A stretch of DNA of 64,000 nt, from NCBI RefSeq assembly GCF_900141815.1, contig NZ_FQYR01000004.1, forward strand, positions 620,001 through 684,000, given 5' to 3'. A program made the position numbers and the translations under genes. Shown here piece after piece: positions 1 through 64,000 of the stretch (position 1 is the first letter of the stretch; each line of letters starts with the position of its first letter). Origin of the DNA: Rubritalea squalenifaciens DSM 18772. Its GTDB lineage: Bacteria; Verrucomicrobiota; Verrucomicrobiia; Verrucomicrobiales; Akkermansiaceae. The notes under the pieces were generated by a model that was not told the DNA's origin, searched no databases, and saw nothing but the letters and a program-made list of their open reading frames with translations.

Positions 1-989
1 CAGGCGGTGTACTTCTGCCAGTGCTCTTTAGAGCCTAGGTGCCAGCCGTGATCTGACCAGAGAACGACGATCGTATTGTCTTTGTTAGGTCCGTTCTCCA
101 ATGCATCGAGTACCCGCCCTAACATGGTGTCAGCGTAGTTGATTGAGGCTAAATAGCCCTGAACGCCTTGTTTCCATTGGTCTTGTTTCTGAATGTGAGC
201 AAAGTAGCGGTTACGTCCGGTGATTTTGCCTGCCTCAGGGAGGTCATCTAGATCAGCTTCCTTGTAAGCTGGAGGGAGTTTGATGTCCTCCAGTGGAAAC
301 TTATCGAAGTACTTTTGAGGGACGAACCATGGCTCATGAGGGCGGTAGATGCCACAAGCTAGGAAGAATGGCTTGTCATGCTGCTTGCTGAGTTGATTGC
401 CAACCCATTCGCTCACCGTGTAGTCGCCACCAAATTCTTTGCCTTCGACTGGCATTGGACCCCAGTCGGTTTCTACGTATTGCCATGGTCCTGCACGTTC
501 TAGTGAGACGGGGCGTTTGCTGGGGTAGTAGGTATCAGGAATAGGCATTTCCTTTGATTTTTCCGGGAAATACTCATCCCAGGAACGTGCATCGGTGAAG
601 TAGTGGAGCATTTTGCCGGAGCCTCCAGACCAGTAGCCGTGCTTGGCAAAGTATTCGGGTAGAATTTGCTCGTCAGGCAGAACATCACGCATGTTCTGTC
701 CGTTGTCGTAGACACCAGTCTTGTGTGTGGATCGCCCTGTCATCACAGCGGTGCGCGATGGATTGCAGGCTGGAGCGACACAGTGGGCATTGGTGAACAA
801 CATGCCGCTGGCAGCGAGGCGATCAAAGTTTGGTGTGATACTTTGCTCGTTGCCGCCCATGCACCCGATCCAGTCATTGAGGTCGTCTACAGCGATGAAG
901 AGGACGTTTGGTCTATCGGCTGCCGTGCAGACACTGGTAGCTAGTAGCGATGTTGCTAGGATGGCTTGTGTTAGTTTTTTTAGAGTCAT
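1..989 (-). CDS. Sulfatase, iduronate-2-sulfatase-like (partial, 3' end outside window)
   Basis: Secreted sulfate-ester hydrolase of the alkaline-phosphatase fold, probably acting on sulfated polysaccharide. The frame is open from the ATG at 989 to the window edge, giving 329 residues without a stop. Residues 1-24 form a signal peptide ending in a small-residue cleavage site. The metal-binding start PNVLFIAVDDLNDW (27-40) follows, then C75-N-P-S-R79, the CxPSR site whose Cys is converted to formylglycine. Near the edge is SDHGWHLG, the second conserved metal-site region typical of the iduronate-2-sulfatase branch. The C-terminal part lies outside the window. It sits 14 bp downstream of a LacI regulator on the same strand, so the pair is probably one transcript. 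The family is clear; the natural substrate is unknown. An anaerobic or FGE-type maturase must act on Cys75, but none is in view. Confidence 0.93.
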   Translation of the reverse strand, partial: MTLKKLTQAILATSLLATSVCTAADRPNVLFIAVDDLNDWIGCMGGNEQSITPNFDRLAASGMLFTNAHCVAPACNPSRTAVMTGRSTHKTGVYDNGQNMRDVLPDEQILPEYFAKHGYWSGGSGKMLHYFTDARSWDEYFPEKSKEMPIPDTYYPSKRPVSLERAGPWQYVETDWGPMPVEGKEFGGDYTVSEWVGNQLSKQHDKPFFLACGIYRPHEPWFVPQKYFDKFPLEDIKLPPAYKEADLDDLPEAGKITGRNRYFAHIQKQDQWKQGVQGYLASINYADTMLGRVLDALENGPNKDNTIVVLWSDHGWHLGSKEHWQKYTA

Positions 990-1003
990 TGGTATTGATG
1001 CGT

Positions 1004-1963
1004 TTAGTTAGATTGTTTCAGGCTGCTCTCTCGCGCTAAGAGGAGAGGGGTGATTGGAGCCACATTGACTTTTTCTTGAGACACGATGTTTTGTACGGCG
1101 GTAGACATGACCTCCCAGAGGTTGAGGCCGATGGAGCTCAGTTTGGGGTTCATGTACTCGCAGCCGGACGCGTTACCCCAGCCAATGATGTTGTAGTCTG
1201 TGCCGGGAGTTAGATCTGGAGTGTGGCGTATCAGGTTGGCGGCAAGCCAATCGCTGCCTGCTAGGATGCCTGTGTCTGGCTGAATCGAGGGAAACTGATC
1301 AGCATCTAGCTTTTGCGCGATGATGTGATCACTTTCAAATTCCGGTAGAATGGCTTCCCAGTGGTCCTGAAAGTTCGTGTAGTAGATGATGATTCGTTTG
1401 GTGCCAGCTACGCGCAAGTGCTCTAGAGCCATTCTTATACCTGCTTTGGTATCGATCTGGATGCCTCCCTCACATTCAGAGATTTCACAGCCATCCAGAC
1501 GAATAGGAATGAAGGGGACTCCTTCCTGTTTACAGAGTTTGTCTCCAATTCTGACCTTCTCAGATTCATAGCAGAAGGCCACCAAGGCGTTTACTCCATG
1601 GCTGAGTATCGCTCTGATTGAATCTGCCCAGTCGTCATGGTTGGACTGGGAGAAAGTAGACATCACATGATAGCCTGCTTCGGCGGCTGCCTCCTGCAGT
1701 CCAACGAGTGCACGCTGTTCTACAGGGTGCATGGCGCCCGTGTTAATGGTGCCAATCACTCGAATGGATGACCCTCGGAGTGCTCTCGCTGCATGGTTGG
1801 GCAGATAATGCATTTCATCCGCGATCTGGCGGATATGAGAAGCTAGTTCCTTGCTGACGGAGACGCGCCCCTGGCCAGAACCGTTGAGAACATGAGATAC
1901 TGCCATCACCGAGACATCGGCTGCCTCGGCTATGTCTTTAAGACGTATGCGTTTAGGGTTCAC
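1004..1963 (-). CDS. LacI/GalR-family transcriptional regulator
   Basis: DNA-binding repressor with an N-terminal LacI helix-turn-helix and a C-terminal periplasmic-binding-protein-like sensor domain. Residues 6-28 read IRLKDIAEAADVSVMAVSHV and on, the classic LacI recognition helix, followed by the hinge (YLPNHAARALRGSS). The sensor domain starts with IRVIGTINTG and is of normal length (319 aa in total). The start is a GTG at 1963; an ATG four bases upstream is out of frame. The gene lies directly upstream of the sulfatase, so it probably responds to a sugar released by polysaccharide breakdown and controls that gene and itself. A tandem palindromic operator candidate overlaps its 5' end. 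The effector sugar cannot be read from the sequence. Confidence 0.92.
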   Translation of the reverse strand: MNPKRIRLKDIAEAADVSVMAVSHVLNGSGQGRVSVSKELASHIRQIADEMHYLPNHAARALRGSSIRVIGTINTGAMHPVEQRALVGLQEAAAEAGYHVMSTFSQSNHDDWADSIRAILSHGVNALVAFCYESEKVRIGDKLCKQEGVPFIPIRLDGCEISECEGGIQIDTKAGIRMALEHLRVAGTKRIIIYYTNFQDHWEAILPEFESDHIIAQKLDADQFPSIQPDTGILAGSDWLAANLIRHTPDLTPGTDYNIIGWGNASGCEYMNPKLSSIGLNLWEVMSTAVQNIVSQEKVNVAPITPLLLARESSLKQSN

Positions 1964-1965
1964 AC

Positions 1966-1993
1966 ATATAACGTGATATATATAACGTTATAT
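1966..1993. promoter_or_regulatory. Tandem LacI-type operator candidate
   Basis: A perfect 14-bp palindrome, ATATAACGTTATAT (1980-1993), is preceded head to tail by a copy with one mismatch, ATATAACGTGATAT (1966-1979). The central CG dyad is the usual feature of LacI-family operators. The site begins 3 bp upstream of the GTG start of the LacI gene, so binding would block its expression and that of the following sulfatase. The palindromes are seen; autoregulation is inferred. Confidence 0.6.
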
Positions 1994-2060
1994 GAAAGTG
2001 GTAATTTAAAGAAAGTTTTCCGGGCTAGGGAAATAAGTGGGGGGAGAGGCTAAGGCTTTT

Positions 2061-3077
2061 TTACTGAAGGGCTGCGAGGGCCTCTTCAATGTGCGGGTTC
2101 ACGCCTTGTTCGACGGTCTCCATACCCACGCGGATCGCATTTTGCATGGCAAGGGCGGAGGATCCTCCGTGAGCGATAATGCACACGCCATTCACGCCGA
2201 GAAGTGGGGAGCCGCCGTAGGATTCGTAAGAGGAGCGCTCTTTCACCGATTTAAAGGCACCTTTGGCCATGGCTGCGCCGAGGAGGCGGAATGGTGAGCG
2301 CTTGAATTCGAGCTTGAGCCACTTGGACATCGCCTTGGCGGTGGCTTCGCAGGTCTTGAGAATGATGTTTCCGGTGAAACCGTCGGTCAGGATGACGTCG
2401 AGCTTGGTCTGGAAGAGGTCGTGACCTTCCACATTGCCCTTGAACTTGAAAGGAGCTTTGCCTGTGGCCTCCAGTTGGCGGAGGAGGGCGAAGGTTTCCT
2501 TGGTGAAGGTAGTGCCTTTTTCGTCCTCTTCTCCATTGGACATCAGGCCTACGATCGGATCTTTGACGCCAATGACCTGCTTGGCATAGATGGAGCCCAT
2601 GACGGCATAGGTCACGAGATGCTCAGGCTTGGCCTCTGGGTTGGCTCCTGCATCGAGGAGGTTGCAGATGCCGTGCTCATTGGGGATCGGGGAGGCAATG
2701 CCTGCACGCTCGACGCCCTTCAATGTGCGGAGCTTGAGAGTGGCTGCAGCGACTGCTGCTCCAGTGTTACCGGCAGAAATGACAGCATCAGCGTCCCCGG
2801 ACTTGACGAGACTGGTGGCTACGGAAATGGAGGAATCCTTTTTGGAGCGTAGAGTCTTGGCACCTGACTCGTGCATTTCTACGACCTGGGAGGCATGGAT
2901 GATTTCGACGCGCTGGTCGGTAAGCCCATGTTCTTTGCATGAGGCTTTGAGGGTGTCCTCGTCACCAACCAGAAAAAGCTTGGTGATTTTAGGGTATAGG
3001 GCGAGTGCGTCTTTAGCGCCTACGATATTGACCATAGGGGCGTGGTCGCCGCCCATTGCATCCAGTGCGATTTTCAT
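2061..3077 (-). CDS. plsX: Phosphate acyltransferase PlsX
   Basis: Makes acyl-phosphate from acyl-ACP and phosphate, the first step of bacterial phospholipid synthesis; peripheral membrane enzyme. The start chosen is the ATG at 3077, giving MKIALDAMGGDHAP, which matches the PlsX N-terminus; the longer frame adds 30 residues unlike the family. The length is then 338 aa, normal. Conserved stretches include VISAGNTGAAV, LLDAGAN, YAVMGSIYA and VILTDGFTGNIILKT. It is third in the conserved order yceD-rpmF-plsX. fabH, the usual next gene, is absent; the LacI/sulfatase pair follows instead. Confidence 0.97.
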   Translation of the reverse strand: MKIALDAMGGDHAPMVNIVGAKDALALYPKITKLFLVGDEDTLKASCKEHGLTDQRVEIIHASQVVEMHESGAKTLRSKKDSSISVATSLVKSGDADAVISAGNTGAAVAAATLKLRTLKGVERAGIASPIPNEHGICNLLDAGANPEAKPEHLVTYAVMGSIYAKQVIGVKDPIVGLMSNGEEDEKGTTFTKETFALLRQLEATGKAPFKFKGNVEGHDLFQTKLDVILTDGFTGNIILKTCEATAKAMSKWLKLEFKRSPFRLLGAAMAKGAFKSVKERSSYESYGGSPLLGVNGVCIIAHGGSSALAMQNAIRVGMETVEQGVNPHIEEALAALQ

Positions 3078-3196
3078 TTCCGTGGAAAAATGTGAAGGTG
3101 TGGAGAATGTATCTGGTGCCAGACACGAAAAAACGCGCGGCAAACTAGTCGCCGCGTCGTTTTGCAAAAATTCGGTTCGCTATCGAAGCGCTGCGA

Positions 3197-3379
3197 TTAG
3201 AGGGCGTCTACGTCGAGAACTTGGCGCTCTCCGTAGTAACCACATGATGGGCATGCGATGTGACCTGGAACGCGGCTGCCGCACTCGGAACAGGTCTGGA
3301 GTTTAGGTGCACGCCAACGGTTAGCGCCGCGACGCATTCTTTGCTTCATCTTGGATGTTCTACGCTTAGGTACTGCCAT
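3197..3379 (-). CDS. rpmF: 50S ribosomal protein L32
   Basis: Small ribosomal protein of the large subunit, 60 aa. It begins [17 protein letters not shown], the standard L32 N-terminus. Four cysteines, C30, C33, C43 and C46 (CSEC and CPSC), form a zinc ribbon, so this is the zinc-containing type. It is 30 bp downstream of the DUF177 gene and about 120 bp upstream of plsX, the arrangement seen in most bacteria. The region between rpmF and plsX has no strong terminator that I can see. Confidence 0.98.
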
Positions 3380-3409
3380 AGTATTGGTGCCTCGAAAGGC
3401 GGTTAATTG

Positions 3410-3904
3410 TTAATCTGAAAGGTGTTTAAATGAGTCAAGGGCGCTCCATGGATCGTCACCTTCGCTCGGGGGCGCTTCGTCTACACCATCATCGGTGGGT
3501 TTGTCTACTGCTAAATACCTTTCATCGATGTTACATTCATGAGGTTCATCCGCTTCATCGCAGCGAGGGTAGGCTGGGAAGTTGATCAAAACCTCTTCAC
3601 GTAAGGCTTCAGTGGCATCTACAGTGGACGATTCGATCTCGATGGCGATCGCGCATTCTTCGATAGAAATTGTCTGCGTAAATAGCTGGTTATCACGGAC
3701 GCACTCAAATTGGAAGGCTGCGGAAATGCTTCCTCGAAACAGGAGTTCATCCTCAAATCGCTGCACATAGAGGTCGTACTCAAGTGGGCCTTGAGGCTGG
3801 GCATCTCCCTTCGGAAGATCGAATACAGTCGGATCTAGCTCTCCTGAGAATTCTTTTCCTTCTTCTGGCAGGGTTGCCAGGTCGATGATGAGTGTTTTGC
3901 GCAT
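3410..3904 (-). CDS. yceD: DUF177 (YceD) protein, probable 23S rRNA accumulation factor
   Basis: DUF177 proteins are needed for normal 23S rRNA accumulation in some bacteria; the mechanism is not settled. The protein has 164 aa and is acidic. The middle part (AAFQFECVRDNQLFTQTISIEECAI) contains the conserved Cys and beta-strand pattern of the family, and the latter half has the usual acidic loop and Cys (about residues 120-145). Placement immediately upstream of rpmF supports the call strongly. The sulP gene ends 74 bp upstream on the same strand, so transcription may run through. Confidence 0.88.
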   Translation of the reverse strand: MRKTLIIDLATLPEEGKEFSGELDPTVFDLPKGDAQPQGPLEYDLYVQRFEDELLFRGSISAAFQFECVRDNQLFTQTISIEECAIAIEIESSTVDATEALREEVLINFPAYPRCDEADEPHECNIDERYLAVDKPTDDGVDEAPPSEGDDPWSALDSFKHLSD

Positions 3905-3978
3905 GTTGGTGAAAAATGGAGGTGGAGCCAGTGGCTCTGCTCAGGGATAGATAACTCGGAATGGCCGATTGGCAAGCT

Positions 3979-5832
3979 CTAGGATTTTGCGTGAGAGGGA
4001 TCGTAGTAGATCTTGATGTCCGCCTTGGTGGTGCCGAGAAGCTCTTGGGCACGGAGTAGGGCATCTCTTGTAGAGAGATTGGGGTTGGACGGGGAGTAGA
4101 TGAAAATGTTCGTCTCTCCCAGTTTGCGGTCACAACCTTTCTGGACGGTGTCGAGCACGCCAGAGAGCTTGAGCACCTTGTACACCTCTCTGGTGGCTCC
4201 AGAGATGAGGACGTGGCGGCCTTGCTTGCGCATGTGCTTGATGAGGTCTTCAAGAGCCATGACTGAGGTGGCATCCAGATGACGGGCGTTCTTGAGGCGG
4301 AGAACGATGACTTTGAGGTTAGGGTCTGCAGCTGTTCTCTGGACTTGGGTGCGGAAGAGCTCTGCAGCTCCGAAGAAGAGGTCCCCCTCAACGTGTACGA
4401 TCGAGATGGCTGGATTGGGGCGTTGACGCTTTTCACCTAGCTCACGGAGGTTGCCTTCATCGCTGATTTCATACTCCACTAGGTATGGCTTGGAGGCCTT
4501 TCTGAGGAAGAGAGTGATGGAGAGCGCTACACCGATGAAGATGGCGTAGTCCAGACGTGTCAGGAGGGTGGCTGTAAAGGTGGTGAAAATAACGAGCGCA
4601 TCATCTTTGGTGGAACGCAGGCAAATGCGGATGTTATGCCAACGGATCAGTGAGATGGCGATGCCAACTACAAGAGCAGCCAAGGAGGCTTTGGGGATGT
4701 TCTCGACGATAGTGAGCTCCACCAGAGCGTAGAAGCCACCCATGCAGAGAATGGAGCAGAAAATGGAGGCGAAGCGTGTACGGGTGCCAGAGTCGTAATT
4801 CAGTGCTGAGCGGGTCAGGGAGCCAGATGCTGGCATGGGGGCTAGTAGGGATGCCGCCATATTGGCCATACCGATAGACAGCATGTCTTGGTTTACATCG
4901 GGGCGGTCTCCAGAGCGGGAGCCAAGAGACTTGCCCATTACGGTGTTCTCCAATGATGCGAGGAAGGCTATTGCAAAGGCTACACCTGAGAGAAAGGAGA
5001 TGTCGTCGAAGTTGAAACTAGGGAGTCTCGGGGTGAATTCAAAGCTGTGGAAGGCTTGAAAGGTTTCCAGGCCACCAAATGATGGGGCGAAGAGTCTTAG
5101 TAGTAGTCCTATCAGTGAAGAAAGCGTGAGGCAGATGGCGAAGTTGGGTAGGAGAGCGAACCTTTTCTGAAGATACAGATAGAGTGCTAGTGTGAGAGCT
5201 CCAAGTAATAGTGGTTGCCACTGGTAGTCTGCGTAAAATGAGCCGATGACCTCCACGATGGTGAAGAAGGTCTTGGCGCCCGCCTCGTTCACTTGTTCGG
5301 CAATGCCCAGCAGGTGTTTGGTTTGATTGGTGATGATGAGAAGCGCTGCCCCAGTGATGTAGCCCACCAGCACAGATCTGGAGACGTATTGTAGTAGGTC
5401 CGCTACTTTGAAAAAGGCTCCCAAAACCGAGAGAGCTCCCACCATGAATACCAACAGAGGGATCATGTGCAATTTCTGCTCATAGTCTACTTCGGGGTGA
5501 GACACGAAGAAGGAGAACAGCATGAAGGCGGTCGCATTCGTGGGGCCTAGGATGGTGTGCCTGGAGCTGGAGAAGAAAGGGGCTACGAAGCCTGCGATGA
5601 TGGAGCAGATGATTCCGTAATAGATGGGTAGCTCGGCTATGGCAGCATAGGCCATGCCCTGAGGTAAAGTGAGTAGGGCGACGTTCAGAGACGCCTTGGA
5701 GTCGGCTGCAAATTTCGTTTTGTTATAGCGTCTCAGTGGGCCGCGGATGGGCAAGGGATCCAGTGCGTTTTCCTTGAAAAAGGCGACGGTGGCGCGCCAA
5801 AGGTTTCGGACTGGATGTTTTGGTTTACCCAT
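3979..5832 (-). CDS. SulP-family anion transporter with STAS domain
   Basis: Inner-membrane anion transporter or exchanger (sulfate, bicarbonate or related). The ATG at 5832 gives 617 aa; a TTG three codons upstream is a weaker alternative. The N-terminal SulP signature is present (SLNVALLTLPQGMAYAAIAE), followed by about 12 hydrophobic segments, with STRSALN-like loop text LTRSALNYDSGTRTRFASI. A cytoplasmic STAS domain occupies about residues 465-590 (SIVHVEGDLFFGAAELF...DATSVMALEDL). The neighbours are housekeeping genes, so context gives no substrate. The 51-bp spacing to lptF upstream suggests co-transcription. Confidence 0.93.
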   Translation of the reverse strand: MGKPKHPVRNLWRATVAFFKENALDPLPIRGPLRRYNKTKFAADSKASLNVALLTLPQGMAYAAIAELPIYYGIICSIIAGFVAPFFSSSRHTILGPTNATAFMLFSFFVSHPEVDYEQKLHMIPLLVFMVGALSVLGAFFKVADLLQYVSRSVLVGYITGAALLIITNQTKHLLGIAEQVNEAGAKTFFTIVEVIGSFYADYQWQPLLLGALTLALYLYLQKRFALLPNFAICLTLSSLIGLLLRLFAPSFGGLETFQAFHSFEFTPRLPSFNFDDISFLSGVAFAIAFLASLENTVMGKSLGSRSGDRPDVNQDMLSIGMANMAASLLAPMPASGSLTRSALNYDSGTRTRFASIFCSILCMGGFYALVELTIVENIPKASLAALVVGIAISLIRWHNIRICLRSTKDDALVIFTTFTATLLTRLDYAIFIGVALSITLFLRKASKPYLVEYEISDEGNLRELGEKRQRPNPAISIVHVEGDLFFGAAELFRTQVQRTAADPNLKVIVLRLKNARHLDATSVMALEDLIKHMRKQGRHVLISGATREVYKVLKLSGVLDTVQKGCDRKLGETNIFIYSPSNPNLSTRDALLRAQELLGTTKADIKIYYDPSHAKS

Positions 5833-5882
5833 GCGTGGCAAAAAAATGGTTAAGCGATACTAATCTATTGGCAGCGGGTTGA

Positions 5883-6980
5883 CTATCTCGAACGTGCACG
5901 ACGGAAGAGAATGATGCCAAGTACGAGTGCGAGGACGTTAGGCATCCAGTACAGGATGGCTGTCGTGGTGTTTGCGTCTTTCGATTGATTGGCAAAAATG
6001 TGGAACAGGAAATAGCAGAGGCCTATGCCGAGTGACAGGGCAAAGCCAGTGGAGGTTTCACGTCTACGCGCTCCGATTCCCAGGGGTACGCCAATCAAGG
6101 CAAAAGCCAGGCAGGCTAGAGAAAACGAGCGGCGGTGGGTGACTTCATTGACAAAATCTACACGCTTCTTCTTCACGAGGTCTGGGTTTTCTTTCAGGTA
6201 CTCGGCGATTTCCTTGTTGGAGAGGTAGGAGGCCCTGACGCGCTTTTTGGAGTCCATCTTGAAGTTGAAAATCACAGGCTCCACTTCACCGATAGAGACC
6301 GGGGATCTGGTGCCGTTCTTATCGACGGTCTCCATGGTGGCATTGACGAGCTTCAGTTGGAGCTCGTTGTTCACCATGTCGATGAAGAGTTCGGCTTGTT
6401 CGGCATAGATGTAGGACTTGAGCTTGTAACCGTTTTGCTCGTTTCCAATATCATGAATGTGGACTCCGTAGAGGGTGTCGCCTTTCCTGTCCCGCACATA
6501 GATGCGTTTGTTTTCCAGTTGTGTCTGGACGACTCCGGGATCGAGAAACTTATTGGGATCCTCTTTCACTGCTTCCAAGAGGATGTTTTTCACATTGGCC
6601 TTGGAGCGAGGAGCTACTTCCACATTGAGCCAGAAGCAGAGGGCGGAGAGAAGCGCGCCAATGACGAATACGGGAGCGGCAATTCTAGGGATACTGCGTC
6701 CGGCCATGCGCATGGCTACGATCTCATTATCGGCAGAGAGCCTGCCGAATACCAGCATGACGGCTGCCAGGAAAGAGAAGGGGATGGTGAACATCAGCGA
6801 GAAGGGCAGCACGCTGAGGATGAATTGAAAAACGAGGAAGGGTGAAGGGTGCTTACCCACGAAGAGGGGGCGTGCCTCCTTGAAGATATTACCCAGCAAA
6901 AAGACGCCGCTGAGAATAATCACGGCGAATACTGTGGTTCCCAAGATTTGTTTACCTACATGGCGGTCAGCGATGAGCAT
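5883..6980 (-). CDS. LptF/LptG-family permease (YjgP/YjgQ)
   Basis: Membrane component of the lipopolysaccharide export ABC transporter LptB2FG. The 365-aa protein has the expected plan: three transmembrane helices in residues 1-115, a periplasmic beta-jellyroll domain in the middle (about 125-270), and three helices at the C-terminus. NEIVAMRMAGRS matches the conserved coupling-helix region that contacts LptB. Only one of the LptF/LptG pair is here, and the sequence does not decide which, so no symbol is given. It diverges from aat, with a shared 177-bp promoter region. Confidence 0.9.
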   Translation of the reverse strand: MLIADRHVGKQILGTTVFAVIILSGVFLLGNIFKEARPLFVGKHPSPFLVFQFILSVLPFSLMFTIPFSFLAAVMLVFGRLSADNEIVAMRMAGRSIPRIAAPVFVIGALLSALCFWLNVEVAPRSKANVKNILLEAVKEDPNKFLDPGVVQTQLENKRIYVRDRKGDTLYGVHIHDIGNEQNGYKLKSYIYAEQAELFIDMVNNELQLKLVNATMETVDKNGTRSPVSIGEVEPVIFNFKMDSKKRVRASYLSNKEIAEYLKENPDLVKKKRVDFVNEVTHRRSFSLACLAFALIGVPLGIGARRRETSTGFALSLGIGLCYFLFHIFANQSKDANTTTAILYWMPNVLALVLGIILFRRARSR

Positions 6981-7157
6981 CAGGAGGAAATTTTATCGGA
7001 AGAAAGTTGGTCTGGTGGGGCGACTTGGATGAGAAAGTTAGGATAGTCTTGTACGGCTTTCCTGTGGTGTCGAGCGTAGCTTTCAGGAATGTGAAAGTTT
7101 AACAAGTCATTTGTTTTGGGTTGAGCAACCCTAGTGAGATGATGCATCTTGTCAGAG

Positions 7158-7739
7158 ATGGAGCTCATTCCACCACATATTTTGTTAGGAGCCTACACCG
7201 AGGGGGTCTTCCCGATGGCGGATGATGGAGAGCTGATTTGGTTTTCTCCGCTGATGCGCGGAGTGATTCCGCTGGATGAGCGTTTCCATATTCCAAAGGG
7301 CTTGAGGCGTGCTTTGAGGAAAGCTCCGTTCGAGCTTCGTATGGACACGGCTTTTCTTGAGGTGATGAAGGGGTGTGCAGAGCGGGACAAAACATGGATC
7401 GATGACGTCATCATAGAAAGCTACAGCGAGTTGTTTAATCTCGGCTACGCGCACTCGGTGGAGTGCTGGGATGAGGATGGACTGCAGGGAGGGCTCTATG
7501 GGGTGCGTATTGGTCGCGCCTTTTTTGGCGAAAGTATGTTCTCAAGGAAGACGGATGCCAGTAAGATTGCCTTGGTCCACTTGGTTAATTGGTTGAGGGA
7601 AGAAGAGGCTGAGCTCTTGGATACTCAGTGGATGACGGAGCATTTAAAACAGTTCGGAGGATATGAAGTGTCTCGAGACGAGTACCTTAGGTTACTTCGT
7701 CACGCTCTTAGAAATGAGGATAAATCCAAGATCGTGTAA
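7158..7739 (+). CDS. aat: Leucyl/phenylalanyl-tRNA-protein transferase
   Basis: N-end-rule enzyme that transfers Leu or Phe from charged tRNA to N-terminal Arg or Lys, marking proteins for ClpS/ClpAP. The ATG at 7158 gives 193 aa starting MELIPPHILLGAYTEGVFPM; a TTG three codons earlier is possible but less likely. Family landmarks are IWFSPLMRGVIPLDERFHIPK, a version of the WWSPxxR motif, GLQGGLYGVRIGRAFFGESMFS, and a C-terminal DTQWMTEHLKQFGG. Length is slightly short but complete. A small perfect inverted repeat GGGTTG-AG-CAACCC (7118-7131) lies in the upstream region. Confidence 0.95.
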   Translation: MELIPPHILLGAYTEGVFPMADDGELIWFSPLMRGVIPLDERFHIPKGLRRALRKAPFELRMDTAFLEVMKGCAERDKTWIDDVIIESYSELFNLGYAHSVECWDEDGLQGGLYGVRIGRAFFGESMFSRKTDASKIALVHLVNWLREEEAELLDTQWMTEHLKQFGGYEVSRDEYLRLLRHALRNEDKSKIV

Positions 7740-7776
7740 ATTCTGCGGGATTTTTAGTCAATATATGAGAAATTGC

Positions 7777-7804
7777 TTTACAAGGCAGCCTCGATGGCTA
7801 TTTT
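7777..7804 (+). promoter_or_regulatory. rpmJ promoter with GC-rich discriminator
   Basis: A -35 TTTACA (7777-7782) and a -10 TATTTT (7799-7804) are separated by 16 bp and followed at once by CCGCCCC. The same plan, TTGACA-16 bp-TAGTTT-GCCCGCCCC, stands upstream of rpmH at 57074. GC-rich discriminators are a known feature of promoters under stringent (ppGpp) control. The predicted start is about 25 nt before the rpmJ ATG. Confidence 0.6.
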
Positions 7805-7834
7805 CCGCCCCTCAAACCGTAAGTTTTTCCAATC

Positions 7835-7999
7835 ATGAAAGTTCTTTCTTCACTCGCCTCCATGAAACGCCGCCACGAGGATTGCCAAGTGGTGAAGCGC
7901 AAAGGCACACTTTACGTTATCTGCAAGACCAATCCTAAGTTCAAGGCTCGCCAAGGTACCACCAAAGGTACCAAGCTCTCTAAGAAGGGCATCAAGTAA
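7835..7999 (+). CDS. rpmJ: 50S ribosomal protein L36, B-type (zinc-free)
   Basis: Small large-subunit ribosomal protein of 54 aa. It reads [20 protein letters not shown], then [21 protein letters not shown], which matches the B-type L36 paralogue (YkgO-like) that lacks the CxxC/CxxxxH zinc site of the classical 38-aa form. It has an eight- to ten-residue basic tail ([13 protein letters not shown]). It stands alone with its own promoter and terminator, outside any ribosomal operon. A zinc-containing copy may exist elsewhere in the genome; that cannot be told here. Confidence 0.95.
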
Positions 8000-8033
8000 G
8001 TCTTTGACCGGCTTGACCGGATACAAAAATTTT

Positions 8034-8066
8034 AGCCATCTCCTTTTTGGGGAGATGGCTTTTTTA
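8034..8066 (+). terminator. Factor-independent terminator of rpmJ
   Basis: Perfect 10-bp stem AGCCATCTCC/GGAGATGGCT with a 7-nt loop, followed by a T tract, 35 bp after the rpmJ stop. Confidence 0.92.
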
Positions 8067-8143
8067 CGTGTTTGGATGGATCGTTCAGGAAATCTAAATT
8101 TTCTATTTCCAGAGAGCCTGTGTGGCCATTAGGCTGAATCGCG

Positions 8144-10270
8144 ATGACCGAGGGTGTGAATGGACGACTAGTAAAGCAGCCGCTTGAGGCGCTCAAAGAG
8201 TACTTTGGCTTTGGGGCGTTTCTTGAGGGGCAGGAGGAAGTGGTCGAAAAGATTCTTTCGGGAAGTGACGGATTGGTCGTCATGCCGACAGGTGGCGGTA
8301 AAAGCCTCTGTTATCAGTTGCCAGCATTATGTTTGCGTGGGGTGACCATTGTGGTGAGTCCTCTGATCGCCCTCATGAAGGATCAGGTGGATGCCCTGAA
8401 TGCAAAGGGGATCCCTGCGACGATGATTAACTCGACCCTCGGGCTGGCTGAGCAACGTGAGCGAATTTTACGAATGCGCTCAGGGGAATTTAAGTTGGTT
8501 TACGTGGCGCCGGAGCGCTTCCGGGCTGAGGGTTTTGTAAAGGCAATCCAGGAAGTGGAGGTGGCCTTGTTTGCAGTTGATGAGGCTCACTGTCTGAGTC
8601 AATGGGGGCATGACTTTCGTCCGGATTACATGCGTTTGGGTAAGGCGCTGGAGAGGATAGGTCGCCCGCAGTGTATTGCACTGACGGCAACCGCTACTTC
8701 CGTGGTGCGCGAGGATATCATGAAGGTGCTCCAACTTCAGTCGCCCTTCAATATGATGAGTGGCTTTGCCCGCCCGAATCTGTCCTTGGCGGTGACTCCT
8801 GTGGAAAAGCGCACGCAGAAGTACATGCGCATCAAGGAGGTTATCAAGAAGTGGAAAACCGGAATCATCTATTGTGCTACGCGCAAGCGTGTGGAGGAGG
8901 TGGCTGAAATGCTTTATGATTGGGGGGTGAGCTGTATTGCCTACCATGGTGGGATGAGTGATGAGGAGCGTGAGAGGACCCAGAATGTCTTCATTAGCAA
9001 GGAGGCGGATGTCGCCATTGCCACGAATGCTTTTGGGATGGGGATTGATCGGCCGGATGTTCGCTTTGTGATTCACTTTGAGGTGCCGGGGAGTATCGAG
9101 GCCTATTATCAGGAGGCGGGGCGTGCAGGGCGTGATGGTGAGGCTGCCTTTTGTGAGTTGTTGTTTAACTACGCCGACACTCGTACTCAGGAATTTTTCA
9201 TTGAAGGGGCTAATCCGAGCTATGCCACGGTTTGTGCGGTGTATCAGCATTTGCAGAACCAGGCTGACGGCAATTTTGAAATCAGGGAGACCTTGGACCA
9301 GATTGCTCAAGGCGCAGATGTGAAGAATGCCATGTCAGTGGGTAGTGCGCTTGGGGTGTTGGTTAAGAATGGCCTGATTGAGCGCTATGATGTACCGGGA
9401 TCCCGGGTCAGGGGAACTCGTCTTCTCAAGCCTGATGTGTTGACCTCGCGTATCGGTCTGGACCGTGAAGCGCTTGAGGAGAAAGAGGGTAGAGATAGAG
9501 ACAAGCTGGGTGCCATGGTGGAGCTATGCTATGCTCGTATTTGTCGCCAGCAGTGGATCATGGAGTACTTTGGGGAGAAAGATGCTTCTCAGTGTGGTAG
9601 CTGTGATGTCTGCATGAGTAAGTTCGGGGGGGAGCTCCGTGAGGGAGATGAGGCGGAAGTTCTGATTCTGAAGAAGGCACTCAGTGGTGTGGCGAGAATG
9701 AGTCAGAAAACCAGAGGTAAGTGGGAAGGGCGGTACGGTCGAGGTAGAATCGTCCAGATGCTGGTGGGGAGTAAATCCCAAGAGGTTCTGAAGAATAATC
9801 TGCATGAGTTGTCCACCTATGGTCTGCTCAAAGATATGGGAACAGCCTACACCAACGAATTATTCCGAGGGATGCATGAGGGAGGCTTGATCTATACCCA
9901 GAGAGGTGAATATCCCCTGGTGACGCTCACTCCGGCGGGAGAACGGGTGATGTTCGGTAAGTCTGATTGTAAGCTAGTCTGGCCGGAGCGTTATGCAGCT
10001 GAATCACCTGTCACTGATTCCAGTGTGGGGATGGGCGAAGTAGGGTTTGATGGGCGCCTATTTGCTCAGCTTAAGGAGTTGCGCAATGAGATTGCCAAGA
10101 ATCAGGGGGTGCCTCCCTATGTGGTTTTTTCCAACAAAACCTTGGAATATCTCACCCGCCTGCGACCCAATTCGATGGAGGCGGGATTACGTGTTCGAGG
10201 GATTGGTGAGGCGAAGGCCGAGCAGTATCTAAAGCCCTTTATCGAGTTGATCGCGAGTTACGACAATTAG
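8144..10270 (+). CDS. recQ: ATP-dependent DNA helicase RecQ
   Basis: 3'-5' DNA helicase for recombination and fork repair. Walker A is MPTGGGKSLCYQ (47-58), the DEAH box is at 146-149 (AVDEAHCLSQWGHDFRPDY), motif IV-VI includes ATNAFGMGIDRPDVRFV and YYQEAGRAGRDG. The zinc-binding subdomain has its cysteines at about 461-491 (CYARIC...CGSCDVC), followed by a winged-helix RQC region. A full HRDC domain ends the protein (about 625-705). At 708 aa it is about 100 residues longer than E. coli RecQ, the extra length lying around the RQC/HRDC junction. menD starts 30 bp downstream, so the two are probably co-transcribed. Confidence 0.97.
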   Translation: MTEGVNGRLVKQPLEALKEYFGFGAFLEGQEEVVEKILSGSDGLVVMPTGGGKSLCYQLPALCLRGVTIVVSPLIALMKDQVDALNAKGIPATMINSTLGLAEQRERILRMRSGEFKLVYVAPERFRAEGFVKAIQEVEVALFAVDEAHCLSQWGHDFRPDYMRLGKALERIGRPQCIALTATATSVVREDIMKVLQLQSPFNMMSGFARPNLSLAVTPVEKRTQKYMRIKEVIKKWKTGIIYCATRKRVEEVAEMLYDWGVSCIAYHGGMSDEERERTQNVFISKEADVAIATNAFGMGIDRPDVRFVIHFEVPGSIEAYYQEAGRAGRDGEAAFCELLFNYADTRTQEFFIEGANPSYATVCAVYQHLQNQADGNFEIRETLDQIAQGADVKNAMSVGSALGVLVKNGLIERYDVPGSRVRGTRLLKPDVLTSRIGLDREALEEKEGRDRDKLGAMVELCYARICRQQWIMEYFGEKDASQCGSCDVCMSKFGGELREGDEAEVLILKKALSGVARMSQKTRGKWEGRYGRGRIVQMLVGSKSQEVLKNNLHELSTYGLLKDMGTAYTNELFRGMHEGGLIYTQRGEYPLVTLTPAGERVMFGKSDCKLVWPERYAAESPVTDSSVGMGEVGFDGRLFAQLKELRNEIAKNQGVPPYVVFSNKTLEYLTRLRPNSMEAGLRVRGIGEAKAEQYLKPFIELIASYDN

Positions 10271-10300
10271 ACCTTTGCATTTGAGTGGTGTTTTGTACGA

Positions 10301-11887
10301 ATGCTCACAGTGAGTGAGACTTCCATTGGAAAACAGGTGATTGATGCCTGCCTGAGCGCAGGAATACGAGAATATGTGGTTTGTGCAGGGGCTAGAAACC
10401 TCTCATTGGTAGCGGCTCTGGCCGGGGCTGAGGAGGTGATTGTCTGGTCTCATTTTGAGGAGCGAGCTGCAGGCTTCTTTGCTCTCGGTAGAATGATGGA
10501 TTCAAGGGAGCCTTGCGCTGTAGTCACGACAAGTGGTACTGCTGTGGCTGAGCTTTTGCCAGCAGTGATCGAGAGTCATTATCAAGGTCGTCCTTTGGTG
10601 GTTATCAGTGCAGACCGACCTGCGGGGTATCGTGGTTCTGGAGCACCGCAAGTGATCGATCAGGTAGGCATTTTTAATGCCTATGCCGAAAGTTGTATTG
10701 ATGTGCGGACAGGGGCGGAGGAGTGTTTTTCTGGATGGAGTATGCGTCGTCCTTGGCATGTTAATGTCTGTGTGGAGGAGACGGATGCGATGATCGCCAG
10801 TGATGCTCAATTGGCAGAATTTAAGCCTGTACGGGAAAAGCTGGAAGTAGGTGGCTTGTTGAAGTTTTTTGATGCTTGCTGGCAAGGTGTGGTGGTCTGT
10901 CTGGGGGGTCTGGAGCCCGAGGATCGTGGTGAGGTCATGCATTTCCTGCAGGAGATCAAGGTTCCAGTTCTCGCAGATGCTACCAGTGGCTTGCGCGAGT
11001 TATTGGGCAATCTGGTGCTTGCCGATGGGGATCGCGTGCTTAAGAAGGTGAAGCCGGCTAAGGTCTTGCGCATTGGAGAAGTGCCTGTCGGTCGATTTTG
11101 GCGCGATCTTGAGGAGATGCCGGAAGTGGAAGTGCTTTCCCTCTCGAGAACGGGATTCTCGGGGCTGGCCCGTGAGAGCCAGGTAATCACTGGTCAGATC
11201 GGGCGGATTATCCGTGGTGTGGGGGAAATCGGTGAAGTGGGGGATGTGTTGGATCTACTTAAAGAGAATTCAAGACGCTGGAGCCAGATTGATGAGTTGC
11301 TTGAGTCATACCCGGATAGTGAGCCGAGCATGATCCGTACCTTGTCTATTTATGCGAGTATCGCCGATACGCTTTATCTTGGAAATAGTCTGCCAATCCG
11401 TGAATGGGCGCAATTTTCCCAGCGTGAGCATCCTATAGAAATCATCCGAGCTAATCGTGGTGCGAATGGGATTGATGGTCAGCTGGCTACCTGGGCGGGT
11501 CTGACCTACGGTACCGATGATGCCTGGTGTGTGGTGGGTGATTTGACCGCCATGTACGATCTCTCAGCGCCGGCTTTGCTCGATGGTTGTGAGGGGGGGG
11601 GACGCGTGATTGTCGTCTTGAATAACGGAGGGGGGAAGATTTTTGACCGCCTGCCGAGGGTGGCGAAGATGGATGGGCAAGTAAGGGATGTGATTGCTAA
11701 CTCACACGGCTACAGCTTTGAGGCTTGGGCGGCGATGTGGGGAATGGATTATATGCGGGCAGACTCTGCGGAAGAGATGGAGGTCGAAGCGGGCGAGGTT
11801 CCTTTGGTCGTGGAAGTTTGTCCATGTGACAAGCAGACTCAGGCGTTTTGGAAAGCCTATGAGGCCATGGAAGGAGGGGGGGGATGA
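10301..11887 (+). CDS. menD: SEPHCHC synthase MenD (menaquinone biosynthesis)
   Basis: Thiamine-diphosphate enzyme that adds the succinyl semialdehyde unit from 2-oxoglutarate to isochorismate in the classical menaquinone pathway. The N-terminal PYR domain has CAGARNLSLVAAL in place of the usual CPGSR(S/N)AP text, then SHFEERAAGFFALG with the catalytic Glu, and TTSGTAVAELLPAVIES. The C-terminal PP domain carries GNSLPIREW, RGANGIDGQLATWAGL and GDLTAMYDLSAL-like text (GDLTAMYDLSAPALLDG), then LNNGGGKIF. Length 528 aa, slightly short. The 3' end overlaps the next gene by 4 bp. No other men gene is nearby. Confidence 0.94.
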   Translation: MLTVSETSIGKQVIDACLSAGIREYVVCAGARNLSLVAALAGAEEVIVWSHFEERAAGFFALGRMMDSREPCAVVTTSGTAVAELLPAVIESHYQGRPLVVISADRPAGYRGSGAPQVIDQVGIFNAYAESCIDVRTGAEECFSGWSMRRPWHVNVCVEETDAMIASDAQLAEFKPVREKLEVGGLLKFFDACWQGVVVCLGGLEPEDRGEVMHFLQEIKVPVLADATSGLRELLGNLVLADGDRVLKKVKPAKVLRIGEVPVGRFWRDLEEMPEVEVLSLSRTGFSGLARESQVITGQIGRIIRGVGEIGEVGDVLDLLKENSRRWSQIDELLESYPDSEPSMIRTLSIYASIADTLYLGNSLPIREWAQFSQREHPIEIIRANRGANGIDGQLATWAGLTYGTDDAWCVVGDLTAMYDLSAPALLDGCEGGGRVIVVLNNGGGKIFDRLPRVAKMDGQVRDVIANSHGYSFEAWAAMWGMDYMRADSAEEMEVEAGEVPLVVEVCPCDKQTQAFWKAYEAMEGGGG

Positions 11888-12168
11888 AGCAAGGAGGAAT
11901 CGTCCAGACCTGCATTGTCATTGCTCGCGGTGTTCTGAATAGCAGAGATTTGCGGAGGAAGATGATGATGCAGCAAGTCATCATGCTGGTCCTGGCGATC
12001 GCTTTGGGGACCTGGCTGATTGATGATTGGCTGGATGATGGACCCGTACGCTTTTTGGTCTTCTGGGGAGGGGTAGGCCTCTTCGTGGTGATGCTCTGTT
12101 TATTTTGTATCTACGACATGCTCAAGGCCTGGAAAGAGGAGGTTGATGAGGATAAAAAAAATTACTAA
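11884..12168 (+). CDS. Small two-helix membrane protein, unknown function
   Basis: Protein of 94 aa whose ATG overlaps the menD stop in ATGA, so it is probably translationally coupled. Two hydrophobic segments are visible, residues 31-47 (VIMLVLAIALGTWLIDD) and 58-77 (FLVFWGGVGLFVVMLCLFC), with a charged C-terminal tail (KAWKEEVDEDKKNY). I do not recognise a family. Coupling to menD could point to the membrane step of quinone metabolism, but nothing in the sequence proves it. About 250 bp of AT-rich DNA without a recognisable gene follow. Confidence 0.65.
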   Translation: MKQGGIVQTCIVIARGVLNSRDLRRKMMMQQVIMLVLAIALGTWLIDDWLDDGPVRFLVFWGGVGLFVVMLCLFCIYDMLKAWKEEVDEDKKNY

Positions 12169-12418
12169 TCGCGCGCAAAGATCTCGATTTCTGAACACAT
12201 GGTAATTACATGTGAAAGATGATGCTGATGTTTGTCGTAAGTTAATGAAATCCAGAGAGGTATAGGTTTCATTTTGAGCATTAATTGCACCCCTTCTTAG
12301 ACAGATAGGGCAAAGTACTGTTCAAAAAAATACTAAAAAAGAGTGTAATTGCAGGAAAATCAGCGAATTACGAAATTTTCTCTGGCCAAATCATGAAAAT
12401 CGTTTCACTAATCTTGCA

Positions 12419-13036
12419 ATGCGAAACGATACGATAACCAGTGAAGGGACTCTGAGGAAGGTGGGTCGTCGTCGTTTCTTGGGGTTGTTGACCGCGTTCG
12501 GCAGTGGTCTACTCATGGCAGCTCAAGAAGCGAAGGCCGGACTTTTCTACAGTACAAAGTCAGTTGAAGGTATTCCACAGAGTTGGGTAAACCAAAAGGG
12601 CCTCGATGTTCTCCGCTATGCGAATTACATCAAAGGTTTGAAATTGAAAAACGTTACGCCACGTATGGTGCTTAAGCCACATTTTAAGACCCGTGGTAGA
12701 ACCACAAACAGTTTGCCTCCTCGTCACATGTGGAGTCACATCGCAGGAACCCTGCGTGTTATTGACAAATTGGCAGCCCGTTTGAATGCGCCAGTGGATG
12801 ACCTGCTCTCCATTTACCGCAGCCCGCAATACAACCGTGCCGTCCGCGGACGTTCCCGTTCCCAGCATATGGAGAATAGAGCGGTTGATGTGAAGTTCCG
12901 CGGTGTATCAGCTTGGACAGTCAGCTCGAATGCTCGCAAGCTGAGAAACGCTGGTCTCTTCAAGGGGGGCGTGGGGCGCTACAGCAGTTTCACGCACATT
13001 GACACCCGTGGGCACAACGCCGAATGGGGATTCTAA
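12419..13036 (+). CDS. Tat-exported DUF882/M15A-like murein peptidase
   Basis: Probable periplasmic zinc peptidase related to E. coli YcbK/MepK, which cleaves peptidoglycan cross-links. An N-terminal twin-arginine signal is clear: GRRRFLGLLTAFGSGLLMAA, with cleavage after AKA (about residue 40). The catalytic domain contains SQHMENRAVDVKF, giving the HxxxxxxD zinc ligands, and FTHIDTRG with the second His and Asp. A typical neighbour motif YRSPQYN precedes them. Length 205 aa matches the family. It is monocistronic, with 250 bp of AT-rich upstream DNA and a strong terminator after it. Confidence 0.9.
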   Translation: MRNDTITSEGTLRKVGRRRFLGLLTAFGSGLLMAAQEAKAGLFYSTKSVEGIPQSWVNQKGLDVLRYANYIKGLKLKNVTPRMVLKPHFKTRGRTTNSLPPRHMWSHIAGTLRVIDKLAARLNAPVDDLLSIYRSPQYNRAVRGRSRSQHMENRAVDVKFRGVSAWTVSSNARKLRNAGLFKGGVGRYSSFTHIDTRGHNAEWGF

Positions 13037-13073
13037 GAGAATGAGCTTCGGCTAAGAAGCGAATAGTTTTACA

Positions 13074-13111
13074 CAAGCAAGTGACTTCGAGTCACTTGCT
13101 TGTTCTTTTTT
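13074..13111 (+). terminator. Factor-independent terminator after the M15-like peptidase
   Basis: Perfect 13-bp stem CAAGCAAGTGACT/AGTCACTTGCTTG with a 3-nt loop and a following T-rich tract. Confidence 0.93.
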
Positions 13112-13195
13112 AGGAAGCCTCATAGGTGTGGATTTTTTGCTGGCATAGTTAAGCTAAGTTGAAAGAATGCCGAGGCTCACCAGAGCAAGCAATTC

Positions 13196-14542
13196 ATGAA
13201 TATTATCATCATTGGGGCTGGCGAAGTTGGTAGGCATTTGGCTATCTCCTTATCAAGGGAAGCTCACAGCATTACCGTCATTGAGCGTAATGAGGTATTG
13301 GCCTCGGAGCTGGAGCAGACACTGGACGCCCGTGTTATGTGTGCTGATGGTACAAGTGTGGGAACTTTGTTGGAAGCGGGCATCGGGGAGTGTGATCTCT
13401 TCCTGGCGTTGACCAGTGAGAATACGATCAACGTGATGGCTGCCTCTGTCGCCAATAAACTGCAGGCAAAGAAAGTGATCGCTCGTGTGCACCCAGAAGT
13501 GCAACGTGAGGAATGGCTCTTTGATTACCGGGGACATTTCGGTATCGATCACATCTTTAGCTCAGAGAGACTGAGTGCGATCGAGCTAGCAAAGTTTATC
13601 CGGAATCCAGATTCACTCATGGTCGAGGAGATTGCCCGCGGACGTATCGAGCTGCAGCGTGTTCGTGTTAACGGCAAGAGTGATGTCATCGGGAAAAAGC
13701 TCAAGGATATCAAAGCCCCTGAGCGTACACGGATTGCCTCAGTCACGCGTGGAGAGGTGGATTTCATTCCTACCGCTCAGGATGCTCTCGAGGAGGGAGA
13801 CAAAGTCACGATTTTCGGTGAGCCTCGAAAGCTGAGATCTCTGGCGGATAGACTTCAGAAAGGAAGTCAGGAGGACCGTGAGCTAAGGGTGGTGATTTTT
13901 GGCGGCGGTGAATATGGCTTTACCCTCGCCCAGATGCTGGAGAGCTGGAACTGCCGAGTACGCATCTTTGAGAAAGACCCGAGAAGGGCGCAGGAGCTGA
14001 CCGATCGTCTTGCCAATACCACGGTGATCAACACGGATGGTACGGTTCTTGCAGAGCTTGAAGAAGAGCAGGTAGGTGAAGTCGATTTCTTTGTGGCTAC
14101 CAGTGGGAGTGATGAGGATAACGTGATGACCTGTCTCCAGGCCAACAATCTGGGAGCGAAGAACTGTCTGACTCTGATTCACCGAGCTGACTATGCTCAG
14201 GCGATTTCTGGAAGCGGCCGTCACTTTGGAATGCTGGCTGCTGTCAGTCCCAGGGAAGCCACGCGTCGTGACCTAGAGAAATTTATTACCTCGGACAAAT
14301 TCCACGTCGTCAAAAAGATTGGTGCTGGAGAAATTATTGAGACCTCTGTGGAGAAGGGCTCCATTGTCGCGGGTAAGATGGTCGGGGAAATCGACTGGCC
14401 GGAAGGCTGTATTCTCGTTGCCCGTATGCACGGGCTCCATGCGGCGGTGCCAGGACCTGATGATGTGCTAGAGTCCGGTGATTTGGTTTACGCCATGGTT
14501 ACGCCTAAAGTGCGTAAGCAATTCTTAAAGCTAGTTCGCTAA
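13196..14542 (+). CDS. trkA: Trk potassium uptake regulator TrkA
   Basis: Cytoplasmic NAD(H)-binding gating subunit of the Trk/Ktr potassium channel. It has the double layout of full-length TrkA: RCK_N with MNIIIIGAGEVGRHLA (1-16), RCK_C, then a second RCK_N with VVIFGGGEYGFTLAQML (about 232-248) and a second RCK_C ending near 448. SENTINVMAAS and DEDNVMTCLQA are the paired motifs after the nucleotide loops. It is 17 bp upstream of trkH, making a compact operon. Confidence 0.96.
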   Translation: MNIIIIGAGEVGRHLAISLSREAHSITVIERNEVLASELEQTLDARVMCADGTSVGTLLEAGIGECDLFLALTSENTINVMAASVANKLQAKKVIARVHPEVQREEWLFDYRGHFGIDHIFSSERLSAIELAKFIRNPDSLMVEEIARGRIELQRVRVNGKSDVIGKKLKDIKAPERTRIASVTRGEVDFIPTAQDALEEGDKVTIFGEPRKLRSLADRLQKGSQEDRELRVVIFGGGEYGFTLAQMLESWNCRVRIFEKDPRRAQELTDRLANTTVINTDGTVLAELEEEQVGEVDFFVATSGSDEDNVMTCLQANNLGAKNCLTLIHRADYAQAISGSGRHFGMLAAVSPREATRRDLEKFITSDKFHVVKKIGAGEIIETSVEKGSIVAGKMVGEIDWPEGCILVARMHGLHAAVPGPDDVLESGDLVYAMVTPKVRKQFLKLVR

Positions 14543-14559
14543 TTTGAGCTGAAACAGCC

Positions 14560-16044
14560 ATGAATTTTCGTATCCTTGCAAAAATACTCGGAGCCTTGTT
14601 GGTCTTGGAAAGTCTGGCGATGGCGGTCTGTGGAATATTTACGATTATTGATCCACTTCGGCATTCAGAGTCTTCTCCGCAGTCCTTGTTCTATGGGGCT
14701 CTCATAACGGCTGTGGTAGGTGGAGTAATGATGATTTTGGGTATCGGGAAAATTCATAAAATCCCCAGACGTGAAGGTGTAGTGATTGTGGGGATGGGCT
14801 GGATTCTGTCCGGAATCTTTGGAGGTTTACCTTATGTGCTTGGGGAGCCAAGCATGCACCCGGCGGATGCTTTGTTTGAGAGTGTCTCGGGCTTCACGAC
14901 TACAGGTTCTACGGTGATGACGGACATTGAGTCATGGCCTCGCGGTATTCTCATGTGGCGCTCCGTGACCCAGTGGCTTGGAGGTTTGGGGATTCTGGTA
15001 TTATTCGTGGCCTTGCTGTCCTACTTGGGAGTGGGTTCGAAGTCTCTCTTTCGAAATGAATCTTCGTTTCAGACAGGTGAAGTGAGCACGGCTCGTATAC
15101 GAGATACTGCCCTCAGCCTGTGGAAGGTCTATATCTCGATTACGACTCTGTGTCTTCTGGGTCTCAAGTTCATGGGGCTGACTTGGTACAATGCGATTAG
15201 TCATGCCTTCACTGCGGTCTCCACGGGGGGCTTTAGTCCACACAATGCGAGTATTGGCTATTACTCAGACTGGGGAAATGGCTGGATGATTGAGCTGTGG
15301 CTGAGTTTGTTCATGCTGGCTTGTAGTGTGAGTTTCTTGATCTGGGTAGTGATCGTGAAGAAGCGCTGGAAGCGTCTGAAGTCAGAGGAGGAAGGCAAAT
15401 GGTTCTCTCTTGTGTGTCTGGGGTCAGCCTTCCTGATTGCTTTCGGATTGGCGCATCAGAATAGTGAGGGGTATCTGGAGGCTTTGAGGCATGCTTGGTT
15501 TATCGTGGTCTCCATTGCCTCGACCACGGGGTTTGGTACGGTTGATTATGAAGTCTGGCCTAGTTACGCGCTGATCATTCTGGGGATTCTCATGTTTCTG
15601 GGTGGTTGTTCCGGTTCTACTGCTGGTGGCCTCAAATTGAGCAGACTGATTGTGTTCCTGAAAACCGCGCGTTTTGAGGTGGTGAAGGCATTTCGTCCCA
15701 ACAAGGTTTTCCCGATGCAGGTGAACGGAAATTCACTCGGTCCGGATGCTCGTTCCCAGATTGTGATTTTCATGGCTCTCTACAGCTTCATCGTCATGAT
15801 TTCAGCCCTCTTCATGGGGATGCTCGAGTACAGTACAGGTATTGATATGGAAACCTCGCTCGGTGCTGTGCTGGCAACTTTGCCAAACATTGGTCCTGGA
15901 TTTGGGGCTGTGGGGCCTACGGACAATTTCGCGCACTTCATGCCAGCCACGAAGATCTTCCTCTGCTTGCTGATGATTCTGGGGCGTTTGGAGCTCTATG
16001 CCGTTCTTGTGCTCTTCATTCCTTCTCTTTGGAGGAAGTATTAG
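14560..16044 (+). CDS. trkH: Trk potassium channel subunit TrkH
   Basis: Membrane-embedded potassium-conducting subunit, 494 aa, with four M1-P-M2 repeats. Pore-loop regions are visible: ESVSGFTTTGSTV (about 107-119), FTAVSTGGFSPHN, ASTTGFGTVDYE and LPNIGPGFGAVGP; each holds the filter-like glycine. It follows trkA directly and ends at a bidirectional terminator shared with aspS. Confidence 0.96.
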   Translation: MNFRILAKILGALLVLESLAMAVCGIFTIIDPLRHSESSPQSLFYGALITAVVGGVMMILGIGKIHKIPRREGVVIVGMGWILSGIFGGLPYVLGEPSMHPADALFESVSGFTTTGSTVMTDIESWPRGILMWRSVTQWLGGLGILVLFVALLSYLGVGSKSLFRNESSFQTGEVSTARIRDTALSLWKVYISITTLCLLGLKFMGLTWYNAISHAFTAVSTGGFSPHNASIGYYSDWGNGWMIELWLSLFMLACSVSFLIWVVIVKKRWKRLKSEEEGKWFSLVCLGSAFLIAFGLAHQNSEGYLEALRHAWFIVVSIASTTGFGTVDYEVWPSYALIILGILMFLGGCSGSTAGGLKLSRLIVFLKTARFEVVKAFRPNKVFPMQVNGNSLGPDARSQIVIFMALYSFIVMISALFMGMLEYSTGIDMETSLGAVLATLPNIGPGFGAVGPTDNFAHFMPATKIFLCLLMILGRLELYAVLVLFIPSLWRKY

Positions 16045-16096
16045 TCAGATTCCCTGAGTTCGCTGAGTAGTCTGGATGTGCCGGACGTCAGGACAG

Positions 16097-16133
16097 TAAA
16101 AAAGCCAGCACCTTTTGGATGCTGGCTTTTGTA
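16097..16133. terminator. Bidirectional terminator between trkH and aspS
   Basis: Stem AAAGCCAGCA (16101-16110)/TGCTGGCTTT (16120-16129), with an A run before and a T run after, so it can act for both convergent genes. Confidence 0.85.
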
Positions 16134-16160
16134 TTAAAGGAATGAAATGGGTAGGCTGGC

Positions 16161-17984
16161 TTAGGCTTGAGGTGCAGGCTGTGGCTGTGGCTTTGGCTTG
16201 TCCTTCTTGGCTGTGCTCTGGATGTAGAGTTCACGCAGTTGCTTGAAGTCGACTTCCGCAGGGGAGGCAGACATGAGGTCTGCACCACGGTTGTTTTTCG
16301 GGAAGGCGATGACTTCACGGATGGAGTCTGTGCCGCAGACGAGCATCGCGATACGGTCGAGGCCGAGAGCGAGACCACCGTGTGGAGGAGCTCCGAAGGA
16401 GAATGCATCAAGGATGTGACCGAACATGGTCTTCTTCTCCTCTTCAGTTACGCCGAGAGCGGTGAACATAGCGTCCTGCAGGTCGGCTTCGTGGATTCGG
16501 ATGGAGCCACCACCGAGCTCGTAGCCGTTGAGGACTACATCGTAGGCCTGGGCGCGGAGATCAGCGTACTCACCATTCTTAAGCTTCTCCTCGTCCTCTT
16601 TGACAGGGCGGGTGAATGGGTGGTGAACGGCATGCCAGCGACCTTCTTCGTTGTCATAGGCGAGAAGTGGGAAATCAGTAACCCAGAGGAAGTTCAGCTC
16701 GGTGTTGCCTTCGAGCAGATTCTGCATGTCAGCACACATGAGGCGAACGCGGCCAAGAACTTCACAGACTGTCTCCCAGTCGCCAGCACCGAAGAGAACG
16801 AGGTCGCCTTCTTCGATGTTCATAGTGTCCTTCAGGGCAGCGAGTTCGCCTTCGCTGAGGAATTTGGTGATTGGGGAGCGCCACTCGGATGGCTCAGCTC
16901 CGCGGGCCTGGATGTAGGCAAGGCCCTTGGCGCCAGCTTCGATAGCGGCTTTGGTGAGTTTGTCGATCTGACCTACGGAAGCTCCAGCGAAGCCCTTGGC
17001 GTTGATCGCCTTGATGCAACCACCTGCCTTGAGTGCGCCAGAGAATACCTTGAACTCGGAGTTGGCGAAGACCTCGTCGAGAGCTGTAAGGTGCATGTCG
17101 AAGCGGCGGTCAGGCTTGTCGGAACCGTAGGTGTTCATTGCCTCCTCGTGGGTGAGACGGTCGAACTTGACTGGTGCGTCTGCACCAATGGATTCCTTGA
17201 AGATGCGGCCGAGAAGCTTTTCGACGAGAGTCATCACATCGTCTTGGTTGACGAAGGAAGCTTCGATATCAATCTGAGTAAATTCAGGCTGACGGTCGGC
17301 GCGAAGGTCTTCATCACGGAAGCAACGTGCGATCTGGAAGTATTTTTCAATACCACCACACATCAGGAGCTGCTTGTACTGCTGTGGAGCCTGTGGCAGC
17401 GCGTAGAAGCTGCCCGGGTGCAGTCGGGATGGTACGAGGAAGTCACGAGCACCTTCTGGTGTGGACTTGGAAAGGATTGGGGTCTCGATTTCGAGGAAGC
17501 CGTCTTCGTCCAGTACGTCACGAGTAGTCTTGGTGATGCGGTGGCGAAGCTTCATGTTGCGAGCCATGCCTGGACGGCGAAGGTCGAGGAAACGGTACTT
17601 GAGACGCATGTCCTCGTTGTTGATTTCCTTGTCGAGCTGGAATGGAAGAACCTCGGAGCGGTTAATGATGTTGAGCTCAGAAACGGAAACTTCGATGGAG
17701 CCGGTGGCAATCTCAGTATTCACGGTGGACTTGCCGTCGATTTCTGGGCGGAGTTCTACTTCACCAGTGATCTGGATCACGTCTTCGTGGCGGAGAGTCT
17801 TGGCGACCTCGGCGATCTTGGCGTTGGTTTCCGGGCGGAAAACACACTGGGTCACGCCATCGCGGTCACGCAGGTCGATGAATGCAACGCCACCGTGGTC
17901 ACGATTGGAATTCACCCAACCGATGAGAGTGACGGTTTTACCGATGTCGGAGTGGTGGAGTTCGTTGCATGTATGCGTTCTCAT
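16161..17984 (-). CDS. aspS: Aspartyl-tRNA synthetase
   Basis: Class IIb aminoacyl-tRNA synthetase, 607 aa. The N-terminal OB-fold anticodon domain starts MRTHTCNELHHSDIGKTVTL and contains VNSNRDHGGVAFIDLRDRDG. The catalytic core has motif 2 FRDEDLRADRQPEFTQIDIE and motif 3 GGLALGLDRIAMLVCGTDSI; the bacterial GAD insertion lies between. The C-terminus carries a short Lys/Pro/Gln-rich tail (KKDKPKPQPQPAPQA) not needed for the fold. Whether it is Asp-specific or non-discriminating (Asp/Asn) cannot be decided by eye. It lies downstream of hisS on the same strand. Confidence 0.97.
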   Translation of the reverse strand: MRTHTCNELHHSDIGKTVTLIGWVNSNRDHGGVAFIDLRDRDGVTQCVFRPETNAKIAEVAKTLRHEDVIQITGEVELRPEIDGKSTVNTEIATGSIEVSVSELNIINRSEVLPFQLDKEINNEDMRLKYRFLDLRRPGMARNMKLRHRITKTTRDVLDEDGFLEIETPILSKSTPEGARDFLVPSRLHPGSFYALPQAPQQYKQLLMCGGIEKYFQIARCFRDEDLRADRQPEFTQIDIEASFVNQDDVMTLVEKLLGRIFKESIGADAPVKFDRLTHEEAMNTYGSDKPDRRFDMHLTALDEVFANSEFKVFSGALKAGGCIKAINAKGFAGASVGQIDKLTKAAIEAGAKGLAYIQARGAEPSEWRSPITKFLSEGELAALKDTMNIEEGDLVLFGAGDWETVCEVLGRVRLMCADMQNLLEGNTELNFLWVTDFPLLAYDNEEGRWHAVHHPFTRPVKEDEEKLKNGEYADLRAQAYDVVLNGYELGGGSIRIHEADLQDAMFTALGVTEEEKKTMFGHILDAFSFGAPPHGGLALGLDRIAMLVCGTDSIREVIAFPKNNRGADLMSASPAEVDFKQLRELYIQSTAKKDKPKPQPQPAPQA

Positions 17985-18073
17985 AGTATTTAAAATGAAG
18001 AAAGGTTGAGCCGCTGGGTGTAGCGGGTTGAAAGGGATTGTCGAGTCTAAGGTTGGTCAGTGTACTCAGGATA

Positions 18074-19363
18074 CTAAGCAATGAGCGGGCCATCCGGCTG
18101 AGTGAGTCTTTCTTGGATGACTTCCACGACAGATTCTTCTGCTGAAATCGTCACCTCGGTACGTGATTCGAGGATCTTGAGCTGCATTTCCGGATACTCG
18201 GCACCGATGATCAATGCGAAACGGGCACCGGAACTTTGGGCTGATTTGAACTGCTTATTGAATTTAGTCGGAGTCATAGAGAAATCCACTTTGATTCCGG
18301 CAGTTCTCAGGTCCGCGATCGCTTTGAGGGCGTTCGGGCGTTGGTCTTCGTCAGCCACGACTACATAAACCTCACAAGCAGGCTGGTTCTGCAGCCAGCA
18401 TTCCAGCTGCATCAGCGCGTGTGGAGTTTCCTCGATGAAGTTGCGGATGACCACGTCACCCATCGCGAAACCGGTGCATGGGAGATCCACGGCTCCGTCG
18501 GAGAGGCCCTTGATAAGCTCATCGTAGCGGCCGCCACCAGCGATGGCTCGCATGGACTTGGAGGTGTCGAAAATCTCGAAAACGGTACCCGTGTAGTAGG
18601 CGAGGCCACGCACGATGGTGAGATCGAGCTGCAGGTATTCGCCGAGGCCTCGTGCTGTCAGGTCTGCCTGGATCTGCTGGAAGGCAGGGGAGGCGTTGGC
18701 TGGATCATTGATGAACTCGCGGACTTGTTCCTCGGTGAGGTCGTACTTGGCGAGCTTCTCGGCGAGCACTTCTGGCTTGTCGCGCTCGATTTTGTCGATG
18801 ATCTGGAGGAAGGCGGTGGTGTCCTCGATGCCGCGTTCGGAGCAGAAACGCAACCAGGACTCACGGTCAGAGGCGCGAATGACGAAGTCCTTCTTGGTGA
18901 AGCCAAGGGCTAGCATAGTGTCGATAGCTAGCGCAATCAGCTCGGCATCGGCAGCGGGATCTGCTTCACCGATGATGTCGGCATTGAACTGGATGAATTC
19001 CCTGGTACGGCCCTTCTGTGGCTTTTCAAAGCGGAAGCAAGGTCCGATCTCGAACCACTTCATCGGCTTCGGGTAGTTGCGCTGGTTGGCGCCAACCATG
19101 CGGGCAAGGGAGGCAGTCACCTCTGGGCGGAGGGTGATGTCGCGGCCGCCTTGGTCCTCAAAGCGGAAAAGCTGCGTGGGGAGCTCATCACCGGTCTTCT
19201 TGAGGTAGAGTTCGGTAGATTCCACGATAGGAGCCTCGTACTCTACAAAGCCGTAGCGCTGGGCGACGCCGCGCCAGGTTTCAAAGAGATAGTTGCGGAT
19301 CGCGCAGTCGCGTGGGGCGAAGTCCCGGAAGCCGGGGAGAGAGTTGAAATTTGGTTTGGACAT
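18074..19363 (-). CDS. hisS: Histidyl-tRNA synthetase
   Basis: Class IIa synthetase. The ATG at 19363 (MSKPNFNSLPGFRDFAPRD) is chosen over an upstream in-frame start that adds 29 residues unlike the family; this gives 429 aa, the normal length. Motifs include TLRPEVTASLARM (motif 2 region FRFEKPQKGRTREFIQFN), the His-specific LTIVRGLAYYTGTVFEI and AGGGRYDELIKGL, and a C-terminal anticodon-binding domain (about 330-425). It is 90 bp upstream of aspS and diverges from the topoisomerase gene over 240 bp that hold no gene; that gap includes a GC-rich hairpin-prone stretch near 19395-19420. Confidence 0.96.
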   Translation of the reverse strand: MSKPNFNSLPGFRDFAPRDCAIRNYLFETWRGVAQRYGFVEYEAPIVESTELYLKKTGDELPTQLFRFEDQGGRDITLRPEVTASLARMVGANQRNYPKPMKWFEIGPCFRFEKPQKGRTREFIQFNADIIGEADPAADAELIALAIDTMLALGFTKKDFVIRASDRESWLRFCSERGIEDTTAFLQIIDKIERDKPEVLAEKLAKYDLTEEQVREFINDPANASPAFQQIQADLTARGLGEYLQLDLTIVRGLAYYTGTVFEIFDTSKSMRAIAGGGRYDELIKGLSDGAVDLPCTGFAMGDVVIRNFIEETPHALMQLECWLQNQPACEVYVVVADEDQRPNALKAIADLRTAGIKVDFSMTPTKFNKQFKSAQSSGARFALIIGAEYPEMQLKILESRTEVTISAEESVVEVIQERLTQPDGPLIA

Positions 19364-19603
19364 GACCTGAAAAACGAAAAGGTGGAAAGTCACCGGCGCG
19401 CTGCGCCGTCTCGGGGCGGCGATGTAAGCAGCGACAGCCCTCATGGGCAAGGATGGAGTGGGGAATCTTGGGGGAGACGGATGGCTTCCGCAAATTTGCA
19501 GTTGGAGGTTAGAAAAGCATGGTTTAGTGAATTGGGGAGCAATAGGGATTGCGGGCTTGCGATATTTAAGTCAAGTTAAGCATCTCAGGATCGATTTACC
19601 ATT

Positions 19604-21454
19604 ATGGCAAGTTACACAGAAGACGATATCAAGAGTTTGGACTGGAAGGAGCACATCAGGCTGCGTCCTGGTATGTATATCGGTAAACTTGCCGATGGCT
19701 CCAATCCAGAAGATGGTATCTACATCCTTCTCAAGGAGGTGATGGACAACTCGATCGACGAGTATGTCATGGGCTTTGGTAATGAGATTACTGTCAGTAT
19801 CGACGAGGAAAGCCGGGTGGAGGTACGTGACTACGGCCGTGGTATCCCACTGGGCAAGCTGATGGACTGTGCGGCCAAGATCAACACGGGCGCCAAGTAC
19901 GACTCCGAGGCCTTCAAAAAGTCCGTGGGTCTGAATGGTGTCGGTATCAAGGCGGTGAATGCTCTTTCCGATTTCTTCGAAATCCAGGCCTGGCGTGATG
20001 GTGAGACGAAGTCCATCGAGTTCAGCAAGGGCAACGTGGTGGAAGAAATGAAGACTCCTCGTAAAGAGGAAGCTACCAATGGTACACGCATCGCCTTCGA
20101 GATTGACCGAGAAATTTTCCCCAAGAAGACCAAGTACCGCTCCCAGTTCGTGGAGAAGATGTGCCGCTACTACACCTACCTGAATCCAGGTTTGGCCGTG
20201 GTGCTTAATGGCAAGAAGTACAAGTCCAAGAATGGTTTGTTAGATCTTCTCAAGGAGGAGATGGATCAGGAGGCGCTCTATGATCCTATCGTCCTTTCAG
20301 GCAAGGATCTGGATATTACCTTCACCCACACGATGGAGAGTAGTGAGGACTACTATACCTTCGTGAATGGGCAGCACACCACACAGGGTGGTACCCACTT
20401 GGCGGCTTTCCGTGAGGCGGTGGTCAAGGTGCTGAGAGATTTCTACAAGAAGCAGTATGACCCGAGCGATATCCGTGCCGGTATCGAAGCGGCGATCAGT
20501 ATCCGGGTGGAAGAGCCAGTCTTCGAGAGTCAGACAAAGACTAAACTAGGCTCCACGACAGTTTCACCAAAAGGGGAGACTGTACGTACCTTCATGCTAA
20601 ACTTCCTGAAGGAGCACCTCGATAACTACCTGCACAAGCACCAGGATGTGGCCGAAGCTCTGCAGAAGAGAATTCTTCTGGCTGAGAAGGAGCGCAAGGA
20701 TCTCAAGGGCATCAAGAAACTCGCTCGTGAGCGTGCTCGTAAAGCCAAGGTGCACAACAAGAAGCTGCGTGATTGCCGAGCTCACCTCGATACCAAGCAC
20801 AAGCGCCGTGAGGAGACGACCGTATTTATTACCGAGGGTGATTCAGCGAGCGGTTCCATTACTAAAAGTCGGGATGTAGAGACCCAGGCGGTATTCTCTC
20901 TTCGTGGTAAGCCTCTTAACAGCTATGGATTGACTAAGAAGATCGTCTACGAGAACGAGGAATTCAACTTGCTCCAACATGCTCTCAATATCGAGGATGG
21001 TCTGGAAGGGTTGCGCTATAACAAAGTTGTGATCGCGACCGATGCCGATGTGGACGGGATGCACATCCGTCTCCTGCTCCTCACCTTCTTCCTGCAGTTC
21101 TTCCCGGAAATGGTTCGAGAAGGGCACGTCTATATTCTCCAGACACCACTTTTCCGTGTGCGTAATAAGAAGGAGACCTTCTATTGTTATGACGATGAGG
21201 AACGAGAGGCCGCGATCAAGAAATGTGGTAAGGCTGCTGAGATCACCCGATTCAAAGGTCTTGGTGAGATTTCACCAGACGAGTTCGCCTTCATGATCGG
21301 CGATGACATGCGTCTGGACCCTGTGACAATGGAAGAGGGTAAGAGTCTGAAGGAAATGCTCGCCTTCTACATGGGCAAGAACACTCCGGACCGCCAGCTC
21401 TACATCATCGACAACCTCCGTGAGGAAGTGTTGAGAGAAGATGTGGCTGTTTAA
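19604..21454 (+). CDS. parE: Type IIA topoisomerase subunit B (topoisomerase IV/ParE type)
   Basis: ATPase and TOPRIM subunit of a type IIA DNA topoisomerase. GHKL ATPase motifs are [26 protein letters not shown] and [14 protein letters not shown] in the first 130 residues. The TOPRIM domain has [10 protein letters not shown] and [19 protein letters not shown]. At 616 aa, with no long TOPRIM insert, it resembles ParE (Bacteroidetes-like) rather than gyrase B. The A subunit, which commonly follows in the same operon, is not here: the next gene is convergent and only 2 bp separate the two stop codons. Confidence 0.88.
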
Positions 21455-21456
21455 TC

Positions 21457-22230
21457 TTATTGAGCTCTGTATCTCTCAAGCTCATCTTCCAAATCAATCA
21501 CTAACTCAGGCTCGAAACCTGTGTTGGGTGAGTCCACATAGGCCCTGGGGTTTGAAAGAATTCTCGTCTTTCCTATATTGTAGTCTTGGGAATGGTGGAT
21601 GTGGCCGTGTATCCAGAGCAGAGGGTTGAGTTCTTCAACCAAGTCGTCTAGATGGGAAGTATAGGCGCAGCTGATTAATTCATTCCTTCGTTGATGGGGG
21701 AGTGATCTTATGGAGGGGGCGTGGTGTGTGATGATTATGGAGTTGGCCGGATCACCACTTTCCATAAATTTCGTCATCTTCGATATAGTGCCAGCATGCT
21801 GAAACTGAGTATCGATAGGTCGTAGTTTGCGATAGGTTGAGCTATGACGAATACGTTTATAGTCGTTCATTCTGAGCGCTTCGACGCCACCTACCAGTGG
21901 GTCGCCGTGTAGAGACATATCGGTCCATAGTGTAGCGCCAAAAAATCGATATCCTTTATGCTCGAAGACATTGTTCTCTAATATGTGGATATTGGTGCCT
22001 TCGCATAACTCTTTCAGTTTGCTAGAAAGTTTGGGGAGTTTTTCTCCATAGTACTCGTGGTTGCCAAGTATATAGAGGGTAGGGACATCAGGGATATTCT
22101 CTATCGCCCATTTGGCTCCATTGAGTTTTACATGAGTATCACCAGCTAAAACCACGAGATCGGCATCTACTTTTGGGTAGTCAAAAGAGCCGAATTCGAG
22201 GTGAAGATCACTGAGGACATGGATACGCAT
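21457..22230 (-). CDS. Calcineurin-like metallophosphoesterase
   Basis: Predicted cytoplasmic phosphoesterase, 257 aa, no signal peptide. The dinuclear metal site is complete: SDLHLE (7-12), LAGDTH, LGNHEYYG, ITHHAPS and HGHIHHSQD, the order expected for the family. The substrate is unknown; similar proteins act on nucleotides or phosphodiesters. The gene looks more AT-rich than its neighbours and meets parE tail to tail with no terminator between, both compatible with later insertion, though this is only an impression without a computed profile. Confidence 0.88.
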   Translation of the reverse strand: MRIHVLSDLHLEFGSFDYPKVDADLVVLAGDTHVKLNGAKWAIENIPDVPTLYILGNHEYYGEKLPKLSSKLKELCEGTNIHILENNVFEHKGYRFFGATLWTDMSLHGDPLVGGVEALRMNDYKRIRHSSTYRKLRPIDTQFQHAGTISKMTKFMESGDPANSIIITHHAPSIRSLPHQRRNELISCAYTSHLDDLVEELNPLLWIHGHIHHSQDYNIGKTRILSNPRAYVDSPNTGFEPELVIDLEDELERYRAQ

Positions 22231-22378
22231 TGAGCTTGATGGTTGTTAGTGTCAGGCTATGCTGAATGAGTATCCTGATAAAAGGATAAACAAAGTAGAC
22301 TGATGCCAGAACTTTAAGATTTAGGGTTGCCGCTCAGATGTGTGGTGCCATTGTCATTTAAACAATTTTCCAAGCACT

Positions 22379-22960
22379 ATGGCAGAGGTACCATCTACAT
22401 TCACACTAGAGGCGGGGCAGAAGGCTCCGGGATTTGAACTTCCAGATGCACAGGGCGCGATGCATTCGCTGGAGTCCGTGATGGGGAAGAAGGGGACGCT
22501 GGTGATCTTTGCCTGCAATCACTGTCCTTTCGTGATCCATCTGGCGAAGGAGGTCGGTGCGATGGCTGCGGAGATGAAGGACTGGGGGGTGAGTACGGTG
22601 GCGATCAGTGCCAATGATATCGAGAAGTACCCTCAGGATGCTCCTGACAAGATGGCCGAATTTGCCAAGGAGTATGGCTGGGATTTCCCGTATCTTTACG
22701 ATGAATCTCAGGGAGTAGCGAAAAGCTACTACGCAGCGTGTACTCCAGATTTCTTCCTGCTGGATGGCGATGGCTGTCTCTACTACGCAGGACAGTTTGA
22801 TGATTCTCGTCCGAAGAATTCTCTACCAGTCGATGGCAAGGATCTAAAGATTGCCATCCGTGACTTGTTGGAGGATGCTCCCGCAAGCACTGCCACCAGA
22901 CCAGCCACCGGGTGTAATATCAAGTGGAAGCCGGGCAATGAGCCTTCCTACTTTGGTTAG
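22379..22960 (+). CDS. Peroxiredoxin-like thioredoxin-fold protein (CNHCP type)
   Basis: Cytoplasmic thiol protein of the AhpC/TSA-related PRX-like group. The start is the ATG at 22379 (MAEVPSTFTLEAGQKAPGF), 193 aa; an in-frame GTG 13 codons upstream gives a Cys/His-rich extension unlike the family. The redox motif is CNHCPFVIHL (about 46-55), with the usual TVAISANDIEKYPQD and ACTPDFFLLDGDG further on. The C-terminus GCNIKWKPGN is also typical of this subgroup. No partner reductase is adjacent. Single gene with its own upstream region of about 150 bp. Confidence 0.87.
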   Translation: MAEVPSTFTLEAGQKAPGFELPDAQGAMHSLESVMGKKGTLVIFACNHCPFVIHLAKEVGAMAAEMKDWGVSTVAISANDIEKYPQDAPDKMAEFAKEYGWDFPYLYDESQGVAKSYYAACTPDFFLLDGDGCLYYAGQFDDSRPKNSLPVDGKDLKIAIRDLLEDAPASTATRPATGCNIKWKPGNEPSYFG

Positions 22961-23028
22961 GCCGGCGTTACGGAATTGACCGTAATTTATAATAGCAGCT
23001 TACCAATTGTCTGTTAGGTGTAGTGGTA

Positions 23029-23757
23029 ATGAATACTACTACACCACCACCTCTGACAGCTGCGGGTTCCGCCCGCTCACTAGAACAATTTTTGGCAGAT
23101 ACTGCGCAACGTGATCGTGGTCAGGGAGTCTTTGAGTTGGAATCTCCACGTATCCTGGAGGTGAATCTTGATGGGAAGATGAATACCAAGATGGGGTCCA
23201 TGGTGGCTTATCTGGGAAACATCAAGTTCAAGCGCGAGGGGATACTGGACCAAGGTGTTGGCAATCTTCTGAAGAAGGCTGTCTCCGGTGAGGGAATGAA
23301 GGTCAGCTATGCCGAGGGTAATGGTAAGCTTTATCTCTCAGATACTGGTAAGAAGATTATCGTTCTCAAGCTAGAGAACGAATCAATCGTCGTGAACGGC
23401 AATGACGTATTAGCCTTCGAACCGTCACTACAGCACAAGATCACTATGATGCGCAAGATCACCGGCATGATGGCTGGCGGACTCTTTAACGTGCGCTTTG
23501 ACGGTAGTGGTCTCTTGGCTATCACGAGTCATTTCGAGCCATTGACTCTCAGGGTGACACCCGGGCAACCCGTTGTGACGGATCCGAATGCGACCGTGGC
23601 TTGGTCCGGCAGTCTCAATCCTCAGTTCAAGACCGATGTCTCTTTCAAAACCTTCCTGGGACGTGGCTCGGGTGAGTCTATCCAGATGCTGTTTGAAGGA
23701 GACGGCTTTGTCGTGGTACAGCCATACGAGGAAGTCTATTTCCAGTCAGGCAGTTAG
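23029..23757 (+). CDS. AIM24-family protein
   Basis: Member of the AIM24/TRAP-like beta-barrel family, found in bacteria and, in yeast, in mitochondria, where it supports inner-membrane complexes; the bacterial role is not known. The ATG at 23029 gives 242 aa (GTG two codons earlier is an alternative). The beta-rich family text is clear, for example MNTKMGSMVAYLGNIKF, LYLSDTGKKIIVLKL and SGLLAITSHFEP. No signal peptide or membrane segment is visible. It ends at a strong terminator and is flanked by unrelated genes. Confidence 0.87.
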   Translation: MNTTTPPPLTAAGSARSLEQFLADTAQRDRGQGVFELESPRILEVNLDGKMNTKMGSMVAYLGNIKFKREGILDQGVGNLLKKAVSGEGMKVSYAEGNGKLYLSDTGKKIIVLKLENESIVVNGNDVLAFEPSLQHKITMMRKITGMMAGGLFNVRFDGSGLLAITSHFEPLTLRVTPGQPVVTDPNATVAWSGSLNPQFKTDVSFKTFLGRGSGESIQMLFEGDGFVVVQPYEEVYFQSGS

Positions 23758-23777
23758 ATTTTGTTATCTTCTGACCC

Positions 23778-23816
23778 AATGCGTACCTGTGTCGCTTAAT
23801 CAGGTACGCATTTTTT
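23778..23816 (+). terminator. Factor-independent terminator after the AIM24 gene
   Basis: Perfect 12-bp stem AATGCGTACCTG/CAGGTACGCATT, 11-nt loop, then a run of six T. Confidence 0.92.
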
Positions 23817-24005
23817 GCTTATAATCATGTGATTTGCCCTTTGAATGTGTCATACAGGGTGTTCTGAGGCCTGAAAAAACAAGGATTTAAGGGAAATGAC
23901 CCTGTTTGGCGGAAATCGTCACAACCCATGCCGAGATTAAAGATTGTCGGTACGCATCCTGCTGTCTAGTTTACAAGCTCGTCACTGACACACATAAAAA
24001 TCATT

Positions 24006-26180
24006 ATGGATAACTTAGCATTTGTACAACTAGGTACGCTTGATTGGGCAATCATAGCGGCCTTCTTTGTCGTTTCACTTGGAATTGGTGTATGGGCATC
24101 AAAATCTGCCGGTAAAGACTCCAAGGAATTCTTCTTGGGCGGTCGAAGCATGCCATGGTGGCTTTTGGGTGTATCCATGGTGGCGACTACATTCTCCACA
24201 GACACTCCTAACTTAGTGGCAGGTCTTGTTCGTGAGCAAGGTGTTGCAGGTAACTGGGGATGGTGGGGATTCTTGTTGTCAGGAATGCTGACCGTGTTCG
24301 TCTTTGCCAAGTTGTGGAGACGTTCCGAGGTGATGACAGATGTTGAGTTCTATGAACTTCGCTTCTCCGGTAACAGTGCAGCTTTCCTTCGCGGATTCCG
24401 ATCCTTGTATCTTGGTTTGGTGTTCAACGTTCTGATCATGGGTGCCGTTAGTTTGGCTGTTGTGAAGTTCGGTGAAATTGTTCTTGGAGTACCAGGTTGG
24501 CAGACGCTGCTGGTAGCAGGCCTTGTTACCTTGGGATATTCCTCCATGGGTGGTTTGAAAGGTGTTATCTGGACCGACTTTGTGCAGTTTATTCTCGCGA
24601 TGATTGGTTCAGTATGGGCTGTGTTCTATGTATTGAGCCTGGATGCTGTTGGAGGCATAGATACCATCCTGAATGCAAGTATGGTGGCTAGCAAAACTAG
24701 CTTGTTCCCAGATTTTACAGACGCGTCTGTCTGGATCCCTATGATTCTTGTGCCCCTTGCTGTCACTTGGTGGTCTACTTACTATCCGGGTGCAGAGCCT
24801 GGTGGCGGTGGCTACATCGTTCAGCGTATGCTCTCTGCTAAAGATGAAAAGAATGCCATTGGTGCTACCTTGTTCTTCAATATCGCTCACTATGCACTTC
24901 GTCCATGGCCGTGGATCGTACTTGCTCTGGCATCCATCGTGATGGTGCCAATGAAAATTGATAGTGATTACTCCAAAGGGCACCTCAAGCCTCATGAAGA
25001 AACAGTGAAGAGAGTTGAGGAGAAGATGGCAGAACATCCTGAAGCCTATTCTAAGATGGTAGCCGCTCTCGATACTAATGTAGCCAAGATTCAAGAAGAC
25101 GCTGCTAAGCCTGACAATTCATCTGGCAGAGCTGCAGAGGCATTCAAAGCTAAGCTTGAGGATGCTGCCCGCCTGACATCTCTAGTTAAAGAGAATCCAG
25201 ACTCCATTGAGGTCAAAACTCTGGCCTACTTGTGGCACGCTGATTCTTGGGATAAAGATGTAAAAGCATACAAGCAGTCTAAGAACCAAGCTGACCCAAT
25301 TGCCAAAGAGGCATTGGTACACATGTATTTGGCTAACAACGTATCACTCGACAAGCTCGGTCAAGATTTGGGTTACCCAACCATGTTGACCCTCCTTCCT
25401 ACTGGACTTATCGGTCTCGTGTCTGCCTCCCTGATCGCAGCATTCATGTCCACCATGTCAACCCAGGTTAACTTGGGAGCTTCATACCTCGTGAACGATT
25501 TCTATGCACGCTTTGTGAAACCAAAAGCTTCTCCTAAAGAATTGGTTCACATTGGTCGCTTGGTTACAGTGATCATGCTTGTTCTTGGTTCACTGGTAGG
25601 TCTTTACCTTACATCGGCGACTCAAGCGTTTAACCTCTTGCTTCTGATTGGTGCTGGTACAGGCCCAGTGTACATTCTCCGCTGGTTCTGGTGGCGTGTG
25701 AGTGCTGTTTCTGAAATCACAGCCATGGCTGTCGCTCTCTTCATGGCAATGTTTGTGACTTACTCTCTCCCTGGTATCATTGGCGAATCTGTTGCCAAAG
25801 ACTATGCATGGCAGATTAACCTGATCAGTGCTCTGACAACGACAACGATCTGGATTGTGGTAACTCTTCTGACTAAGCCAACAACCCAGTCCGTCTTGCT
25901 TGATTTCTACTCCAAAGTTCAACCTGGTGGCCCTGGTTGGTCCAAGGTTCACAAGATTGCTGAGTTGGAAGGACGCGACCTTTCATTGATCAAAGAAGGC
26001 TGGGACGTGCCAACAGGTATTCTGTGCACCATCTTCTCATCCCTTGGTGTATACACAGCCCTGTTTGCCACTGGTTACTTGATCTATGGAGACGTAACAC
26101 AGGCCATTATTCAGCTGGTTATCAGTGTAGTCAGCTTTGGTCTGGTCTTCAAGTTGTGGAGAAAACTGAAGATGTCCTAA
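24006..26180 (+). CDS. Sodium:solute symporter (SSS family) with large hydrophilic insert
   Basis: Sodium-coupled transporter of the SSS/SLC5 family, 724 aa. The N-terminal half has typical text: FFLGGRSMPWWLLGVSMVAT, GYSSMGGLKGVIWTDFVQF. The later core includes LLPTGLIGLVSASLIAAFMS then TMSTQVNLGASYLVNDFYAR, the sodium-site helix. Between them, about residues 313-452, is a charged, helical insert of about 140 residues (HLKPHEETVKRVEEKM onward), far longer than the usual loop. Substrate unknown. The 190-bp leader includes ACAGGGT...ACCCTGT arms (about 23855-23907) but no riboswitch I recognise. A bidirectional terminator follows. Confidence 0.92.
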   Translation: MDNLAFVQLGTLDWAIIAAFFVVSLGIGVWASKSAGKDSKEFFLGGRSMPWWLLGVSMVATTFSTDTPNLVAGLVREQGVAGNWGWWGFLLSGMLTVFVFAKLWRRSEVMTDVEFYELRFSGNSAAFLRGFRSLYLGLVFNVLIMGAVSLAVVKFGEIVLGVPGWQTLLVAGLVTLGYSSMGGLKGVIWTDFVQFILAMIGSVWAVFYVLSLDAVGGIDTILNASMVASKTSLFPDFTDASVWIPMILVPLAVTWWSTYYPGAEPGGGGYIVQRMLSAKDEKNAIGATLFFNIAHYALRPWPWIVLALASIVMVPMKIDSDYSKGHLKPHEETVKRVEEKMAEHPEAYSKMVAALDTNVAKIQEDAAKPDNSSGRAAEAFKAKLEDAARLTSLVKENPDSIEVKTLAYLWHADSWDKDVKAYKQSKNQADPIAKEALVHMYLANNVSLDKLGQDLGYPTMLTLLPTGLIGLVSASLIAAFMSTMSTQVNLGASYLVNDFYARFVKPKASPKELVHIGRLVTVIMLVLGSLVGLYLTSATQAFNLLLLIGAGTGPVYILRWFWWRVSAVSEITAMAVALFMAMFVTYSLPGIIGESVAKDYAWQINLISALTTTTIWIVVTLLTKPTTQSVLLDFYSKVQPGGPGWSKVHKIAELEGRDLSLIKEGWDVPTGILCTIFSSLGVYTALFATGYLIYGDVTQAIIQLVISVVSFGLVFKLWRKLKMS

Positions 26181-26204
26181 TACGACCGAGATACATTCAA
26201 AAAC

Positions 26205-26241
26205 AAAACACCTGCAGGGTTCGCCCTTGCAGGTGTTTTTT
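26205..26241. terminator. Bidirectional terminator between symporter and M20 peptidase
   Basis: Stem AACACCTGCA-GGG/CCC-T-TGCAGGTGTT with T tract after and A-rich tract before; serves two convergent genes. Confidence 0.88.
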
Positions 26242-26269
26242 ATTTCAGAGAGGTGAGGAGCAGTCTGGC

Positions 26270-27397
26270 TTATTCTGCGAGGGACTTGATGAAGTTCGAG
26301 AAGAAGGCATGGCCTGCTTCGAGGTCGGAGATCTTGATGAACTCGTCTTTGGTGTGTGCCTGATTGATAGAGCCGGGGCCGAGGCAGATGGAAGGAAGGC
26401 CAACCGCTGAGAGGTGGGCTGCATCAGAGAACCAAGGAGCGCCGACGAGCTGGCAGCTTGGGTTTGCTTTGATGATTTGTTGGATCATTGTATTGTCCTC
26501 GGGGGTTGCCATCGGTGGGTTCTCGTGGGCGGAGAGAATCTCTAGTGGGAGGTTCATTTCCTCCAGAAATGATGTAACCAGTGGTAGCGCTCCACCAGCT
26601 TCCATCAGGTCTGGAGTGGTGCGGATATCGATTTCAGCTTGGGCAAAGTCTGGGACGATGTTCGGGCGTGTGCCGCCTTGGATCGTACCTACATTCAAGG
26701 TCGAGTGACCAAGGACAGGATGGGTAAAGGTGGCGAGTCGGTTAGAAAGCTTGCGGTTGATGAGATCCAGCGAGCGGGCGAGCGTCATGATGGCATTGGA
26801 GCCCCGTTCTGGCTGAGAAGCGTGAGCTGCAGTTCCTCTGGCAGCAAGCGTGAGCCAGAGAGATCCCTTGGTTGTGTAGACGATATCTAGAGAAGTGGGT
26901 TCGCCCGCGATGGCAAAAGAGTATTCGTCTGCGTGATGTTTGGCGAAGTGCTTGGAACCATGTTGTGAAGATTCCTCAGCCATGAAGGCGACGAAGTCGA
27001 CAGCGATCGGTAGAGTGGCGAGCAGATCTTTGTTTTCGATGAGGGCCGTGAGCATGGCGGCCATGGGGCCTTTGGTGTCCGATGCACCACGGCCGATGAT
27101 CGTATCGTCCACGACGTCCCCGCAGAACGGGTCAAAGACCATGCCGCTGACTCCCACGGTGTCTGTGTGAGGTCCGAAAAAGATGCGTGGTCTGTCTGTG
27201 GGGCCGGGACAGCGCGCGATCAGGTTTGGCCTGCCGGGAAGAACTTCTTCTAGAGTGACTTCGAAACTATGAGAGGTGAGGAGATCTCTCAGGTATTCAG
27301 CGATCCGTTGCTCGCCTACTTGGTCTGTACCGGGATCATTGTCCGGGTTCACGCTGGGGATCCTGATGAGTTCTTGGAGAAGTTGAGTCGTGGTCAT
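26270..27397 (-). CDS. M20-family metallopeptidase (ArgE/DapE type)
   Basis: Dizinc amidohydrolase of 375 aa, cytoplasmic. Metal ligands and catalytic residues are in place: GPHTDTVGV (His, catalytic Asp), GRGASDTKGPMAA (bridging Asp), FMAEESSQHGSKH (catalytic and metal Glu), AGEPTS (Asp/Glu ligand) and the C-terminal QAHTKDEFI (His). A dimerisation domain sits between about 185 and 290. The N-terminus LLQELIRIPSVNPDND is typical. Substrate could be acetylornithine, succinyl-diaminopimelate or another N-acyl amino acid; context does not decide. It diverges from the nuclease gene over 86 bp. Confidence 0.9.
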   Translation of the reverse strand: MTTTQLLQELIRIPSVNPDNDPGTDQVGEQRIAEYLRDLLTSHSFEVTLEEVLPGRPNLIARCPGPTDRPRIFFGPHTDTVGVSGMVFDPFCGDVVDDTIIGRGASDTKGPMAAMLTALIENKDLLATLPIAVDFVAFMAEESSQHGSKHFAKHHADEYSFAIAGEPTSLDIVYTTKGSLWLTLAARGTAAHASQPERGSNAIMTLARSLDLINRKLSNRLATFTHPVLGHSTLNVGTIQGGTRPNIVPDFAQAEIDIRTTPDLMEAGGALPLVTSFLEEMNLPLEILSAHENPPMATPEDNTMIQQIIKANPSCQLVGAPWFSDAAHLSAVGLPSICLGPGSINQAHTKDEFIKISDLEAGHAFFSNFIKSLAE

Positions 27398-27483
27398 GGC
27401 TACGACTGCATAGCTAGCAGAAATCCTGCCACGGCACAGCCCGGAATGTATTTCTTGGAGAATAGTTTTGCTGTCGGGGGAGG

Positions 27484-30303
27484 ATGGCCTCTACTATCCG
27501 CGTGATGCAAGGCGAGCTCGATTTTGGAGTGCAAGTGAAGCGGGAATTTCTAGGGTGGGAGTCTCCCTTGCTGAATCTGCTTGTGGACTGGCTGATGATT
27601 CGGCGCGATGAACTGGCAGAGATGGCGGTAGTCGTACCTACTGGTCAGAGTGGACGGCGTCTACGTGAGGCTCTGGCTCGCAGTGGTGGTGTACTCGCCC
27701 CCAAGGTGATGACGATTGGCTCGCTAAGTAAGCGTACCGATGTAAGTAAGCAGATTATGGATTTGGCAGCCTGGGTGAAAGTGCTCAGGAAGAGCAGACC
27801 CGAGGATTTTCGTGGTTTGTTTCCCAAGGACCCTTTGGATGGGGCCAGCGAAGGTTTTGGTTGGGCCTTGTCTATGGGGCGGCAGCTAGCGGACCTGAGA
27901 TGGGATCTAGAAGATTGTGGTGTCAGTGTGCGTGAGGCTGGCTGGAAGTCCATGGAGTCAGAGCGCTGGGAGGATCTCTCCAGCTTAGATCAGCAGGTGA
28001 CACAGCAACTAAAAAAGTGGGGACAGCCAAAGACTCTCTCGGAGTTGAATCTGGGAGCTGGTGTTAAGCAGGTCGTTCTTGCGGGGATCTGTGAGCTGGG
28101 ATCGGTAACTCGCTCAGATCTGAAGAGCTTGTCAGGCCGGGACGTTTTGGTGACAGCTCTTGTTCATGCTCCAGAGTTTTTGAAATCACGCTTTGATGAG
28201 TGGGGGTGCCCAAATGATTCGTGGTGCGAAGAGGAAATTCCAATGCAGGACTGGAAGGATAAAATCCGTGTGGTGGAGGATCCTGCGCTTGCGGCTCAGT
28301 ATGTGGTGCGGAAGGTTGGCCGGCAATCGCTCAGACCTGAGGAGCTAGGCCTAGGACTTTGCGACCGTGAGTTGGGAATTAGTCTTCAGCGAGCCTTTGG
28401 TGACGCCGGATGGAAGCTTTATGACCCCGATGGTAAATCAGTGGAAGCTTCAAACGTTGTCCAATTTTTGAGGCTTTTGTTAGAGTGGCTTAAGCCGTGG
28501 AGACCCATCAAGGCATTCCGAAGTATGCTCAATTTGGTAGAAATGGAAGGGTTCCTGCCAGAGGGGGCGAACCGCTATCTTCTAGTTAAAGAGCTGGATG
28601 AGTATCTGGAAAAAAGACTGCCCGAGAGTTCTACGGACACGGTGGGAAGAATGCCCGCTGGCCACTTAAGGTCAGCCATGGAGGTTTTTCTGGATGAGAC
28701 CCGAAAGCTGGAAGAAGGGAGCGGTGTCCGCGCACTACGTGGGTGGGTAGCACGAATTCTTGGTCGTGGAGATAGAGAGGTGGCCAAAGTGCTCGTGGAG
28801 CCCCTAGCAGAGGTTTTTGAGGTGTTAGAGGGGATCGAGTCCAAAGAAGGCTCAATGCAGGTAGAGCATGCTGTCGAGTACCTTCTGGAAGCCAGCAAGG
28901 GACTCAGGGTCTATGGAGACTTGGAAGGTGCTGTCCTTAACATGGAGGGCTGGCTGGAGCTGATCTATGATCCGGCTCCTCATGTTTTTTTGGTAGGTAT
29001 GCATGAAGGTGCGGTACCCGAGAGCCTTCCGGAGAATTCTTTCTTGCCGGAAAATTTTAAGGAATCGATTGGAATGCCAGGAGCCAAGCAGCGCTATGCC
29101 AGAGACAGCTATCTCATGCATGCATTATGGGAGAGCCGCGCTAGTGTAGATGTGGTTGTCTGTAAGGTAAATGACGCGGGAGATCCCAAGACTGTTTCTA
29201 GACTGTTACTAAGAACTTCCGGTCAGGATCTTGCGGAGCGGGTAAAGTTACTTTTCGGTGAAGCCCAAGAGAAGGCACCGAATCCAAGTGCGTGGACGAG
29301 GGACTGGAAGCTTAAGATTCTTGAGCGCGATAACCCGTATCGTGTGGAGGACAATGAGAAGGTGCGAACCTTGTCGCCAAGTGCACTACGTGATTACTTG
29401 AAGTGCCCATTCCGATTCTATCTTAAGAGAGTCCTTAAGATGGAGCGCTACCAAGCAGGAAAAATGGAACTTAATGCCATGGATTTTGGTAATGTGGTGC
29501 ACGAGGTTGTAGAGACTTTTGGTCGTGATGAGGAAATCAGGGAGTCGACAAAGGCGCAGGAAATCGCAGCTTATTTTGATGCGGTTCTGGATCGCGTCCT
29601 GGAGTCGCGCTATGGATCAGAGCCGAGTCTCGCGATTCGTATTCAGGTAGAGAGTGCTCGTGAACGCCTGAGAGCTTTGGCTCATAAACAAGCTGATCAG
29701 CGTGCTGATGGCTGGAGGATCCAGCATGTGGAATTCTCCATAGGCGAGCGGAAGGAAGGAAAAGAAAGCCTGCCCTGGCAGGTGGGAGGTCATCCCGTGA
29801 ACATGGTACTAGATAGAGTGGACCGTCACGAAGTCACTGGGCAGATACGTATTCTCGACTATAAGACTTCAGCCAAGGCAAAGACTCCAATGATGGCTCA
29901 TTTGACTAAATGGGTAGAGGAAGAGTGCAGGCCTTTGTTAGGAGAGCTTCTACCATTGGCTACAGGCAGAGGTAAAAAGCTTATTGAGAATCGGTGGAAA
30001 GATCTGCAGCTGCCTCTCTACGCCTGGTTTGCGATGGAGCATTTCAAAAGTGATGAGATCCCAGAGATAGGATATATCAACCTTCCTAAGGCCGTCTCCG
30101 AGACTGAGTTCTCGCTATGGAGCGGCTTTGATGAGGTTCTCTTGGATTCGGCAAAAGAATGGACGCTAGGAGCCGTCAAAGGAATCGAGGAAGGTCGCTT
30201 TTTTGAGCCTGCTGAATTACCTCGAGCGGAGCAAGAGTGGGATGAATTTCATCTCTTGGCCATGGATGGCATCCGCGAAGCATTTGACTTTCAAGAGATG
30301 TAG
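27484..30303 (+). CDS. AddB-like PD-(D/E)XK nuclease with degenerate helicase region
   Basis: Large protein (939 aa) resembling AddB/RecB-type recombination nucleases. The N-terminus has AVVVPTGQSGRRLREAL in the place of motif I and lacks a true GxGKT Walker A. The middle contains a helicase-like relic (VFLVGMHEGAVPES...KQRYARDSYLMHALWESR). The C-terminal nuclease domain starts near 628 (LSPSALRDYLKCPFRFYLKR), with GNVVHEVVETF, LDRVDRHE and ILDYKTSAKAK (about 775-795), the catalytic Asp-x(n)-Asp-x-Lys set. Only one of the four iron-sulfur cysteines of classical AddB is obvious. No addA is adjacent. Role in double-strand break repair is inferred. Confidence 0.83.
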   Translation: MASTIRVMQGELDFGVQVKREFLGWESPLLNLLVDWLMIRRDELAEMAVVVPTGQSGRRLREALARSGGVLAPKVMTIGSLSKRTDVSKQIMDLAAWVKVLRKSRPEDFRGLFPKDPLDGASEGFGWALSMGRQLADLRWDLEDCGVSVREAGWKSMESERWEDLSSLDQQVTQQLKKWGQPKTLSELNLGAGVKQVVLAGICELGSVTRSDLKSLSGRDVLVTALVHAPEFLKSRFDEWGCPNDSWCEEEIPMQDWKDKIRVVEDPALAAQYVVRKVGRQSLRPEELGLGLCDRELGISLQRAFGDAGWKLYDPDGKSVEASNVVQFLRLLLEWLKPWRPIKAFRSMLNLVEMEGFLPEGANRYLLVKELDEYLEKRLPESSTDTVGRMPAGHLRSAMEVFLDETRKLEEGSGVRALRGWVARILGRGDREVAKVLVEPLAEVFEVLEGIESKEGSMQVEHAVEYLLEASKGLRVYGDLEGAVLNMEGWLELIYDPAPHVFLVGMHEGAVPESLPENSFLPENFKESIGMPGAKQRYARDSYLMHALWESRASVDVVVCKVNDAGDPKTVSRLLLRTSGQDLAERVKLLFGEAQEKAPNPSAWTRDWKLKILERDNPYRVEDNEKVRTLSPSALRDYLKCPFRFYLKRVLKMERYQAGKMELNAMDFGNVVHEVVETFGRDEEIRESTKAQEIAAYFDAVLDRVLESRYGSEPSLAIRIQVESARERLRALAHKQADQRADGWRIQHVEFSIGERKEGKESLPWQVGGHPVNMVLDRVDRHEVTGQIRILDYKTSAKAKTPMMAHLTKWVEEECRPLLGELLPLATGRGKKLIENRWKDLQLPLYAWFAMEHFKSDEIPEIGYINLPKAVSETEFSLWSGFDEVLLDSAKEWTLGAVKGIEEGRFFEPAELPRAEQEWDEFHLLAMDGIREAFDFQEM

Positions 30304-30324
30304 TAGATTCCTGATTTTTAGGTT

Positions 30325-30362
30325 TTCAGACTAGAATCCTGTGGCAGATTCTAGTGTCTGAA
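30325..30362 (+). promoter_or_regulatory. Imperfect hairpin abutting the GH75 start codon
   Basis: TTCAGACTAGAATC (30325-30338) pairs with GATTCTA (30347-30353) and GTCTGAA (30356-30362), a 14-bp stem with a 2-nt bulge. It ends one base before the ATG at 30364 and has no T tract, so it is not a terminator. It may be an operator or an RNA element that hides the start; both are inference. Confidence 0.5.
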
Positions 30363-30363
30363 T

Positions 30364-31854
30364 ATGAGTGATCGGTCGAAGGAGTCTTTACTAGAGGAAA
30401 ACAGAGAGCAGAAAGCTGGAGCAGCAGGCTTTCCGTGGATAAGAGCGTCTGTTTTTGTATTGGTGTGTTTTGCTGTCATTGTTCCCTTTACGTCAGTACC
30501 AGAGAAACTCAAAGACTATGCTAAGGAGGTCTATGCTGCTCGACGGGCGGCTAATACCCCATTGCCTCCACCTAAAGAACCTGTAGCAGAAACCACGCCT
30601 GAGGAAGAAATTCCACCACTTCCCAAGCCTGTCGTGGTGGAGCCTGAGGAGCCAGAAGAGCAGATTGTTCCACCACAGGATCATACGGTGGAATCAGGCG
30701 GAGACATCCGCAAGATGTACAAAGGTTTTAAGTTAAAAACTCATGTCAATGTGGACAAGGGCGACTTGGCCTCTCAGGAGAGAGGGGATGAGGAAAGCTA
30801 TACCGCCGAGTACACCCTGAACATCAACCTGCCACAGCCTTCCAAGACGATGAGTGAACTCAGTAAGGTGAATCCTAAGCTGGATGCCATCTTGCCGGGC
30901 CTTGCCTCCATGGTAGAGGATGCTGAGGTTTCTGGGTTTTACTATAACCTTTATCAGAACAAGGTCGATAGGTTGAAACGGGATGCGCTGAAATTGAACG
31001 TCCTTACCACGAAGCACAATTTCTATGATTGTGAGACAATTCTCAATCTTAGCCATCCAGAGAGTAAGCGCAAAGTACTGCTGATGCAGGCCGATATGGA
31101 TGTAGTGTCTGACGGTTCGGACGGGGACCGTTTGTCGACAATGCCTGATGAGATAGTCAACTCAACGCATTACCAGCCCTTTACGAGTTATGGGTGGCCG
31201 AAGCAGACTAGAACGGAGAATCCAATGGTAGCTGGCTGGAAGAAGCGGATCGAAAATGCCAAGAAGGAGATTGCCGACCCTGCTACCAAGGAGGCTCGCA
31301 AGCAATGGCTCAAGGATCGTATCGAAATGCTGAAGCGCGGGATCGCTGATATGAAGGCGCGAAGTTTCCTGATAGCAGAGTATGATCCATTCATCGTGAT
31401 GCCTGTGAATGTGATCACGAACCGGGATGATAAGCATGCTGCCAAGGTGGGCGACTACGCAGTTGTGATTCATGACGGAAAGGTCTATCCAGCGATCGTA
31501 GGGGACGGAGGTCCTACTTTTAAAGTGGGTGAAGCATCCTTGCGCTTGGCTAAAGAGATTAACGCGAACTCCTCTCCCTACAGAAGACCTGTGTCCAATC
31601 TCACGGTGACCTACATCGTCTTCAGTGGTAGCCGGGATGCTGACAAGTCAGCACCTGATTACAAGAAGTGGCACCAGGAGTGCAGCAGTCTGCTAGAGGA
31701 GATCGGTGGGCTAGGTGAGGGCTACGAACTTCATCAATGGGAGGATCTGTTAGCCAAGACACCAGAGGCTGCCGACGAAGTAGAGGAAGATGCTGCGGCT
31801 GAAGCAGAAGAAAGTGGCGAAGATGCCGAGCAAGAAAAAGCCCCGCAAGAATAG
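30364..31854 (+). CDS. Membrane-anchored glycoside hydrolase family 75 (chitosanase-fold) protein
   Basis: Predicted extracytoplasmic hydrolase anchored by one N-terminal helix (about residues 24-44), followed by a Pro/Glu-rich linker (66-108) and a domain of unknown type to about 215. The C-terminal domain follows the GH75 order: [11 protein letters not shown], then [28 protein letters not shown] and [11 protein letters not shown], then [11 protein letters not shown]381 and E390 are nine residues apart, as the catalytic Asp and Glu are in fungal GH75 chitosanases. About 95 residues separate the first and second blocks, holding a charged helical insert (about 286-330). The tail is Glu/Ala-rich. 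Substrate (chitosan-like or peptidoglycan-like glucosaminyl polymer) is unknown. Its 3' end holds the terminator of the convergent operon. Confidence 0.78.
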
Positions 31855-31863
31855 AGCGGGGCT
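31833..31863 (-). terminator. Terminator of the six-gene minus-strand operon, inside the GH75 3' end
   Basis: Stem AGCCCCGC (31839-31846)/GCGGGGCT (31856-31863). Read on the minus strand it is followed by a T-rich tract (complement of 31833-31838). The loop contains the TAG stop of the GH75 gene, so coding sequence and terminator overlap. It is 33 bp beyond the last gene of the operon. Confidence 0.8.
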
Positions 31864-31895
31864 GCATGTGATACGAGTAGTGGGAAACTCTGGAA

Positions 31896-33299
31896 TTACC
31901 AGCTTGGGCCTACCCTGACCGCATTCATATTCGGGTCATAGATGTTGAACTCGATTTGGCTGAAGGCGTCCAGACTGAAAGTCTTCTCTCCAAATGCTTG
32001 ATGATAGCCGGTCAGCTTGCTCGCATCGAGTGAGATCAGCTTCAGGATCACCCAGCCGCCATTTTTAAAATAGGCCTTAACGTCTTGAGGTTCCTTCTTA
32101 GGCTGATGCTTGTCAGACGACTTCATGTAAATGGAGCGCATCGCTGCGACTGGAATAGGAATGGGGGTATATTTGGTTTCCACTTTGAGGACACCATTTT
32201 GAACTTTTCCAAGTTGACCGATAATGGCGTCTCCATTTTTCAAGAGAATACGCTGACCTTCACCCTTGAGTTTCTTGAATGCATTCTCGTCATCATTGGT
32301 AGGGAGCCGACCGGACCAACGGGAGAGTCTTAGGTTCCTGATACGGATGGGGGCACGCTGATCGCTCAGGAAATGGAGGGCTGAGCCGAAGTTTTCAGGG
32401 CTAGCATTGCGGTCGCTGAGTTCGGCGATCTTTTCGCCATCGAAATAGATTTCAAAGGTGCCCTTTTTCTTGTTCATGAAGATTTCCACATAGGTGGTAT
32501 CCATGCCACTGAGCTGACGGACTGAAGTGGATCCATCCATGGGGTCACTTCCATCTTCAGAGGTGACCTTGCGCATGTAGATGTAGCTGTTGCGCATGAC
32601 CAGTTCGTAGTAGTTGGATGGCCTGGTTGACTCAAAGTCGTCCGAATAGAGCAAGAGTTTGAGGTTTAAAGAGCTTTTCCAGTCCATGTAGAAGCTCAGG
32701 TGGGAGAGGTCATCCAAGCCGATGTCCTTGGAAATCTGGCCGCCGCTGGTGCCACCGCTGATCAAGGAAGCGTTTTTATAGTTCCAGCTGCCGTCATCAT
32801 CGTGCTGGTACCATTCTTCGAGGCTGTTAGGACCAGAGTAGATATGGGAGTTTTGAGAGGTGATCTCCATGTTGACGATGAACTTCCGGTCTACCGTGAT
32901 TTCACCAGCGTAGTCAGTGTCGATCGTGATGGATTCATCAGTCACTTGGACGAGTTGGCCCTTGAGTTGGTCATGGGCTTGTTCGTTGCCAAATCGGTGC
33001 TGGATAGAAATGATCGCTTCGTGATCTTTCTTTTCGGGCTTGCTGTCTTCTGATTCAGAGCTTTGGAGATCGATCTTGAGAAGGTTGTCAGTTCTCAAGT
33101 CCACCGATTGTTTCACTGAGGGATTCTTGACGACGATACGGCCTTCTTTCCAGTTTTCAATTTGGCCAGAGAAGCTATCGCCATTCAGGAAACTGAGGCG
33201 GGTAGTCATTGGTGCAGCATCCTGAGCAGGGCTGGTAACAGTACCCAGACAGGCAACAGCCATCATGGAGATAAAGCGTCTTGTAGGCTTGGTTTTCAT
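31896..33299 (-). CDS. Secreted NGD-repeat/LamG-like protein, paralogue C
   Basis: Exported protein of 467 aa, last gene of the operon. A signal peptide precedes about residue 27. Two N-terminal repeats follow: SFLNGDSFSGQIENWKEGRI (36-55 on) and DQLKGQLVQVTDESITIDTD (110-129) ending in YAGEITVDRKF. The junction HIYSGPNSLEEW (152-163) opens a beta-rich LamG/concanavalin-like domain (about 160-345) with YYELVMRNSYIYMRKVTSED and IRIRNLRLSRW. Two more repeats close it: LLKNGDAIIGQLGKVQNGVL and AYFKNGGWVILKLISLDASK. It is homologous to the two genes upstream. Function is unknown; the repeats resemble those found before DUF481 barrels, and the middle domain suggests glycan or surface binding. Confidence 0.8.
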   Translation of the reverse strand: MKTKPTRRFISMMAVACLGTVTSPAQDAAPMTTRLSFLNGDSFSGQIENWKEGRIVVKNPSVKQSVDLRTDNLLKIDLQSSESEDSKPEKKDHEAIISIQHRFGNEQAHDQLKGQLVQVTDESITIDTDYAGEITVDRKFIVNMEITSQNSHIYSGPNSLEEWYQHDDDGSWNYKNASLISGGTSGGQISKDIGLDDLSHLSFYMDWKSSLNLKLLLYSDDFESTRPSNYYELVMRNSYIYMRKVTSEDGSDPMDGSTSVRQLSGMDTTYVEIFMNKKKGTFEIYFDGEKIAELSDRNASPENFGSALHFLSDQRAPIRIRNLRLSRWSGRLPTNDDENAFKKLKGEGQRILLKNGDAIIGQLGKVQNGVLKVETKYTPIPIPVAAMRSIYMKSSDKHQPKKEPQDVKAYFKNGGWVILKLISLDASKLTGYHQAFGEKTFSLDAFSQIEFNIYDPNMNAVRVGPSW

Positions 33300-33325
33300 G
33301 GCAAATTGGGGTCTTTAATTGGGTG

Positions 33326-34627
33326 CTACTTGTTTTGGCTAGCTGCGGAGTTGAGAGTGCTGAAAGCGGTTCGCTTGATGTTGCACTCACCGAGGATAGG
33401 GTGGCGTGTGGTGGCCACATCTTTATTCAGAGATGTCTGCCCTAAGGAAATCTTGCCACCACCAGCAAGTGTAGCGGTATAGGATGATTTGAGTTTCTCC
33501 TCAGAAGGCTCCTGCTCTTTCAGATAGAGGATGGAGGCTCTGGATGACGGTACCTGCATAGGTTTCTTAGCAAATTGGTAATCAAAGAAGATGGTCAACT
33601 GGTCGTTGATCTTCTCGATTTTTGGAGATTCTCCTGAGAAGCGGAATCCCTCACGATCAAACAAGGTATCTGCTTTTTTATTAGGAATTTCCTCATTCTT
33701 CTGACGGGTGATGGCATTTCCTCCCCATTCCAAGATTTGAAGATTTTTGATTTTCAGGGTGTCGCCGTCCCGCTGGTTGGATTCCAAAATAACGAAAGAC
33801 CCGAGAGGGGCGGAAGCGGCATTGTCATCGAATGTACCGTGCTCGACTCCGTCCAGATAAAGCACAGTCTGCTGGTTCTGGCGGTCCACCTTGAGTTCCA
33901 CATTGACCGTGGAGTTTTTGATCTCACGTGAGCGAATGCTTACTCGGCCCAATTTGTCAAAGTTTCGGGGAGTCACCCGGTTGAACTGAAAGCCGGAAGA
34001 GGTGAAGTCGAGGTAGTAGCGGTCGATGCGGTCTACGGTGGTGTTCTCTCTACCGCAGAGATGCAATCTGAAACGCGGACTACTGCCATCCCATTCCAGG
34101 TTGAAGCGAATGATGAAATTATTGGGAAGTTCGAACTCTTTGGCGAGCAGTCCCTTGCCATTGACGTTAAGTACTCCTTGTTCGAGAACCCAGTTTTCTG
34201 CCGTAGTCCATTCCTTGAGACTATTCGGTCCACTATAGACTAGGGATTCAGGCTTATTCTCAAAGCTGATCTTGGTCACCTTGGAGCGTGGGATGCTGAA
34301 ATCACCAGCGTACCAAGTAGAGAAGGCAATGGATTTATCATCCATTTTCTTCAGGTCACACGGAAGTTCATCACCATTGCTCAGGTAAATGCGCTCGCCA
34401 TGGTTATGAGTGCTTGTTCCTTCTTGCTCGAAGGTCAGTGAGTCGAGGCCCTCAGCATTGATTTCCAGGGTCTCTGTGGCTTCCGGGTATTGGAATCGAA
34501 CCGCTCCTGTGTCGGTGATATCGATGATGGTGCCTGAGATGACGTCGCCATTTTTGAACTTTACTGTATCGCTGGCGCTGACCGCGCAAGTGAGGGCGAT
34601 AGATGCGGCTGTTAGTTTGCGAAGCAT
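33326..34627 (-). CDS. Secreted NGD-repeat/LamG-like protein, paralogue B
   Basis: Exported protein of 433 aa with signal peptide (cleavage near residue 18). Repeat 1 is VKFKNGDVISGTIIDITDTG (22-41); repeat 2 is YLSNGDELPCDLKKMDDKSI (81-100) ending in WYAGDFSIPRSKVTKISF. LVYSGPNSLKEW (129-140) opens the LamG-like domain, which includes FRLHLCGRENTTVDRIDRYY and LKIKNLQILEW. The C-terminal repeats are the most degenerate of the three paralogues (FRFSGESPKIEKINDQLTIF; ATLAGGGKISLGQTSLNKDV), ending with the ATRHPILGECNIKRTAFSTL block, which parallels EHPILGKLKLKYTYLSSIDY in paralogue A. It lies 26 bp upstream of paralogue C and 10 bp downstream of paralogue A. Confidence 0.8.
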   Translation of the reverse strand: MLRKLTAASIALTCAVSASDTVKFKNGDVISGTIIDITDTGAVRFQYPEATETLEINAEGLDSLTFEQEGTSTHNHGERIYLSNGDELPCDLKKMDDKSIAFSTWYAGDFSIPRSKVTKISFENKPESLVYSGPNSLKEWTTAENWVLEQGVLNVNGKGLLAKEFELPNNFIIRFNLEWDGSSPRFRLHLCGRENTTVDRIDRYYLDFTSSGFQFNRVTPRNFDKLGRVSIRSREIKNSTVNVELKVDRQNQQTVLYLDGVEHGTFDDNAASAPLGSFVILESNQRDGDTLKIKNLQILEWGGNAITRQKNEEIPNKKADTLFDREGFRFSGESPKIEKINDQLTIFFDYQFAKKPMQVPSSRASILYLKEQEPSEEKLKSSYTATLAGGGKISLGQTSLNKDVATTRHPILGECNIKRTAFSTLNSAASQNK

Positions 34628-34637
34628 GACTGATCGA

Positions 34638-36077
34638 TTATTTCAGTTGTAAGTTCCAGCGGTCAATGATTGAAGCGTCAGGAGTGTAGTCGATAGAGGA
34701 GAGATAGGTGTATTTGAGCTTGAGTTTGCCAAGGATGGGGTGCTCGAGTTCTACACCTTCCTCATTTCCGGAGACAGGATTCGCTGTGAGGCGGCCACTG
34801 CCATAAAAGCGGAATGCAACATCATTGGAGCGAGCTTCATCTTTTTTAGCGAAACCTTCAGTAGCGAAGTTCAGACTCTTGACCTGGTCTGTAGGGATTT
34901 CCATTTCCGCATAGGGGCCTTTGAGTGTGACCACATTGTCTTGCAGTTTGAGGATCTTGCCCGAGAAACGGTCAGTGCCGTTGTTGAGCAGAGCGATATC
35001 CCTCTGTTCATTCTGTAGACTCAGGGCGGAGTCTTTGATGCCATTCCAGGGGGTCATGACAATGTTAGAGATTCGGGAAATGCGGTTTGAGCCATTGAGG
35101 TTGGCAAAGCCAAACTTATTACCTTTTGCTTCGTAGCCAATGTCACTCAAGTTCCACTGTGCGATAAGGGCTCCATCTGCATAGCTGGAAACCACCTTCT
35201 TCTGTCTATCGACACGCAGCTCAAAATGGGTGTCGGCATAATCTTCGCTGGAGTATCTGGCAGAGGTAGAGCCCAGAGTAGTAGGGATTTTCGTGACGAT
35301 AGGTGCACCATTCTCATCGAATGAGTATTGGCTGAGGTAGGTTACACCGGAGGTAATACGGAGGAGAAGACAGGAGCCAAAGTTTTCGGTGATGCTTTTG
35401 GTATAAGCATGCACCTTGGTATCGTCCTCTTCTTTCCTTTCTGGAATGGAGAGATTGGCATGAAAGGCGAGATAGATATTTGAGTAACGAGCCATCTCTG
35501 CCTTGAAGGTCATGCGGAATGCATCTGGCAGTTCTGTATTTTGGTTGATGATGGCACCAGTGTGGCCATCGTTGAGCCAGCTGAAGTTAGCGTACTCCCA
35601 TACCTTTTGACTTTCATCCTCTTCTTCTTCTTTGAAGGCTACCGTTTTCCAGTTATCTTCGACAAAGGGACCTTGGTAGAGAACTTGTTGTCCGTGAGGC
35701 TGGATCTCGCAGTTGTAAACTTGATTGCGATTGATCTGTAGTGTGCCCGCATAGTCAGTGCGTATGGTGCATTTGCTCTCGTCGATGGAGAGTATCTCAC
35801 ATGGGAGGACATCTCCATTGATGAGGGTAACTGTATGGGTATGTGTGAAAGGTTTGGTCAGTAGGCCTTTGTTGAAAATGACTCTGCGGATTTCAGAGGT
35901 GGCAAAGGAAATGGGCTTCTCCGCCTGCTGATTTGTCCACACGAGTTTGCCTTCAGCTGAGAATCCATTGAATGAACCGTGAAGGGTATCATTGTTTTTA
36001 AAGTTCAGAAGGTCTTCTTCAGCCGATAGCGGGAGAAGGCTAGAAAATAGAAGTGTAGGTAGAAGAATGCGGTTCAT
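34638..36077 (-). CDS. Secreted NGD-repeat/LamG-like protein, paralogue A
   Basis: Exported protein of 479 aa, signal peptide to about residue 19. Repeat 1 is LNFKNNDTLHGSFNGFSAEG (24-43); repeat 2 is VTLINGDVLPCEILSIDESK (83-102) ending in DYAGTLQINRNQVYNCEI. VLYQGPFVEDNW (132-143) opens the LamG-like domain, which carries an acidic insert (EEEEDES) and ends at ISRISNIVMTPW. Repeats 3 and 4 follow (LLNNGTDRFSGKILKLQDNV; FYGSGRLTANPVSGNEEGVE). Its ATG overlaps the stop of the toroid-protein gene by 4 bp, so the two are probably translated together. Function unknown; see findings. Confidence 0.8.
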   Translation of the reverse strand: MNRILLPTLLFSSLLPLSAEEDLLNFKNNDTLHGSFNGFSAEGKLVWTNQQAEKPISFATSEIRRVIFNKGLLTKPFTHTHTVTLINGDVLPCEILSIDESKCTIRTDYAGTLQINRNQVYNCEIQPHGQQVLYQGPFVEDNWKTVAFKEEEEDESQKVWEYANFSWLNDGHTGAIINQNTELPDAFRMTFKAEMARYSNIYLAFHANLSIPERKEEDDTKVHAYTKSITENFGSCLLLRITSGVTYLSQYSFDENGAPIVTKIPTTLGSTSARYSSEDYADTHFELRVDRQKKVVSSYADGALIAQWNLSDIGYEAKGNKFGFANLNGSNRISRISNIVMTPWNGIKDSALSLQNEQRDIALLNNGTDRFSGKILKLQDNVVTLKGPYAEMEIPTDQVKSLNFATEGFAKKDEARSNDVAFRFYGSGRLTANPVSGNEEGVELEHPILGKLKLKYTYLSSIDYTPDASIIDRWNLQLK

Positions 36078-37069
36078 TTTTCGTAAATGGGAAGAAATCT
36101 GTAATTCAATGCGAGGGAGAGGAGGGCGCCAGCGGTGCTGAAAGTTTGGCCTTTGTTACCTGGGAATGAGCCATCCGCTGCCTGAATCGTGGAGAGGTAA
36201 CGTACATTTTTTTCATTCCAAGCTTTCCAGACATCTTCATCTGCATGGAACAAAGCCTGGGACATGTAGTACTCGAAGTAGTATGGATAATACTTGTCTC
36301 TGTAATCCATCTGCTTCTTGAGATACTCTAGGGATTCTTGGAAGCCTTTGGCGTCTTTATTTTTAGAGAGGGAATAGCAGAGCGAACCGATTGCTGTGAG
36401 GGTAGGCTTGCCGCCACCACGTGATGTGTAGCCATAGGCTCCATTGCTGCCGCGGCATGAGGCCATATACTTAAGACCTTTTTCAATCGATGCGTCAGGC
36501 ACCGGCACACCAGCATTACGAGCTGCGAGAAGAGCGACTAGCTGACAACCAGCGACTGTGGAGTCAGCATCATTGCTTTCAGGGGTGTAGCGCCATCCTC
36601 CTTTAGGGTTGTTCTCTTGAGCTGTCAGAATCAATTTCACGGCGTTTTTCAGTGCTGGAGCGAGGCGTTTGTCTTCCACCATGCCGTAGGATTCAGCTAG
36701 AGCGAGGGTGGCGAAGCCGTGGTTGTACATGCTATTGCCAATGTACCCGTTAGATTCCTTCTGTTGCTTGAGCAGGAAGTCGAGACCTTTGCGAATATTG
36801 TCAGCGTATGGGCCGTGGTTGGCATCCTCTCCATGAGCTAGGAAGGCGAGTACGCACAGGCCAACGACGCCTGGATAGTTGCCGTAAGTGCCGGACCAGC
36901 TACCATCGTCATTCTGAGTGTTAGCCAGATAGCGGAGACCTTTCGTGTAGACTGTCTCCACCGATGCAGGGATGGGGTCTTTTTGACGGCGGGGAATCCC
37001 TTGACCACTGGAAATACCAGCCATGAGGATGGAGGATGCAAGAATAGAGGCTATGATAGATTTGCGCAT
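36074..37069 (-). CDS. Secreted prenyltransferase/squalene-oxidase-repeat (alpha/alpha toroid) protein
   Basis: Exported protein of 331 aa with a signal peptide (cleavage near ISSGQG, about residue 23). It consists of repeated helix pairs with QW-like motifs, for example LANTQNDDGSWSGTYGNY, LTAQENNPKGGWRYTPESND and IQAADGSFPGNKGQTFSTAG, the pattern of terpene-cyclase/prenyltransferase toroids. The cyclase DxDD motif is absent, and export argues against a terpene role; a binding or scaffolding function is more likely. Its stop overlaps the paralogue A start (ATGA). A relative with the same YRFLP-type ending is at the window's end (63067). Confidence 0.83.
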   Translation of the reverse strand: MRKSIIASILASSILMAGISSGQGIPRRQKDPIPASVETVYTKGLRYLANTQNDDGSWSGTYGNYPGVVGLCVLAFLAHGEDANHGPYADNIRKGLDFLLKQQKESNGYIGNSMYNHGFATLALAESYGMVEDKRLAPALKNAVKLILTAQENNPKGGWRYTPESNDADSTVAGCQLVALLAARNAGVPVPDASIEKGLKYMASCRGSNGAYGYTSRGGGKPTLTAIGSLCYSLSKNKDAKGFQESLEYLKKQMDYRDKYYPYYFEYYMSQALFHADEDVWKAWNEKNVRYLSTIQAADGSFPGNKGQTFSTAGALLSLALNYRFLPIYEK

Positions 37070-37081
37070 GAATCCCGGGTA

Positions 37082-37768
37082 TTAGCGGTTGGCTTTCTCT
37101 GAAGTGGCTTTGTTAAAGGCATCGAGTGCTTTGTGAAGCTCGCGTGGAAGAGCGGAGCCTGCAGTGCCAGAGCTCTTTGGTACGCGGCGCACGCTGCTTT
37201 TGCCATCGGCATTGCCGTCCACGTCTTTGTGAGCCATATCTGAATCGCCAGTCATGCCTTCACCACCTTTGGAGCCAGGTTGTTGTCCTGGTTGCTCGCC
37301 TTGGCCTTCACCTTCACCGGGCTGTTTGCCCATCATGCGCTGGAGCATCTCCATCATGGCGCTGTCCTGTGGCTGCTGGCCATTGGATGATTGCTGTTGC
37401 TGCTTTTGTTTTGCGGCTTCGTAGATAAGTTCGATGATCTCCGTCTCGATCGCAATGGTTTCACCGCCCGTATCCTTGCCCTCGAGTTTGTCGGTAGCTT
37501 CACCCATGAGCATCTCTGCTTTCTCGAGAAGTTGGATGACCTTATCGTCTGTCTGCTCCTGGATGAGGTCCTGCACGTCAGCAGAGAGTTCATCCTGATC
37601 GTAGGATGTCTTCTTGGAACCTGTAGCATGCTTCTTGAGAATCTCTGCTGGGGAGCCTTCAGACTTCTTCGGTTTGAACTTTTCCAAGTCTTTCTCGAAG
37701 TCGGATTGGGCGTGCACGATTCCGCTCATAGCAGCGGCTGCAGTTAGATAGAGGAAAGTCTTTTTCAC
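37082..37768 (-). CDS. Secreted low-complexity protein, unknown function
   Basis: Protein of 228 aa with a clear signal peptide (MKKTFLYLTAAAAMSGIVHA, cut before QSD). The first part is charged and helical (about 25-105), including DLIQEQTDDKVIQLLEKAEM. Residues about 118-190 are Gln/Gly/Pro/Glu-rich (QQQQQSS; GEGEGQGEQPGQQPG) and probably disordered. The C-terminus returns to a helix (LPRELHKALDAFNKATSEKA). No family recognised. It lies 6 bp after the DUF4175 gene and 12 bp before the toroid gene, so it is very likely co-expressed and could be a periplasmic partner of the DUF4175 protein. Confidence 0.75.
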   Translation of the reverse strand: MKKTFLYLTAAAAMSGIVHAQSDFEKDLEKFKPKKSEGSPAEILKKHATGSKKTSYDQDELSADVQDLIQEQTDDKVIQLLEKAEMLMGEATDKLEGKDTGGETIAIETEIIELIYEAAKQKQQQQSSNGQQPQDSAMMEMLQRMMGKQPGEGEGQGEQPGQQPGSKGGEGMTGDSDMAHKDVDGNADGKSSVRRVPKSSGTAGSALPRELHKALDAFNKATSEKANR

Positions 37769-37774
37769 GGTAGG

Positions 37775-40510
37775 CTATGGGATAGGGGTTGGGCTAGGAA
37801 CAGTGGGGTTGTTCTCAAGGGCACGCTTGAGTTGCTCCAGTGAACGAGTACGGGCTCGTATGTCTTGCTCCTTTTGAATCATCTTCATGACTTTTAGCAT
37901 GAACTCAAAATCTTGGTCTTCGTTGTTGGACTGGCCACCACCGCCGCCGCCACCGCCACCTTGGTCGTTGGCGTTCTCGAGCTCTTTAGCCCATTTTCGC
38001 AATTGCTCGGCCATGTCTTTGGCCTGGTTCATGGAGAGGTTGGCCTGTGCTTTTTTGATGTCGTTTTTGAGGATATCCATGCGGTCGTCGATGGCTGACT
38101 CGCGCATGCTGTCTAGGAGCTTCTTGTGAACTTCTTTCTGGGTTCTGGAGTAAAAGTGCCCCAAGTCTTCCTGAATCCATCGAACATCTGAGTTGGTCTG
38201 GTCTTGTTGAGTGTAAAGCTCCAGGAAGGTGCGCTGGTCTTCAGGATCAAGATCTTCATAGCTGAGGCCGATCAGCATTTCGGAGGCATCCATTGAGCGG
38301 TTAAGCTCACGAATCAGTATGTTGGCGATGCCATCTTCCTCAGACGCAGCCTTTTTCAAGCGATTGACAAAGGTGCCAGCCTCAAGTTGCTTGTTGGCTT
38401 CGTTCGCTTTACTGATGGTTTCCTGCATCTTTTGCAGTAGCTCTTCCTGCTTCTTTACAGCGTCTTGGACGTCCTGGTCGGTTTTCTCCTGCGTGTTACG
38501 CTGGTTCTGGGAATCTTGCAGCTTTTGGGCAATGTCTGGCATTTCCTTCTCCGCCATTTCCTTCATTTGCTCAGCGCTTTCAGCCAGCTTTTTCATCGTA
38601 TCGGTATCGATGTCTCCATTGCGCGTGGCCTCCTTGAAGATGTCTTCCATTTCCTCCGCGAGGTCTTTCATGCGGTCAGCATTGTCTAGTTCCGCGTTTT
38701 CCTGCTGGCCTAGCTTGTCTCGGTTCTCATCTTTCTGGAGTTCCTCTCCGGTCTTGCGGTCCAGGCGTTTGTTCTCGTCCAAACTTTCCTGCTCGTTACG
38801 CATGAGATCCTCCAGGCGGTTGATGGCGTCCTTGGTGCGACGCTCGATGAGTTGCCTGTGCTCATCGCGAGTGAGGATGTAAACAGTCACTGGAGCCGAA
38901 TAGATGCGGCCTCGGTCTGTCTTGTAGTCTTCTGTCCATGCCCTGAGAGTGAGCTTTTGAGGCTCAATGTTGTAGGCCTCAAAGGAGAAGTCGACAATAT
39001 CGGTGAGTGTAGTCTGGTCAGGTGCACCTTGGATGAGTGTCAGCTCTCCCTTGGCTGGGGTTTTAGCGGTCGGCTTAGTGAACTCTCCCTGCCATTCGAT
39101 ACCGGCAGCTTTCAGTCCGTAGTCATCTTCGGCCTGGATCTCAAAGGTGAGTGTTTCTTCAGCTAGTTTAAAAATTTCCGAAGGGACGCCTTGAATGTAA
39201 ACATGAGGCTCCATGTCTTTCTGGCTATTGAAAGTAAGGACACTCTTCTCTCTGGCCGTGATTCCATATTTGTCCGTCCAGTTGAGAGGGAGCTTGATGT
39301 TGGCTGAAACGGCATGGAAAGAATCAGTCTTGATATGGTTGCCTGAATAGGTGGCCTTCAGCTCTTGGAAGGTGGGCTGAGACGCTTCAGCACTTGGCTT
39401 GGCAGTTTCTTCCTCAGCAGAAGGTGGCTCTGGAAGTTCTTGTGCATCGATGGCTTCCAAGATGGGGGTGATTTCCATTGGTCCTGCTTCGACAGCCGAG
39501 AGGTCTCTGTCAGCTTTTGCCATGACAGTGACCTTGCTGCCTTCGAGGATCGTGGCCACACCTGAAGAAAGATCGATGACCTGAGCTTTACGCTGCAGGT
39601 ATTCTGGGTACTCAACTTTGGCTGAAATCTCAGTAAGGGTAGGGCGATAGACTGGCTTGACGAGGATATCGTGATAAGAATCGCCAATGCGCAGGTTGAC
39701 CGTTTCGTCTTTGCTTTGCCCTTTAAAGTCAAAGGCGTAAGTACGGTCGTTTCGTTTAACGGTTTGCCATTCACGCATGCCTTGGCGGGCCTTGGCTTCA
39801 TCTGGCTTGTCTGAATCCTTGGTGAGCTGGAAGTCGATGGAGTAGTCCTCACCATGGGGAACATGATAGGGCTGGGGTAACTGGTCTTTATCCAGCTTAG
39901 TGTATGTGAATCTCTCGGTGTCAGAAAGTGGCAGCAACCAGCGTTTCAAGGCATTGAAGCTGGCATCCGGTGACATCACGCCAGCGATGACTGTCAGGAA
40001 AAAGAGCAGGACCACTACCAGTCCCCACTTGTGGTGGCTGGATGCGGGCAGTGCGCGGTCAAGATCGCGCTCGCGCGCTGCTTTGGCGACTTCTTCCATA
40101 GCTGCGGCCCTCAGCCGTGGAGACATGGAGGTGGCAGCCTCATTCTGGTCCTGAAGCTCCACCACTCCGAGTAGTCGGTCACCGAGTCGCGGGTAGTGTC
40201 TGGCAATTAATCTGGCGAGCTGGTTTTCCCGGCGGTGCTTGAATACCCAGCGGTTGATCCAGATTGGTGCGAAAATAGCGAAAAGTGAGACGCCGGTGAT
40301 CAGGATGATGAGGCGAACGAGGGGGGGAGTGGGCCAGAAGCGGTCCAAACCATAGACGAGAATGTAGGAAAACAAGAGGCCAAATAAGCCTGCCATAGTG
40401 GCTTCAAGTATCTTGATTCTCCAGAGCTGTTTACGGAACTGCTCCAACTGAATTCTGAGAGATTCAGGTAGTGGAGCCAAATGTTCGGTTTTGGGTTTCT
40501 CTTCTGACAT
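37775..40510 (-). CDS. DUF4175-family membrane protein with coiled-coil periplasmic region
   Basis: First gene of the operon, 911 aa. Two transmembrane helices at about 36-55 and 66-86 are followed by a basic loop (RWVFKHRRENQLARLIARHY) and a third helix at about 163-179. Then come beta-rich, probably Ig-like extracytoplasmic regions (about 195-550). The stretch from about 555 to 850 is almost wholly charged helix and predicted coiled coil (RRTKDAINRLEDLMRNEQES; KEMAEKEMPDIAQKLQDSQN). A tract of nine Gly at about 850-858 precedes a last helix and a Pro-rich end. DUF4175 proteins are known in Bacteroidetes, Planctomycetes and Verrucomicrobia, but their role is undefined. A strong promoter stands just upstream. 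Confidence 0.82.
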   Translation of the reverse strand: MSEEKPKTEHLAPLPESLRIQLEQFRKQLWRIKILEATMAGLFGLLFSYILVYGLDRFWPTPPLVRLIILITGVSLFAIFAPIWINRWVFKHRRENQLARLIARHYPRLGDRLLGVVELQDQNEAATSMSPRLRAAAMEEVAKAARERDLDRALPASSHHKWGLVVVLLFFLTVIAGVMSPDASFNALKRWLLPLSDTERFTYTKLDKDQLPQPYHVPHGEDYSIDFQLTKDSDKPDEAKARQGMREWQTVKRNDRTYAFDFKGQSKDETVNLRIGDSYHDILVKPVYRPTLTEISAKVEYPEYLQRKAQVIDLSSGVATILEGSKVTVMAKADRDLSAVEAGPMEITPILEAIDAQELPEPPSAEEETAKPSAEASQPTFQELKATYSGNHIKTDSFHAVSANIKLPLNWTDKYGITAREKSVLTFNSQKDMEPHVYIQGVPSEIFKLAEETLTFEIQAEDDYGLKAAGIEWQGEFTKPTAKTPAKGELTLIQGAPDQTTLTDIVDFSFEAYNIEPQKLTLRAWTEDYKTDRGRIYSAPVTVYILTRDEHRQLIERRTKDAINRLEDLMRNEQESLDENKRLDRKTGEELQKDENRDKLGQQENAELDNADRMKDLAEEMEDIFKEATRNGDIDTDTMKKLAESAEQMKEMAEKEMPDIAQKLQDSQNQRNTQEKTDQDVQDAVKKQEELLQKMQETISKANEANKQLEAGTFVNRLKKAASEEDGIANILIRELNRSMDASEMLIGLSYEDLDPEDQRTFLELYTQQDQTNSDVRWIQEDLGHFYSRTQKEVHKKLLDSMRESAIDDRMDILKNDIKKAQANLSMNQAKDMAEQLRKWAKELENANDQGGGGGGGGGQSNNEDQDFEFMLKVMKMIQKEQDIRARTRSLEQLKRALENNPTVPSPTPIP

Positions 40511-40549
40511 GTCTGGATGGATTAAACTCTCTGGGAGGGGATCTGGGTA

Positions 40550-40579
40550 TAATACTCGTCTACCCCTATGGGTATCAAG
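40550..40579 (-). promoter_or_regulatory. Promoter of the six-gene DUF4175/NGD operon
   Basis: On the minus strand a -35 TTGATA (40574-40579) and a -10 TATTAT (40550-40555) are separated by 18 bp. Each box differs from the sigma-70 consensus at one base. The predicted transcript starts about 30 nt before the DUF4175 ATG at 40510. No other good promoter was seen between the six genes. Confidence 0.65.
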
Positions 40580-40695
40580 GTATATACGCCTATAGCATGC
40601 TATTAATTGCCTAAAATTCCAAAGAAAATCTAGGGTGGTGCTATAACATCATCGGCACAGTAGTGGCAAATTGTCTAAGAAACTATGAATTTGCT

Positions 40696-43254
40696 TTATT
40701 CGACAATTTGAGCCCGTGGCGGTTTTTTGAAAATCGGGTCATTTTTCCCGTCTCTCGGGGGCTCAAATGGCGTAAATCTCCATTTCGGGTCGCTGAGTTT
40801 TCCGGTGCCACGGAACTGTCGCAAACCCTTGACCTGCTTGCCTGACAAGATCGTGCGGAGTGCCTGGAATGGAAGTTCGATGATTTTCATGGGGACCTCG
40901 GCCAATCCCATGAGTCCGCGGTAGTTCATGCGGATGGTGAGATCGATCAATTCTCTGTTGAGGTCGATCCATCCTTCACCTGTGAAGGTGATATTTGGCG
41001 TAGTGGAGACGAGGTCACGCGTGTAGAAAACGCCATTTTTGACCGTGAAATTGCAAGACGCGTTTTTCGCTCGCTCATGCAGCATCTTTTGCTTGGAAAC
41101 CGGGGACAGGACGCCGTCAATCAGCGTGGAAAGTGGGCCCAGGACAGGGGCTGAAAACATATTGCCGTTGGCCAAGGCAATGTTGCCGTGACCGTTGAGT
41201 TTATTGACGGAGGTGGATTCTCCGGTGAATTTGAAGGCTCCAGTGAGGTGGCCTTGTTTGGTGTTGTTGAGTTCGTATTTTCTCCCCAGTTGGTTCAGTT
41301 GCAATTTATCCCACTGTAGTCTGCCGCTGTAGTGGCTGGGGTCTCCTTTCTCCCTAGGGAGAGCCACGTGGACATAGCCGCTCACCGGGCCGCTGAAGGT
41401 TCTAGCGCTCAGGTTATTCACTTCGACGAGATTCGGGCTGATAATGACTTTAGCCTTTAGTCCACGGAGGTTGAGATCACGCTTGAGGAAGTTGTAGTCT
41501 GTAGTGCTATTAGCGACAACATTCAGACTGAGTTTGGTGTCCTGAGAGCCTTTGACGGTGCCGATTCTCCCACCACCTGTGATGGTGGGAGGGGAATGGA
41601 AGCGGTAACTTTCCACATGATCTGCAGCTGGTGTGTTGAAAAGACGAATCACAGGGGATGGCCAAGAGGTGGCTTTAATCTCGTCGATATCCACGTATTT
41701 CTCATTCCGGTCGAAATGGATTTTGGCGACCTCTACTGTTCCTGTGGCCGATCCGCCAAATTGTTTACGTAGTTCGTAATCCCTGAAATCAAGGATGGCC
41801 CGGATATTGAAGAAGTCACTTGAGGCGCGGTTCAGGTTGTAGTCGCTGGATAAGCTGTCCAAGGCGACGCCATTGTAGGTGATGTTTGTAAAGGACCCGT
41901 GGCCGGTGGACTCCCAGTCTCGTGGGTCATTTCTATTGATGGATCCTGTGGCGGTTACTCTGATCTTGGACTCTTCGGTGAATTCGATACGAGAGAGGAT
42001 TCTCTTTAGGTTCTCGTTTTTCAGGAAGGGGAAGAAGGTGCGGGCCTTGAGGCTGGAGACAGCGTCAAACTTCGTCAGGTCGTCTTTGATGAGGATGCGT
42101 CCTGTGATGGTGCCTTCCGGATGGTCAATCTCCAGTTTGTCGAGGTAGACATCACCATTGTTCCAAGAGAAATCAGATTCCATCTGGTTGATCAGCGTAC
42201 CTCTGTAATTAAATTCCCGGAGTACAGCGTGGCCGATCATTTTCAAATTCAGCTTCTCATTTTTGTTGGCAGGTAGTTTGAAGCTGCCGTTGGCCTGAAT
42301 GTAATTCCCTCCAGTGATAAGTAAGCTGCTCGCGACTTCATAATTGAAGCATTGTCTGGCGAAGTTCTGGAAATGAATGCTGCTGTTCACTTTGAATCTT
42401 CCTTCTTTATGAATCAGGTCAAAGTCTGCAGTCGTGCTGAAGTCGTCATCCTGGTTGATAAAGGCCAGCTTGTCGAAGGTGATCAGGTCATTCTTGTAGT
42501 CCCCCTCAATGTCTACTTGTTCCATTTGGTAGGACTTATAGGAGAGGTCGCTGGAGCGTACTTTGAAAGCCAGCTCCATATTTTCAGGGGCTGATAAATT
42601 GCCTTGTAAGAAGAGATTGATATCTGGAGGGGAGCCCTCATCCCAGGTCCAGTTAGAGAGGTGGTCAAGAAAGGCTTGGTATTTTTCAGCCCTTAGTCTG
42701 GATGCTTCAGCGTCTGGCTCTTCAGCTTCTGCGGCCAGGTCTCTCCAAATATTGCATGCCAGTTTGATGTGGATGCCTCGAAAAGTTGCGGAGAGGTCAC
42801 TCGTGTTGATGGCGTCCTTGTCCGGAAGGTTGATGGTGCCTGAGGCGTTATGGAGTACCAGACGCGGACTATTTGGATCGGTAGGGTTTACCGGCAGATC
42901 GAGAAAAGCGTCGATCAGTGAGATCCGTTCGATTTTTAACGTCCCTCTCATCAATTTGGTCTTATCGACGGAGATGACGATATTGGGGAGTTTTGCTACA
43001 GGAGTGAGCTTCTTCTTGGTTTTGTAAATGGTGACATTGTCAGCGGTCAGACCCTTGGTGATGTCGTAACGTAAGCTGTCAAAATCCGTGTAGATCCCGA
43101 AATCCTCCAGTTCTTTGGAGATACGGTCCCTAGCAGTATCATTGAGGCCGACCTCATTGAGATAGACAGCACCACCAACCAGCGCAGCACAGCCCAGCAC
43201 CATGAGGAGGGTGAGTAGCATGCGTAGCCTGATGATGAGGCGTCTGAATGACAT
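40696..43254 (-). CDS. AsmA/TamB-like envelope protein
   Basis: Large inner-membrane-anchored protein (852 aa) of the AsmA/bridge-like lipid-transfer group. One N-terminal helix (about 13-32: LLTLLMVLGCAALVGGAVYL) is followed by a long beta-rich periplasmic region. The C-terminal part has the recognisable AsmA_2-type text: LNGHGNIALANGNMFSAPVL then GPLSTLIDGVLSP and FTVKNGVFYTRDLVSTTPNI, with LIDLTIRMNYRGLMGLAEVP near the end. Such proteins are thought to move phospholipids to the outer membrane. It stands between the yqjDEK-like trio and the six-gene operon on the same strand, with a 185-bp gap to the latter. Confidence 0.82.
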   Translation of the reverse strand: MSFRRLIIRLRMLLTLLMVLGCAALVGGAVYLNEVGLNDTARDRISKELEDFGIYTDFDSLRYDITKGLTADNVTIYKTKKKLTPVAKLPNIVISVDKTKLMRGTLKIERISLIDAFLDLPVNPTDPNSPRLVLHNASGTINLPDKDAINTSDLSATFRGIHIKLACNIWRDLAAEAEEPDAEASRLRAEKYQAFLDHLSNWTWDEGSPPDINLFLQGNLSAPENMELAFKVRSSDLSYKSYQMEQVDIEGDYKNDLITFDKLAFINQDDDFSTTADFDLIHKEGRFKVNSSIHFQNFARQCFNYEVASSLLITGGNYIQANGSFKLPANKNEKLNLKMIGHAVLREFNYRGTLINQMESDFSWNNGDVYLDKLEIDHPEGTITGRILIKDDLTKFDAVSSLKARTFFPFLKNENLKRILSRIEFTEESKIRVTATGSINRNDPRDWESTGHGSFTNITYNGVALDSLSSDYNLNRASSDFFNIRAILDFRDYELRKQFGGSATGTVEVAKIHFDRNEKYVDIDEIKATSWPSPVIRLFNTPAADHVESYRFHSPPTITGGGRIGTVKGSQDTKLSLNVVANSTTDYNFLKRDLNLRGLKAKVIISPNLVEVNNLSARTFSGPVSGYVHVALPREKGDPSHYSGRLQWDKLQLNQLGRKYELNNTKQGHLTGAFKFTGESTSVNKLNGHGNIALANGNMFSAPVLGPLSTLIDGVLSPVSKQKMLHERAKNASCNFTVKNGVFYTRDLVSTTPNITFTGEGWIDLNRELIDLTIRMNYRGLMGLAEVPMKIIELPFQALRTILSGKQVKGLRQFRGTGKLSDPKWRFTPFEPPRDGKNDPIFKKPPRAQIVE

Positions 43255-43350
43255 TCGGATAAAAAATAAGGAAGCTGAGACTGAATCTATCCTCTATCTG
43301 ACAGCAGGGAAAGAGGAGTTAGGAAGAAGTCAGGGGGAGGCTTGTTCCCC

Positions 43351-43797
43351 CTAGTAATGTTCTACCTGGCCAGCTTGCTGGTAGTCATAGCCGCGTCGTC
43401 CGATGGGTAGCCCGGTTTTGGCTTGGAGCTTCGCCATAGAGTATTGCCTAAGGGCATTGACGAGATACTTTTTGATGAATGGGCGCGAGAGTGCGATCAA
43501 GAGAGTGAGAAAGATAGATTTCTTTTTCTTGTTCTCCTGCTTGCGTTTGGACCGGCGTCTGCCTAGGAAGGCCATCACCGTGCCGGAGGCCAAGGCGCCT
43601 ATGAGCCACTTGGTCGACTTTTCCTGGATGGATTGCTTGATCTTTTTAGGAACATTAAGCTTTTCCTTGAGGGCGGATTTACGGGAGGTAATCTGGTCGT
43701 TAAGGAGAAGTTTGGCACCTGTGATGGAATTGCGGTGCTCCTCCATCTGCTGAACTAGCGCTAGCTTTCGCTGTTCGATTTCATTTCCTGCAGCCAT
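43351..43797 (-). CDS. YqjK-like small membrane protein
   Basis: Protein of 148 aa, third gene of a trio that matches the E. coli yqjD-yqjE-yqjK order. The N-terminal helix EIEQRKLALVQQMEEHRNSI resembles the YqjK start. A weak hydrophobic segment (about 66-78) is followed by a very basic stretch (GRRRSKRKQENKKKKS) and another hydrophobic helix (about 93-103). The start at 43797 overlaps the upstream gene by 37 bp; a later ATG at 43746 would remove the overlap but lose the family-like N-terminus. The family match is tentative; the position is the stronger evidence. Confidence 0.62.
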   Translation of the reverse strand: MAAGNEIEQRKLALVQQMEEHRNSITGAKLLLNDQITSRKSALKEKLNVPKKIKQSIQEKSTKWLIGALASGTVMAFLGRRRSKRKQENKKKKSIFLTLLIALSRPFIKKYLVNALRQYSMAKLQAKTGLPIGRRGYDYQQAGQVEHY

Positions 43798-44210
43798 AAT
43801 TTATCTTTTTCTATTTCAGCTTTGGTGAGGGTAAAGAATTCTTGGTTGGTCTTTCGCTTCAGTTTGTCCAGGCAAATGAAGGCCACAAGAGCATGGATGA
43901 TCAAAAGAGCCAAGGCCACCAATGGCCATGTACCGATGTATTTTTCAGCCTGAGGAACTTTCCCTTCCAGATAATGGCTGCCAGCCCCAATCACTGTCGC
44001 TAACAGAAGCAAGTAGGCGATGAAGCCAAAGAAGGCGCCTATGGCTCCAATGGTGGCTTTCCTGACACCATATTGTGCAGCTTCTTTTGCCTCAAGCGAG
44101 GCAAGCTCAGCTTTGACCTTGAGGTAATCAACCCCAGAGTCTTTCAAAAACATGACGGTGTCTTTGATGCTGATAGTATCTTGCTTGTTTTGGGTTTCTG
44201 GCTCTTGCAT
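43761..44210 (-). CDS. YqjE-like phage-holin-superfamily membrane protein
   Basis: Inner-membrane protein of 149 aa; the ATG at 44210 (MQEPETQNKQDTISIKD) is preferred to a TTG eight codons earlier. An amphipathic N-terminal helix (VDYLKVKAELASLEAKEAAQ) precedes two transmembrane helices (about 61-80, IGAFFGFIAYLLLLATVIG, and 98-115, WPLVALALLIIHALVAFI), the plan of the holin_3_6/YqjE family. Role unknown. The preceding DUF883 gene is separated by a hairpin with a T tract, which may reduce read-through into this gene. Confidence 0.75.
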   Translation of the reverse strand: MQEPETQNKQDTISIKDTVMFLKDSGVDYLKVKAELASLEAKEAAQYGVRKATIGAIGAFFGFIAYLLLLATVIGAGSHYLEGKVPQAEKYIGTWPLVALALLIIHALVAFICLDKLKRKTNQEFFTLTKAEIEKDKLWLQEMKSNSES

Positions 44211-44231
44211 GGGTACGATTGGGGTGGTTAG

Positions 44232-44266
44232 CAAAAACCGGCTCAGCCCGGTAACAGGGGAGCCGG
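44232..44266 (-). terminator. Intra-operon terminator-like hairpin
   Basis: On the minus strand, GCCGGCTC and GAGCCGG arms (CCGGCTC 44238-44244, GAGCCGG 44260-44266) enclose a 15-nt loop and are followed by a TTTTT tract. It lies 22 bp upstream of the YqjE-like start and could attenuate transcription coming from the DUF883 gene. Confidence 0.55.
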
Positions 44267-44309
44267 CTTGAAAGTATTATTCGCCTGAATCTAATGCATC
44301 AAGCATTTA

Positions 44310-44717
44310 CTAGCGGCGAGAGATCAGGCCGATCACGATGCCGAGACCGAATGCTCCGAGTACACACTTGGTAGGGTGTGCACGGACGTAGTCTTCAGCA
44401 GCGGTGTGAACTTCTTTGGCTTTGTCTTTGCTCTGGATGAACTTCTCGTTAGCCGCTTCTTTTACGTGTGTAGCTTTAGCTACGGCTGTCTCTTTGATGG
44501 CACTTGCCTTCTCACCTGCGTAGGAGCGGAACTGCTGAGCCTTCTCAGTAGCGGCTGACTTCAGCTGCTTGGCCTTGCTGCTTGCTTCACTAGCTACCTC
44601 ACGAGCTTTGTCTGAAGCTGCGTGACGCAAGTCTGCGGCAGCCTGACCTACTGTAGGGGCAGGGGTTTGGGGCGTAGTATTATCAAGAGCTTCTGGGTTT
44701 GGTGTAGCGTAATCCAT
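44310..44717 (-). CDS. DUF883 (YqjD/ElaB-like) ribosome- or membrane-associated protein
   Basis: Protein of 135 aa with an Ala/Lys/Glu-rich amphipathic helix over most of its length (DKAREVASEASSKAKQLKSA; YAGEKASAIKETAVAKATHV) and a C-terminal membrane helix ending GLGIVIGLISRR, the DUF883 signature. DYVRAHPTKCVLGAFGLGIV matches the family's DYVRxHPxxS block. E. coli YqjD, ElaB and YgaM anchor stationary-phase ribosomes to the membrane; a like role here is inferred. First gene of the yqjDEK-like trio. The 174 bp upstream are AT-rich, with no gene seen. Confidence 0.83.
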   Translation of the reverse strand: MDYATPNPEALDNTTPQTPAPTVGQAAADLRHAASDKAREVASEASSKAKQLKSAATEKAQQFRSYAGEKASAIKETAVAKATHVKEAANEKFIQSKDKAKEVHTAAEDYVRAHPTKCVLGAFGLGIVIGLISRR

Positions 44718-44891
44718 TCTATTATTTGATTTCGTTTGTTAGACGGATAGAAGCGTTCAAACCTTTTCTTGGGGACAAAGGCTCGGACACATATCTAAAA
44801 GGGTAAAACTTCTACCCGCGGTTACCATTACATAATCTTAGCAAAGTATCAAGAAAGCGTTGATATATCTCAAAATTTCTTTTGTTACGCA

Positions 44892-46856
44892 CTAACCCAG
44901 AGTTGCTTCTAGTTTCTCGATTTCGTCACTTAACTCAGACCAGCGGCTGTAGGCTTTCTCAAGTTTATTACTGAGGTTTTGATAAGCGGCCGATGCCTCC
45001 TGCATTTTTGCCGAATCCGAGGCGACATCTGGTTTCGACATGTGCTCGGTTAGGGTTGCCTGAGCTGCTTCGATTTCACCGATGGATCCTTCCAGTTTTT
45101 CAAATTCCTCTTGGAGGGGTTTGAGGACTTTATTGCGTTTTTGGCGAATTTCAGCTTCAAGCCTGCGCTGTTCTTTACGGGAGACCTTAGAGCCAGAGTC
45201 GGCAGTGGTGCTGTTAGTAGCGCCAGCTTGCGCTTTAGCCGCATTTTTCTCTTCCTCTTTCTTTTCCAGATAATAGGAAACATTCCCGTGATAGAGTGTG
45301 GGATGCTCTCCTGGTCTAAATTCCAGAGTTTTGGTGACAATGGGGTCTAGGAAGGAGCGGTTGTGAGAAACGATCAGGTAAGAGCCTGGGTAGTCGTTTA
45401 AGGCGTTCTGGAGAACCTCCTGGGATTGGACGTCCAGGTGGTTTGTAGGCTCATCGAGAATCAGGAAGTTGGCGGGCTGGACCAGCATGCGGACAAGGGC
45501 CACACGTGAACGCTCACCTCCAGAGAGGACACCGATTTTCTTGAAGACATCATCTCCGCGGAAGAGGAAGCAGCCAAGAATGTTTCTAACGACAGGAGCG
45601 TTCTCGCGGGAGGCTGCCTCAGTGCAGATGTCGAGCACAGTCTTGTCCGGATCCAGTTCGTCTGCGTGGTTCTGGGAGAAGAAGGAGATGGCGCTCTTGG
45701 GGCCCAAGGTATAGACGCCAGAGTCCGGTTCTTCCTGTCCGGTGATCAAGCGGCAGAATGTTGATTTGCCTGCACCGTTAGGGCCTACGATGGCTAGGCG
45801 CTCACCTTTTTCCACTTCGAAGCTGAAGTCGGAGAAGATGGTGTTTTCCCCGTAACACTTGGTGGCCTTCTCCAGCTTGGCCACGGATTGGGTGGAGGCG
45901 GGAGGAGCAGGGAAGGTGAAGCTCATGACGGCATCGTCCTGTTCAATCTCGATGAGCTCCATTTTTTCCAGTTGCTTCAGGCGTGACTGGGCTTGGGAGG
46001 CCTTTGAGGCTTTGGCGCGGAAGCGGTCGATGAACTGCTTGGTTTTCTCGATTTCGCGCTGCTGGGATTCGTACTGTTTGATAAGAATCTCTTTACGGAG
46101 TTTGGATTCCTTGAGGTAAAAGGAGTAATTGCCGGCGTATTCCTCTGCACGGCCGTGAGAGAAAGCGATGGTGCGGGTGGTCAGGGCATCGAGCAGGGCG
46201 AGGTCGTGGGAAATGATGATGATCGCGCCTGGATAGTTGAAAAGGTATTGCTCCATCCAGGTCTGGGAGTCGATGTCCAGGTGGTTGGTAGGCTCATCGA
46301 GAAGGAGAACTTCGGGCTCCTGCAGGAAGAGTTTGGCCATGGCGATACGCATCTGCCATCCGCCCGAGAATTCCGAGCAGTCCCGCTGGAAATCACTGCG
46401 CTTGAAGCCAAGACCAGTCAGGACGGACTCGATGCGTGGCTTCATGGTGGCCGGGTTGAAGTGCTCAAGTTTCAGCTCCAGGTCTCCGATACGGTGGAGG
46501 AGCTCCATGTATTCCTCTGTGGAGCTGTCGAGTGTGGGTAGGCGCTCGGAGAGGCGATCGATATCTTCCTGAATACGCTTGGCTTCGCCAAAGGCGGATT
46601 CTGTTTCTTCCCAGAGAGTGACGCCTGAAATATGGATGCCTTCCTGGGGAAGGTAGCCGATCTGGCATGAGCGCGGTTTGGTAATCTCGCCCGCATTCGC
46701 GTCGATGACCCCACCAATGCACTTCATGAGCGTGGACTTACCCGCTCCGTTGTGGCCCGCGAAGGAAATACGTTCCTTGGCGGCTACGGTGAAAGAGAGG
46801 TCGTTGAAGAGAACCCGAGCGCCAAATTCGACGCGCAATTTTTTGATCGCTAGCAC
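44892..46856 (-). CDS. ABC-F family ATPase (ribosome-associated)
   Basis: Soluble protein of 654 aa with two ABC ATPase domains and no membrane part, the ABC-F plan. Domain 1: Walker A GHNGAGKS (34-41), signature SEFSGGWQMRIAMAKL, Walker B EVLLLDEPTNHLD. A charged linker helix pair follows (P-site tRNA interaction motif region, YESQQREIEKTKQFIDRFRA). Domain 2: GPNGAGKS, signature GVLSGGERSRVALVRM, FLILDEPTNHLD. The C-terminal tail is a coiled coil (RKEQRRLEAEIRQKRNKVLK), as in Uup/YheS-type proteins. Such proteins act on stalled or starting ribosomes; the exact subgroup is not decided. Confidence 0.92.
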   Translation of the reverse strand: MLAIKKLRVEFGARVLFNDLSFTVAAKERISFAGHNGAGKSTLMKCIGGVIDANAGEITKPRSCQIGYLPQEGIHISGVTLWEETESAFGEAKRIQEDIDRLSERLPTLDSSTEEYMELLHRIGDLELKLEHFNPATMKPRIESVLTGLGFKRSDFQRDCSEFSGGWQMRIAMAKLFLQEPEVLLLDEPTNHLDIDSQTWMEQYLFNYPGAIIIISHDLALLDALTTRTIAFSHGRAEEYAGNYSFYLKESKLRKEILIKQYESQQREIEKTKQFIDRFRAKASKASQAQSRLKQLEKMELIEIEQDDAVMSFTFPAPPASTQSVAKLEKATKCYGENTIFSDFSFEVEKGERLAIVGPNGAGKSTFCRLITGQEEPDSGVYTLGPKSAISFFSQNHADELDPDKTVLDICTEAASRENAPVVRNILGCFLFRGDDVFKKIGVLSGGERSRVALVRMLVQPANFLILDEPTNHLDVQSQEVLQNALNDYPGSYLIVSHNRSFLDPIVTKTLEFRPGEHPTLYHGNVSYYLEKKEEEKNAAKAQAGATNSTTADSGSKVSRKEQRRLEAEIRQKRNKVLKPLQEEFEKLEGSIGEIEAAQATLTEHMSKPDVASDSAKMQEASAAYQNLSNKLEKAYSRWSELSDEIEKLEATLG

Positions 46857-46907
46857 GCTGAGGGTGGTAGCGGATTTTTTGCGTCAATCAATCCAGAACG
46901 CGCAGAT

Positions 46908-48761
46908 TTATTCGGTGACGCCTTCTATGAGAGCTTCATTTTGCTTGGTGAGTTTACGCCAGGCCATCAGGGCTTCGGCAATCATCCAGATCTCCAGAAT
47001 GATGGTGGTAAGGCCGATGCTTACGAGTAACCAACGTCCATTTTCGATCCAGCTGGTTTCAGAGCCGATGGAGGCTACAAAGATTTGGTAAAGCATGGCC
47101 CATGCGGGAAGTGCGAGCATGAATACAGCGGGGATCATCACGAACCAGGTGGAAAGGCCGCGGTTGCGCATCCAGAAGAGGATGACGAGGAAGGCCAATC
47201 CGCCTAGCAGCTGATTGACGGCGCCAAAAAGGGGCCAGAGGATGAGACCTCCCGTACCATAGGCTGCACCAGGCTTGCCGGGGAGGGCGGCCATGCCGAA
47301 GGCGACAATGATCGCGAAGATCGTGGCTCCGTGTTTGTTTTTGAGAATGGAGAGTGGATTCTTGGGGGCGCTTGCGGTGCTTTCTTTTTTGGAGTCGAAG
47401 CAGGTGGCCAGTTCTTGAACGACGTAGCGCTGGAGGCGGCAAGCCGTATCTAGTGTAGTTGCCGCAAAGGAGGCGACAAAGACTCCCATCAGAGCTTTGG
47501 CAAAGTTGGAGGAGATTCCCATGGCTGTGAGGAAGTTGCTGGAGCCTTCCACGAAAGCTCCTACTTTGGCCCCGAGGCCGCTGGAGGTAGACCATGTCAT
47601 GTATTTGGAGTTCCAAGCATCTAACCCGAGGAGGGGGGTGCCATTTTCTTGGTGAACCCCGAGTCCGAGACCGGCCACACAGGCTAAAATGACCAGTACC
47701 GCAAGAAAGCCTTCGGTAAGCATGGAGCCGTAGCCTACGAATTGAGCATCAGTCTCGCAACGCAGTTGCTTGGAGGAGGTGCCTGAGGAGACCAAACAGT
47801 GGAAACCTGAGATCGCGCCACAGGCAATGGTGATGAATAGGAAGGGGAAAATGAGAGGAAGCTGCTTGAGGCTGACATTTTCCTCAATGGCTGGAGCGGC
47901 GATTTCCAGAGGAGGACGTACGCCATCGACGGGAGCTCCACCCCAGAGGCCTGCCACGAGTAGTCCGATCACCACGAGTGCGAGCGCAGAGATGAGCTGC
48001 AGGGAATTGATGTAGTCACGTGGCTGGAGCAAGGTCCAGACGGGAAGAACCGAGGCCACATAGGAATAGATCAGCAGGAGTGAGCACCAGGTGAGTGGTG
48101 ACCATTTTTCTCCCATATGATGGTTCCAATCGTGAAGGACGCCAACGTCTCCATAGGCAACAGAGAGGTACATGATGGCTAGCGCAATGAGGGAAGGGAT
48201 GAGAATATTGGCTCCTTTTCTGTGTACAAATAAGCCTATAATAATAGCCAGTGGAATCTGGATCAGGCAGGGTATGATGGCTGCTTCATATTGCTTGAAG
48301 ACAGAGGCAATCACGAGTCCGAAGATGGCCAAGACGATTGTCAGGGCGAGGAAGAGGATCAGCAGGAATAGGAAGCGCACTCTGGGGTTGATCACGCTAC
48401 CGGCGATATCTCCTACCGTCTTCCCTTTGTTTCTCATGGAAACGACCAGAGCACCGAAATCATGCACGGCTCCAATGAAGATAGAGCCGAAGAGGACCCA
48501 GAGCAGGGCGGGGACCCAGCCCCAGATGACCGCCAAGGCGGGGCCTACGATGGGGCCTGTGCCTGCGATCGAAGTAAAGTGGTGGCCAAAGACAATGCCT
48601 TTCTTTGTGGGGACGTAGTCATTGCCGTCCTCCAGCTCGATCGATGGTGGCTTGGTGTTGGGGTCTAGCTTGAATATTTTCTGACCCAGCCACTTGCCAT
48701 AGGTATTGTAGGCAATGAGGTAGAGGATCATGGAACCCAGTGCGATTAGCAGTGTTGTCAT
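46908..48761 (-). CDS. cstA: Carbon starvation protein CstA-type transporter (peptide/pyruvate)
   Basis: Polytopic inner-membrane transporter, 617 aa from the ATG at 48761 (MTTLLIALGSMILYLIAYNT); an upstream in-frame start would add 21 hydrophilic residues. The CstA signature region is clear: TSIAGTGPIVGPALAVIWGW then VHDFGALVVSMRNKGKTVGD. Later text ISGFHCLVSSGTSSKQL and DTACRLQRYVVQEL is also typical. Known relatives take up peptides or pyruvate on carbon limitation. The upstream region holds two near-identical palindromes. The ABC-F gene follows after 51 bp. Confidence 0.93.
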   Translation of the reverse strand: MTTLLIALGSMILYLIAYNTYGKWLGQKIFKLDPNTKPPSIELEDGNDYVPTKKGIVFGHHFTSIAGTGPIVGPALAVIWGWVPALLWVLFGSIFIGAVHDFGALVVSMRNKGKTVGDIAGSVINPRVRFLFLLILFLALTIVLAIFGLVIASVFKQYEAAIIPCLIQIPLAIIIGLFVHRKGANILIPSLIALAIMYLSVAYGDVGVLHDWNHHMGEKWSPLTWCSLLLIYSYVASVLPVWTLLQPRDYINSLQLISALALVVIGLLVAGLWGGAPVDGVRPPLEIAAPAIEENVSLKQLPLIFPFLFITIACGAISGFHCLVSSGTSSKQLRCETDAQFVGYGSMLTEGFLAVLVILACVAGLGLGVHQENGTPLLGLDAWNSKYMTWSTSSGLGAKVGAFVEGSSNFLTAMGISSNFAKALMGVFVASFAATTLDTACRLQRYVVQELATCFDSKKESTASAPKNPLSILKNKHGATIFAIIVAFGMAALPGKPGAAYGTGGLILWPLFGAVNQLLGGLAFLVILFWMRNRGLSTWFVMIPAVFMLALPAWAMLYQIFVASIGSETSWIENGRWLLVSIGLTTIILEIWMIAEALMAWRKLTKQNEALIEGVTE

Positions 48762-48813
48762 GAGGCGGTGAATGGTTTGCGGTAGAGCGGACGAATGATG
48801 CTTCTCTGTTCTG

Positions 48814-48823
48814 TGTCGTGACA
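48814..48823. promoter_or_regulatory. Palindrome TGTCGTGACA upstream of cstA
   Basis: Ten-base near-perfect palindrome, 53 bp upstream of the cstA start. It shares GTGTCGYGACAA with the second site at 48930. Candidate operator, unidentified regulator. Confidence 0.4.
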
Positions 48824-48929
48824 AGGGGGAAATGTAGTCATTCTTTGTAAAAAACTGGTGCTGAAAACTTTTTTTACATTTTTTAGTAGAAAAGTATTGA
48901 CGGATCCGATTCTGAGGTTATTCTCTGCG

Positions 48930-48939
48930 TGTCGCGACA
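48930..48939. promoter_or_regulatory. Palindrome TGTCGCGACA upstream of cstA
   Basis: Perfect ten-base palindrome, 116 bp from its near-copy at 48814. It falls near the predicted start of a plus-strand promoter-like pair (48897-48924). Candidate operator. Confidence 0.4.
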
Positions 48940-49081
48940 ATAGCAGGCGGCCCGATTGAATGTCTCATCTGGTTTTTGGGTTTTTCCAGGGAAGATTTCA
49001 CTCGGGTCGCTTCTTTTTTTGCCCAGATGTCACGGGCGCAAATTGAGGGGAGAACTTTTTGAGGTTTGCAGCGCTTTCGTG

Positions 49082-49115
49082 AAAACAAAGAAGCCGCACG
49101 TTAGTGGTGCGGCTT
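49082..49115 (-). terminator. Terminator of the rrf2 gene
   Basis: Stem AAGCCGCAC (49091-49099)/GTGCGGCTT (49107-49115), perfect 9 bp, followed on the minus strand by a T-rich tract (CTTTGTTTTC). It lies 24 bp after the Rrf2 stop. Confidence 0.85.
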
Positions 49116-49138
49116 GCATAAAATCGGTGCAGAGGATC

Positions 49139-49552
49139 TTAGATGTAAAACATCGTGTTATTGCCTTGGCTTAGGAGGGTGTCCAAAGTGATATTCTTAA
49201 GGGCGTTGTTTAAAGTGTTGCCCACATTGTCCCACGCCTGACGAATCAGCTCTCCAGATTCACCGTCAGTAGTAGCAGAAGATCCCAACACGGATGGGTC
49301 TACAGCATTGACAATATCGTAAAGTGATATTTCTTCAGCTTTTCTTCCGAGAAGGTAGCCACCTAGCTTGCCTCGCTTACTAATAACGAGATCTGCACGG
49401 CGAAGGTCGTTCAAAATCTGCACCAAGAAATTTGCAGACACGTCTTCACGTTGCGCAATCTCGTCAAGGCGTGTAATAGTCTGGCCATCGGCTCGCTTTG
49501 CGAGTTGAGCCATAGCACGGCAGGCGTATTCTAATTTCTGGGATACTCTCAC
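49139..49552 (-). CDS. Rrf2-family regulator, CymR-like
   Basis: Winged-helix transcription factor of 137 aa starting with GTG at 49552 (MRVSQKLEYACRAMAQLAKR). Helix-turn-helix text ITRLDEIAQREDVSANFLVQ is followed by the wing LVISKRGKLGGYLLGRKAEE and by SLYDIVNAVD, all Rrf2 landmarks. The only cysteine is C11, so the three-Cys iron-sulfur site of IscR/NsrR is absent. It diverges from cysE, with only 19 bp between the start codons. In Firmicutes, Fe-S-free CymR represses cysteine genes together with CysK; a similar role in cysteine control is inferred here. Confidence 0.9.
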   Translation of the reverse strand: MRVSQKLEYACRAMAQLAKRADGQTITRLDEIAQREDVSANFLVQILNDLRRADLVISKRGKLGGYLLGRKAEEISLYDIVNAVDPSVLGSSATTDGESGELIRQAWDNVGNTLNNALKNITLDTLLSQGNNTMFYI

Positions 49553-49571
49553 GAGCAGAAAGCATCATATC

Positions 49572-50411
49572 ATGACCATAAATTCTAGTCCTAATGCTGT
49601 CACTTTGTGTCAGTCTCACTCAATCACGGTTGATGAGGTCTGGCAGGCAGTAAGAAATAAAGCAGAAAGTCTGGCAAAAAATGAGCCTCAACTTCAGTCA
49701 CTTCTCTCAGATGTGATCTTGGATCGACCATGTTTGGGGACAGCTCTGGCGGCTCGTCTCTCCCGTAAATTGGGCAGAGAGGACATGAGTCGCGGAGAGT
49801 TGATGCCTTTGCTAAAGGATGTATTCGTAAACAATCCTATGGTCACCCGTAGTGCCGCAGCGGACATGATGGCCATTTATGAGCGTGATCCTGCCTGTAA
49901 GTCACCGATGGAGCCTATGCTGTTCTTTAAAGGCTTCATGGCAATGGCGACCTATCGTGTATCTCATTTCTTGTGGAAGATGGACCGTACCTCACTGGCT
50001 TTGTATTTCCAGAGCATCTGTAGCGAGGTGTTCGGGGTAGATATTCACCCGGCAGCGCGCATCGGTTGCGGTATTCTCCTGGACCATGCGACTAGCGTGG
50101 TGATCGGTGAGACTGCCATTGTTGAGGATAATGTATCCATTCTCCATGAAGTGACCTTGGGAGGTACTGGTAAAGTGGAGGGTGACCGTCACCCTATCGT
50201 TCGCAGCGGAGTTCTGATCGGAGCGGGTTCCAAGATTTTGGGGCGCGTGGAAATCGGCCGCTGTGCCAAGATTGGTGCAGGTAGCGTGGTGCTTAATGAT
50301 GTGCCGGCGCATGCGACTGTGGCTGGGGTGCCAGCTGTGATTGTAGGCCAAGCATCAGAGGATTCTCCAGCTCTGGAGATGAATCAAAGTATCGAGTGCG
50401 GTCAAATTTAG
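49572..50411 (+). CDS. cysE: Serine O-acetyltransferase
   Basis: First committed step of cysteine synthesis: acetyl-CoA plus L-serine to O-acetylserine, cytoplasmic. The protein has 279 aa. The N-terminal helical domain ends with FFKGFMAMATYRVSHFLWKM, then the left-handed beta-helix begins, with VDIHPAARIGCGILLDHATS, VIGETAIVEDNVSILHEVTL, GGTGKVEGDRHPIV and IGAGSKILGRVEIG. The catalytic His/Asp pair lies in the IHPAA and DHATS blocks. The C-terminus (NQSIECGQI) ends in Ile, as needed for docking into CysK in the cysteine synthase complex. The Rrf2 gene is divergent. A small lipoprotein gene starts 15 bp downstream. Confidence 0.97.
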   Translation: MTINSSPNAVTLCQSHSITVDEVWQAVRNKAESLAKNEPQLQSLLSDVILDRPCLGTALAARLSRKLGREDMSRGELMPLLKDVFVNNPMVTRSAAADMMAIYERDPACKSPMEPMLFFKGFMAMATYRVSHFLWKMDRTSLALYFQSICSEVFGVDIHPAARIGCGILLDHATSVVIGETAIVEDNVSILHEVTLGGTGKVEGDRHPIVRSGVLIGAGSKILGRVEIGRCAKIGAGSVVLNDVPAHATVAGVPAVIVGQASEDSPALEMNQSIECGQI

Positions 50412-50426
50412 GCAAAGAAGATCTTT

Positions 50427-50801
50427 ATGAAAGCAATGCTTATCTTGGTTCTGGCATTTCTCGCCGTGAGTTGTACTGAACCGAGTCTGCATTTGCAGGG
50501 CTTCAGGAACTCTCTGCAAAATCTGGATCAGTCCTATGCCAGCCAGGCGGGGAGCTCTGGAGCCAGCCTACTCGATTCTAAACCGATCAGAGGAATGGAG
50601 GATGCTTCGACTGCAGAAGTCAATTCTTGGAAGTATCTGGCATTTCAATCGGAAATGTATCGAGGGATGGACAAGGGCGATAAGCCTTCATGGTACCGGA
50701 AGGCCGCTCGGGAAGAGGTGGAGAGTTTCAAGTATGCACCTCAGGATGTGCGCCAGTTTGTTCTGCAAAGGACAGAGGAGGCAACACGTCAGCGCCCGTG
50801 A
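50427..50801 (+). CDS. Small lipoprotein, unknown function
   Basis: Protein of 124 aa with a type II signal peptide, MKAMLILVLAFLAVSC, lipobox AVSC with the lipidated Cys at 16. The mature part is hydrophilic and helical (FRNSLQNLDQSYASQAGSSG; KAAREEVESFKYAPQDVRQF). No family recognised. It follows cysE by 15 bp and is probably on the same transcript, though no functional link is evident. Convergent with gluQ, 14 bp apart, with no clear terminator between. Confidence 0.75.
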   Translation: MKAMLILVLAFLAVSCTEPSLHLQGFRNSLQNLDQSYASQAGSSGASLLDSKPIRGMEDASTAEVNSWKYLAFQSEMYRGMDKGDKPSWYRKAAREEVESFKYAPQDVRQFVLQRTEEATRQRP

Positions 50802-50815
50802 GCACTTGGTGTGGT

Positions 50816-51679
50816 CTAGATCTTAGGAGCCTTTTCCAGCATCACCCATACTTGCTCAGGTGAGTAGCCTTCTTCTCTCAGGCTACGGATGGATAAAGAT
50901 TGGTGGCGCTTGGCCAGGCGGTTTCCTTCGGCATCGGCTATCAGGTCGTGATGAAGGTAGGATGGAGTGGGCAGCTTGAGTAGGGTCTGCAGCATCCGGT
51001 GCAGATGGGTAGAGGCTAGCAGGTCTTTTCCGCGAGTGACGTGGCTGATCTCTTGATAGGCGTCATCAATGACGACTGCAATATGGTAGGAGGTGCCGAT
51101 GTCCTTGCGGGCCAGAATCGTGTCGCCAAGAAGATTTGGGGCTACTGCGATTTTACCGAAATTTTGATCGTCGAAGCTAAGAGGTCCACAGAGCTGGGAG
51201 GCTTTGCTGGCATTGAAGCGCCATGCTGGTGATTCACCTTGGCTAAGTCTGGTGGACGCTTGATCTGGGCTGAGTTTCAAGCAGGTTCCGGGGTAGAGGG
51301 GGCCTTCTGGGCCATGGGGGGCGCGTGTGAGATGCTGGAGTTCGCGCTCGATGTCTTTTCTCGTGCAAAAGCAGGGATAGACTACGCCGAGTGATTTTAA
51401 TGTCTCCAAGGCCTGTTCATAAGCGCTTGATCGGTCAGTCTGTCTGAGTGGTGTCCCTGTCCATGATATACCCATCCAATGGAGGTCTTCTTCTATATCA
51501 TCGTAGAAGTGCGGGCGGACTCTGGTGATATCGATGTCTTCGAAACGGAGAAGAAACTTGCCGCCGTGATCCTTGGCATAATCACGGGCAATGAGAGCCG
51601 CATAGAGATGGCCAAGGTGCAAGTGGCCAGTCGGCGAGGGCGCGAAGCGGGTGACGACTGGCTTGGTTGCTGACGGCAT
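50816..51679 (-). CDS. gluQ: Glutamyl-Q tRNA(Asp) synthetase
   Basis: Truncated relative of glutamyl-tRNA synthetase (287 aa, catalytic domain only) that attaches Glu to queuosine in tRNA-Asp. The start is FAPSPTGHLHLGHLYAALIA with the HLGH form of HIGH (about 18-21). The KMSKS-equivalent is GNRLAKRHQSLSIRSL. Zinc ligands C-x-C and Y...C are seen in YPCFCTRKDIE and LYPGTC. There is no anticodon-binding domain. Downstream of rho on the same strand with a 16-bp gap. Confidence 0.95.
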   Translation of the reverse strand: MPSATKPVVTRFAPSPTGHLHLGHLYAALIARDYAKDHGGKFLLRFEDIDITRVRPHFYDDIEEDLHWMGISWTGTPLRQTDRSSAYEQALETLKSLGVVYPCFCTRKDIERELQHLTRAPHGPEGPLYPGTCLKLSPDQASTRLSQGESPAWRFNASKASQLCGPLSFDDQNFGKIAVAPNLLGDTILARKDIGTSYHIAVVIDDAYQEISHVTRGKDLLASTHLHRMLQTLLKLPTPSYLHHDLIADAEGNRLAKRHQSLSIRSLREEGYSPEQVWVMLEKAPKI

Positions 51680-51695
51680 GTGATGGGAGGAGTGA

Positions 51696-53447
51696 TTAGC
51701 CCTTAATCTCCAGCATCATCTGGGCATTACTGTGGAAGCGCTTCAGGAAGAAAATAAGGCGCTCCATTGCCTCATGTGGGCGATGGCCTGAGAGCCCGCG
51801 TCTGATGAGGTGAATCTTGTGCAGGATGTGCTCAGGCAGAAGAAGTTCTTCACGGCGTGTGCCGGATTTGAAGATGTCCACAGCTGGGTAGATGTACTGC
51901 TCAGCAATACGACGGTCGAGAACCAGCTCCATATTACCTGTGCCCTTGAATTCCTGGAAGATGGCATCATCTGCACGGGAGTTGGTGTGCACCAGTGCTG
52001 TGGCGATGATTGTCAGGGACCCTGCATTGCGGGTGTTGCGTGCAGAGGCAAAGAGACGGCGTGGCATTTCCAATGCGCCGCCAATGATACCGCCGGACTG
52101 GATGCCGCGGCCTCGGCTCTTCTTGTCACCACCCATGGCAGTGTTGTAGGCGCGTGCGAGACGTGTGATAGAGTCCATCATCAGGAAGACGTGCTGGCCC
52201 GCCTCGACGAGACGCTTGGCGCGTTCGATGGCGATCTCCGCAACTCGGCAATGATTTTTGGCGCCGGAGTCGTTGGAGCTGGCATAGATCTCTGCGTCGG
52301 GAAGTGATCGTTTGAATTCGGTCACTTCTTCCGGGCGCTCATCTACGAGCAGGATCATGAGGTGAAGATCCTCAGAATACTTTTCTCTCACAGCTTCTGC
52401 CATGTGCATCATGAGAGTGGTCTTACCCGAGCGAGGAGGGGAGACGATCAGTCCACGCTGGCCACGGCCAACAGGGGAAATAATGTCCACGACACGTGTG
52501 GTGAAGCGTTCTGGGGTAGTTTCAAATGGGATGCGCTTGTCCGGGTTGACGGCTTTGAGTTCTTCAAAGTGTGGGAGCTTACGGGCAGCCTCCGGCTTCA
52601 TGCCGTTGACGTCCTTGATTTCGGTCACTTGGAGACCGCGTGGACCTTGCTTGGCTACGCCTTTGATCCAGACGCCGTCACGCAGGCCTAGGCTGCGGAT
52701 CAGTTCAGGGGTGACGAAAACATCGTCACGAGATTGGTCGAGTCCCTTGTTGAGTTCACGCAAGAAGCCAAAACCTTTGGAGCTGAGTTCGAGAATTCCG
52801 CCGACAGCTACTGGATCGCCAGTGAGTTCAACTGGCTTGCGCTCGCGATCCTCGTGCTGAGATTTGTTGTTATTGTGGCGGTTGTTCTTCTTGTTGCGGC
52901 CTTTGTTGCGGTTGTTGTTATTGTTCCGGTCGACTCGGCCACCGCCTTTTACGCGTCCATGTCTCTGACGGCCTTCGTTTTTGTTCTGGCGTCCGTGGTG
53001 GTTCCTCTTTTGGGAGTTGTCCCTGTTCTGGTCATTCTGCTGCTTGTCTCTGGAATCTGATTCCTTGACTGGAGCAGCTTGTGTCTCGGGAGATGGAGAC
53101 TTGGATTCGACGGCGGCTTTGGCTTCTTTGACTGGAGCTTCAGTGCTTTCAGTCTCAGAGGCTGGTTGTTTCTTAGCTTTGGCAGCAGGCTTCTTCTCAG
53201 CCTTAGGAGCTGGAGAGGCAGAAGATTCGGCGACGAAATTAAGTTCAGCTTGTGCGGAGTCAGCAGCTACCTTTTTTGCGGCGACCTTTTTGGCAGCCTT
53301 CTTGGCTGTCTTTTTAGCCGCTACTTTTTTGGTAGTTTTCTTGGCTGCTTTTTTAGCGGTGGCTTTCTTGGCGGCTTTTTTAGCCGTCTTTTTCTTAGGT
53401 GCCGCTTTTTCTTCGGGAGTTACCCCTTCCGTTTTAGCTTCGCTCAT
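51696..53447 (-). CDS. rho: Transcription termination factor Rho with disordered N-terminal extension
   Basis: Hexameric RNA helicase, 583 aa. Residues 18-62 are Lys/Ala repeats resembling histone H1 tails (KKTAKKAAKKATAKKAAKK); 63-135 are Ala/Glu/Pro/Ser-rich; 135-200 are rich in Asn, Arg, Lys and Gln (RVDRNNNNNRNKGRNKKNNR). The cold-shock RNA-binding domain follows (about 208-285: GILELSSKGFGFLREL). Walker A is SPPRSGKTT (336-344), Walker B FLMMD (421-425), Q- and R-loops in NTAMGGDKKSRGRGIQSG and later. The usual N-terminal helical Rho_N bundle is not evident and appears replaced by the extension. The same kind of Asn-rich insert in Bacteroides Rho drives phase separation. Confidence 0.96.
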   Translation of the reverse strand: MSEAKTEGVTPEEKAAPKKKTAKKAAKKATAKKAAKKTTKKVAAKKTAKKAAKKVAAKKVAADSAQAELNFVAESSASPAPKAEKKPAAKAKKQPASETESTEAPVKEAKAAVESKSPSPETQAAPVKESDSRDKQQNDQNRDNSQKRNHHGRQNKNEGRQRHGRVKGGGRVDRNNNNNRNKGRNKKNNRHNNNKSQHEDRERKPVELTGDPVAVGGILELSSKGFGFLRELNKGLDQSRDDVFVTPELIRSLGLRDGVWIKGVAKQGPRGLQVTEIKDVNGMKPEAARKLPHFEELKAVNPDKRIPFETTPERFTTRVVDIISPVGRGQRGLIVSPPRSGKTTLMMHMAEAVREKYSEDLHLMILLVDERPEEVTEFKRSLPDAEIYASSNDSGAKNHCRVAEIAIERAKRLVEAGQHVFLMMDSITRLARAYNTAMGGDKKSRGRGIQSGGIIGGALEMPRRLFASARNTRNAGSLTIIATALVHTNSRADDAIFQEFKGTGNMELVLDRRIAEQYIYPAVDIFKSGTRREELLLPEHILHKIHLIRRGLSGHRPHEAMERLIFFLKRFHSNAQMMLEIKG

Positions 53448-53850
53448 GGATGGTTAGTGTGTGAAAAATTGGGATAAAGCTTTCGCGCTATTTCATTGGG
53501 AATTGGAATGCGATGGCTAGCATGGGAGCTGAAGCCGTAGCGCTGAGTGTGCTTGAGAGTAGGATCTCTAGTCCGAGGTGATAAAACTAGGTGTTTTGGT
53601 TTGGGTCTTAACCTACGTAGAGGGTACGATTGGGGGCGATATGGTGGCGTCCACAATTCCATAGCCGAATGCCGGCAGTGGTCACTTGCGGATATCATAA
53701 AGATATTGTGCCGCAAAGTAGTGGGGTGACACTCCCAAGACGGACTCATAAAGTAGTTCCGTCAGATCGTTTAGACTTCTGAAAGATGGCTCGTAGAACG
53801 CCTGATGGCAACTATTTTTTTCACCCAAGGCAAAGATGAGTCACAAAATG
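53448..53850 (-). promoter_or_regulatory. rho 5' region, probable C-rich leader
   Basis: About 400 bp without a convincing gene. Read on the minus strand it is rich in C and poor in G over long parts (for example ACCCAAACCAAAACACC near 53590), the composition of Rho-loading (rut) sites; rho genes are autoregulated through such leaders in other bacteria. A 101-codon frame (53749 to 53444) ends in an ATGA overlap with the rho start. Its His/Pro/Arg/Ser/Thr composition does not look like a folded protein. Confidence 0.4.
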
Positions 53851-53851
53851 C

Positions 53852-53884
53852 AAAAACCCGCGAGGAGTGATCCTGCGCGGGTTT
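53852..53884 (-). terminator. Terminator of the L,D-transpeptidase gene
   Basis: Stem AAACCCGCG (53854-53862)/CGCGGGTTT (53876-53884), perfect 9 bp, then a T tract on the minus strand, 31 bp beyond the stop codon. Confidence 0.85.
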
Positions 53885-53914
53885 GAGGCTAAATTGATAA
53901 TTTTTATCCGGCCT

Positions 53915-54574
53915 TTAGTTGTAGGTCGGAGTCTTGTGTTTGGTGAAGTAGCCTTTCCCAAGGTAAAAATCGTTCGGGTAGTCTTTGAGTGGGCCTGCAT
54001 CAGGAGGGCGAGGCACGTTGCGGCCGAGGGTGGCGTCCTCCGGCTGGCTTGTAGCAATGTTGACCGGGGTGCCAACACGGACTAGGCTATAAAACTTAGG
54101 AGCTACATTTTCGTGCATACGGATACAGCCATGGGTGCACGGGGCATGCTTCATCCAGCCTGTGTGGAAACCGTAGTGCTGTTTGAACTCACACCAGTAG
54201 GGCATTGGAGTGCCTTTGAATTTCCAGCCGGCAGGCTTTTTGTAGATATAAGTCTTCACGCTCTGGTTGCCATTGTAAGCGTAGCCATGGCTATTTGCCC
54301 TGTGGTAGTGATCCTTCTTGAAGATGCGGAAATTTCCCTTAGGGGTAGGGGTCTTGGCTGTACCTACGGATACAGGCATCACAAGAAGTGGTGTTTGGCC
54401 TTCCATCACATAGACCATTTGATTGCTGGTCGATACCTTGACCCTAACATTGGAAGGGTTACTGGGCTTCTTTGCAGGCAGATCATAGCTGTGGTAGGAT
54501 CCGGACGACATATTGGTGCAGGAGGAAAGCAAAGCTGCAGCAATACCACTAACAATAAGGAGGTACTTCTTCAT
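53915..54574 (-). CDS. L,D-transpeptidase lipoprotein (YkuD/ErfK family)
   Basis: Envelope enzyme that forms 3-3 peptidoglycan cross-links or attaches proteins to peptidoglycan. The ATG at 54574 gives a 219-aa product with a lipoprotein signal (MKKYLLIVSGIAAALLSSC, Cys 19); a GTG at 54649 would add 25 residues and hide that signal. The YkuD motif is complete: YGFHTGWMKHAPCTHGCIRM, holding the catalytic Cys in HGC and the following Arg. The domain starts with VSTSNQMVYVMEGQTPLLVM. It is 71 bp downstream of another lipoprotein gene on the same strand. Confidence 0.92.
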   Translation of the reverse strand: MKKYLLIVSGIAAALLSSCTNMSSGSYHSYDLPAKKPSNPSNVRVKVSTSNQMVYVMEGQTPLLVMPVSVGTAKTPTPKGNFRIFKKDHYHRANSHGYAYNGNQSVKTYIYKKPAGWKFKGTPMPYWCEFKQHYGFHTGWMKHAPCTHGCIRMHENVAPKFYSLVRVGTPVNIATSQPEDATLGRNVPRPPDAGPLKDYPNDFYLGKGYFTKHKTPTYN

Positions 54575-54645
54575 ACGCACAACATAGCTAATATTTCCGG
54601 CTATGGGTTGCAATGTGTTTTTGGTGAAAAAAACGCAGAAGTCAT

Positions 54646-55086
54646 TCACCTTCTCCTGGCCCAGCTGGTCACGCGCTCCTTGCGGAATTCCACGTAGGCG
54701 GTGCGTTCCGGTACATAATTAACTTCCGGGCCGAATCCGAAACCGGAGTATGGGTGGCCATATCTTCCCCAACGGTAACCATAGTTACCATAGAACCGGT
54801 TCGTGTAGACAGGCCGATAGCTATTGTAGAGCCAGCGCTCAAAATCACTTCCGTCGCGAGATCCGGCCATGCTGTTGCTGGGGTGGCCCCAGGCAAGAAA
54901 GACCGCTTTTTTACTCATGCCTTTGGCGATGCGACCTTGCTTCACAAGCTCTTGATCTTTGGAGCTTAGATTGTCGTAAATTACGGGATTTTGTTGGATA
55001 CGGGCAGCAGGGGTGCTTGAAGTGCAGTTTGCAAAGGCGAACAAGCAAAACGCTCCCGACACAGCATGGAGAAGTTTTTTGATCAT
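54646..55086 (-). CDS. Lipoprotein with BamE/SmpA-like motif
   Basis: Protein of 146 aa with a lipobox (AFANC, Cys 21). The block QGRIAKGMSKKAVFLAWGHP resembles the helix-turn segment of BamE/SmpA-like folds, where G-M-S/T-x-x-x-V-x-x-x-x-G-x-P is conserved. The later part is Tyr/Gly/Arg-rich (NRFYGNYGYRWGRYGHPYSG). It stands just upstream of the L,D-transpeptidase gene and is probably co-transcribed. Function in outer-membrane assembly is only a guess from the motif. Confidence 0.7.
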   Translation of the reverse strand: MIKKLLHAVSGAFCLFAFANCTSSTPAARIQQNPVIYDNLSSKDQELVKQGRIAKGMSKKAVFLAWGHPSNSMAGSRDGSDFERWLYNSYRPVYTNRFYGNYGYRWGRYGHPYSGFGFGPEVNYVPERTAYVEFRKERVTSWARRR

Positions 55087-55217
55087 TCTGGAGTTTAGCT
55101 TGGATTCATCTAGAAATCAATAGCTCACGGAAGAGTGCGGATTTCTGTCGATCATGCTTGCCAAGTGTATGTCTATGAAAGCATTATGTGAATTGTTTAA
55201 ATCACAGTGTCGTTGTT

Positions 55218-55508
55218 ATGTCTGAAGAAATTATATCTCCTAGCGAATTAGAAGAAGAGCTGCGCAAATGTCCCGAATGGGAGATTAAAGGGAGCAAAAT
55301 CATTCGAGAACTTGAGTTCGAGGAATTTATGGATGCGATAGACTTTGTGAACTTGATCGCCGAGGCCGCCGAGGATGCTTCCCATCACCCGGATATCGAT
55401 ATCCGCTATAACAAGGTGAAGCTAGCACTGACGACTCATGAGATTGGAGGAGTGACAGAGGCTGATCTGGAGATGGCAATCCGTATCGACAATATCTGTG
55501 ACGAATAG
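55218..55508 (+). CDS. Pterin-4a-carbinolamine dehydratase
   Basis: Small cytoplasmic enzyme that dehydrates 4a-hydroxy-tetrahydropterin, recycling the pterin cofactor. The ATG at 55218 (MSEEIISPSELEEEL) gives 96 aa, the normal length; an upstream GTG adds ten residues of no family likeness. The active-site signature is present: AEDASHHPDIDIRYNKVKLA with the His-His-Pro, then LTTHEIGGVTEADLEMA. No phenylalanine hydroxylase (phhA) is adjacent, so its partner is unknown; stand-alone members also occur with molybdopterin enzymes. Confidence 0.92.
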   Translation: MSEEIISPSELEEELRKCPEWEIKGSKIIRELEFEEFMDAIDFVNLIAEAAEDASHHPDIDIRYNKVKLALTTHEIGGVTEADLEMAIRIDNICDE

Positions 55509-55563
55509 TTTCGCGGAAATGTGAGCTTGAATGGTTGGAGTGATAGGCTATAAGCCCTTCCTA

Positions 55564-56157
55564 ATGCGACTTCTCCAGACATTACCATTCAGCTTAGGCG
55601 CGGCTATTCTGCTTTTGTCCTCATGTGCTTCCGAGCGCAAAGTGAGCTACACCAGGGGTGAGAGCAGTGGGATTTCCAAGTATGAGAGTGATGTCCGCTA
55701 CCAGCAGCAAGCTGATGGCTCAGTAAGACCTAATAAAGATGTGCGCAGCCAATACGATGGGCGACAGGAGTATCTCTCCGCTCGAAGTTTCGGTGGGCAG
55801 GATTACACTACGGAGAAATACGGTAAGAAGCGCTGGGGCAGGAATACGGACTACGCCAACAAGCAGTATGGAGGCAAGACCGATGGTAGCCATTTCCAGT
55901 ACTCACCTGAGTTTGTTCAGCAACAGGCCATGGCGCAGGGGCAGTTGGCTCGAGTGAACGGGCAGAACTATGGAGCAAACCAGTATGCTGCCGGGCAGGC
56001 CAATGTTCAAAACAGAAATCACTATCTGGCCAAGCCCGCGAATGCCAAAACAGAGAGCAGGCGTGGTGTGTACAAGCAGCCGGATATCATCAGTAAGCAG
56101 GATTTTACGGAGCTTAGCATCGAAGAGTCGAAAAGCTTACTAGGAAGAGATAGGTAG
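55564..56157 (+). CDS. Tyr/Gln/Gly-rich lipoprotein, unknown function
   Basis: Protein of 197 aa from the ATG at 55564 (MRLLQTLPFSLGAAILLLSSC), with a lipobox LSSC, Cys 21; an in-frame start 11 codons earlier weakens the signal. The mature part is rich in Tyr, Gln, Gly and Asn, with loose repeats (YESDVRYQQQADGSVR; YGGKTDGSHFQYSPEFVQQQ). No family recognised. It is 55 bp downstream of the dehydratase gene and convergent with the next. Confidence 0.72.
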   Translation: MRLLQTLPFSLGAAILLLSSCASERKVSYTRGESSGISKYESDVRYQQQADGSVRPNKDVRSQYDGRQEYLSARSFGGQDYTTEKYGKKRWGRNTDYANKQYGGKTDGSHFQYSPEFVQQQAMAQGQLARVNGQNYGANQYAAGQANVQNRNHYLAKPANAKTESRRGVYKQPDIISKQDFTELSIEESKSLLGRDR

Positions 56158-56166
56158 ACGCAAAGC

Positions 56167-56436
56167 TTACTCGTTTTTCCACCAATCTGGATCTCGTTCC
56201 CAAGGGTTGCCCTTGGGTTTCTTCTTTTTACGAACAGGGGTGGCTTGACGTTTGTTACTGTGCTCCTCTTTGGAGCACTCTTCAATGAGTTGCTCTTCTG
56301 GACTAGGTTTGTCGTTTCTGTGGCGAATGAGTCGAACGATAATCGTGGCGATCACTCCCAGCGCAAAGAATGAGAAGGCCAGCATGGTAAGGGCTGGGAC
56401 ATCGCTTTGGGAGAGGGCTGCCAGTTCTAGTTTCAT
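56167..56436 (-). CDS. Small single-helix membrane protein, unknown function
   Basis: Protein of 89 aa with one transmembrane helix (about 15-36: ALTMLAFSFFALGVIATIIV) and a basic tail (KRQATPVRKKKKPKGNPWER, then DPDWWKNE). The ATG overlaps the stop of the acetyltransferase gene in ATGA, indicating coupled translation. No family recognised; the KGNPWERDPDWWK ending is distinctive and might serve in searches. Confidence 0.68.
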   Translation of the reverse strand: MKLELAALSQSDVPALTMLAFSFFALGVIATIIVRLIRHRNDKPSPEEQLIEECSKEEHSNKRQATPVRKKKKPKGNPWERDPDWWKNE

Positions 56437-56927
56437 TCTAATGTCATTCTCATCGGAATCATGCTGGAGTAGGAAAAACCAAGTTTCTTGAAGAAGTTTT
56501 GGGAGTCGGCGCTGATTTTGTCCGTGAGCAAAGTGATGCGTCGGAAATTCTTTTGCTTAGCAAACTTGATCACGTGATCGATGAGCATACTACCATAACC
56601 TTGTCCTCGATGGGTAGGATGAATGATAAAATCTTCCAACAAAATGACCATGCCGCCCATCGCTGTGGAGATCGTGAAGAGGAGGTTGACCATGCCGAGT
56701 ATCTGGTGGTCGTTGCGTAGAATGAAAATGCGTCCGCGGCTGGGCTCTTCGAGAATCAAACGAAGGCCGTCTTCCTGAGCCTGCCGGTTCGGGGTGAAGT
56801 CACCTTGGAGCTCGAAAAGCTCTTGGACGAGGTCGACCAGGGAGTCCAGGTCTTCGATCGTTGCGGTCTCTACACGGGGGGTGTCAGATGATTTGAGGTG
56901 CTCGGCACTGGCTGAAGTAGGAATCAT
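56433..56927 (-). CDS. GNAT-family N-acetyltransferase
   Basis: Acetyl-CoA-dependent transferase of 164 aa, cytoplasmic. The N-terminal half starts the GNAT fold with VETATIEDLDSLVDLVQELF. The acetyl-CoA motif A is ILLEDFIIHPTHRGQGYGSM with the Q/RxxGxG/A loop, then LIDHVIKFAKQKNFRRITLL, and the C-terminal DSQNFFKKLGFSYSSMIPMR typical of single-domain GNATs. The acceptor is unknown. Followed by a coupled small membrane-protein gene. Confidence 0.88.
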   Translation of the reverse strand: MIPTSASAEHLKSSDTPRVETATIEDLDSLVDLVQELFELQGDFTPNRQAQEDGLRLILEEPSRGRIFILRNDHQILGMVNLLFTISTAMGGMVILLEDFIIHPTHRGQGYGSMLIDHVIKFAKQKNFRRITLLTDKISADSQNFFKKLGFSYSSMIPMRMTLE

Positions 56928-57073
56928 TATCTCGCAAAAAATAACACTGTTATAAGTAGTAAATTAGCATGCCGACATCCGCTCTCCCAGCTATAAAATG
57001 AGGTCAGGGGCAGAAAAATAGCCTCTCTGGCAGTTGAATTTGCCTGAATCTGCAAGAAAGTAAGAATGACGTA

Positions 57074-57101
57074 TTGACAAGCGGCTGGAAATATCTAGTT
57101 T
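57074..57101 (+). promoter_or_regulatory. rpmH promoter with GC-rich discriminator
   Basis: Perfect -35 TTGACA (57074-57079), 16-bp spacer, -10 TAGTTT (57096-57101), followed by GCCCGCCCC. It shares spacing, -10 type and GC-rich discriminator with the rpmJ promoter at 7777. The leader before the rpmH ATG is about 60 nt. Confidence 0.65.
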
Positions 57102-57167
57102 GCCCGCCCCGTCCTATTGTCTCCAGTAGGGAAGGGACATCAATTTTATCACCAAGGGATTTTTATC

Positions 57168-57350
57168 ATGAGCAAACGCACTTACCAACCTTCTAAGCGT
57201 TCCCGCAAGCGCCAACACGGTTTCCGCGCACGCATGGCTACTAAAGCTGGCCGTGACATCCTTCGTCGTCGCCGTCAAAAGGGACGCAAGCGCCTTCTTC
57301 CGAAGGGTGCAGAGATTCACTTCAAGCGCCACACAACACAGCACGGCTAA
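57168..57350 (+). CDS. rpmH: 50S ribosomal protein L34 with C-terminal extension
   Basis: Large-subunit ribosomal protein, 60 aa from the ATG at 57168 ([20 protein letters not shown]). The core [20 protein letters not shown] then KRL is standard. Typical L34 ends there at about 44-46 aa; here about 14 further residues follow ([17 protein letters not shown]). First gene of the conserved rpmH-rnpA-yidD-yidC block. No dnaA or oriC is seen upstream in this window. Confidence 0.97.
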
Positions 57351-57418
57351 TTCATCGTTTCTCACATGGGCTCATAGTCTAGGGACTGTGAGCCTACAGA
57401 GAAACAAGCCGGTGATTG

Positions 57419-57784
57419 ATGCGCCCCATGCGCCTTCCGCGAAAGTTCTCCATGACACAGCGGGCAGAATTTGCCCGTGTCAGAGAATATGGGAAGTCGA
57501 GACCGGGGCGCTATCTTGTTGTCAGCGTTTTACAGGAACCCGAGCTGGATCATTTCAAGCTCGGTTTTATTGTTACTAAGAAAGTAGGTAAGGCGCATCT
57601 GCGTAACCTACTGCGCCGGAGATTCCGGGCAATTATCCAAAAACATGGTGACCAGCTCAAAACAGACCGGTACATTGTCACGATTGCTCGGTGGCGGGCT
57701 GTCGAGGCGAGTTTCCATGAATTGGAAAAAGACTGGCTTAAGCAGGCCAGGCACTTTGGGCTTCTCAAGGAGGTTCCGGAGTGA
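57419..57784 (+). CDS. rnpA: Ribonuclease P protein component
   Basis: Protein cofactor of RNase P, which trims the 5' leader of tRNA precursors. It has 121 aa from the ATG at 57419 (TTG just before and ATG at 57428 are alternatives). The RNR-like signature is [20 protein letters not shown] then RRFRAII; the expected R-N-R reads R-N-L, followed by LRRRFR, a small deviation. Its stop overlaps the yidD start (GTGA). Confidence 0.93.
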
Positions 57785-58032
57785 AAAAGCTGCCAGTCAT
57801 TATCATCCGTCTGGGGATACGTTTTTACCAGAAATTCTTGAACCCGATTTTGCGGGCCTTGGGGGGACCCCATTCTGGGTGTCGATTCACACCAAGTTGC
57901 TCCCACTATTTTCTCGAAGCCGTGGAAATACACGGTGCACTCTATGGAAGCTGGCTGGGAATCTGCCGCATCTGCCGCTGCCACCCATGGGGCAAATGTG
58001 GGCACGACCCAGTGCCTCCGAAAAAATCTTAA
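57781..58032 (+). CDS. yidD: Membrane protein insertion efficiency factor YidD
   Basis: Small protein of 83 aa starting with GTG at 57781, overlapping rnpA by 4 bp. The family text is complete: [20 protein letters not shown], then [20 protein letters not shown] and [20 protein letters not shown]. It assists YidC insertion of inner-membrane proteins. The order rnpA-yidD-yidC is the usual one. Confidence 0.96.
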
Positions 58033-58058
58033 CGACTATCTAATCACTTAAATCTACT

Positions 58059-59942
58059 ATGGATCGTAAAGCTTGGATCATACTTATCGTCTGCGGGCTT
58101 GGCCTGATGCTGAACTATCAGTTCATGATGAAGAACCAGGAGGACCTGGATCGGCAGAAGCAGCAGGAAGAGCAGCAATCTGAAGCTCCTGCAGGTACTG
58201 AGAAGGCGCCTGAGCTGATTACTGAGAAGCCTGAGATCGAGAGAGAAACACGTGAGGATGTTCCATTCCAGCTGATCGGCAAGGATGGCGAGAAAGTCGA
58301 CGTGATCTATAACTTCACCAGCTTCGGTGGTGGAGTGAATGATGCGGAGTTTCCTAACCAGAAGGAGGTCAATGGTGATGGTCACGTGAGGCTGAACCTT
58401 CGTTCAAGCTATGCGGTGGGTGCTTTGGCTGATGATTTCAAGAAGATCGATAAGACCTACTATCAGATTGTCTCCGGCGGCAAAGAAGGCGACGATCATG
58501 TTACCTATCGTGCGACTCTAGAGAATGGTCTTCAAGTCACCAAGGAATGGACCCTTAAGGACGGCGCAGACACCAAAGGGTATCAGCTTCACCTGGCGGT
58601 TACTTTCAAAAATACCGGAGATTCCAGTGTTAACCTCAATGACTGGGGTGTTTATACGGGGACAGCAGCTCCTCTGCACACGGATGAACTTCAAGATAAG
58701 GCTGGCTGGTTCTACTATGCGGACGGCAGCTTTGAATTTGATAAGCAGGGACCCTTCACTAAAGGCTGGTTCAGCAGCGCCAAGCCTGTCGAGTTGGTAA
58801 AAACGACCAACCTTGAATATGCGGGTGTGAATAGCCAGTTCTTCACCACCTTCTTCATGCCGAAGGGTTTCTCATCCGATTCTATCTGGGCGACAGGCCG
58901 TGAGATTGATCTTGGCGACAACGACGACCAGAAGAAGCGCTGGATGTTTGAGATGGGCGTTGATTTCCCGGATAAGTCTCTCGGTAAGGATGAGCAGCAG
59001 AGCTACGCCTTTGATATCTATATGGGGCCTAAGGAGCGTGACATCATCAAGACTGTCGGCCCTAACACGGATCCTATCATGAACTACGGCTGGTTCTGGT
59101 TCGTGGCGAATTTCATGAACTGGGCGGTGAACCACATTCACAACTGGTTCGAGGGTTATAGCTGGGCCTGGGGAGCCGCGATTATTCTTCTCACACTATT
59201 CATCCGTATTCTGATCTGGCCGCTTCATAACAAGTCCACACGCACGATGAAGCGTATGGGCAAGCTTCAGCCATTGATGAAGGAGCTCAAGGAGAAGTAT
59301 GCGGACAACCCGCAGAAGATGAATCAGGAGACCATGAAGCTGTATCGTGAGTACGGTGTGAACCCGATGGGGGGCTGTCTTCCGATGCTTCTTCAGATTC
59401 CGATCTTCTTCGGTGTCTTCAAGATGCTGGGTTCTGCGGTCGAGATGCGGGGTGCTAGTTTCCTTTGGGTAGATGACCTTTCCTTGCCTGATACCGTCTA
59501 CGAAATTTGGGGACTGCCTATCAACATGCTTCCGATCGTGATGGCTGTGACCATGATCTTCCAGATGCGTCTGACACCACAGACCGGAGACAAGCTGCAG
59601 CGCCGTATCTTCATGCTGATGCCGCTGATGTTCTTCTTTTTCTGTTACAACTACGCGTCAGCCTTGGCTCTCTACTGGTCTACTCAGAATATTATTTCTA
59701 TCGGTCAGACTCTCTTGATGCAGCGTCTTCCTGAGCCAGAGCTTAGCAAGAAGAAGCCTGGCCAGAAAGGTGGCGGAGACGATGACGGTAAGCCACGCAA
59801 GAAGGGTTTCTTTGAGCGCCTTGCCGAGAAGATGGAGGAAGTGCAGGCCCAGCAGGAAGCTGCCAGAGGAGCGGCTAAACCGACAGCGCAGGCGCCTGCT
59901 GACAAGAAGCCTAAGAAGCGTAGTCCACGCACAGGTGGTTAA
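58059..59942 (+). CDS. yidC: Membrane protein insertase YidC
   Basis: Inner-membrane insertase of the YidC/Oxa1/Alb3 family, 627 aa, of the long Gram-negative type. The first helix is at 4-20 (AWIILIVCGLGLMLNYQ). A large periplasmic beta-sandwich fills about 60-330. The conserved core spans about 345-555, with AIILLTLFIRILIWPLHNKS holding the groove Arg, and GGCLPMLLQIPIFFGVFKML. The C-terminal tail is long and basic (KKKPGQKGGGDDDGKPRKKG; DKKPKKRSPRTGG), which may contact ribosomes. A terminator follows. Confidence 0.97.
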   Translation: MDRKAWIILIVCGLGLMLNYQFMMKNQEDLDRQKQQEEQQSEAPAGTEKAPELITEKPEIERETREDVPFQLIGKDGEKVDVIYNFTSFGGGVNDAEFPNQKEVNGDGHVRLNLRSSYAVGALADDFKKIDKTYYQIVSGGKEGDDHVTYRATLENGLQVTKEWTLKDGADTKGYQLHLAVTFKNTGDSSVNLNDWGVYTGTAAPLHTDELQDKAGWFYYADGSFEFDKQGPFTKGWFSSAKPVELVKTTNLEYAGVNSQFFTTFFMPKGFSSDSIWATGREIDLGDNDDQKKRWMFEMGVDFPDKSLGKDEQQSYAFDIYMGPKERDIIKTVGPNTDPIMNYGWFWFVANFMNWAVNHIHNWFEGYSWAWGAAIILLTLFIRILIWPLHNKSTRTMKRMGKLQPLMKELKEKYADNPQKMNQETMKLYREYGVNPMGGCLPMLLQIPIFFGVFKMLGSAVEMRGASFLWVDDLSLPDTVYEIWGLPINMLPIVMAVTMIFQMRLTPQTGDKLQRRIFMLMPLMFFFFCYNYASALALYWSTQNIISIGQTLLMQRLPEPELSKKKPGQKGGGDDDGKPRKKGFFERLAEKMEEVQAQQEAARGAAKPTAQAPADKKPKKRSPRTGG

Positions 59943-59970
59943 TTCAGCCTCTACACAAGTTTGAAATAAG

Positions 59971-60001
59971 AAGCCCGGTCGTTATGATCGGGCTTTTTTT
60001 G
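59971..60001 (+). terminator. Terminator after yidC
   Basis: Stem AAGCCCGGTC/GATCGGGCTT with one G-T wobble, 5-nt loop, then a run of seven T. Confidence 0.93.
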
Positions 60002-60066
60002 TGGGTAGAAAATTACCGGCTTTTTCCAGTGGCGAGCCCTCCAAAGCTGGTGGATAGTCGCGATGT

Positions 60067-61692
60067 ATGAGTGAAAAGGACAAGGATAAGCCAGATGAGT
60101 CCAAGGAAATCCAGAAGACCTTGGAGGATTTGTTCAAGCGTCTGGGTGGGATTACGATTCCTGTAGGCGGAGCGAGTGCCTTCAGCGAACAGCGTGCTGC
60201 TGAGGGGAAGGGGGATGCAGAGCCTAGCAAAATGCAGAACTCAGAAGAGATCTTTTCCTTCAACTATAGGCCTCGAGAGATCAAGGCTCACTTGGACCGT
60301 TTTGTAATTCGCCAGGATGAGGCCAAGAAGGCTTTGTCGATCGCAGTCTGTGATCACTACAATCACGCAAAATACATCAAGGCCTACGAGCGTGACCACG
60401 GGGATTTGCCTGCTGGTTTTGAATACCAGAAACAGAATGTTATTGTGGTGGGGCCTACGGGGGTTGGTAAGACCTATCTGGTGAAGCATATTGCGGAGCT
60501 CATTGGCGTGCCTTTTGTGAAGGCAGATGCCACCAAATTTTCAGAGACAGGTTATGTTGGAGGGGATGTCGATGACTTGGTGCGCGATCTCGTGCGCAAG
60601 GCTGATGGTGACGTGGAGCTGGCTGAGTATGGCATCATCTACATCGATGAGATTGATAAGCTGGCTAGCAAGGGTGGAAATACCATCGGTAGGGATGTTA
60701 GTGGGCGAGGGGTGCAGACGACCTTGCTCAAGCTGATGGAGGAGACGGAGGTCGCCTTGCGTAACCCGATGGATATGAAGGGCCAGATGATGGCAATGAT
60801 GGACATGCAGAGCGGCAGAAAGCCGCAGAAGGAGACCATCAATACGAGAAACATTCTCTTTATTGTGAGTGGAGCTTTCAGTGGTTTGGAGAAATTGATT
60901 TCCAAGAGGGTGCAGAGCTCCCGCATTGGCTTCCAAGTGGATGCGAAAGAGGAAGTACTGGATAGGGAGCTGTTCCGGCATGTAAATACGCAGGACTTTA
61001 TTGATTTTGGCTTTGAAGCTGAGTTTATCGGCCGTCTTCCAGTCAGGGTGGTTTGTGAGAAGTTGGAAAAGAAGGATTTCGTCAATATTATGAAGTACTC
61101 GGAGGGGAGTTTGCTCAGGCAGTATGAGCGCGAGTTTGAGGCCTACGGCATTAGTGCCAAATTTGAGGATAGTGCCATTGAGTACGTCGCCGAGCTGGCG
61201 GAAAAAGAGAATACTGGTGCGCGTGCCCTGATGACGGTGCTCGCAGCGCAGCTACGTGATTTCAAATTTGAGCTGCCGGGGACCTCGATCACTGAGCTGC
61301 CAGTGAATCGTGAGCTGATGGAGCATAAATCTGCTGTGCTGGAAAAGTATCGAGAGGAAGGCACACGTATTGATATGGCCAAAGTGAGGGATGAAGTAGA
61401 ATTCTTCACGAAGGAATTTAGGGCGAAACACAAGGTGAAGATCTCATTCTCAGAAGAAGCAATAGCCTGTCTGGCGGATATTTCAGCTGAACAGGGGCGA
61501 AGTGTCCTTCAGATCTGCCACGATAAATTCAAGGATTACCAGTTCGGGCTGAAGTTGGTTCAGCGTAATACCGGGCTCGACACCTTCGAATTACCAAAAG
61601 AATCGACAATTGATTCGGACAAATACTTGAGTGATCTGGTAGTTCAGTCTTATGATGCGAGTAAGCCAGCTGATGATAACCTAAGCGGTTAG
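60067..61692 (+). CDS. ClpX-like AAA+ ATPase lacking the zinc-binding domain
   Basis: AAA+ unfoldase of 541 aa, closest to ClpX. Walker A is VGPTGVGKTYLVKHIAEL (about 126-143), pore loop GYVGGD (ClpX GYVGED), Walker B GIIYIDEIDKLAS, then GRDVSGRGVQTTLLKLMEET and sensor text AEFIGRLPVRVV. An IGF tripeptide is kept in SSRIGFQVDAKEE, at the position of the ClpP-docking loop. The N-terminal four-Cys zinc domain is absent; instead there is a charged, Cys-free stretch of about 65 residues. The C-terminal region is about 100 residues longer than in ClpX. No clpP is adjacent. Confidence 0.87.
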   Translation: MSEKDKDKPDESKEIQKTLEDLFKRLGGITIPVGGASAFSEQRAAEGKGDAEPSKMQNSEEIFSFNYRPREIKAHLDRFVIRQDEAKKALSIAVCDHYNHAKYIKAYERDHGDLPAGFEYQKQNVIVVGPTGVGKTYLVKHIAELIGVPFVKADATKFSETGYVGGDVDDLVRDLVRKADGDVELAEYGIIYIDEIDKLASKGGNTIGRDVSGRGVQTTLLKLMEETEVALRNPMDMKGQMMAMMDMQSGRKPQKETINTRNILFIVSGAFSGLEKLISKRVQSSRIGFQVDAKEEVLDRELFRHVNTQDFIDFGFEAEFIGRLPVRVVCEKLEKKDFVNIMKYSEGSLLRQYEREFEAYGISAKFEDSAIEYVAELAEKENTGARALMTVLAAQLRDFKFELPGTSITELPVNRELMEHKSAVLEKYREEGTRIDMAKVRDEVEFFTKEFRAKHKVKISFSEEAIACLADISAEQGRSVLQICHDKFKDYQFGLKLVQRNTGLDTFELPKESTIDSDKYLSDLVVQSYDASKPADDNLSG

Positions 61693-61718
61693 TGTGTCAG
61701 CGGCATCTACTCGATATT

Positions 61719-62378
61719 ATGAGCACTCATGTCGTTAAACCGATTGGTCAAGTTGCGCTGCCAGGATTCCTCTGTGGGCTGGCTGGCGCTGGCTTGGCTA
61801 TAGGGCTGGATGTAATGGGGGTGTTAGGTGTTGCCCAACAGCGCCTCACTGAGGTGTTTCAGGGGAAGCCGTTTTATCAGCAAGACTTTTCTACGTGGGC
61901 ACCTCATTGGGATTGGGCTCTTGGCGGGGTTCTTGCCATCTTGGTTGCTCTCGCGGTGTTAGATTCACCAGGTGCTTGGAGACGATTTTTCGTGGGCTTT
62001 TTCGCCTTGGTGCTATTGATTGGTGTAGCTCCGTTACTTGTTCTTTGGGGCAAGTTCTGGTCGCCTGTAGTTCCAGCGGTAGCGGTCATTTGGTCATGGT
62101 TTTGTGCCGTGGTCTATAGCTCCCAGCACCGGATGCCGTGTGATATAGCTCTTCACCTTGGTGAAGAACACATTCACCTGAAAACCTCCGAGGAGATTAT
62201 TGAGGAGGTGGTCGAAGAGGAGCATATCAGAGTAGAGACTGTGCCTTTTCCGCTGCCTGTGAAAAAACAAGAGCAGGAAGTCAGCTCCAAATCTTCCAGT
62301 GGAACAGATGAGTTGTCTGACGGCGTGAGTCGTTGGAAGCCAAATACCTCTGAAGAGGCTAGCCGTAAAGAAGGGTAG
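61719..62378 (+). CDS. Membrane protein with acidic cytoplasmic tail, unknown function
   Basis: Protein of 219 aa from the ATG at 61719; a GTG nine codons earlier overlaps the upstream stop and is less likely. About four hydrophobic segments lie in the first 135 residues (ALPGFLCGLAGAGLAIGLDV; WALGGVLAILVALAVL; FFVGFFALVLLIGVAPLLVL; WSPVVPAVAVIWSWFCAVVY). The tail is acidic and charged (TSEEIIEEVVEEEHIRVETV). The layout recalls CHASE2-type sensors but without an output domain; no family is assigned. It is 6 bp upstream of recR. Confidence 0.7.
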   Translation: MSTHVVKPIGQVALPGFLCGLAGAGLAIGLDVMGVLGVAQQRLTEVFQGKPFYQQDFSTWAPHWDWALGGVLAILVALAVLDSPGAWRRFFVGFFALVLLIGVAPLLVLWGKFWSPVVPAVAVIWSWFCAVVYSSQHRMPCDIALHLGEEHIHLKTSEEIIEEVVEEEHIRVETVPFPLPVKKQEQEVSSKSSSGTDELSDGVSRWKPNTSEEASRKEG

Positions 62379-62384
62379 AGGTCT

Positions 62385-62984
62385 ATGGCGCGAGCAGATT
62401 ATCCTGAACCGATTACGGATCTCATTGCTGAACTCAAGCGTTTGCCCGGCGTGGGACCGCGCAGTGCTGAGCGCATTGCGATGTGGATGATTCAGCATAA
62501 AAGGAAAAATCCTCATGAGCTAGCAGAGGCCTTGTTAGCTGCTGAGAGGGATGTTCAGTCTTGCTCTGTTTGTGGATTCTTTGCGACTGAGGCGGGTTGT
62601 CGTGTCTGTGATGATGCAGGCCGTGATGAGCATTTGCTATGCGTGGTGGAGCAGCCTACTGATGTGCTGCCTCTGGAGCGTAGCGGAGCATTCAATGGCT
62701 ATTACCATTGTCTGGGGGGTAAGCTGTCTCCACTGGACAATGTGACGCCAGAAGATCTACGTCTGTCTCAGCTCCTGAAAAGAGTGGAAGCTCTGGATGA
62801 GGTAGAGGTTATCTTGGCGCTGAGTTCTGATGTGGAAGGTGAAGCCACTGCAAATTACATCACCGACATGTTGTCATCCAAGGGGTGTTTGGTCACACGC
62901 ATCGCCCAAGGCTTGCCTGCTGGTGGAGGCTTGGAGCATGCTGACGAGCTGACTTTACTCAGAGCTCTGCAAGGTAGGCGCTAA
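62385..62984 (+). CDS. recR: Recombination mediator protein RecR
   Basis: DNA-clamp protein of the RecFOR pathway, 199 aa. The N-terminal helix-hairpin-helix is LIAELKRLPGVGPRSAERIA. The zinc finger is CSVCGFFATEAGCRVCDDAG (C52-like to C68-like positions), and the TOPRIM domain has VVEQPTDVLPLERSGAFNGY, then YHCLGGKLSPLDNVTPEDL. Last gene of the ClpX-like/membrane/recR group, ending at a bidirectional terminator. dnaX, its frequent neighbour, is not here. Confidence 0.97.
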   Translation: MARADYPEPITDLIAELKRLPGVGPRSAERIAMWMIQHKRKNPHELAEALLAAERDVQSCSVCGFFATEAGCRVCDDAGRDEHLLCVVEQPTDVLPLERSGAFNGYYHCLGGKLSPLDNVTPEDLRLSQLLKRVEALDEVEVILALSSDVEGEATANYITDMLSSKGCLVTRIAQGLPAGGGLEHADELTLLRALQGRR

Positions 62985-63003
62985 GCTGCATTTGATTTAC
63001 CAA

Positions 63004-63036
63004 AAAAGCCCCAACTCAGAGATGAGTCGGGGCTTT
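63004..63036. terminator. Bidirectional terminator between recR and the toroid gene
   Basis: Stem AAAAGCCCCAACTCA/TGAGTCGGGGCTTTT with one mismatch, A run before and T-rich run after. Confidence 0.88.
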
Positions 63037-63066
63037 TGTTTTTAGAGAGTCAGTTGGTCAGGCTGC

Positions 63067-64000
63067 TTACTTGGCAGATGTACCAGGAAGGAAGCGGTAG
63101 TAGACTTCCAGCATGAGGGTGCAGAGGCAGGTACGGTAGTGGAGGCTGTATTCGCCGGAGACGAAGGTTGGGGCCACTGCATTGAGTGTCTGGCCACCAC
63201 CTGGAGACTTGCGCCAGGAGCCGTCAGCAGCCTGGTTCTTCAGGATCTCGTCACGGAACTTGTTATTGTAGTCTCTCCATTCGCTGCCACCACGGTTCAT
63301 CATAGCCTGACCGTAGTAGTAGTGGGCGTAGAGGTCAGCGTCTGCTGTGTCGTAACCAAATTTGACGTCGCGGGCAAACTTGGCAGCTTTACGAACAGTA
63401 GAGCGAGCGGACTTGCCCCACTGTTGATGGCAAAGCATTGAGCCGCCAGTCATGGAAGCGTGCTTGCCGCCGCCTGGAGTGTAGTAGACACCGCCATTGC
63501 CTTTTTGGCATTTCTCAAGATAGTCGAGAGCGTTTCGAACTACGCTGGACATGTTGCGGAACTCCAGTCCTGTGTGGTTGCAGGCTTTAAGTGCCTGTAG
63601 GTGCCAGCATACGATAGAGGAGTCACCACCACGGCCACCTGTCATGTCGTAATTGTAGTCCCAGGCACCAGTTCTGCTGTGCTGGCTGTTGAGGATGTGG
63701 TTGCCAGCCATCTGGACAACCTCTTTAAGGTTCGGGATGTTGATGTTCTGCTTGCTACAGAATGTGTAAGCCTCAGCGAGAGCATAGGTGGCAATCGCGT
63801 GCTCATATGGCCAGTGTTTGTCTTTAAGGTCTTTAGCGAGAGAGCCGTTGTTCTTCATGCCGATGCCTACGAGGTAGACGATGGCGTCGTTGACGGTCTG
63901 TCCGAACTCGGCGGAGTTAGGGGTCTCACAGTGACCAAGATAGGCGAGGAGGGCCAGGCCTGTCATGCCGACTGGCTGTGAGTTGGTCCATGAGCCGTTC
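63067..64000 (-). CDS. Prenyltransferase/squalene-oxidase-repeat protein (5' end outside window)
   Basis: The frame stays open to the window edge; the visible 310 residues are the C-terminal part. It shows repeated helix pairs with QW-like motifs: NGSWTNSQPVGMTGLALLAY at the edge, then HSRTGAWDYNYDMTGGRGGD, CQKGNGGVYYTPGGGKHASM and NQAADGSWRKSPGGGQTLNA. The ending VYYRFLPGTSAK parallels LNYRFLPIYEK in the toroid protein of the six-gene operon (36074). There is no DxDD cyclase motif. A signal peptide cannot be judged because the start lies outside. Likely a surface or periplasmic protein, function unknown. Confidence 0.8.
   Translation of the reverse strand, partial: NGSWTNSQPVGMTGLALLAYLGHCETPNSAEFGQTVNDAIVYLVGIGMKNNGSLAKDLKDKHWPYEHAIATYALAEAYTFCSKQNINIPNLKEVVQMAGNHILNSQHSRTGAWDYNYDMTGGRGGDSSIVCWHLQALKACNHTGLEFRNMSSVVRNALDYLEKCQKGNGGVYYTPGGGKHASMTGGSMLCHQQWGKSARSTVRKAAKFARDVKFGYDTADADLYAHYYYGQAMMNRGGSEWRDYNNKFRDEILKNQAADGSWRKSPGGGQTLNAVAPTFVSGEYSLHYRTCLCTLMLEVYYRFLPGTSAK

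What the first reader, a model, noticed from the sequence alone, without database searches (positions are those of the whole stretch)
31896..40510. Six-gene envelope operon without a described function (DUF4175, disordered protein, alpha/alpha toroid, three NGD/LamG proteins)
All six genes are on one strand with gaps of 6-26 bp or 4-bp ATGA overlap, one near-consensus promoter upstream (40550-40579) and one terminator at the end (31833-31863). Five products have signal peptides and the sixth is a membrane protein with a long extracytoplasmic coiled coil, so the set looks like one cell-envelope machine. No gene matches a known secretion, pilus or polysaccharide system. This is my best candidate for an undescribed system.
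Basis: partly seen in the sequence, partly recalled or inferred. Interest (0 to 1): 0.68.

Follow-up and report, generated by a model that had tools for sequence, protein, structure and literature searches.

The report
Detached half of a MoxR envelope operon
The six genes are a real, conserved cell-envelope operon, but they are the broken-off second half of a widespread MoxR-ATPase/BatA-type operon whose first half still sits elsewhere in the same genome and is inherited with it, so the set is an undescribed variant of a known kind of machine rather than a new kind.

Summary
The six ORFs are at the stated coordinates with gaps of 26, 10, -4, 12 and 6 bp, and a convincing terminator follows. 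The promoter match is no better than chance. The order DUF4175-like > disordered > toroid > three NGD/LamG genes is kept across the window's family, including Rubritalea, Roseibacillus and Luteolibacter; one relative lacks the disordered gene. The set is not self-contained. In many other families of the class the same genes directly follow MoxR-DUF58-BatA-GATase-like genes on one strand. In the window's family the operon has split: the cognate MoxR-DUF58-BatA-GAT locus is on another contig, and its BatA falls in one strongly supported clade with the BatA genes of unsplit operons. BatA and the DUF4175-like gene are still inherited together: 39 of 39 class genomes with this BatA have the DUF4175-like gene, and 8 near-complete relatives lack both. 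The 'disordered protein' is the split-off C-terminal domain of the DUF4175-like protein. That protein is a divergent DUF4175 relative; the NGD proteins are predicted to be four small barrels around a lectin-like jelly roll. Best reading (function inferred): the periplasmic half of a MoxR/vWA envelope-maturation machine related to the Rhizobium RL3499-RL3502 operon, with a toroid and lectin-like proteins added.

The parts
37775..40510 (-). Divergent DUF4175-type protein, 911 aa: three TM helices (34-52, 67-85, 162-180), predicted cytoplasmic loop 86-161 with the most conserved 15-mer YPRLGDRLLGVVELQ, three Ig-like domains, long coiled coil
   Evidence: ORF; AF2 mean pLDDT 85.7; Foldseek to tandem Ig/macroglobulin-like domains; hydropathy; conservation by region; hhalign to alphaproteobacterial DUF4175 proteins, Prob 99.0, E 4.9e-18
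37082..37768 (-). Secreted, low-complexity 228-aa protein = split-off C-terminal domain of the DUF4175-type protein
   Evidence: One polypeptide of about 1030 aa in other families and in L040/L059; profile positions 854-1016 hit this ORF at E 1.7e-26 in the own genome
36074..37069 (-). Secreted single-domain alpha/alpha toroid (squalene cyclase/prenyltransferase-like), the most conserved member of the set
   Evidence: PF13243 42.9 bits over cut-off 26.1; 41-65% identity to orthologs across families, mean column identity 49% against 30% (DUF4175-type) and 22% (NGD)
34638..36077 (-). NGD/LamG protein 3
   Evidence: ORF; paralog of the other two, matched by their profiles at E 1e-105 or better; alignment
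33326..34627 (-). NGD/LamG protein 2
   Evidence: ORF; paralog; alignment
31896..33299 (-). NGD/LamG protein 1: two small beta-barrel units, ConA/CBM66-like jelly roll, two more barrel units
   Evidence: AF2 mean pLDDT 86.6; CBM66 TM-score 0.66-0.71 by target length; barrel assignment read from the strand pattern
31837..31860 (-). Intrinsic terminator of the operon, overlapping the 3' end of the convergent GH75-like gene
   Evidence: fold -17 kcal/mol, z -4, U run; sequence
40549..40578 (-). Candidate promoter (TTGATA-18-TATTAT); not above chance in number

Best explanation
The six genes are the distal, extracytoplasmic half of an ancestral verrucomicrobial operon MoxR-DUF58-BatA(vWA + GATase-like)-GATase-like membrane protein-DUF4175-toroid-(NGD/LamG)n. 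In the window's family the operon broke into two unlinked loci and the DUF4175-type protein broke into a membrane part and a secreted part; the halves are still inherited together. Shown here: shared ancestry, the split, and co-inheritance. Inferred: the cytoplasmic MoxR hexamer and DUF58 work on the cytoplasmic faces of BatA, GAT and the DUF4175-type protein (its conserved loop YPRLGDRLLGVVELQ is the candidate docking site) and use ATP to remodel the complex. The DUF4175-type protein spans the periplasm as a scaffold (Ig domains, coiled coil, trans-acting C-terminal domain), and the toroid and the lectin-like NGD/LamG proteins act at or bind envelope polymers. The net role is maturation or integrity maintenance of the envelope, as reported for the Rhizobium operon RL3499-RL3502.
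For: Gene order MoxR-DUF58-BatA-GAT-DUF4175-TOR-NGD on one strand in several families (L036, L042, L046, L047, L053, L057, L069; partial at contig or locus ends in others). BatA tree: the separate-locus BatA genes of the window's family, including the own genome's, lie with the operonic BatA genes in a 21-row clade at SH-aLRT 100 on a branch of 1.88, and paralogs lie outside. Co-occurrence: BatA ortholog (at least 161 bits) in 39 of 188 class genomes, all 39 with the DUF4175-type gene; in the window's family 18 have both and 8 (at least 98% complete) have neither (Fisher p 3.6e-36 overall without correction for relatedness). The disordered protein equals the C-terminal domain of the fused form. 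Alphaproteobacteria carry homologous MoxR-DUF58-BatA/DUF4159-GAT operons (GAT profile E 1e-40 to 3e-50; BatA 9e-18 to 6e-25) and a DUF4175 protein on the same replicon in Shinella and Azospirillum. Gemmatirosa has MoxR-DUF58-BatA-DUF4175 in one operon. RL3499 matters for membrane integrity and cell morphology (PMC3893208). NorQD shows a MoxR/vWA pair exerting force on a linker (PMC13036017). The vWA domain of the Bat-like BB0173 faces the periplasm (PMC5700661).
Against: No biochemical or expression data. Four genomes have the DUF4175-type gene but no detected BatA ortholog: two are incomplete (G045, G048) and two are not (G062, G175). The eight relatives that lack both may be a single loss. 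The homology to RL3499-RL3502 was tested on Shinella, Methylobacterium and Azospirillum operons, not on R. leguminosarum's own genes, and the original paper was not in the library. Toroid and NGD genes are absent from the alphaproteobacterial loci, so their role cannot be read from there. One relative (L096) lacks the disordered gene at this locus.
Confidence: 0.7

Rival explanations
1. Stand-alone surface-polysaccharide or glycan-binding module: the toroid and lectin-like proteins bind or modify a glycan, with the DUF4175-type protein as their own anchor; MoxR-Bat linkage elsewhere is incidental.
For: CBM66-like jelly roll in the NGD protein; toroid weakly like pectate lyase; a convergent GH75-like gene next door, also in Rubritalea.
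Against: Co-inheritance with BatA persists where the loci are unlinked; the DUF4175-type protein also sits in a MoxR-BatA operon in Gemmatirosa, where no toroid or NGD gene was detected nearby. No catalytic glycan enzyme is among the six.
Confidence: 0.15
2. Isoprenoid or hopanoid-type lipid processing by the toroid, with the other genes as delivery and anchoring parts.
For: Toroid matches SQHop_cyclase_C above cut-off and aligns to squalene and lanosterol cyclases; invariant H117, D167, D169, W159 and tyrosines.
Against: A single toroid of about 310 aa with an apparent signal peptide, while cyclases have two domains and act at the cytoplasmic side of the membrane (general knowledge); no terpene-synthesis gene in the operon; the toroid fold also occurs in non-enzymes such as the macroglobulin TED domain (weak hit).
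Confidence: 0.08
3. The same MoxR-linked machine, but devoted to oxygen or redox stress as the Bat (aerotolerance) name suggests, rather than envelope integrity.
For: BatA N-terminal domain present; BB0173-region genes respond to oxygen (PMC5700661).
Against: Architecture matches the DUF4159-type operon of Alphaproteobacteria better than BatA-BatB-BatC-BatD: no TPR or BatD was identified in this locus, and a separate cluster with two BatA-like genes exists in the own genome (C4:371079-374048).
Confidence: 0.07

Closest known systems
Rhizobium leguminosarum RL3499-RL3502 operon type (MoxR-DUF58-BatA/DUF4159-GATase-like) of Alphaproteobacteria
   Same: The window genome's partner locus (L071) has the same four genes in the same order, homologous by profile; a DUF4175 protein exists on the same replicon in two alphaproteobacteria; an envelope role is reported for RL3499.
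   Different: The verrucomicrobial version has no DUF4159 match on BatA, places DUF4175 in the same operon ancestrally, and adds a toroid and NGD/LamG proteins; in the window's family it is split in two.
Bacteroides/Leptospira/Borrelia Bat (aerotolerance) operon
   Same: MoxR, DUF58, BatA N-terminal plus vWA domain.
   Different: No BatC/TPR or BatD was identified in this locus; extra DUF4175, toroid and NGD genes.
DUF4175 / TIGR02302 proteins (PF13779)
   Same: N-terminal TMs, beta region, coiled coil and Q/G-rich C-terminus; colinear profile alignment, Prob 99.0, E 4.9e-18.
   Different: Below PF13779 cut-off; three Ig-like domains; C-terminal domain is a separate protein in the window's family.
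Squalene-hopene cyclase / prenyltransferase toroids
   Same: alpha/alpha toroid, PF13243 over cut-off.
   Different: Single domain, apparently secreted, own invariant residues; function unknown.
RavA-ViaA and NorQ-NorD (MoxR/vWA pairs)
   Same: MoxR AAA+ plus vWA partner logic (PMC9489729; PMC13036017).
   Different: There the vWA partner is a soluble or membrane-associated protein; here BatA is an integral membrane protein with its vWA domain predicted on the periplasmic side.

Membership tests
MoxR-DUF58-BatA (MRP/Bat-type) operon | MoxR AAA+ ATPase gene | tested here: met
   Own-genome L071:8392-9426, AAA_3 E 2.4e-63; not in the window
MoxR-DUF58-BatA (MRP/Bat-type) operon | DUF58 gene next to MoxR | tested here: met
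   L071:7490-8386, PF01882 E 3.4e-48
MoxR-DUF58-BatA (MRP/Bat-type) operon | BatA N-terminal domain plus vWA domain | tested here: met
   L071:5484-7466, PF07584 61.5 bits over cut-off 25.9; VWA_2 E 0.0017, under its cut-off
MoxR-DUF58-BatA (MRP/Bat-type) operon | The six window genes lie in the same operon as these | tested here: not met
   Not in the window genome or its family (separate contigs or loci), but met in several other families
MoxR-DUF58-BatA (MRP/Bat-type) operon | Own-genome BatA is the ortholog of operonic BatA | tested here: met
   One clade, SH-aLRT 100, branch 1.88
Bacteroides Bat operon in the strict sense | BatB (second vWA), BatC (TPR), BatD | tested here: inconclusive
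   None identified among the genes scanned at L071; no dedicated search with BatC or BatD models
DUF4175 (PF13779) | Score over Pfam cut-off 27.3 | tested here: not met
   No hit for the window protein; 4 of 35 relatives hit, best E 0.003; Gemmatirosa relative 26.0 bits
DUF4175 (PF13779) | Detectable profile homology and same architecture | tested here: met
   hhalign Prob 99.0, E 4.9e-18, colinear over 779 columns at low -mact; 3 TM + beta + coiled coil
Squalene-hopene cyclase | Toroid domain match | tested here: met
   PF13243 42.9 bits, cut-off 26.1
Squalene-hopene cyclase | Two-domain protein of about 630 aa, hopene_cyclase equivalog score | tested here: not met
   331 aa; TIGR01507 37.9 bits against cut-off 431
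Rhizobium RL3499-RL3502 type | DUF4159 domain on the BatA-type protein | tested here: not met
   Present in Shinella and Azospirillum (E 2e-52, 3e-54), no hit in L071 BatA; that RL3501 carries it is recalled, not tested
Rhizobium RL3499-RL3502 type | Role in envelope integrity and morphology | not testable with these tools
   Needs mutants; reported for RL3499 (PMC3893208)

The most novel reading that the evidence does not exclude
A verrucomicrobial MoxR-driven trans-envelope machine of about eight to eleven proteins, not previously described, in which an ATP-driven MoxR/vWA complex acts through a DUF4175 scaffold on a periplasmic toroid and surface-polymer-binding NGD/LamG proteins, and which has repeatedly broken into unlinked loci while remaining one functional unit.
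Probability: 0.4. Interest if true: 0.68.

Novelty: new variant of a known kind. Interest (0 to 1): 0.5.

Why it matters
MoxR-DUF58-BatA operons occur in many bacteria, yet the envelope targets of most are unknown. This locus supplies candidate partners (a DUF4175 scaffold, a very conserved toroid and lectin-like proteins) that stay linked by inheritance even when unlinked on the chromosome. It gives an annotation for a family of hypothetical proteins across Verrucomicrobiota, apparently including Akkermansia, and a concrete docking hypothesis to test.

Tried and rejected
PF13779 in the own genome: no hit, so the label needed profile-profile proof. Foldseek top hits for the NGD protein were the jelly rolls of clostridial neurotoxin binding domains, with TM-scores of about 0.3 or below and rmsd near 20 A: only a shared generic jelly-roll fold, not kinship; CBM66 is the sensible match. 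Foldseek for the DUF4175-type protein gave only tandem Ig-like domains (complement/macroglobulin MG, receptor ectodomains). I considered a macroglobulin/TED reading (MG-like Ig domains plus toroid, weak TED hit) and rejected it: I saw no thioester motif in the toroid alignment, and the domains sit in different proteins. Defence system: no PADLOC hit in ten proteins. The first alphaproteobacterial region fetched (Paroceanicella) is a true Bat operon with BatD, so it was not used. Paracoccus L103 has its BatA and DUF4159 parts in different frames, so Shinella and Azospirillum were used instead. A BLASTP of the two BatA proteins alone was not convincing; homology rests on profiles. Paper searches for DUF4175 with MoxR, or MoxR with BatA in Verrucomicrobia, found nothing.
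Full report
OBSERVATION. The six minus-strand ORFs exist as stated, with gaps of 26, 10, -4, 12 and 6 bp. The terminator is convincing (-17 kcal/mol, z -4, U run). The promoter-like match at 40578-40549 scores 10 of 12, but the region holds no more such matches than shuffles do (6 against 7.0 +/- 2.9). Five N-termini look like signal peptides by inspection, and the 911-aa protein has three TM-like segments.

CONSERVATION. A class-wide search of 188 genomes found the 911-aa protein in 51, in 34 of 111 genera; some of the weaker hits are paralogs. The locus was then read in about 40 genomes with profiles built from the window's proteins. Across the window's own family the order is DUF4175-type > disordered > toroid > NGD/LamG genes (two in the Akkermansia-like genus, three elsewhere among those read). 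All 11 named relatives found in GTDB genomes (Rubritalea, Roseibacillus, Luteolibacter and uncultured kin) keep the order, except that one (L096) lacks the disordered gene; two of them have four or five NGD/LamG genes.

WHERE IT COMES FROM. Outside the window's family the same genes follow, on the same strand, MoxR, DUF58, BatA and a GATase-like membrane protein (complete in L036, L042, L046, L047, L053, L057 and L069; several others are cut by contig or locus ends). In the window genome that first half sits on another contig (C5, locus L071: MoxR 8392-9426, DUF58 7490-8386, BatA 5484-7466, GAT 3217-5460, all on the minus strand), confirmed by Pfam for MoxR, DUF58 and BatA. A BatA tree puts the separate-locus copies of the family together with the operonic copies (21 rows, SH-aLRT 100, branch 1.88) and the paralogous clusters outside. 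In other families too (for example G153, G120, G128, G171), the DUF4175-type gene lies well inside a contig without GAT upstream while the BatA ortholog is on another contig, so separation seems to have happened more than once.

CO-INHERITANCE. BatA orthologs score 161 bits or more, and the next hits drop to 86. All 39 genomes with the ortholog have the DUF4175-type gene; 39 of 43 the other way round (counting DUF4175 matches of E 4e-19 or better), the exceptions being G045 and G048 (74% and 85% complete), G062 and G175. In the window's family 18 have both and 8 near-complete genomes have neither. These 8 share a genus and may be one loss event, so the Fisher values overstate independence. Concordant presence and absence inside families f2, f3, f6 and f32 adds weaker support.

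THE DISORDERED PROTEIN. In other families the DUF4175-type protein is one chain of about 1030 aa whose last 165 residues align with the disordered protein. Profile positions 854-1016 hit the window ORF at E 1.7e-26, and the same split is seen across the family, except in two Akkermansia-like-genus genomes (G166, G087) where it is one chain. The tree allows either one split with a later re-fusion or two splits. The domain therefore probably works in trans (inference).

WHAT THE PROTEINS LOOK LIKE. DUF4175-type protein: mean pLDDT 85.7, three TMs, three Ig-like domains, long coiled coil. Its most conserved 15-mer, YPRLGDRLLGVVELQ (106-120), lies in the loop between TM2 and TM3, which by charge is cytoplasmic: the inferred docking site for MoxR or DUF58. 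NGD protein 1: mean pLDDT 86.6; the strand pattern reads as two small barrels, a jelly roll, then two more barrels; the jelly roll matches CBM66. The toroid is the most conserved member and matches the squalene cyclase C-terminal domain, but it is a single, apparently secreted domain.

RELATION TO KNOWN SYSTEMS. Alphaproteobacteria have MoxR-DUF58-BatA/DUF4159-GAT operons homologous to the partner half, and a DUF4175 protein elsewhere on the same replicon in Shinella and Azospirillum. hhalign links that DUF4175 family to the window protein (Prob 99.0, E 4.9e-18 for one comparison). Gemmatirosa joins MoxR-DUF58-BatA and a DUF4175-type gene in one operon. In Clostridia (Vescimonas) an annotated 'terpene cyclase/mutase' toroid gene sits directly before MoxR-DUF58, so the toroid-MoxR association may recur, though homology to this toroid was not tested. 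The published lead is R. leguminosarum RL3499-RL3502: RL3499 is important for membrane integrity and cell morphology (PMC3893208). The original paper is cited in PMC5118466 and PMC5700661 but could not be read. That RL3500-RL3502 are DUF58, BatA/DUF4159 and GAT genes is recalled, not tested.

MECHANISM. Shown: ancestry, split, co-inheritance. Predicted: topology and folds. Inferred: MoxR and DUF58 drive conformational work on membrane partners, as NorQ does on NorD (PMC13036017), with the six genes forming the periplasmic reach of the machine. Confidence that the six genes are the detached half of this operon type is about 0.9; for the envelope-maturation function about 0.5; the stated 0.7 is for the combined statement weighted towards the first.

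VERDICT. A real and useful annotation: a new variant of a known kind, interest about 0.5.

Noticed in passing
L072 (own genome C2:1081000-1100000), 4350-13284: A second, still contiguous MoxR-DUF58-BatA-GAT-DUF4175-type cluster (930 aa, very diverged); a paralogous version of the machine in the same genome.
   Followed up: partly
own genome C4:371079-374048 (L073): DUF58 with two further BatA-like hits in a row, possibly the classical Bat operon of this organism.
   Followed up: no
window 63067-63966: A 299-aa minus-strand ORF matched by the toroid profile (E 3e-80) although Pfam gives no hit at 0.01; a possible second toroid relative.
   Followed up: no
window 30364-31854: Convergent gene with a glyco_hydro_75 (chitosanase) domain well over cut-off; conserved next to the operon in Rubritalea profundi (L091).
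   Followed up: partly
L096 12347-12410: A relative whose locus lacks the disordered gene entirely, with five NGD/LamG genes instead of three.
   Followed up: partly
L115 6880-10042: In Vescimonas (Clostridia) an annotated terpene cyclase/mutase toroid gene directly precedes MoxR and DUF58.
   Followed up: partly
G100:C1: Contig length 2,664,102 equals that of the Akkermansia muciniphila type strain as I recall it (not verified); it carries both halves, with the DUF4175-type gene near 2.41 Mb and BatA near 0.165 Mb.
   Followed up: no
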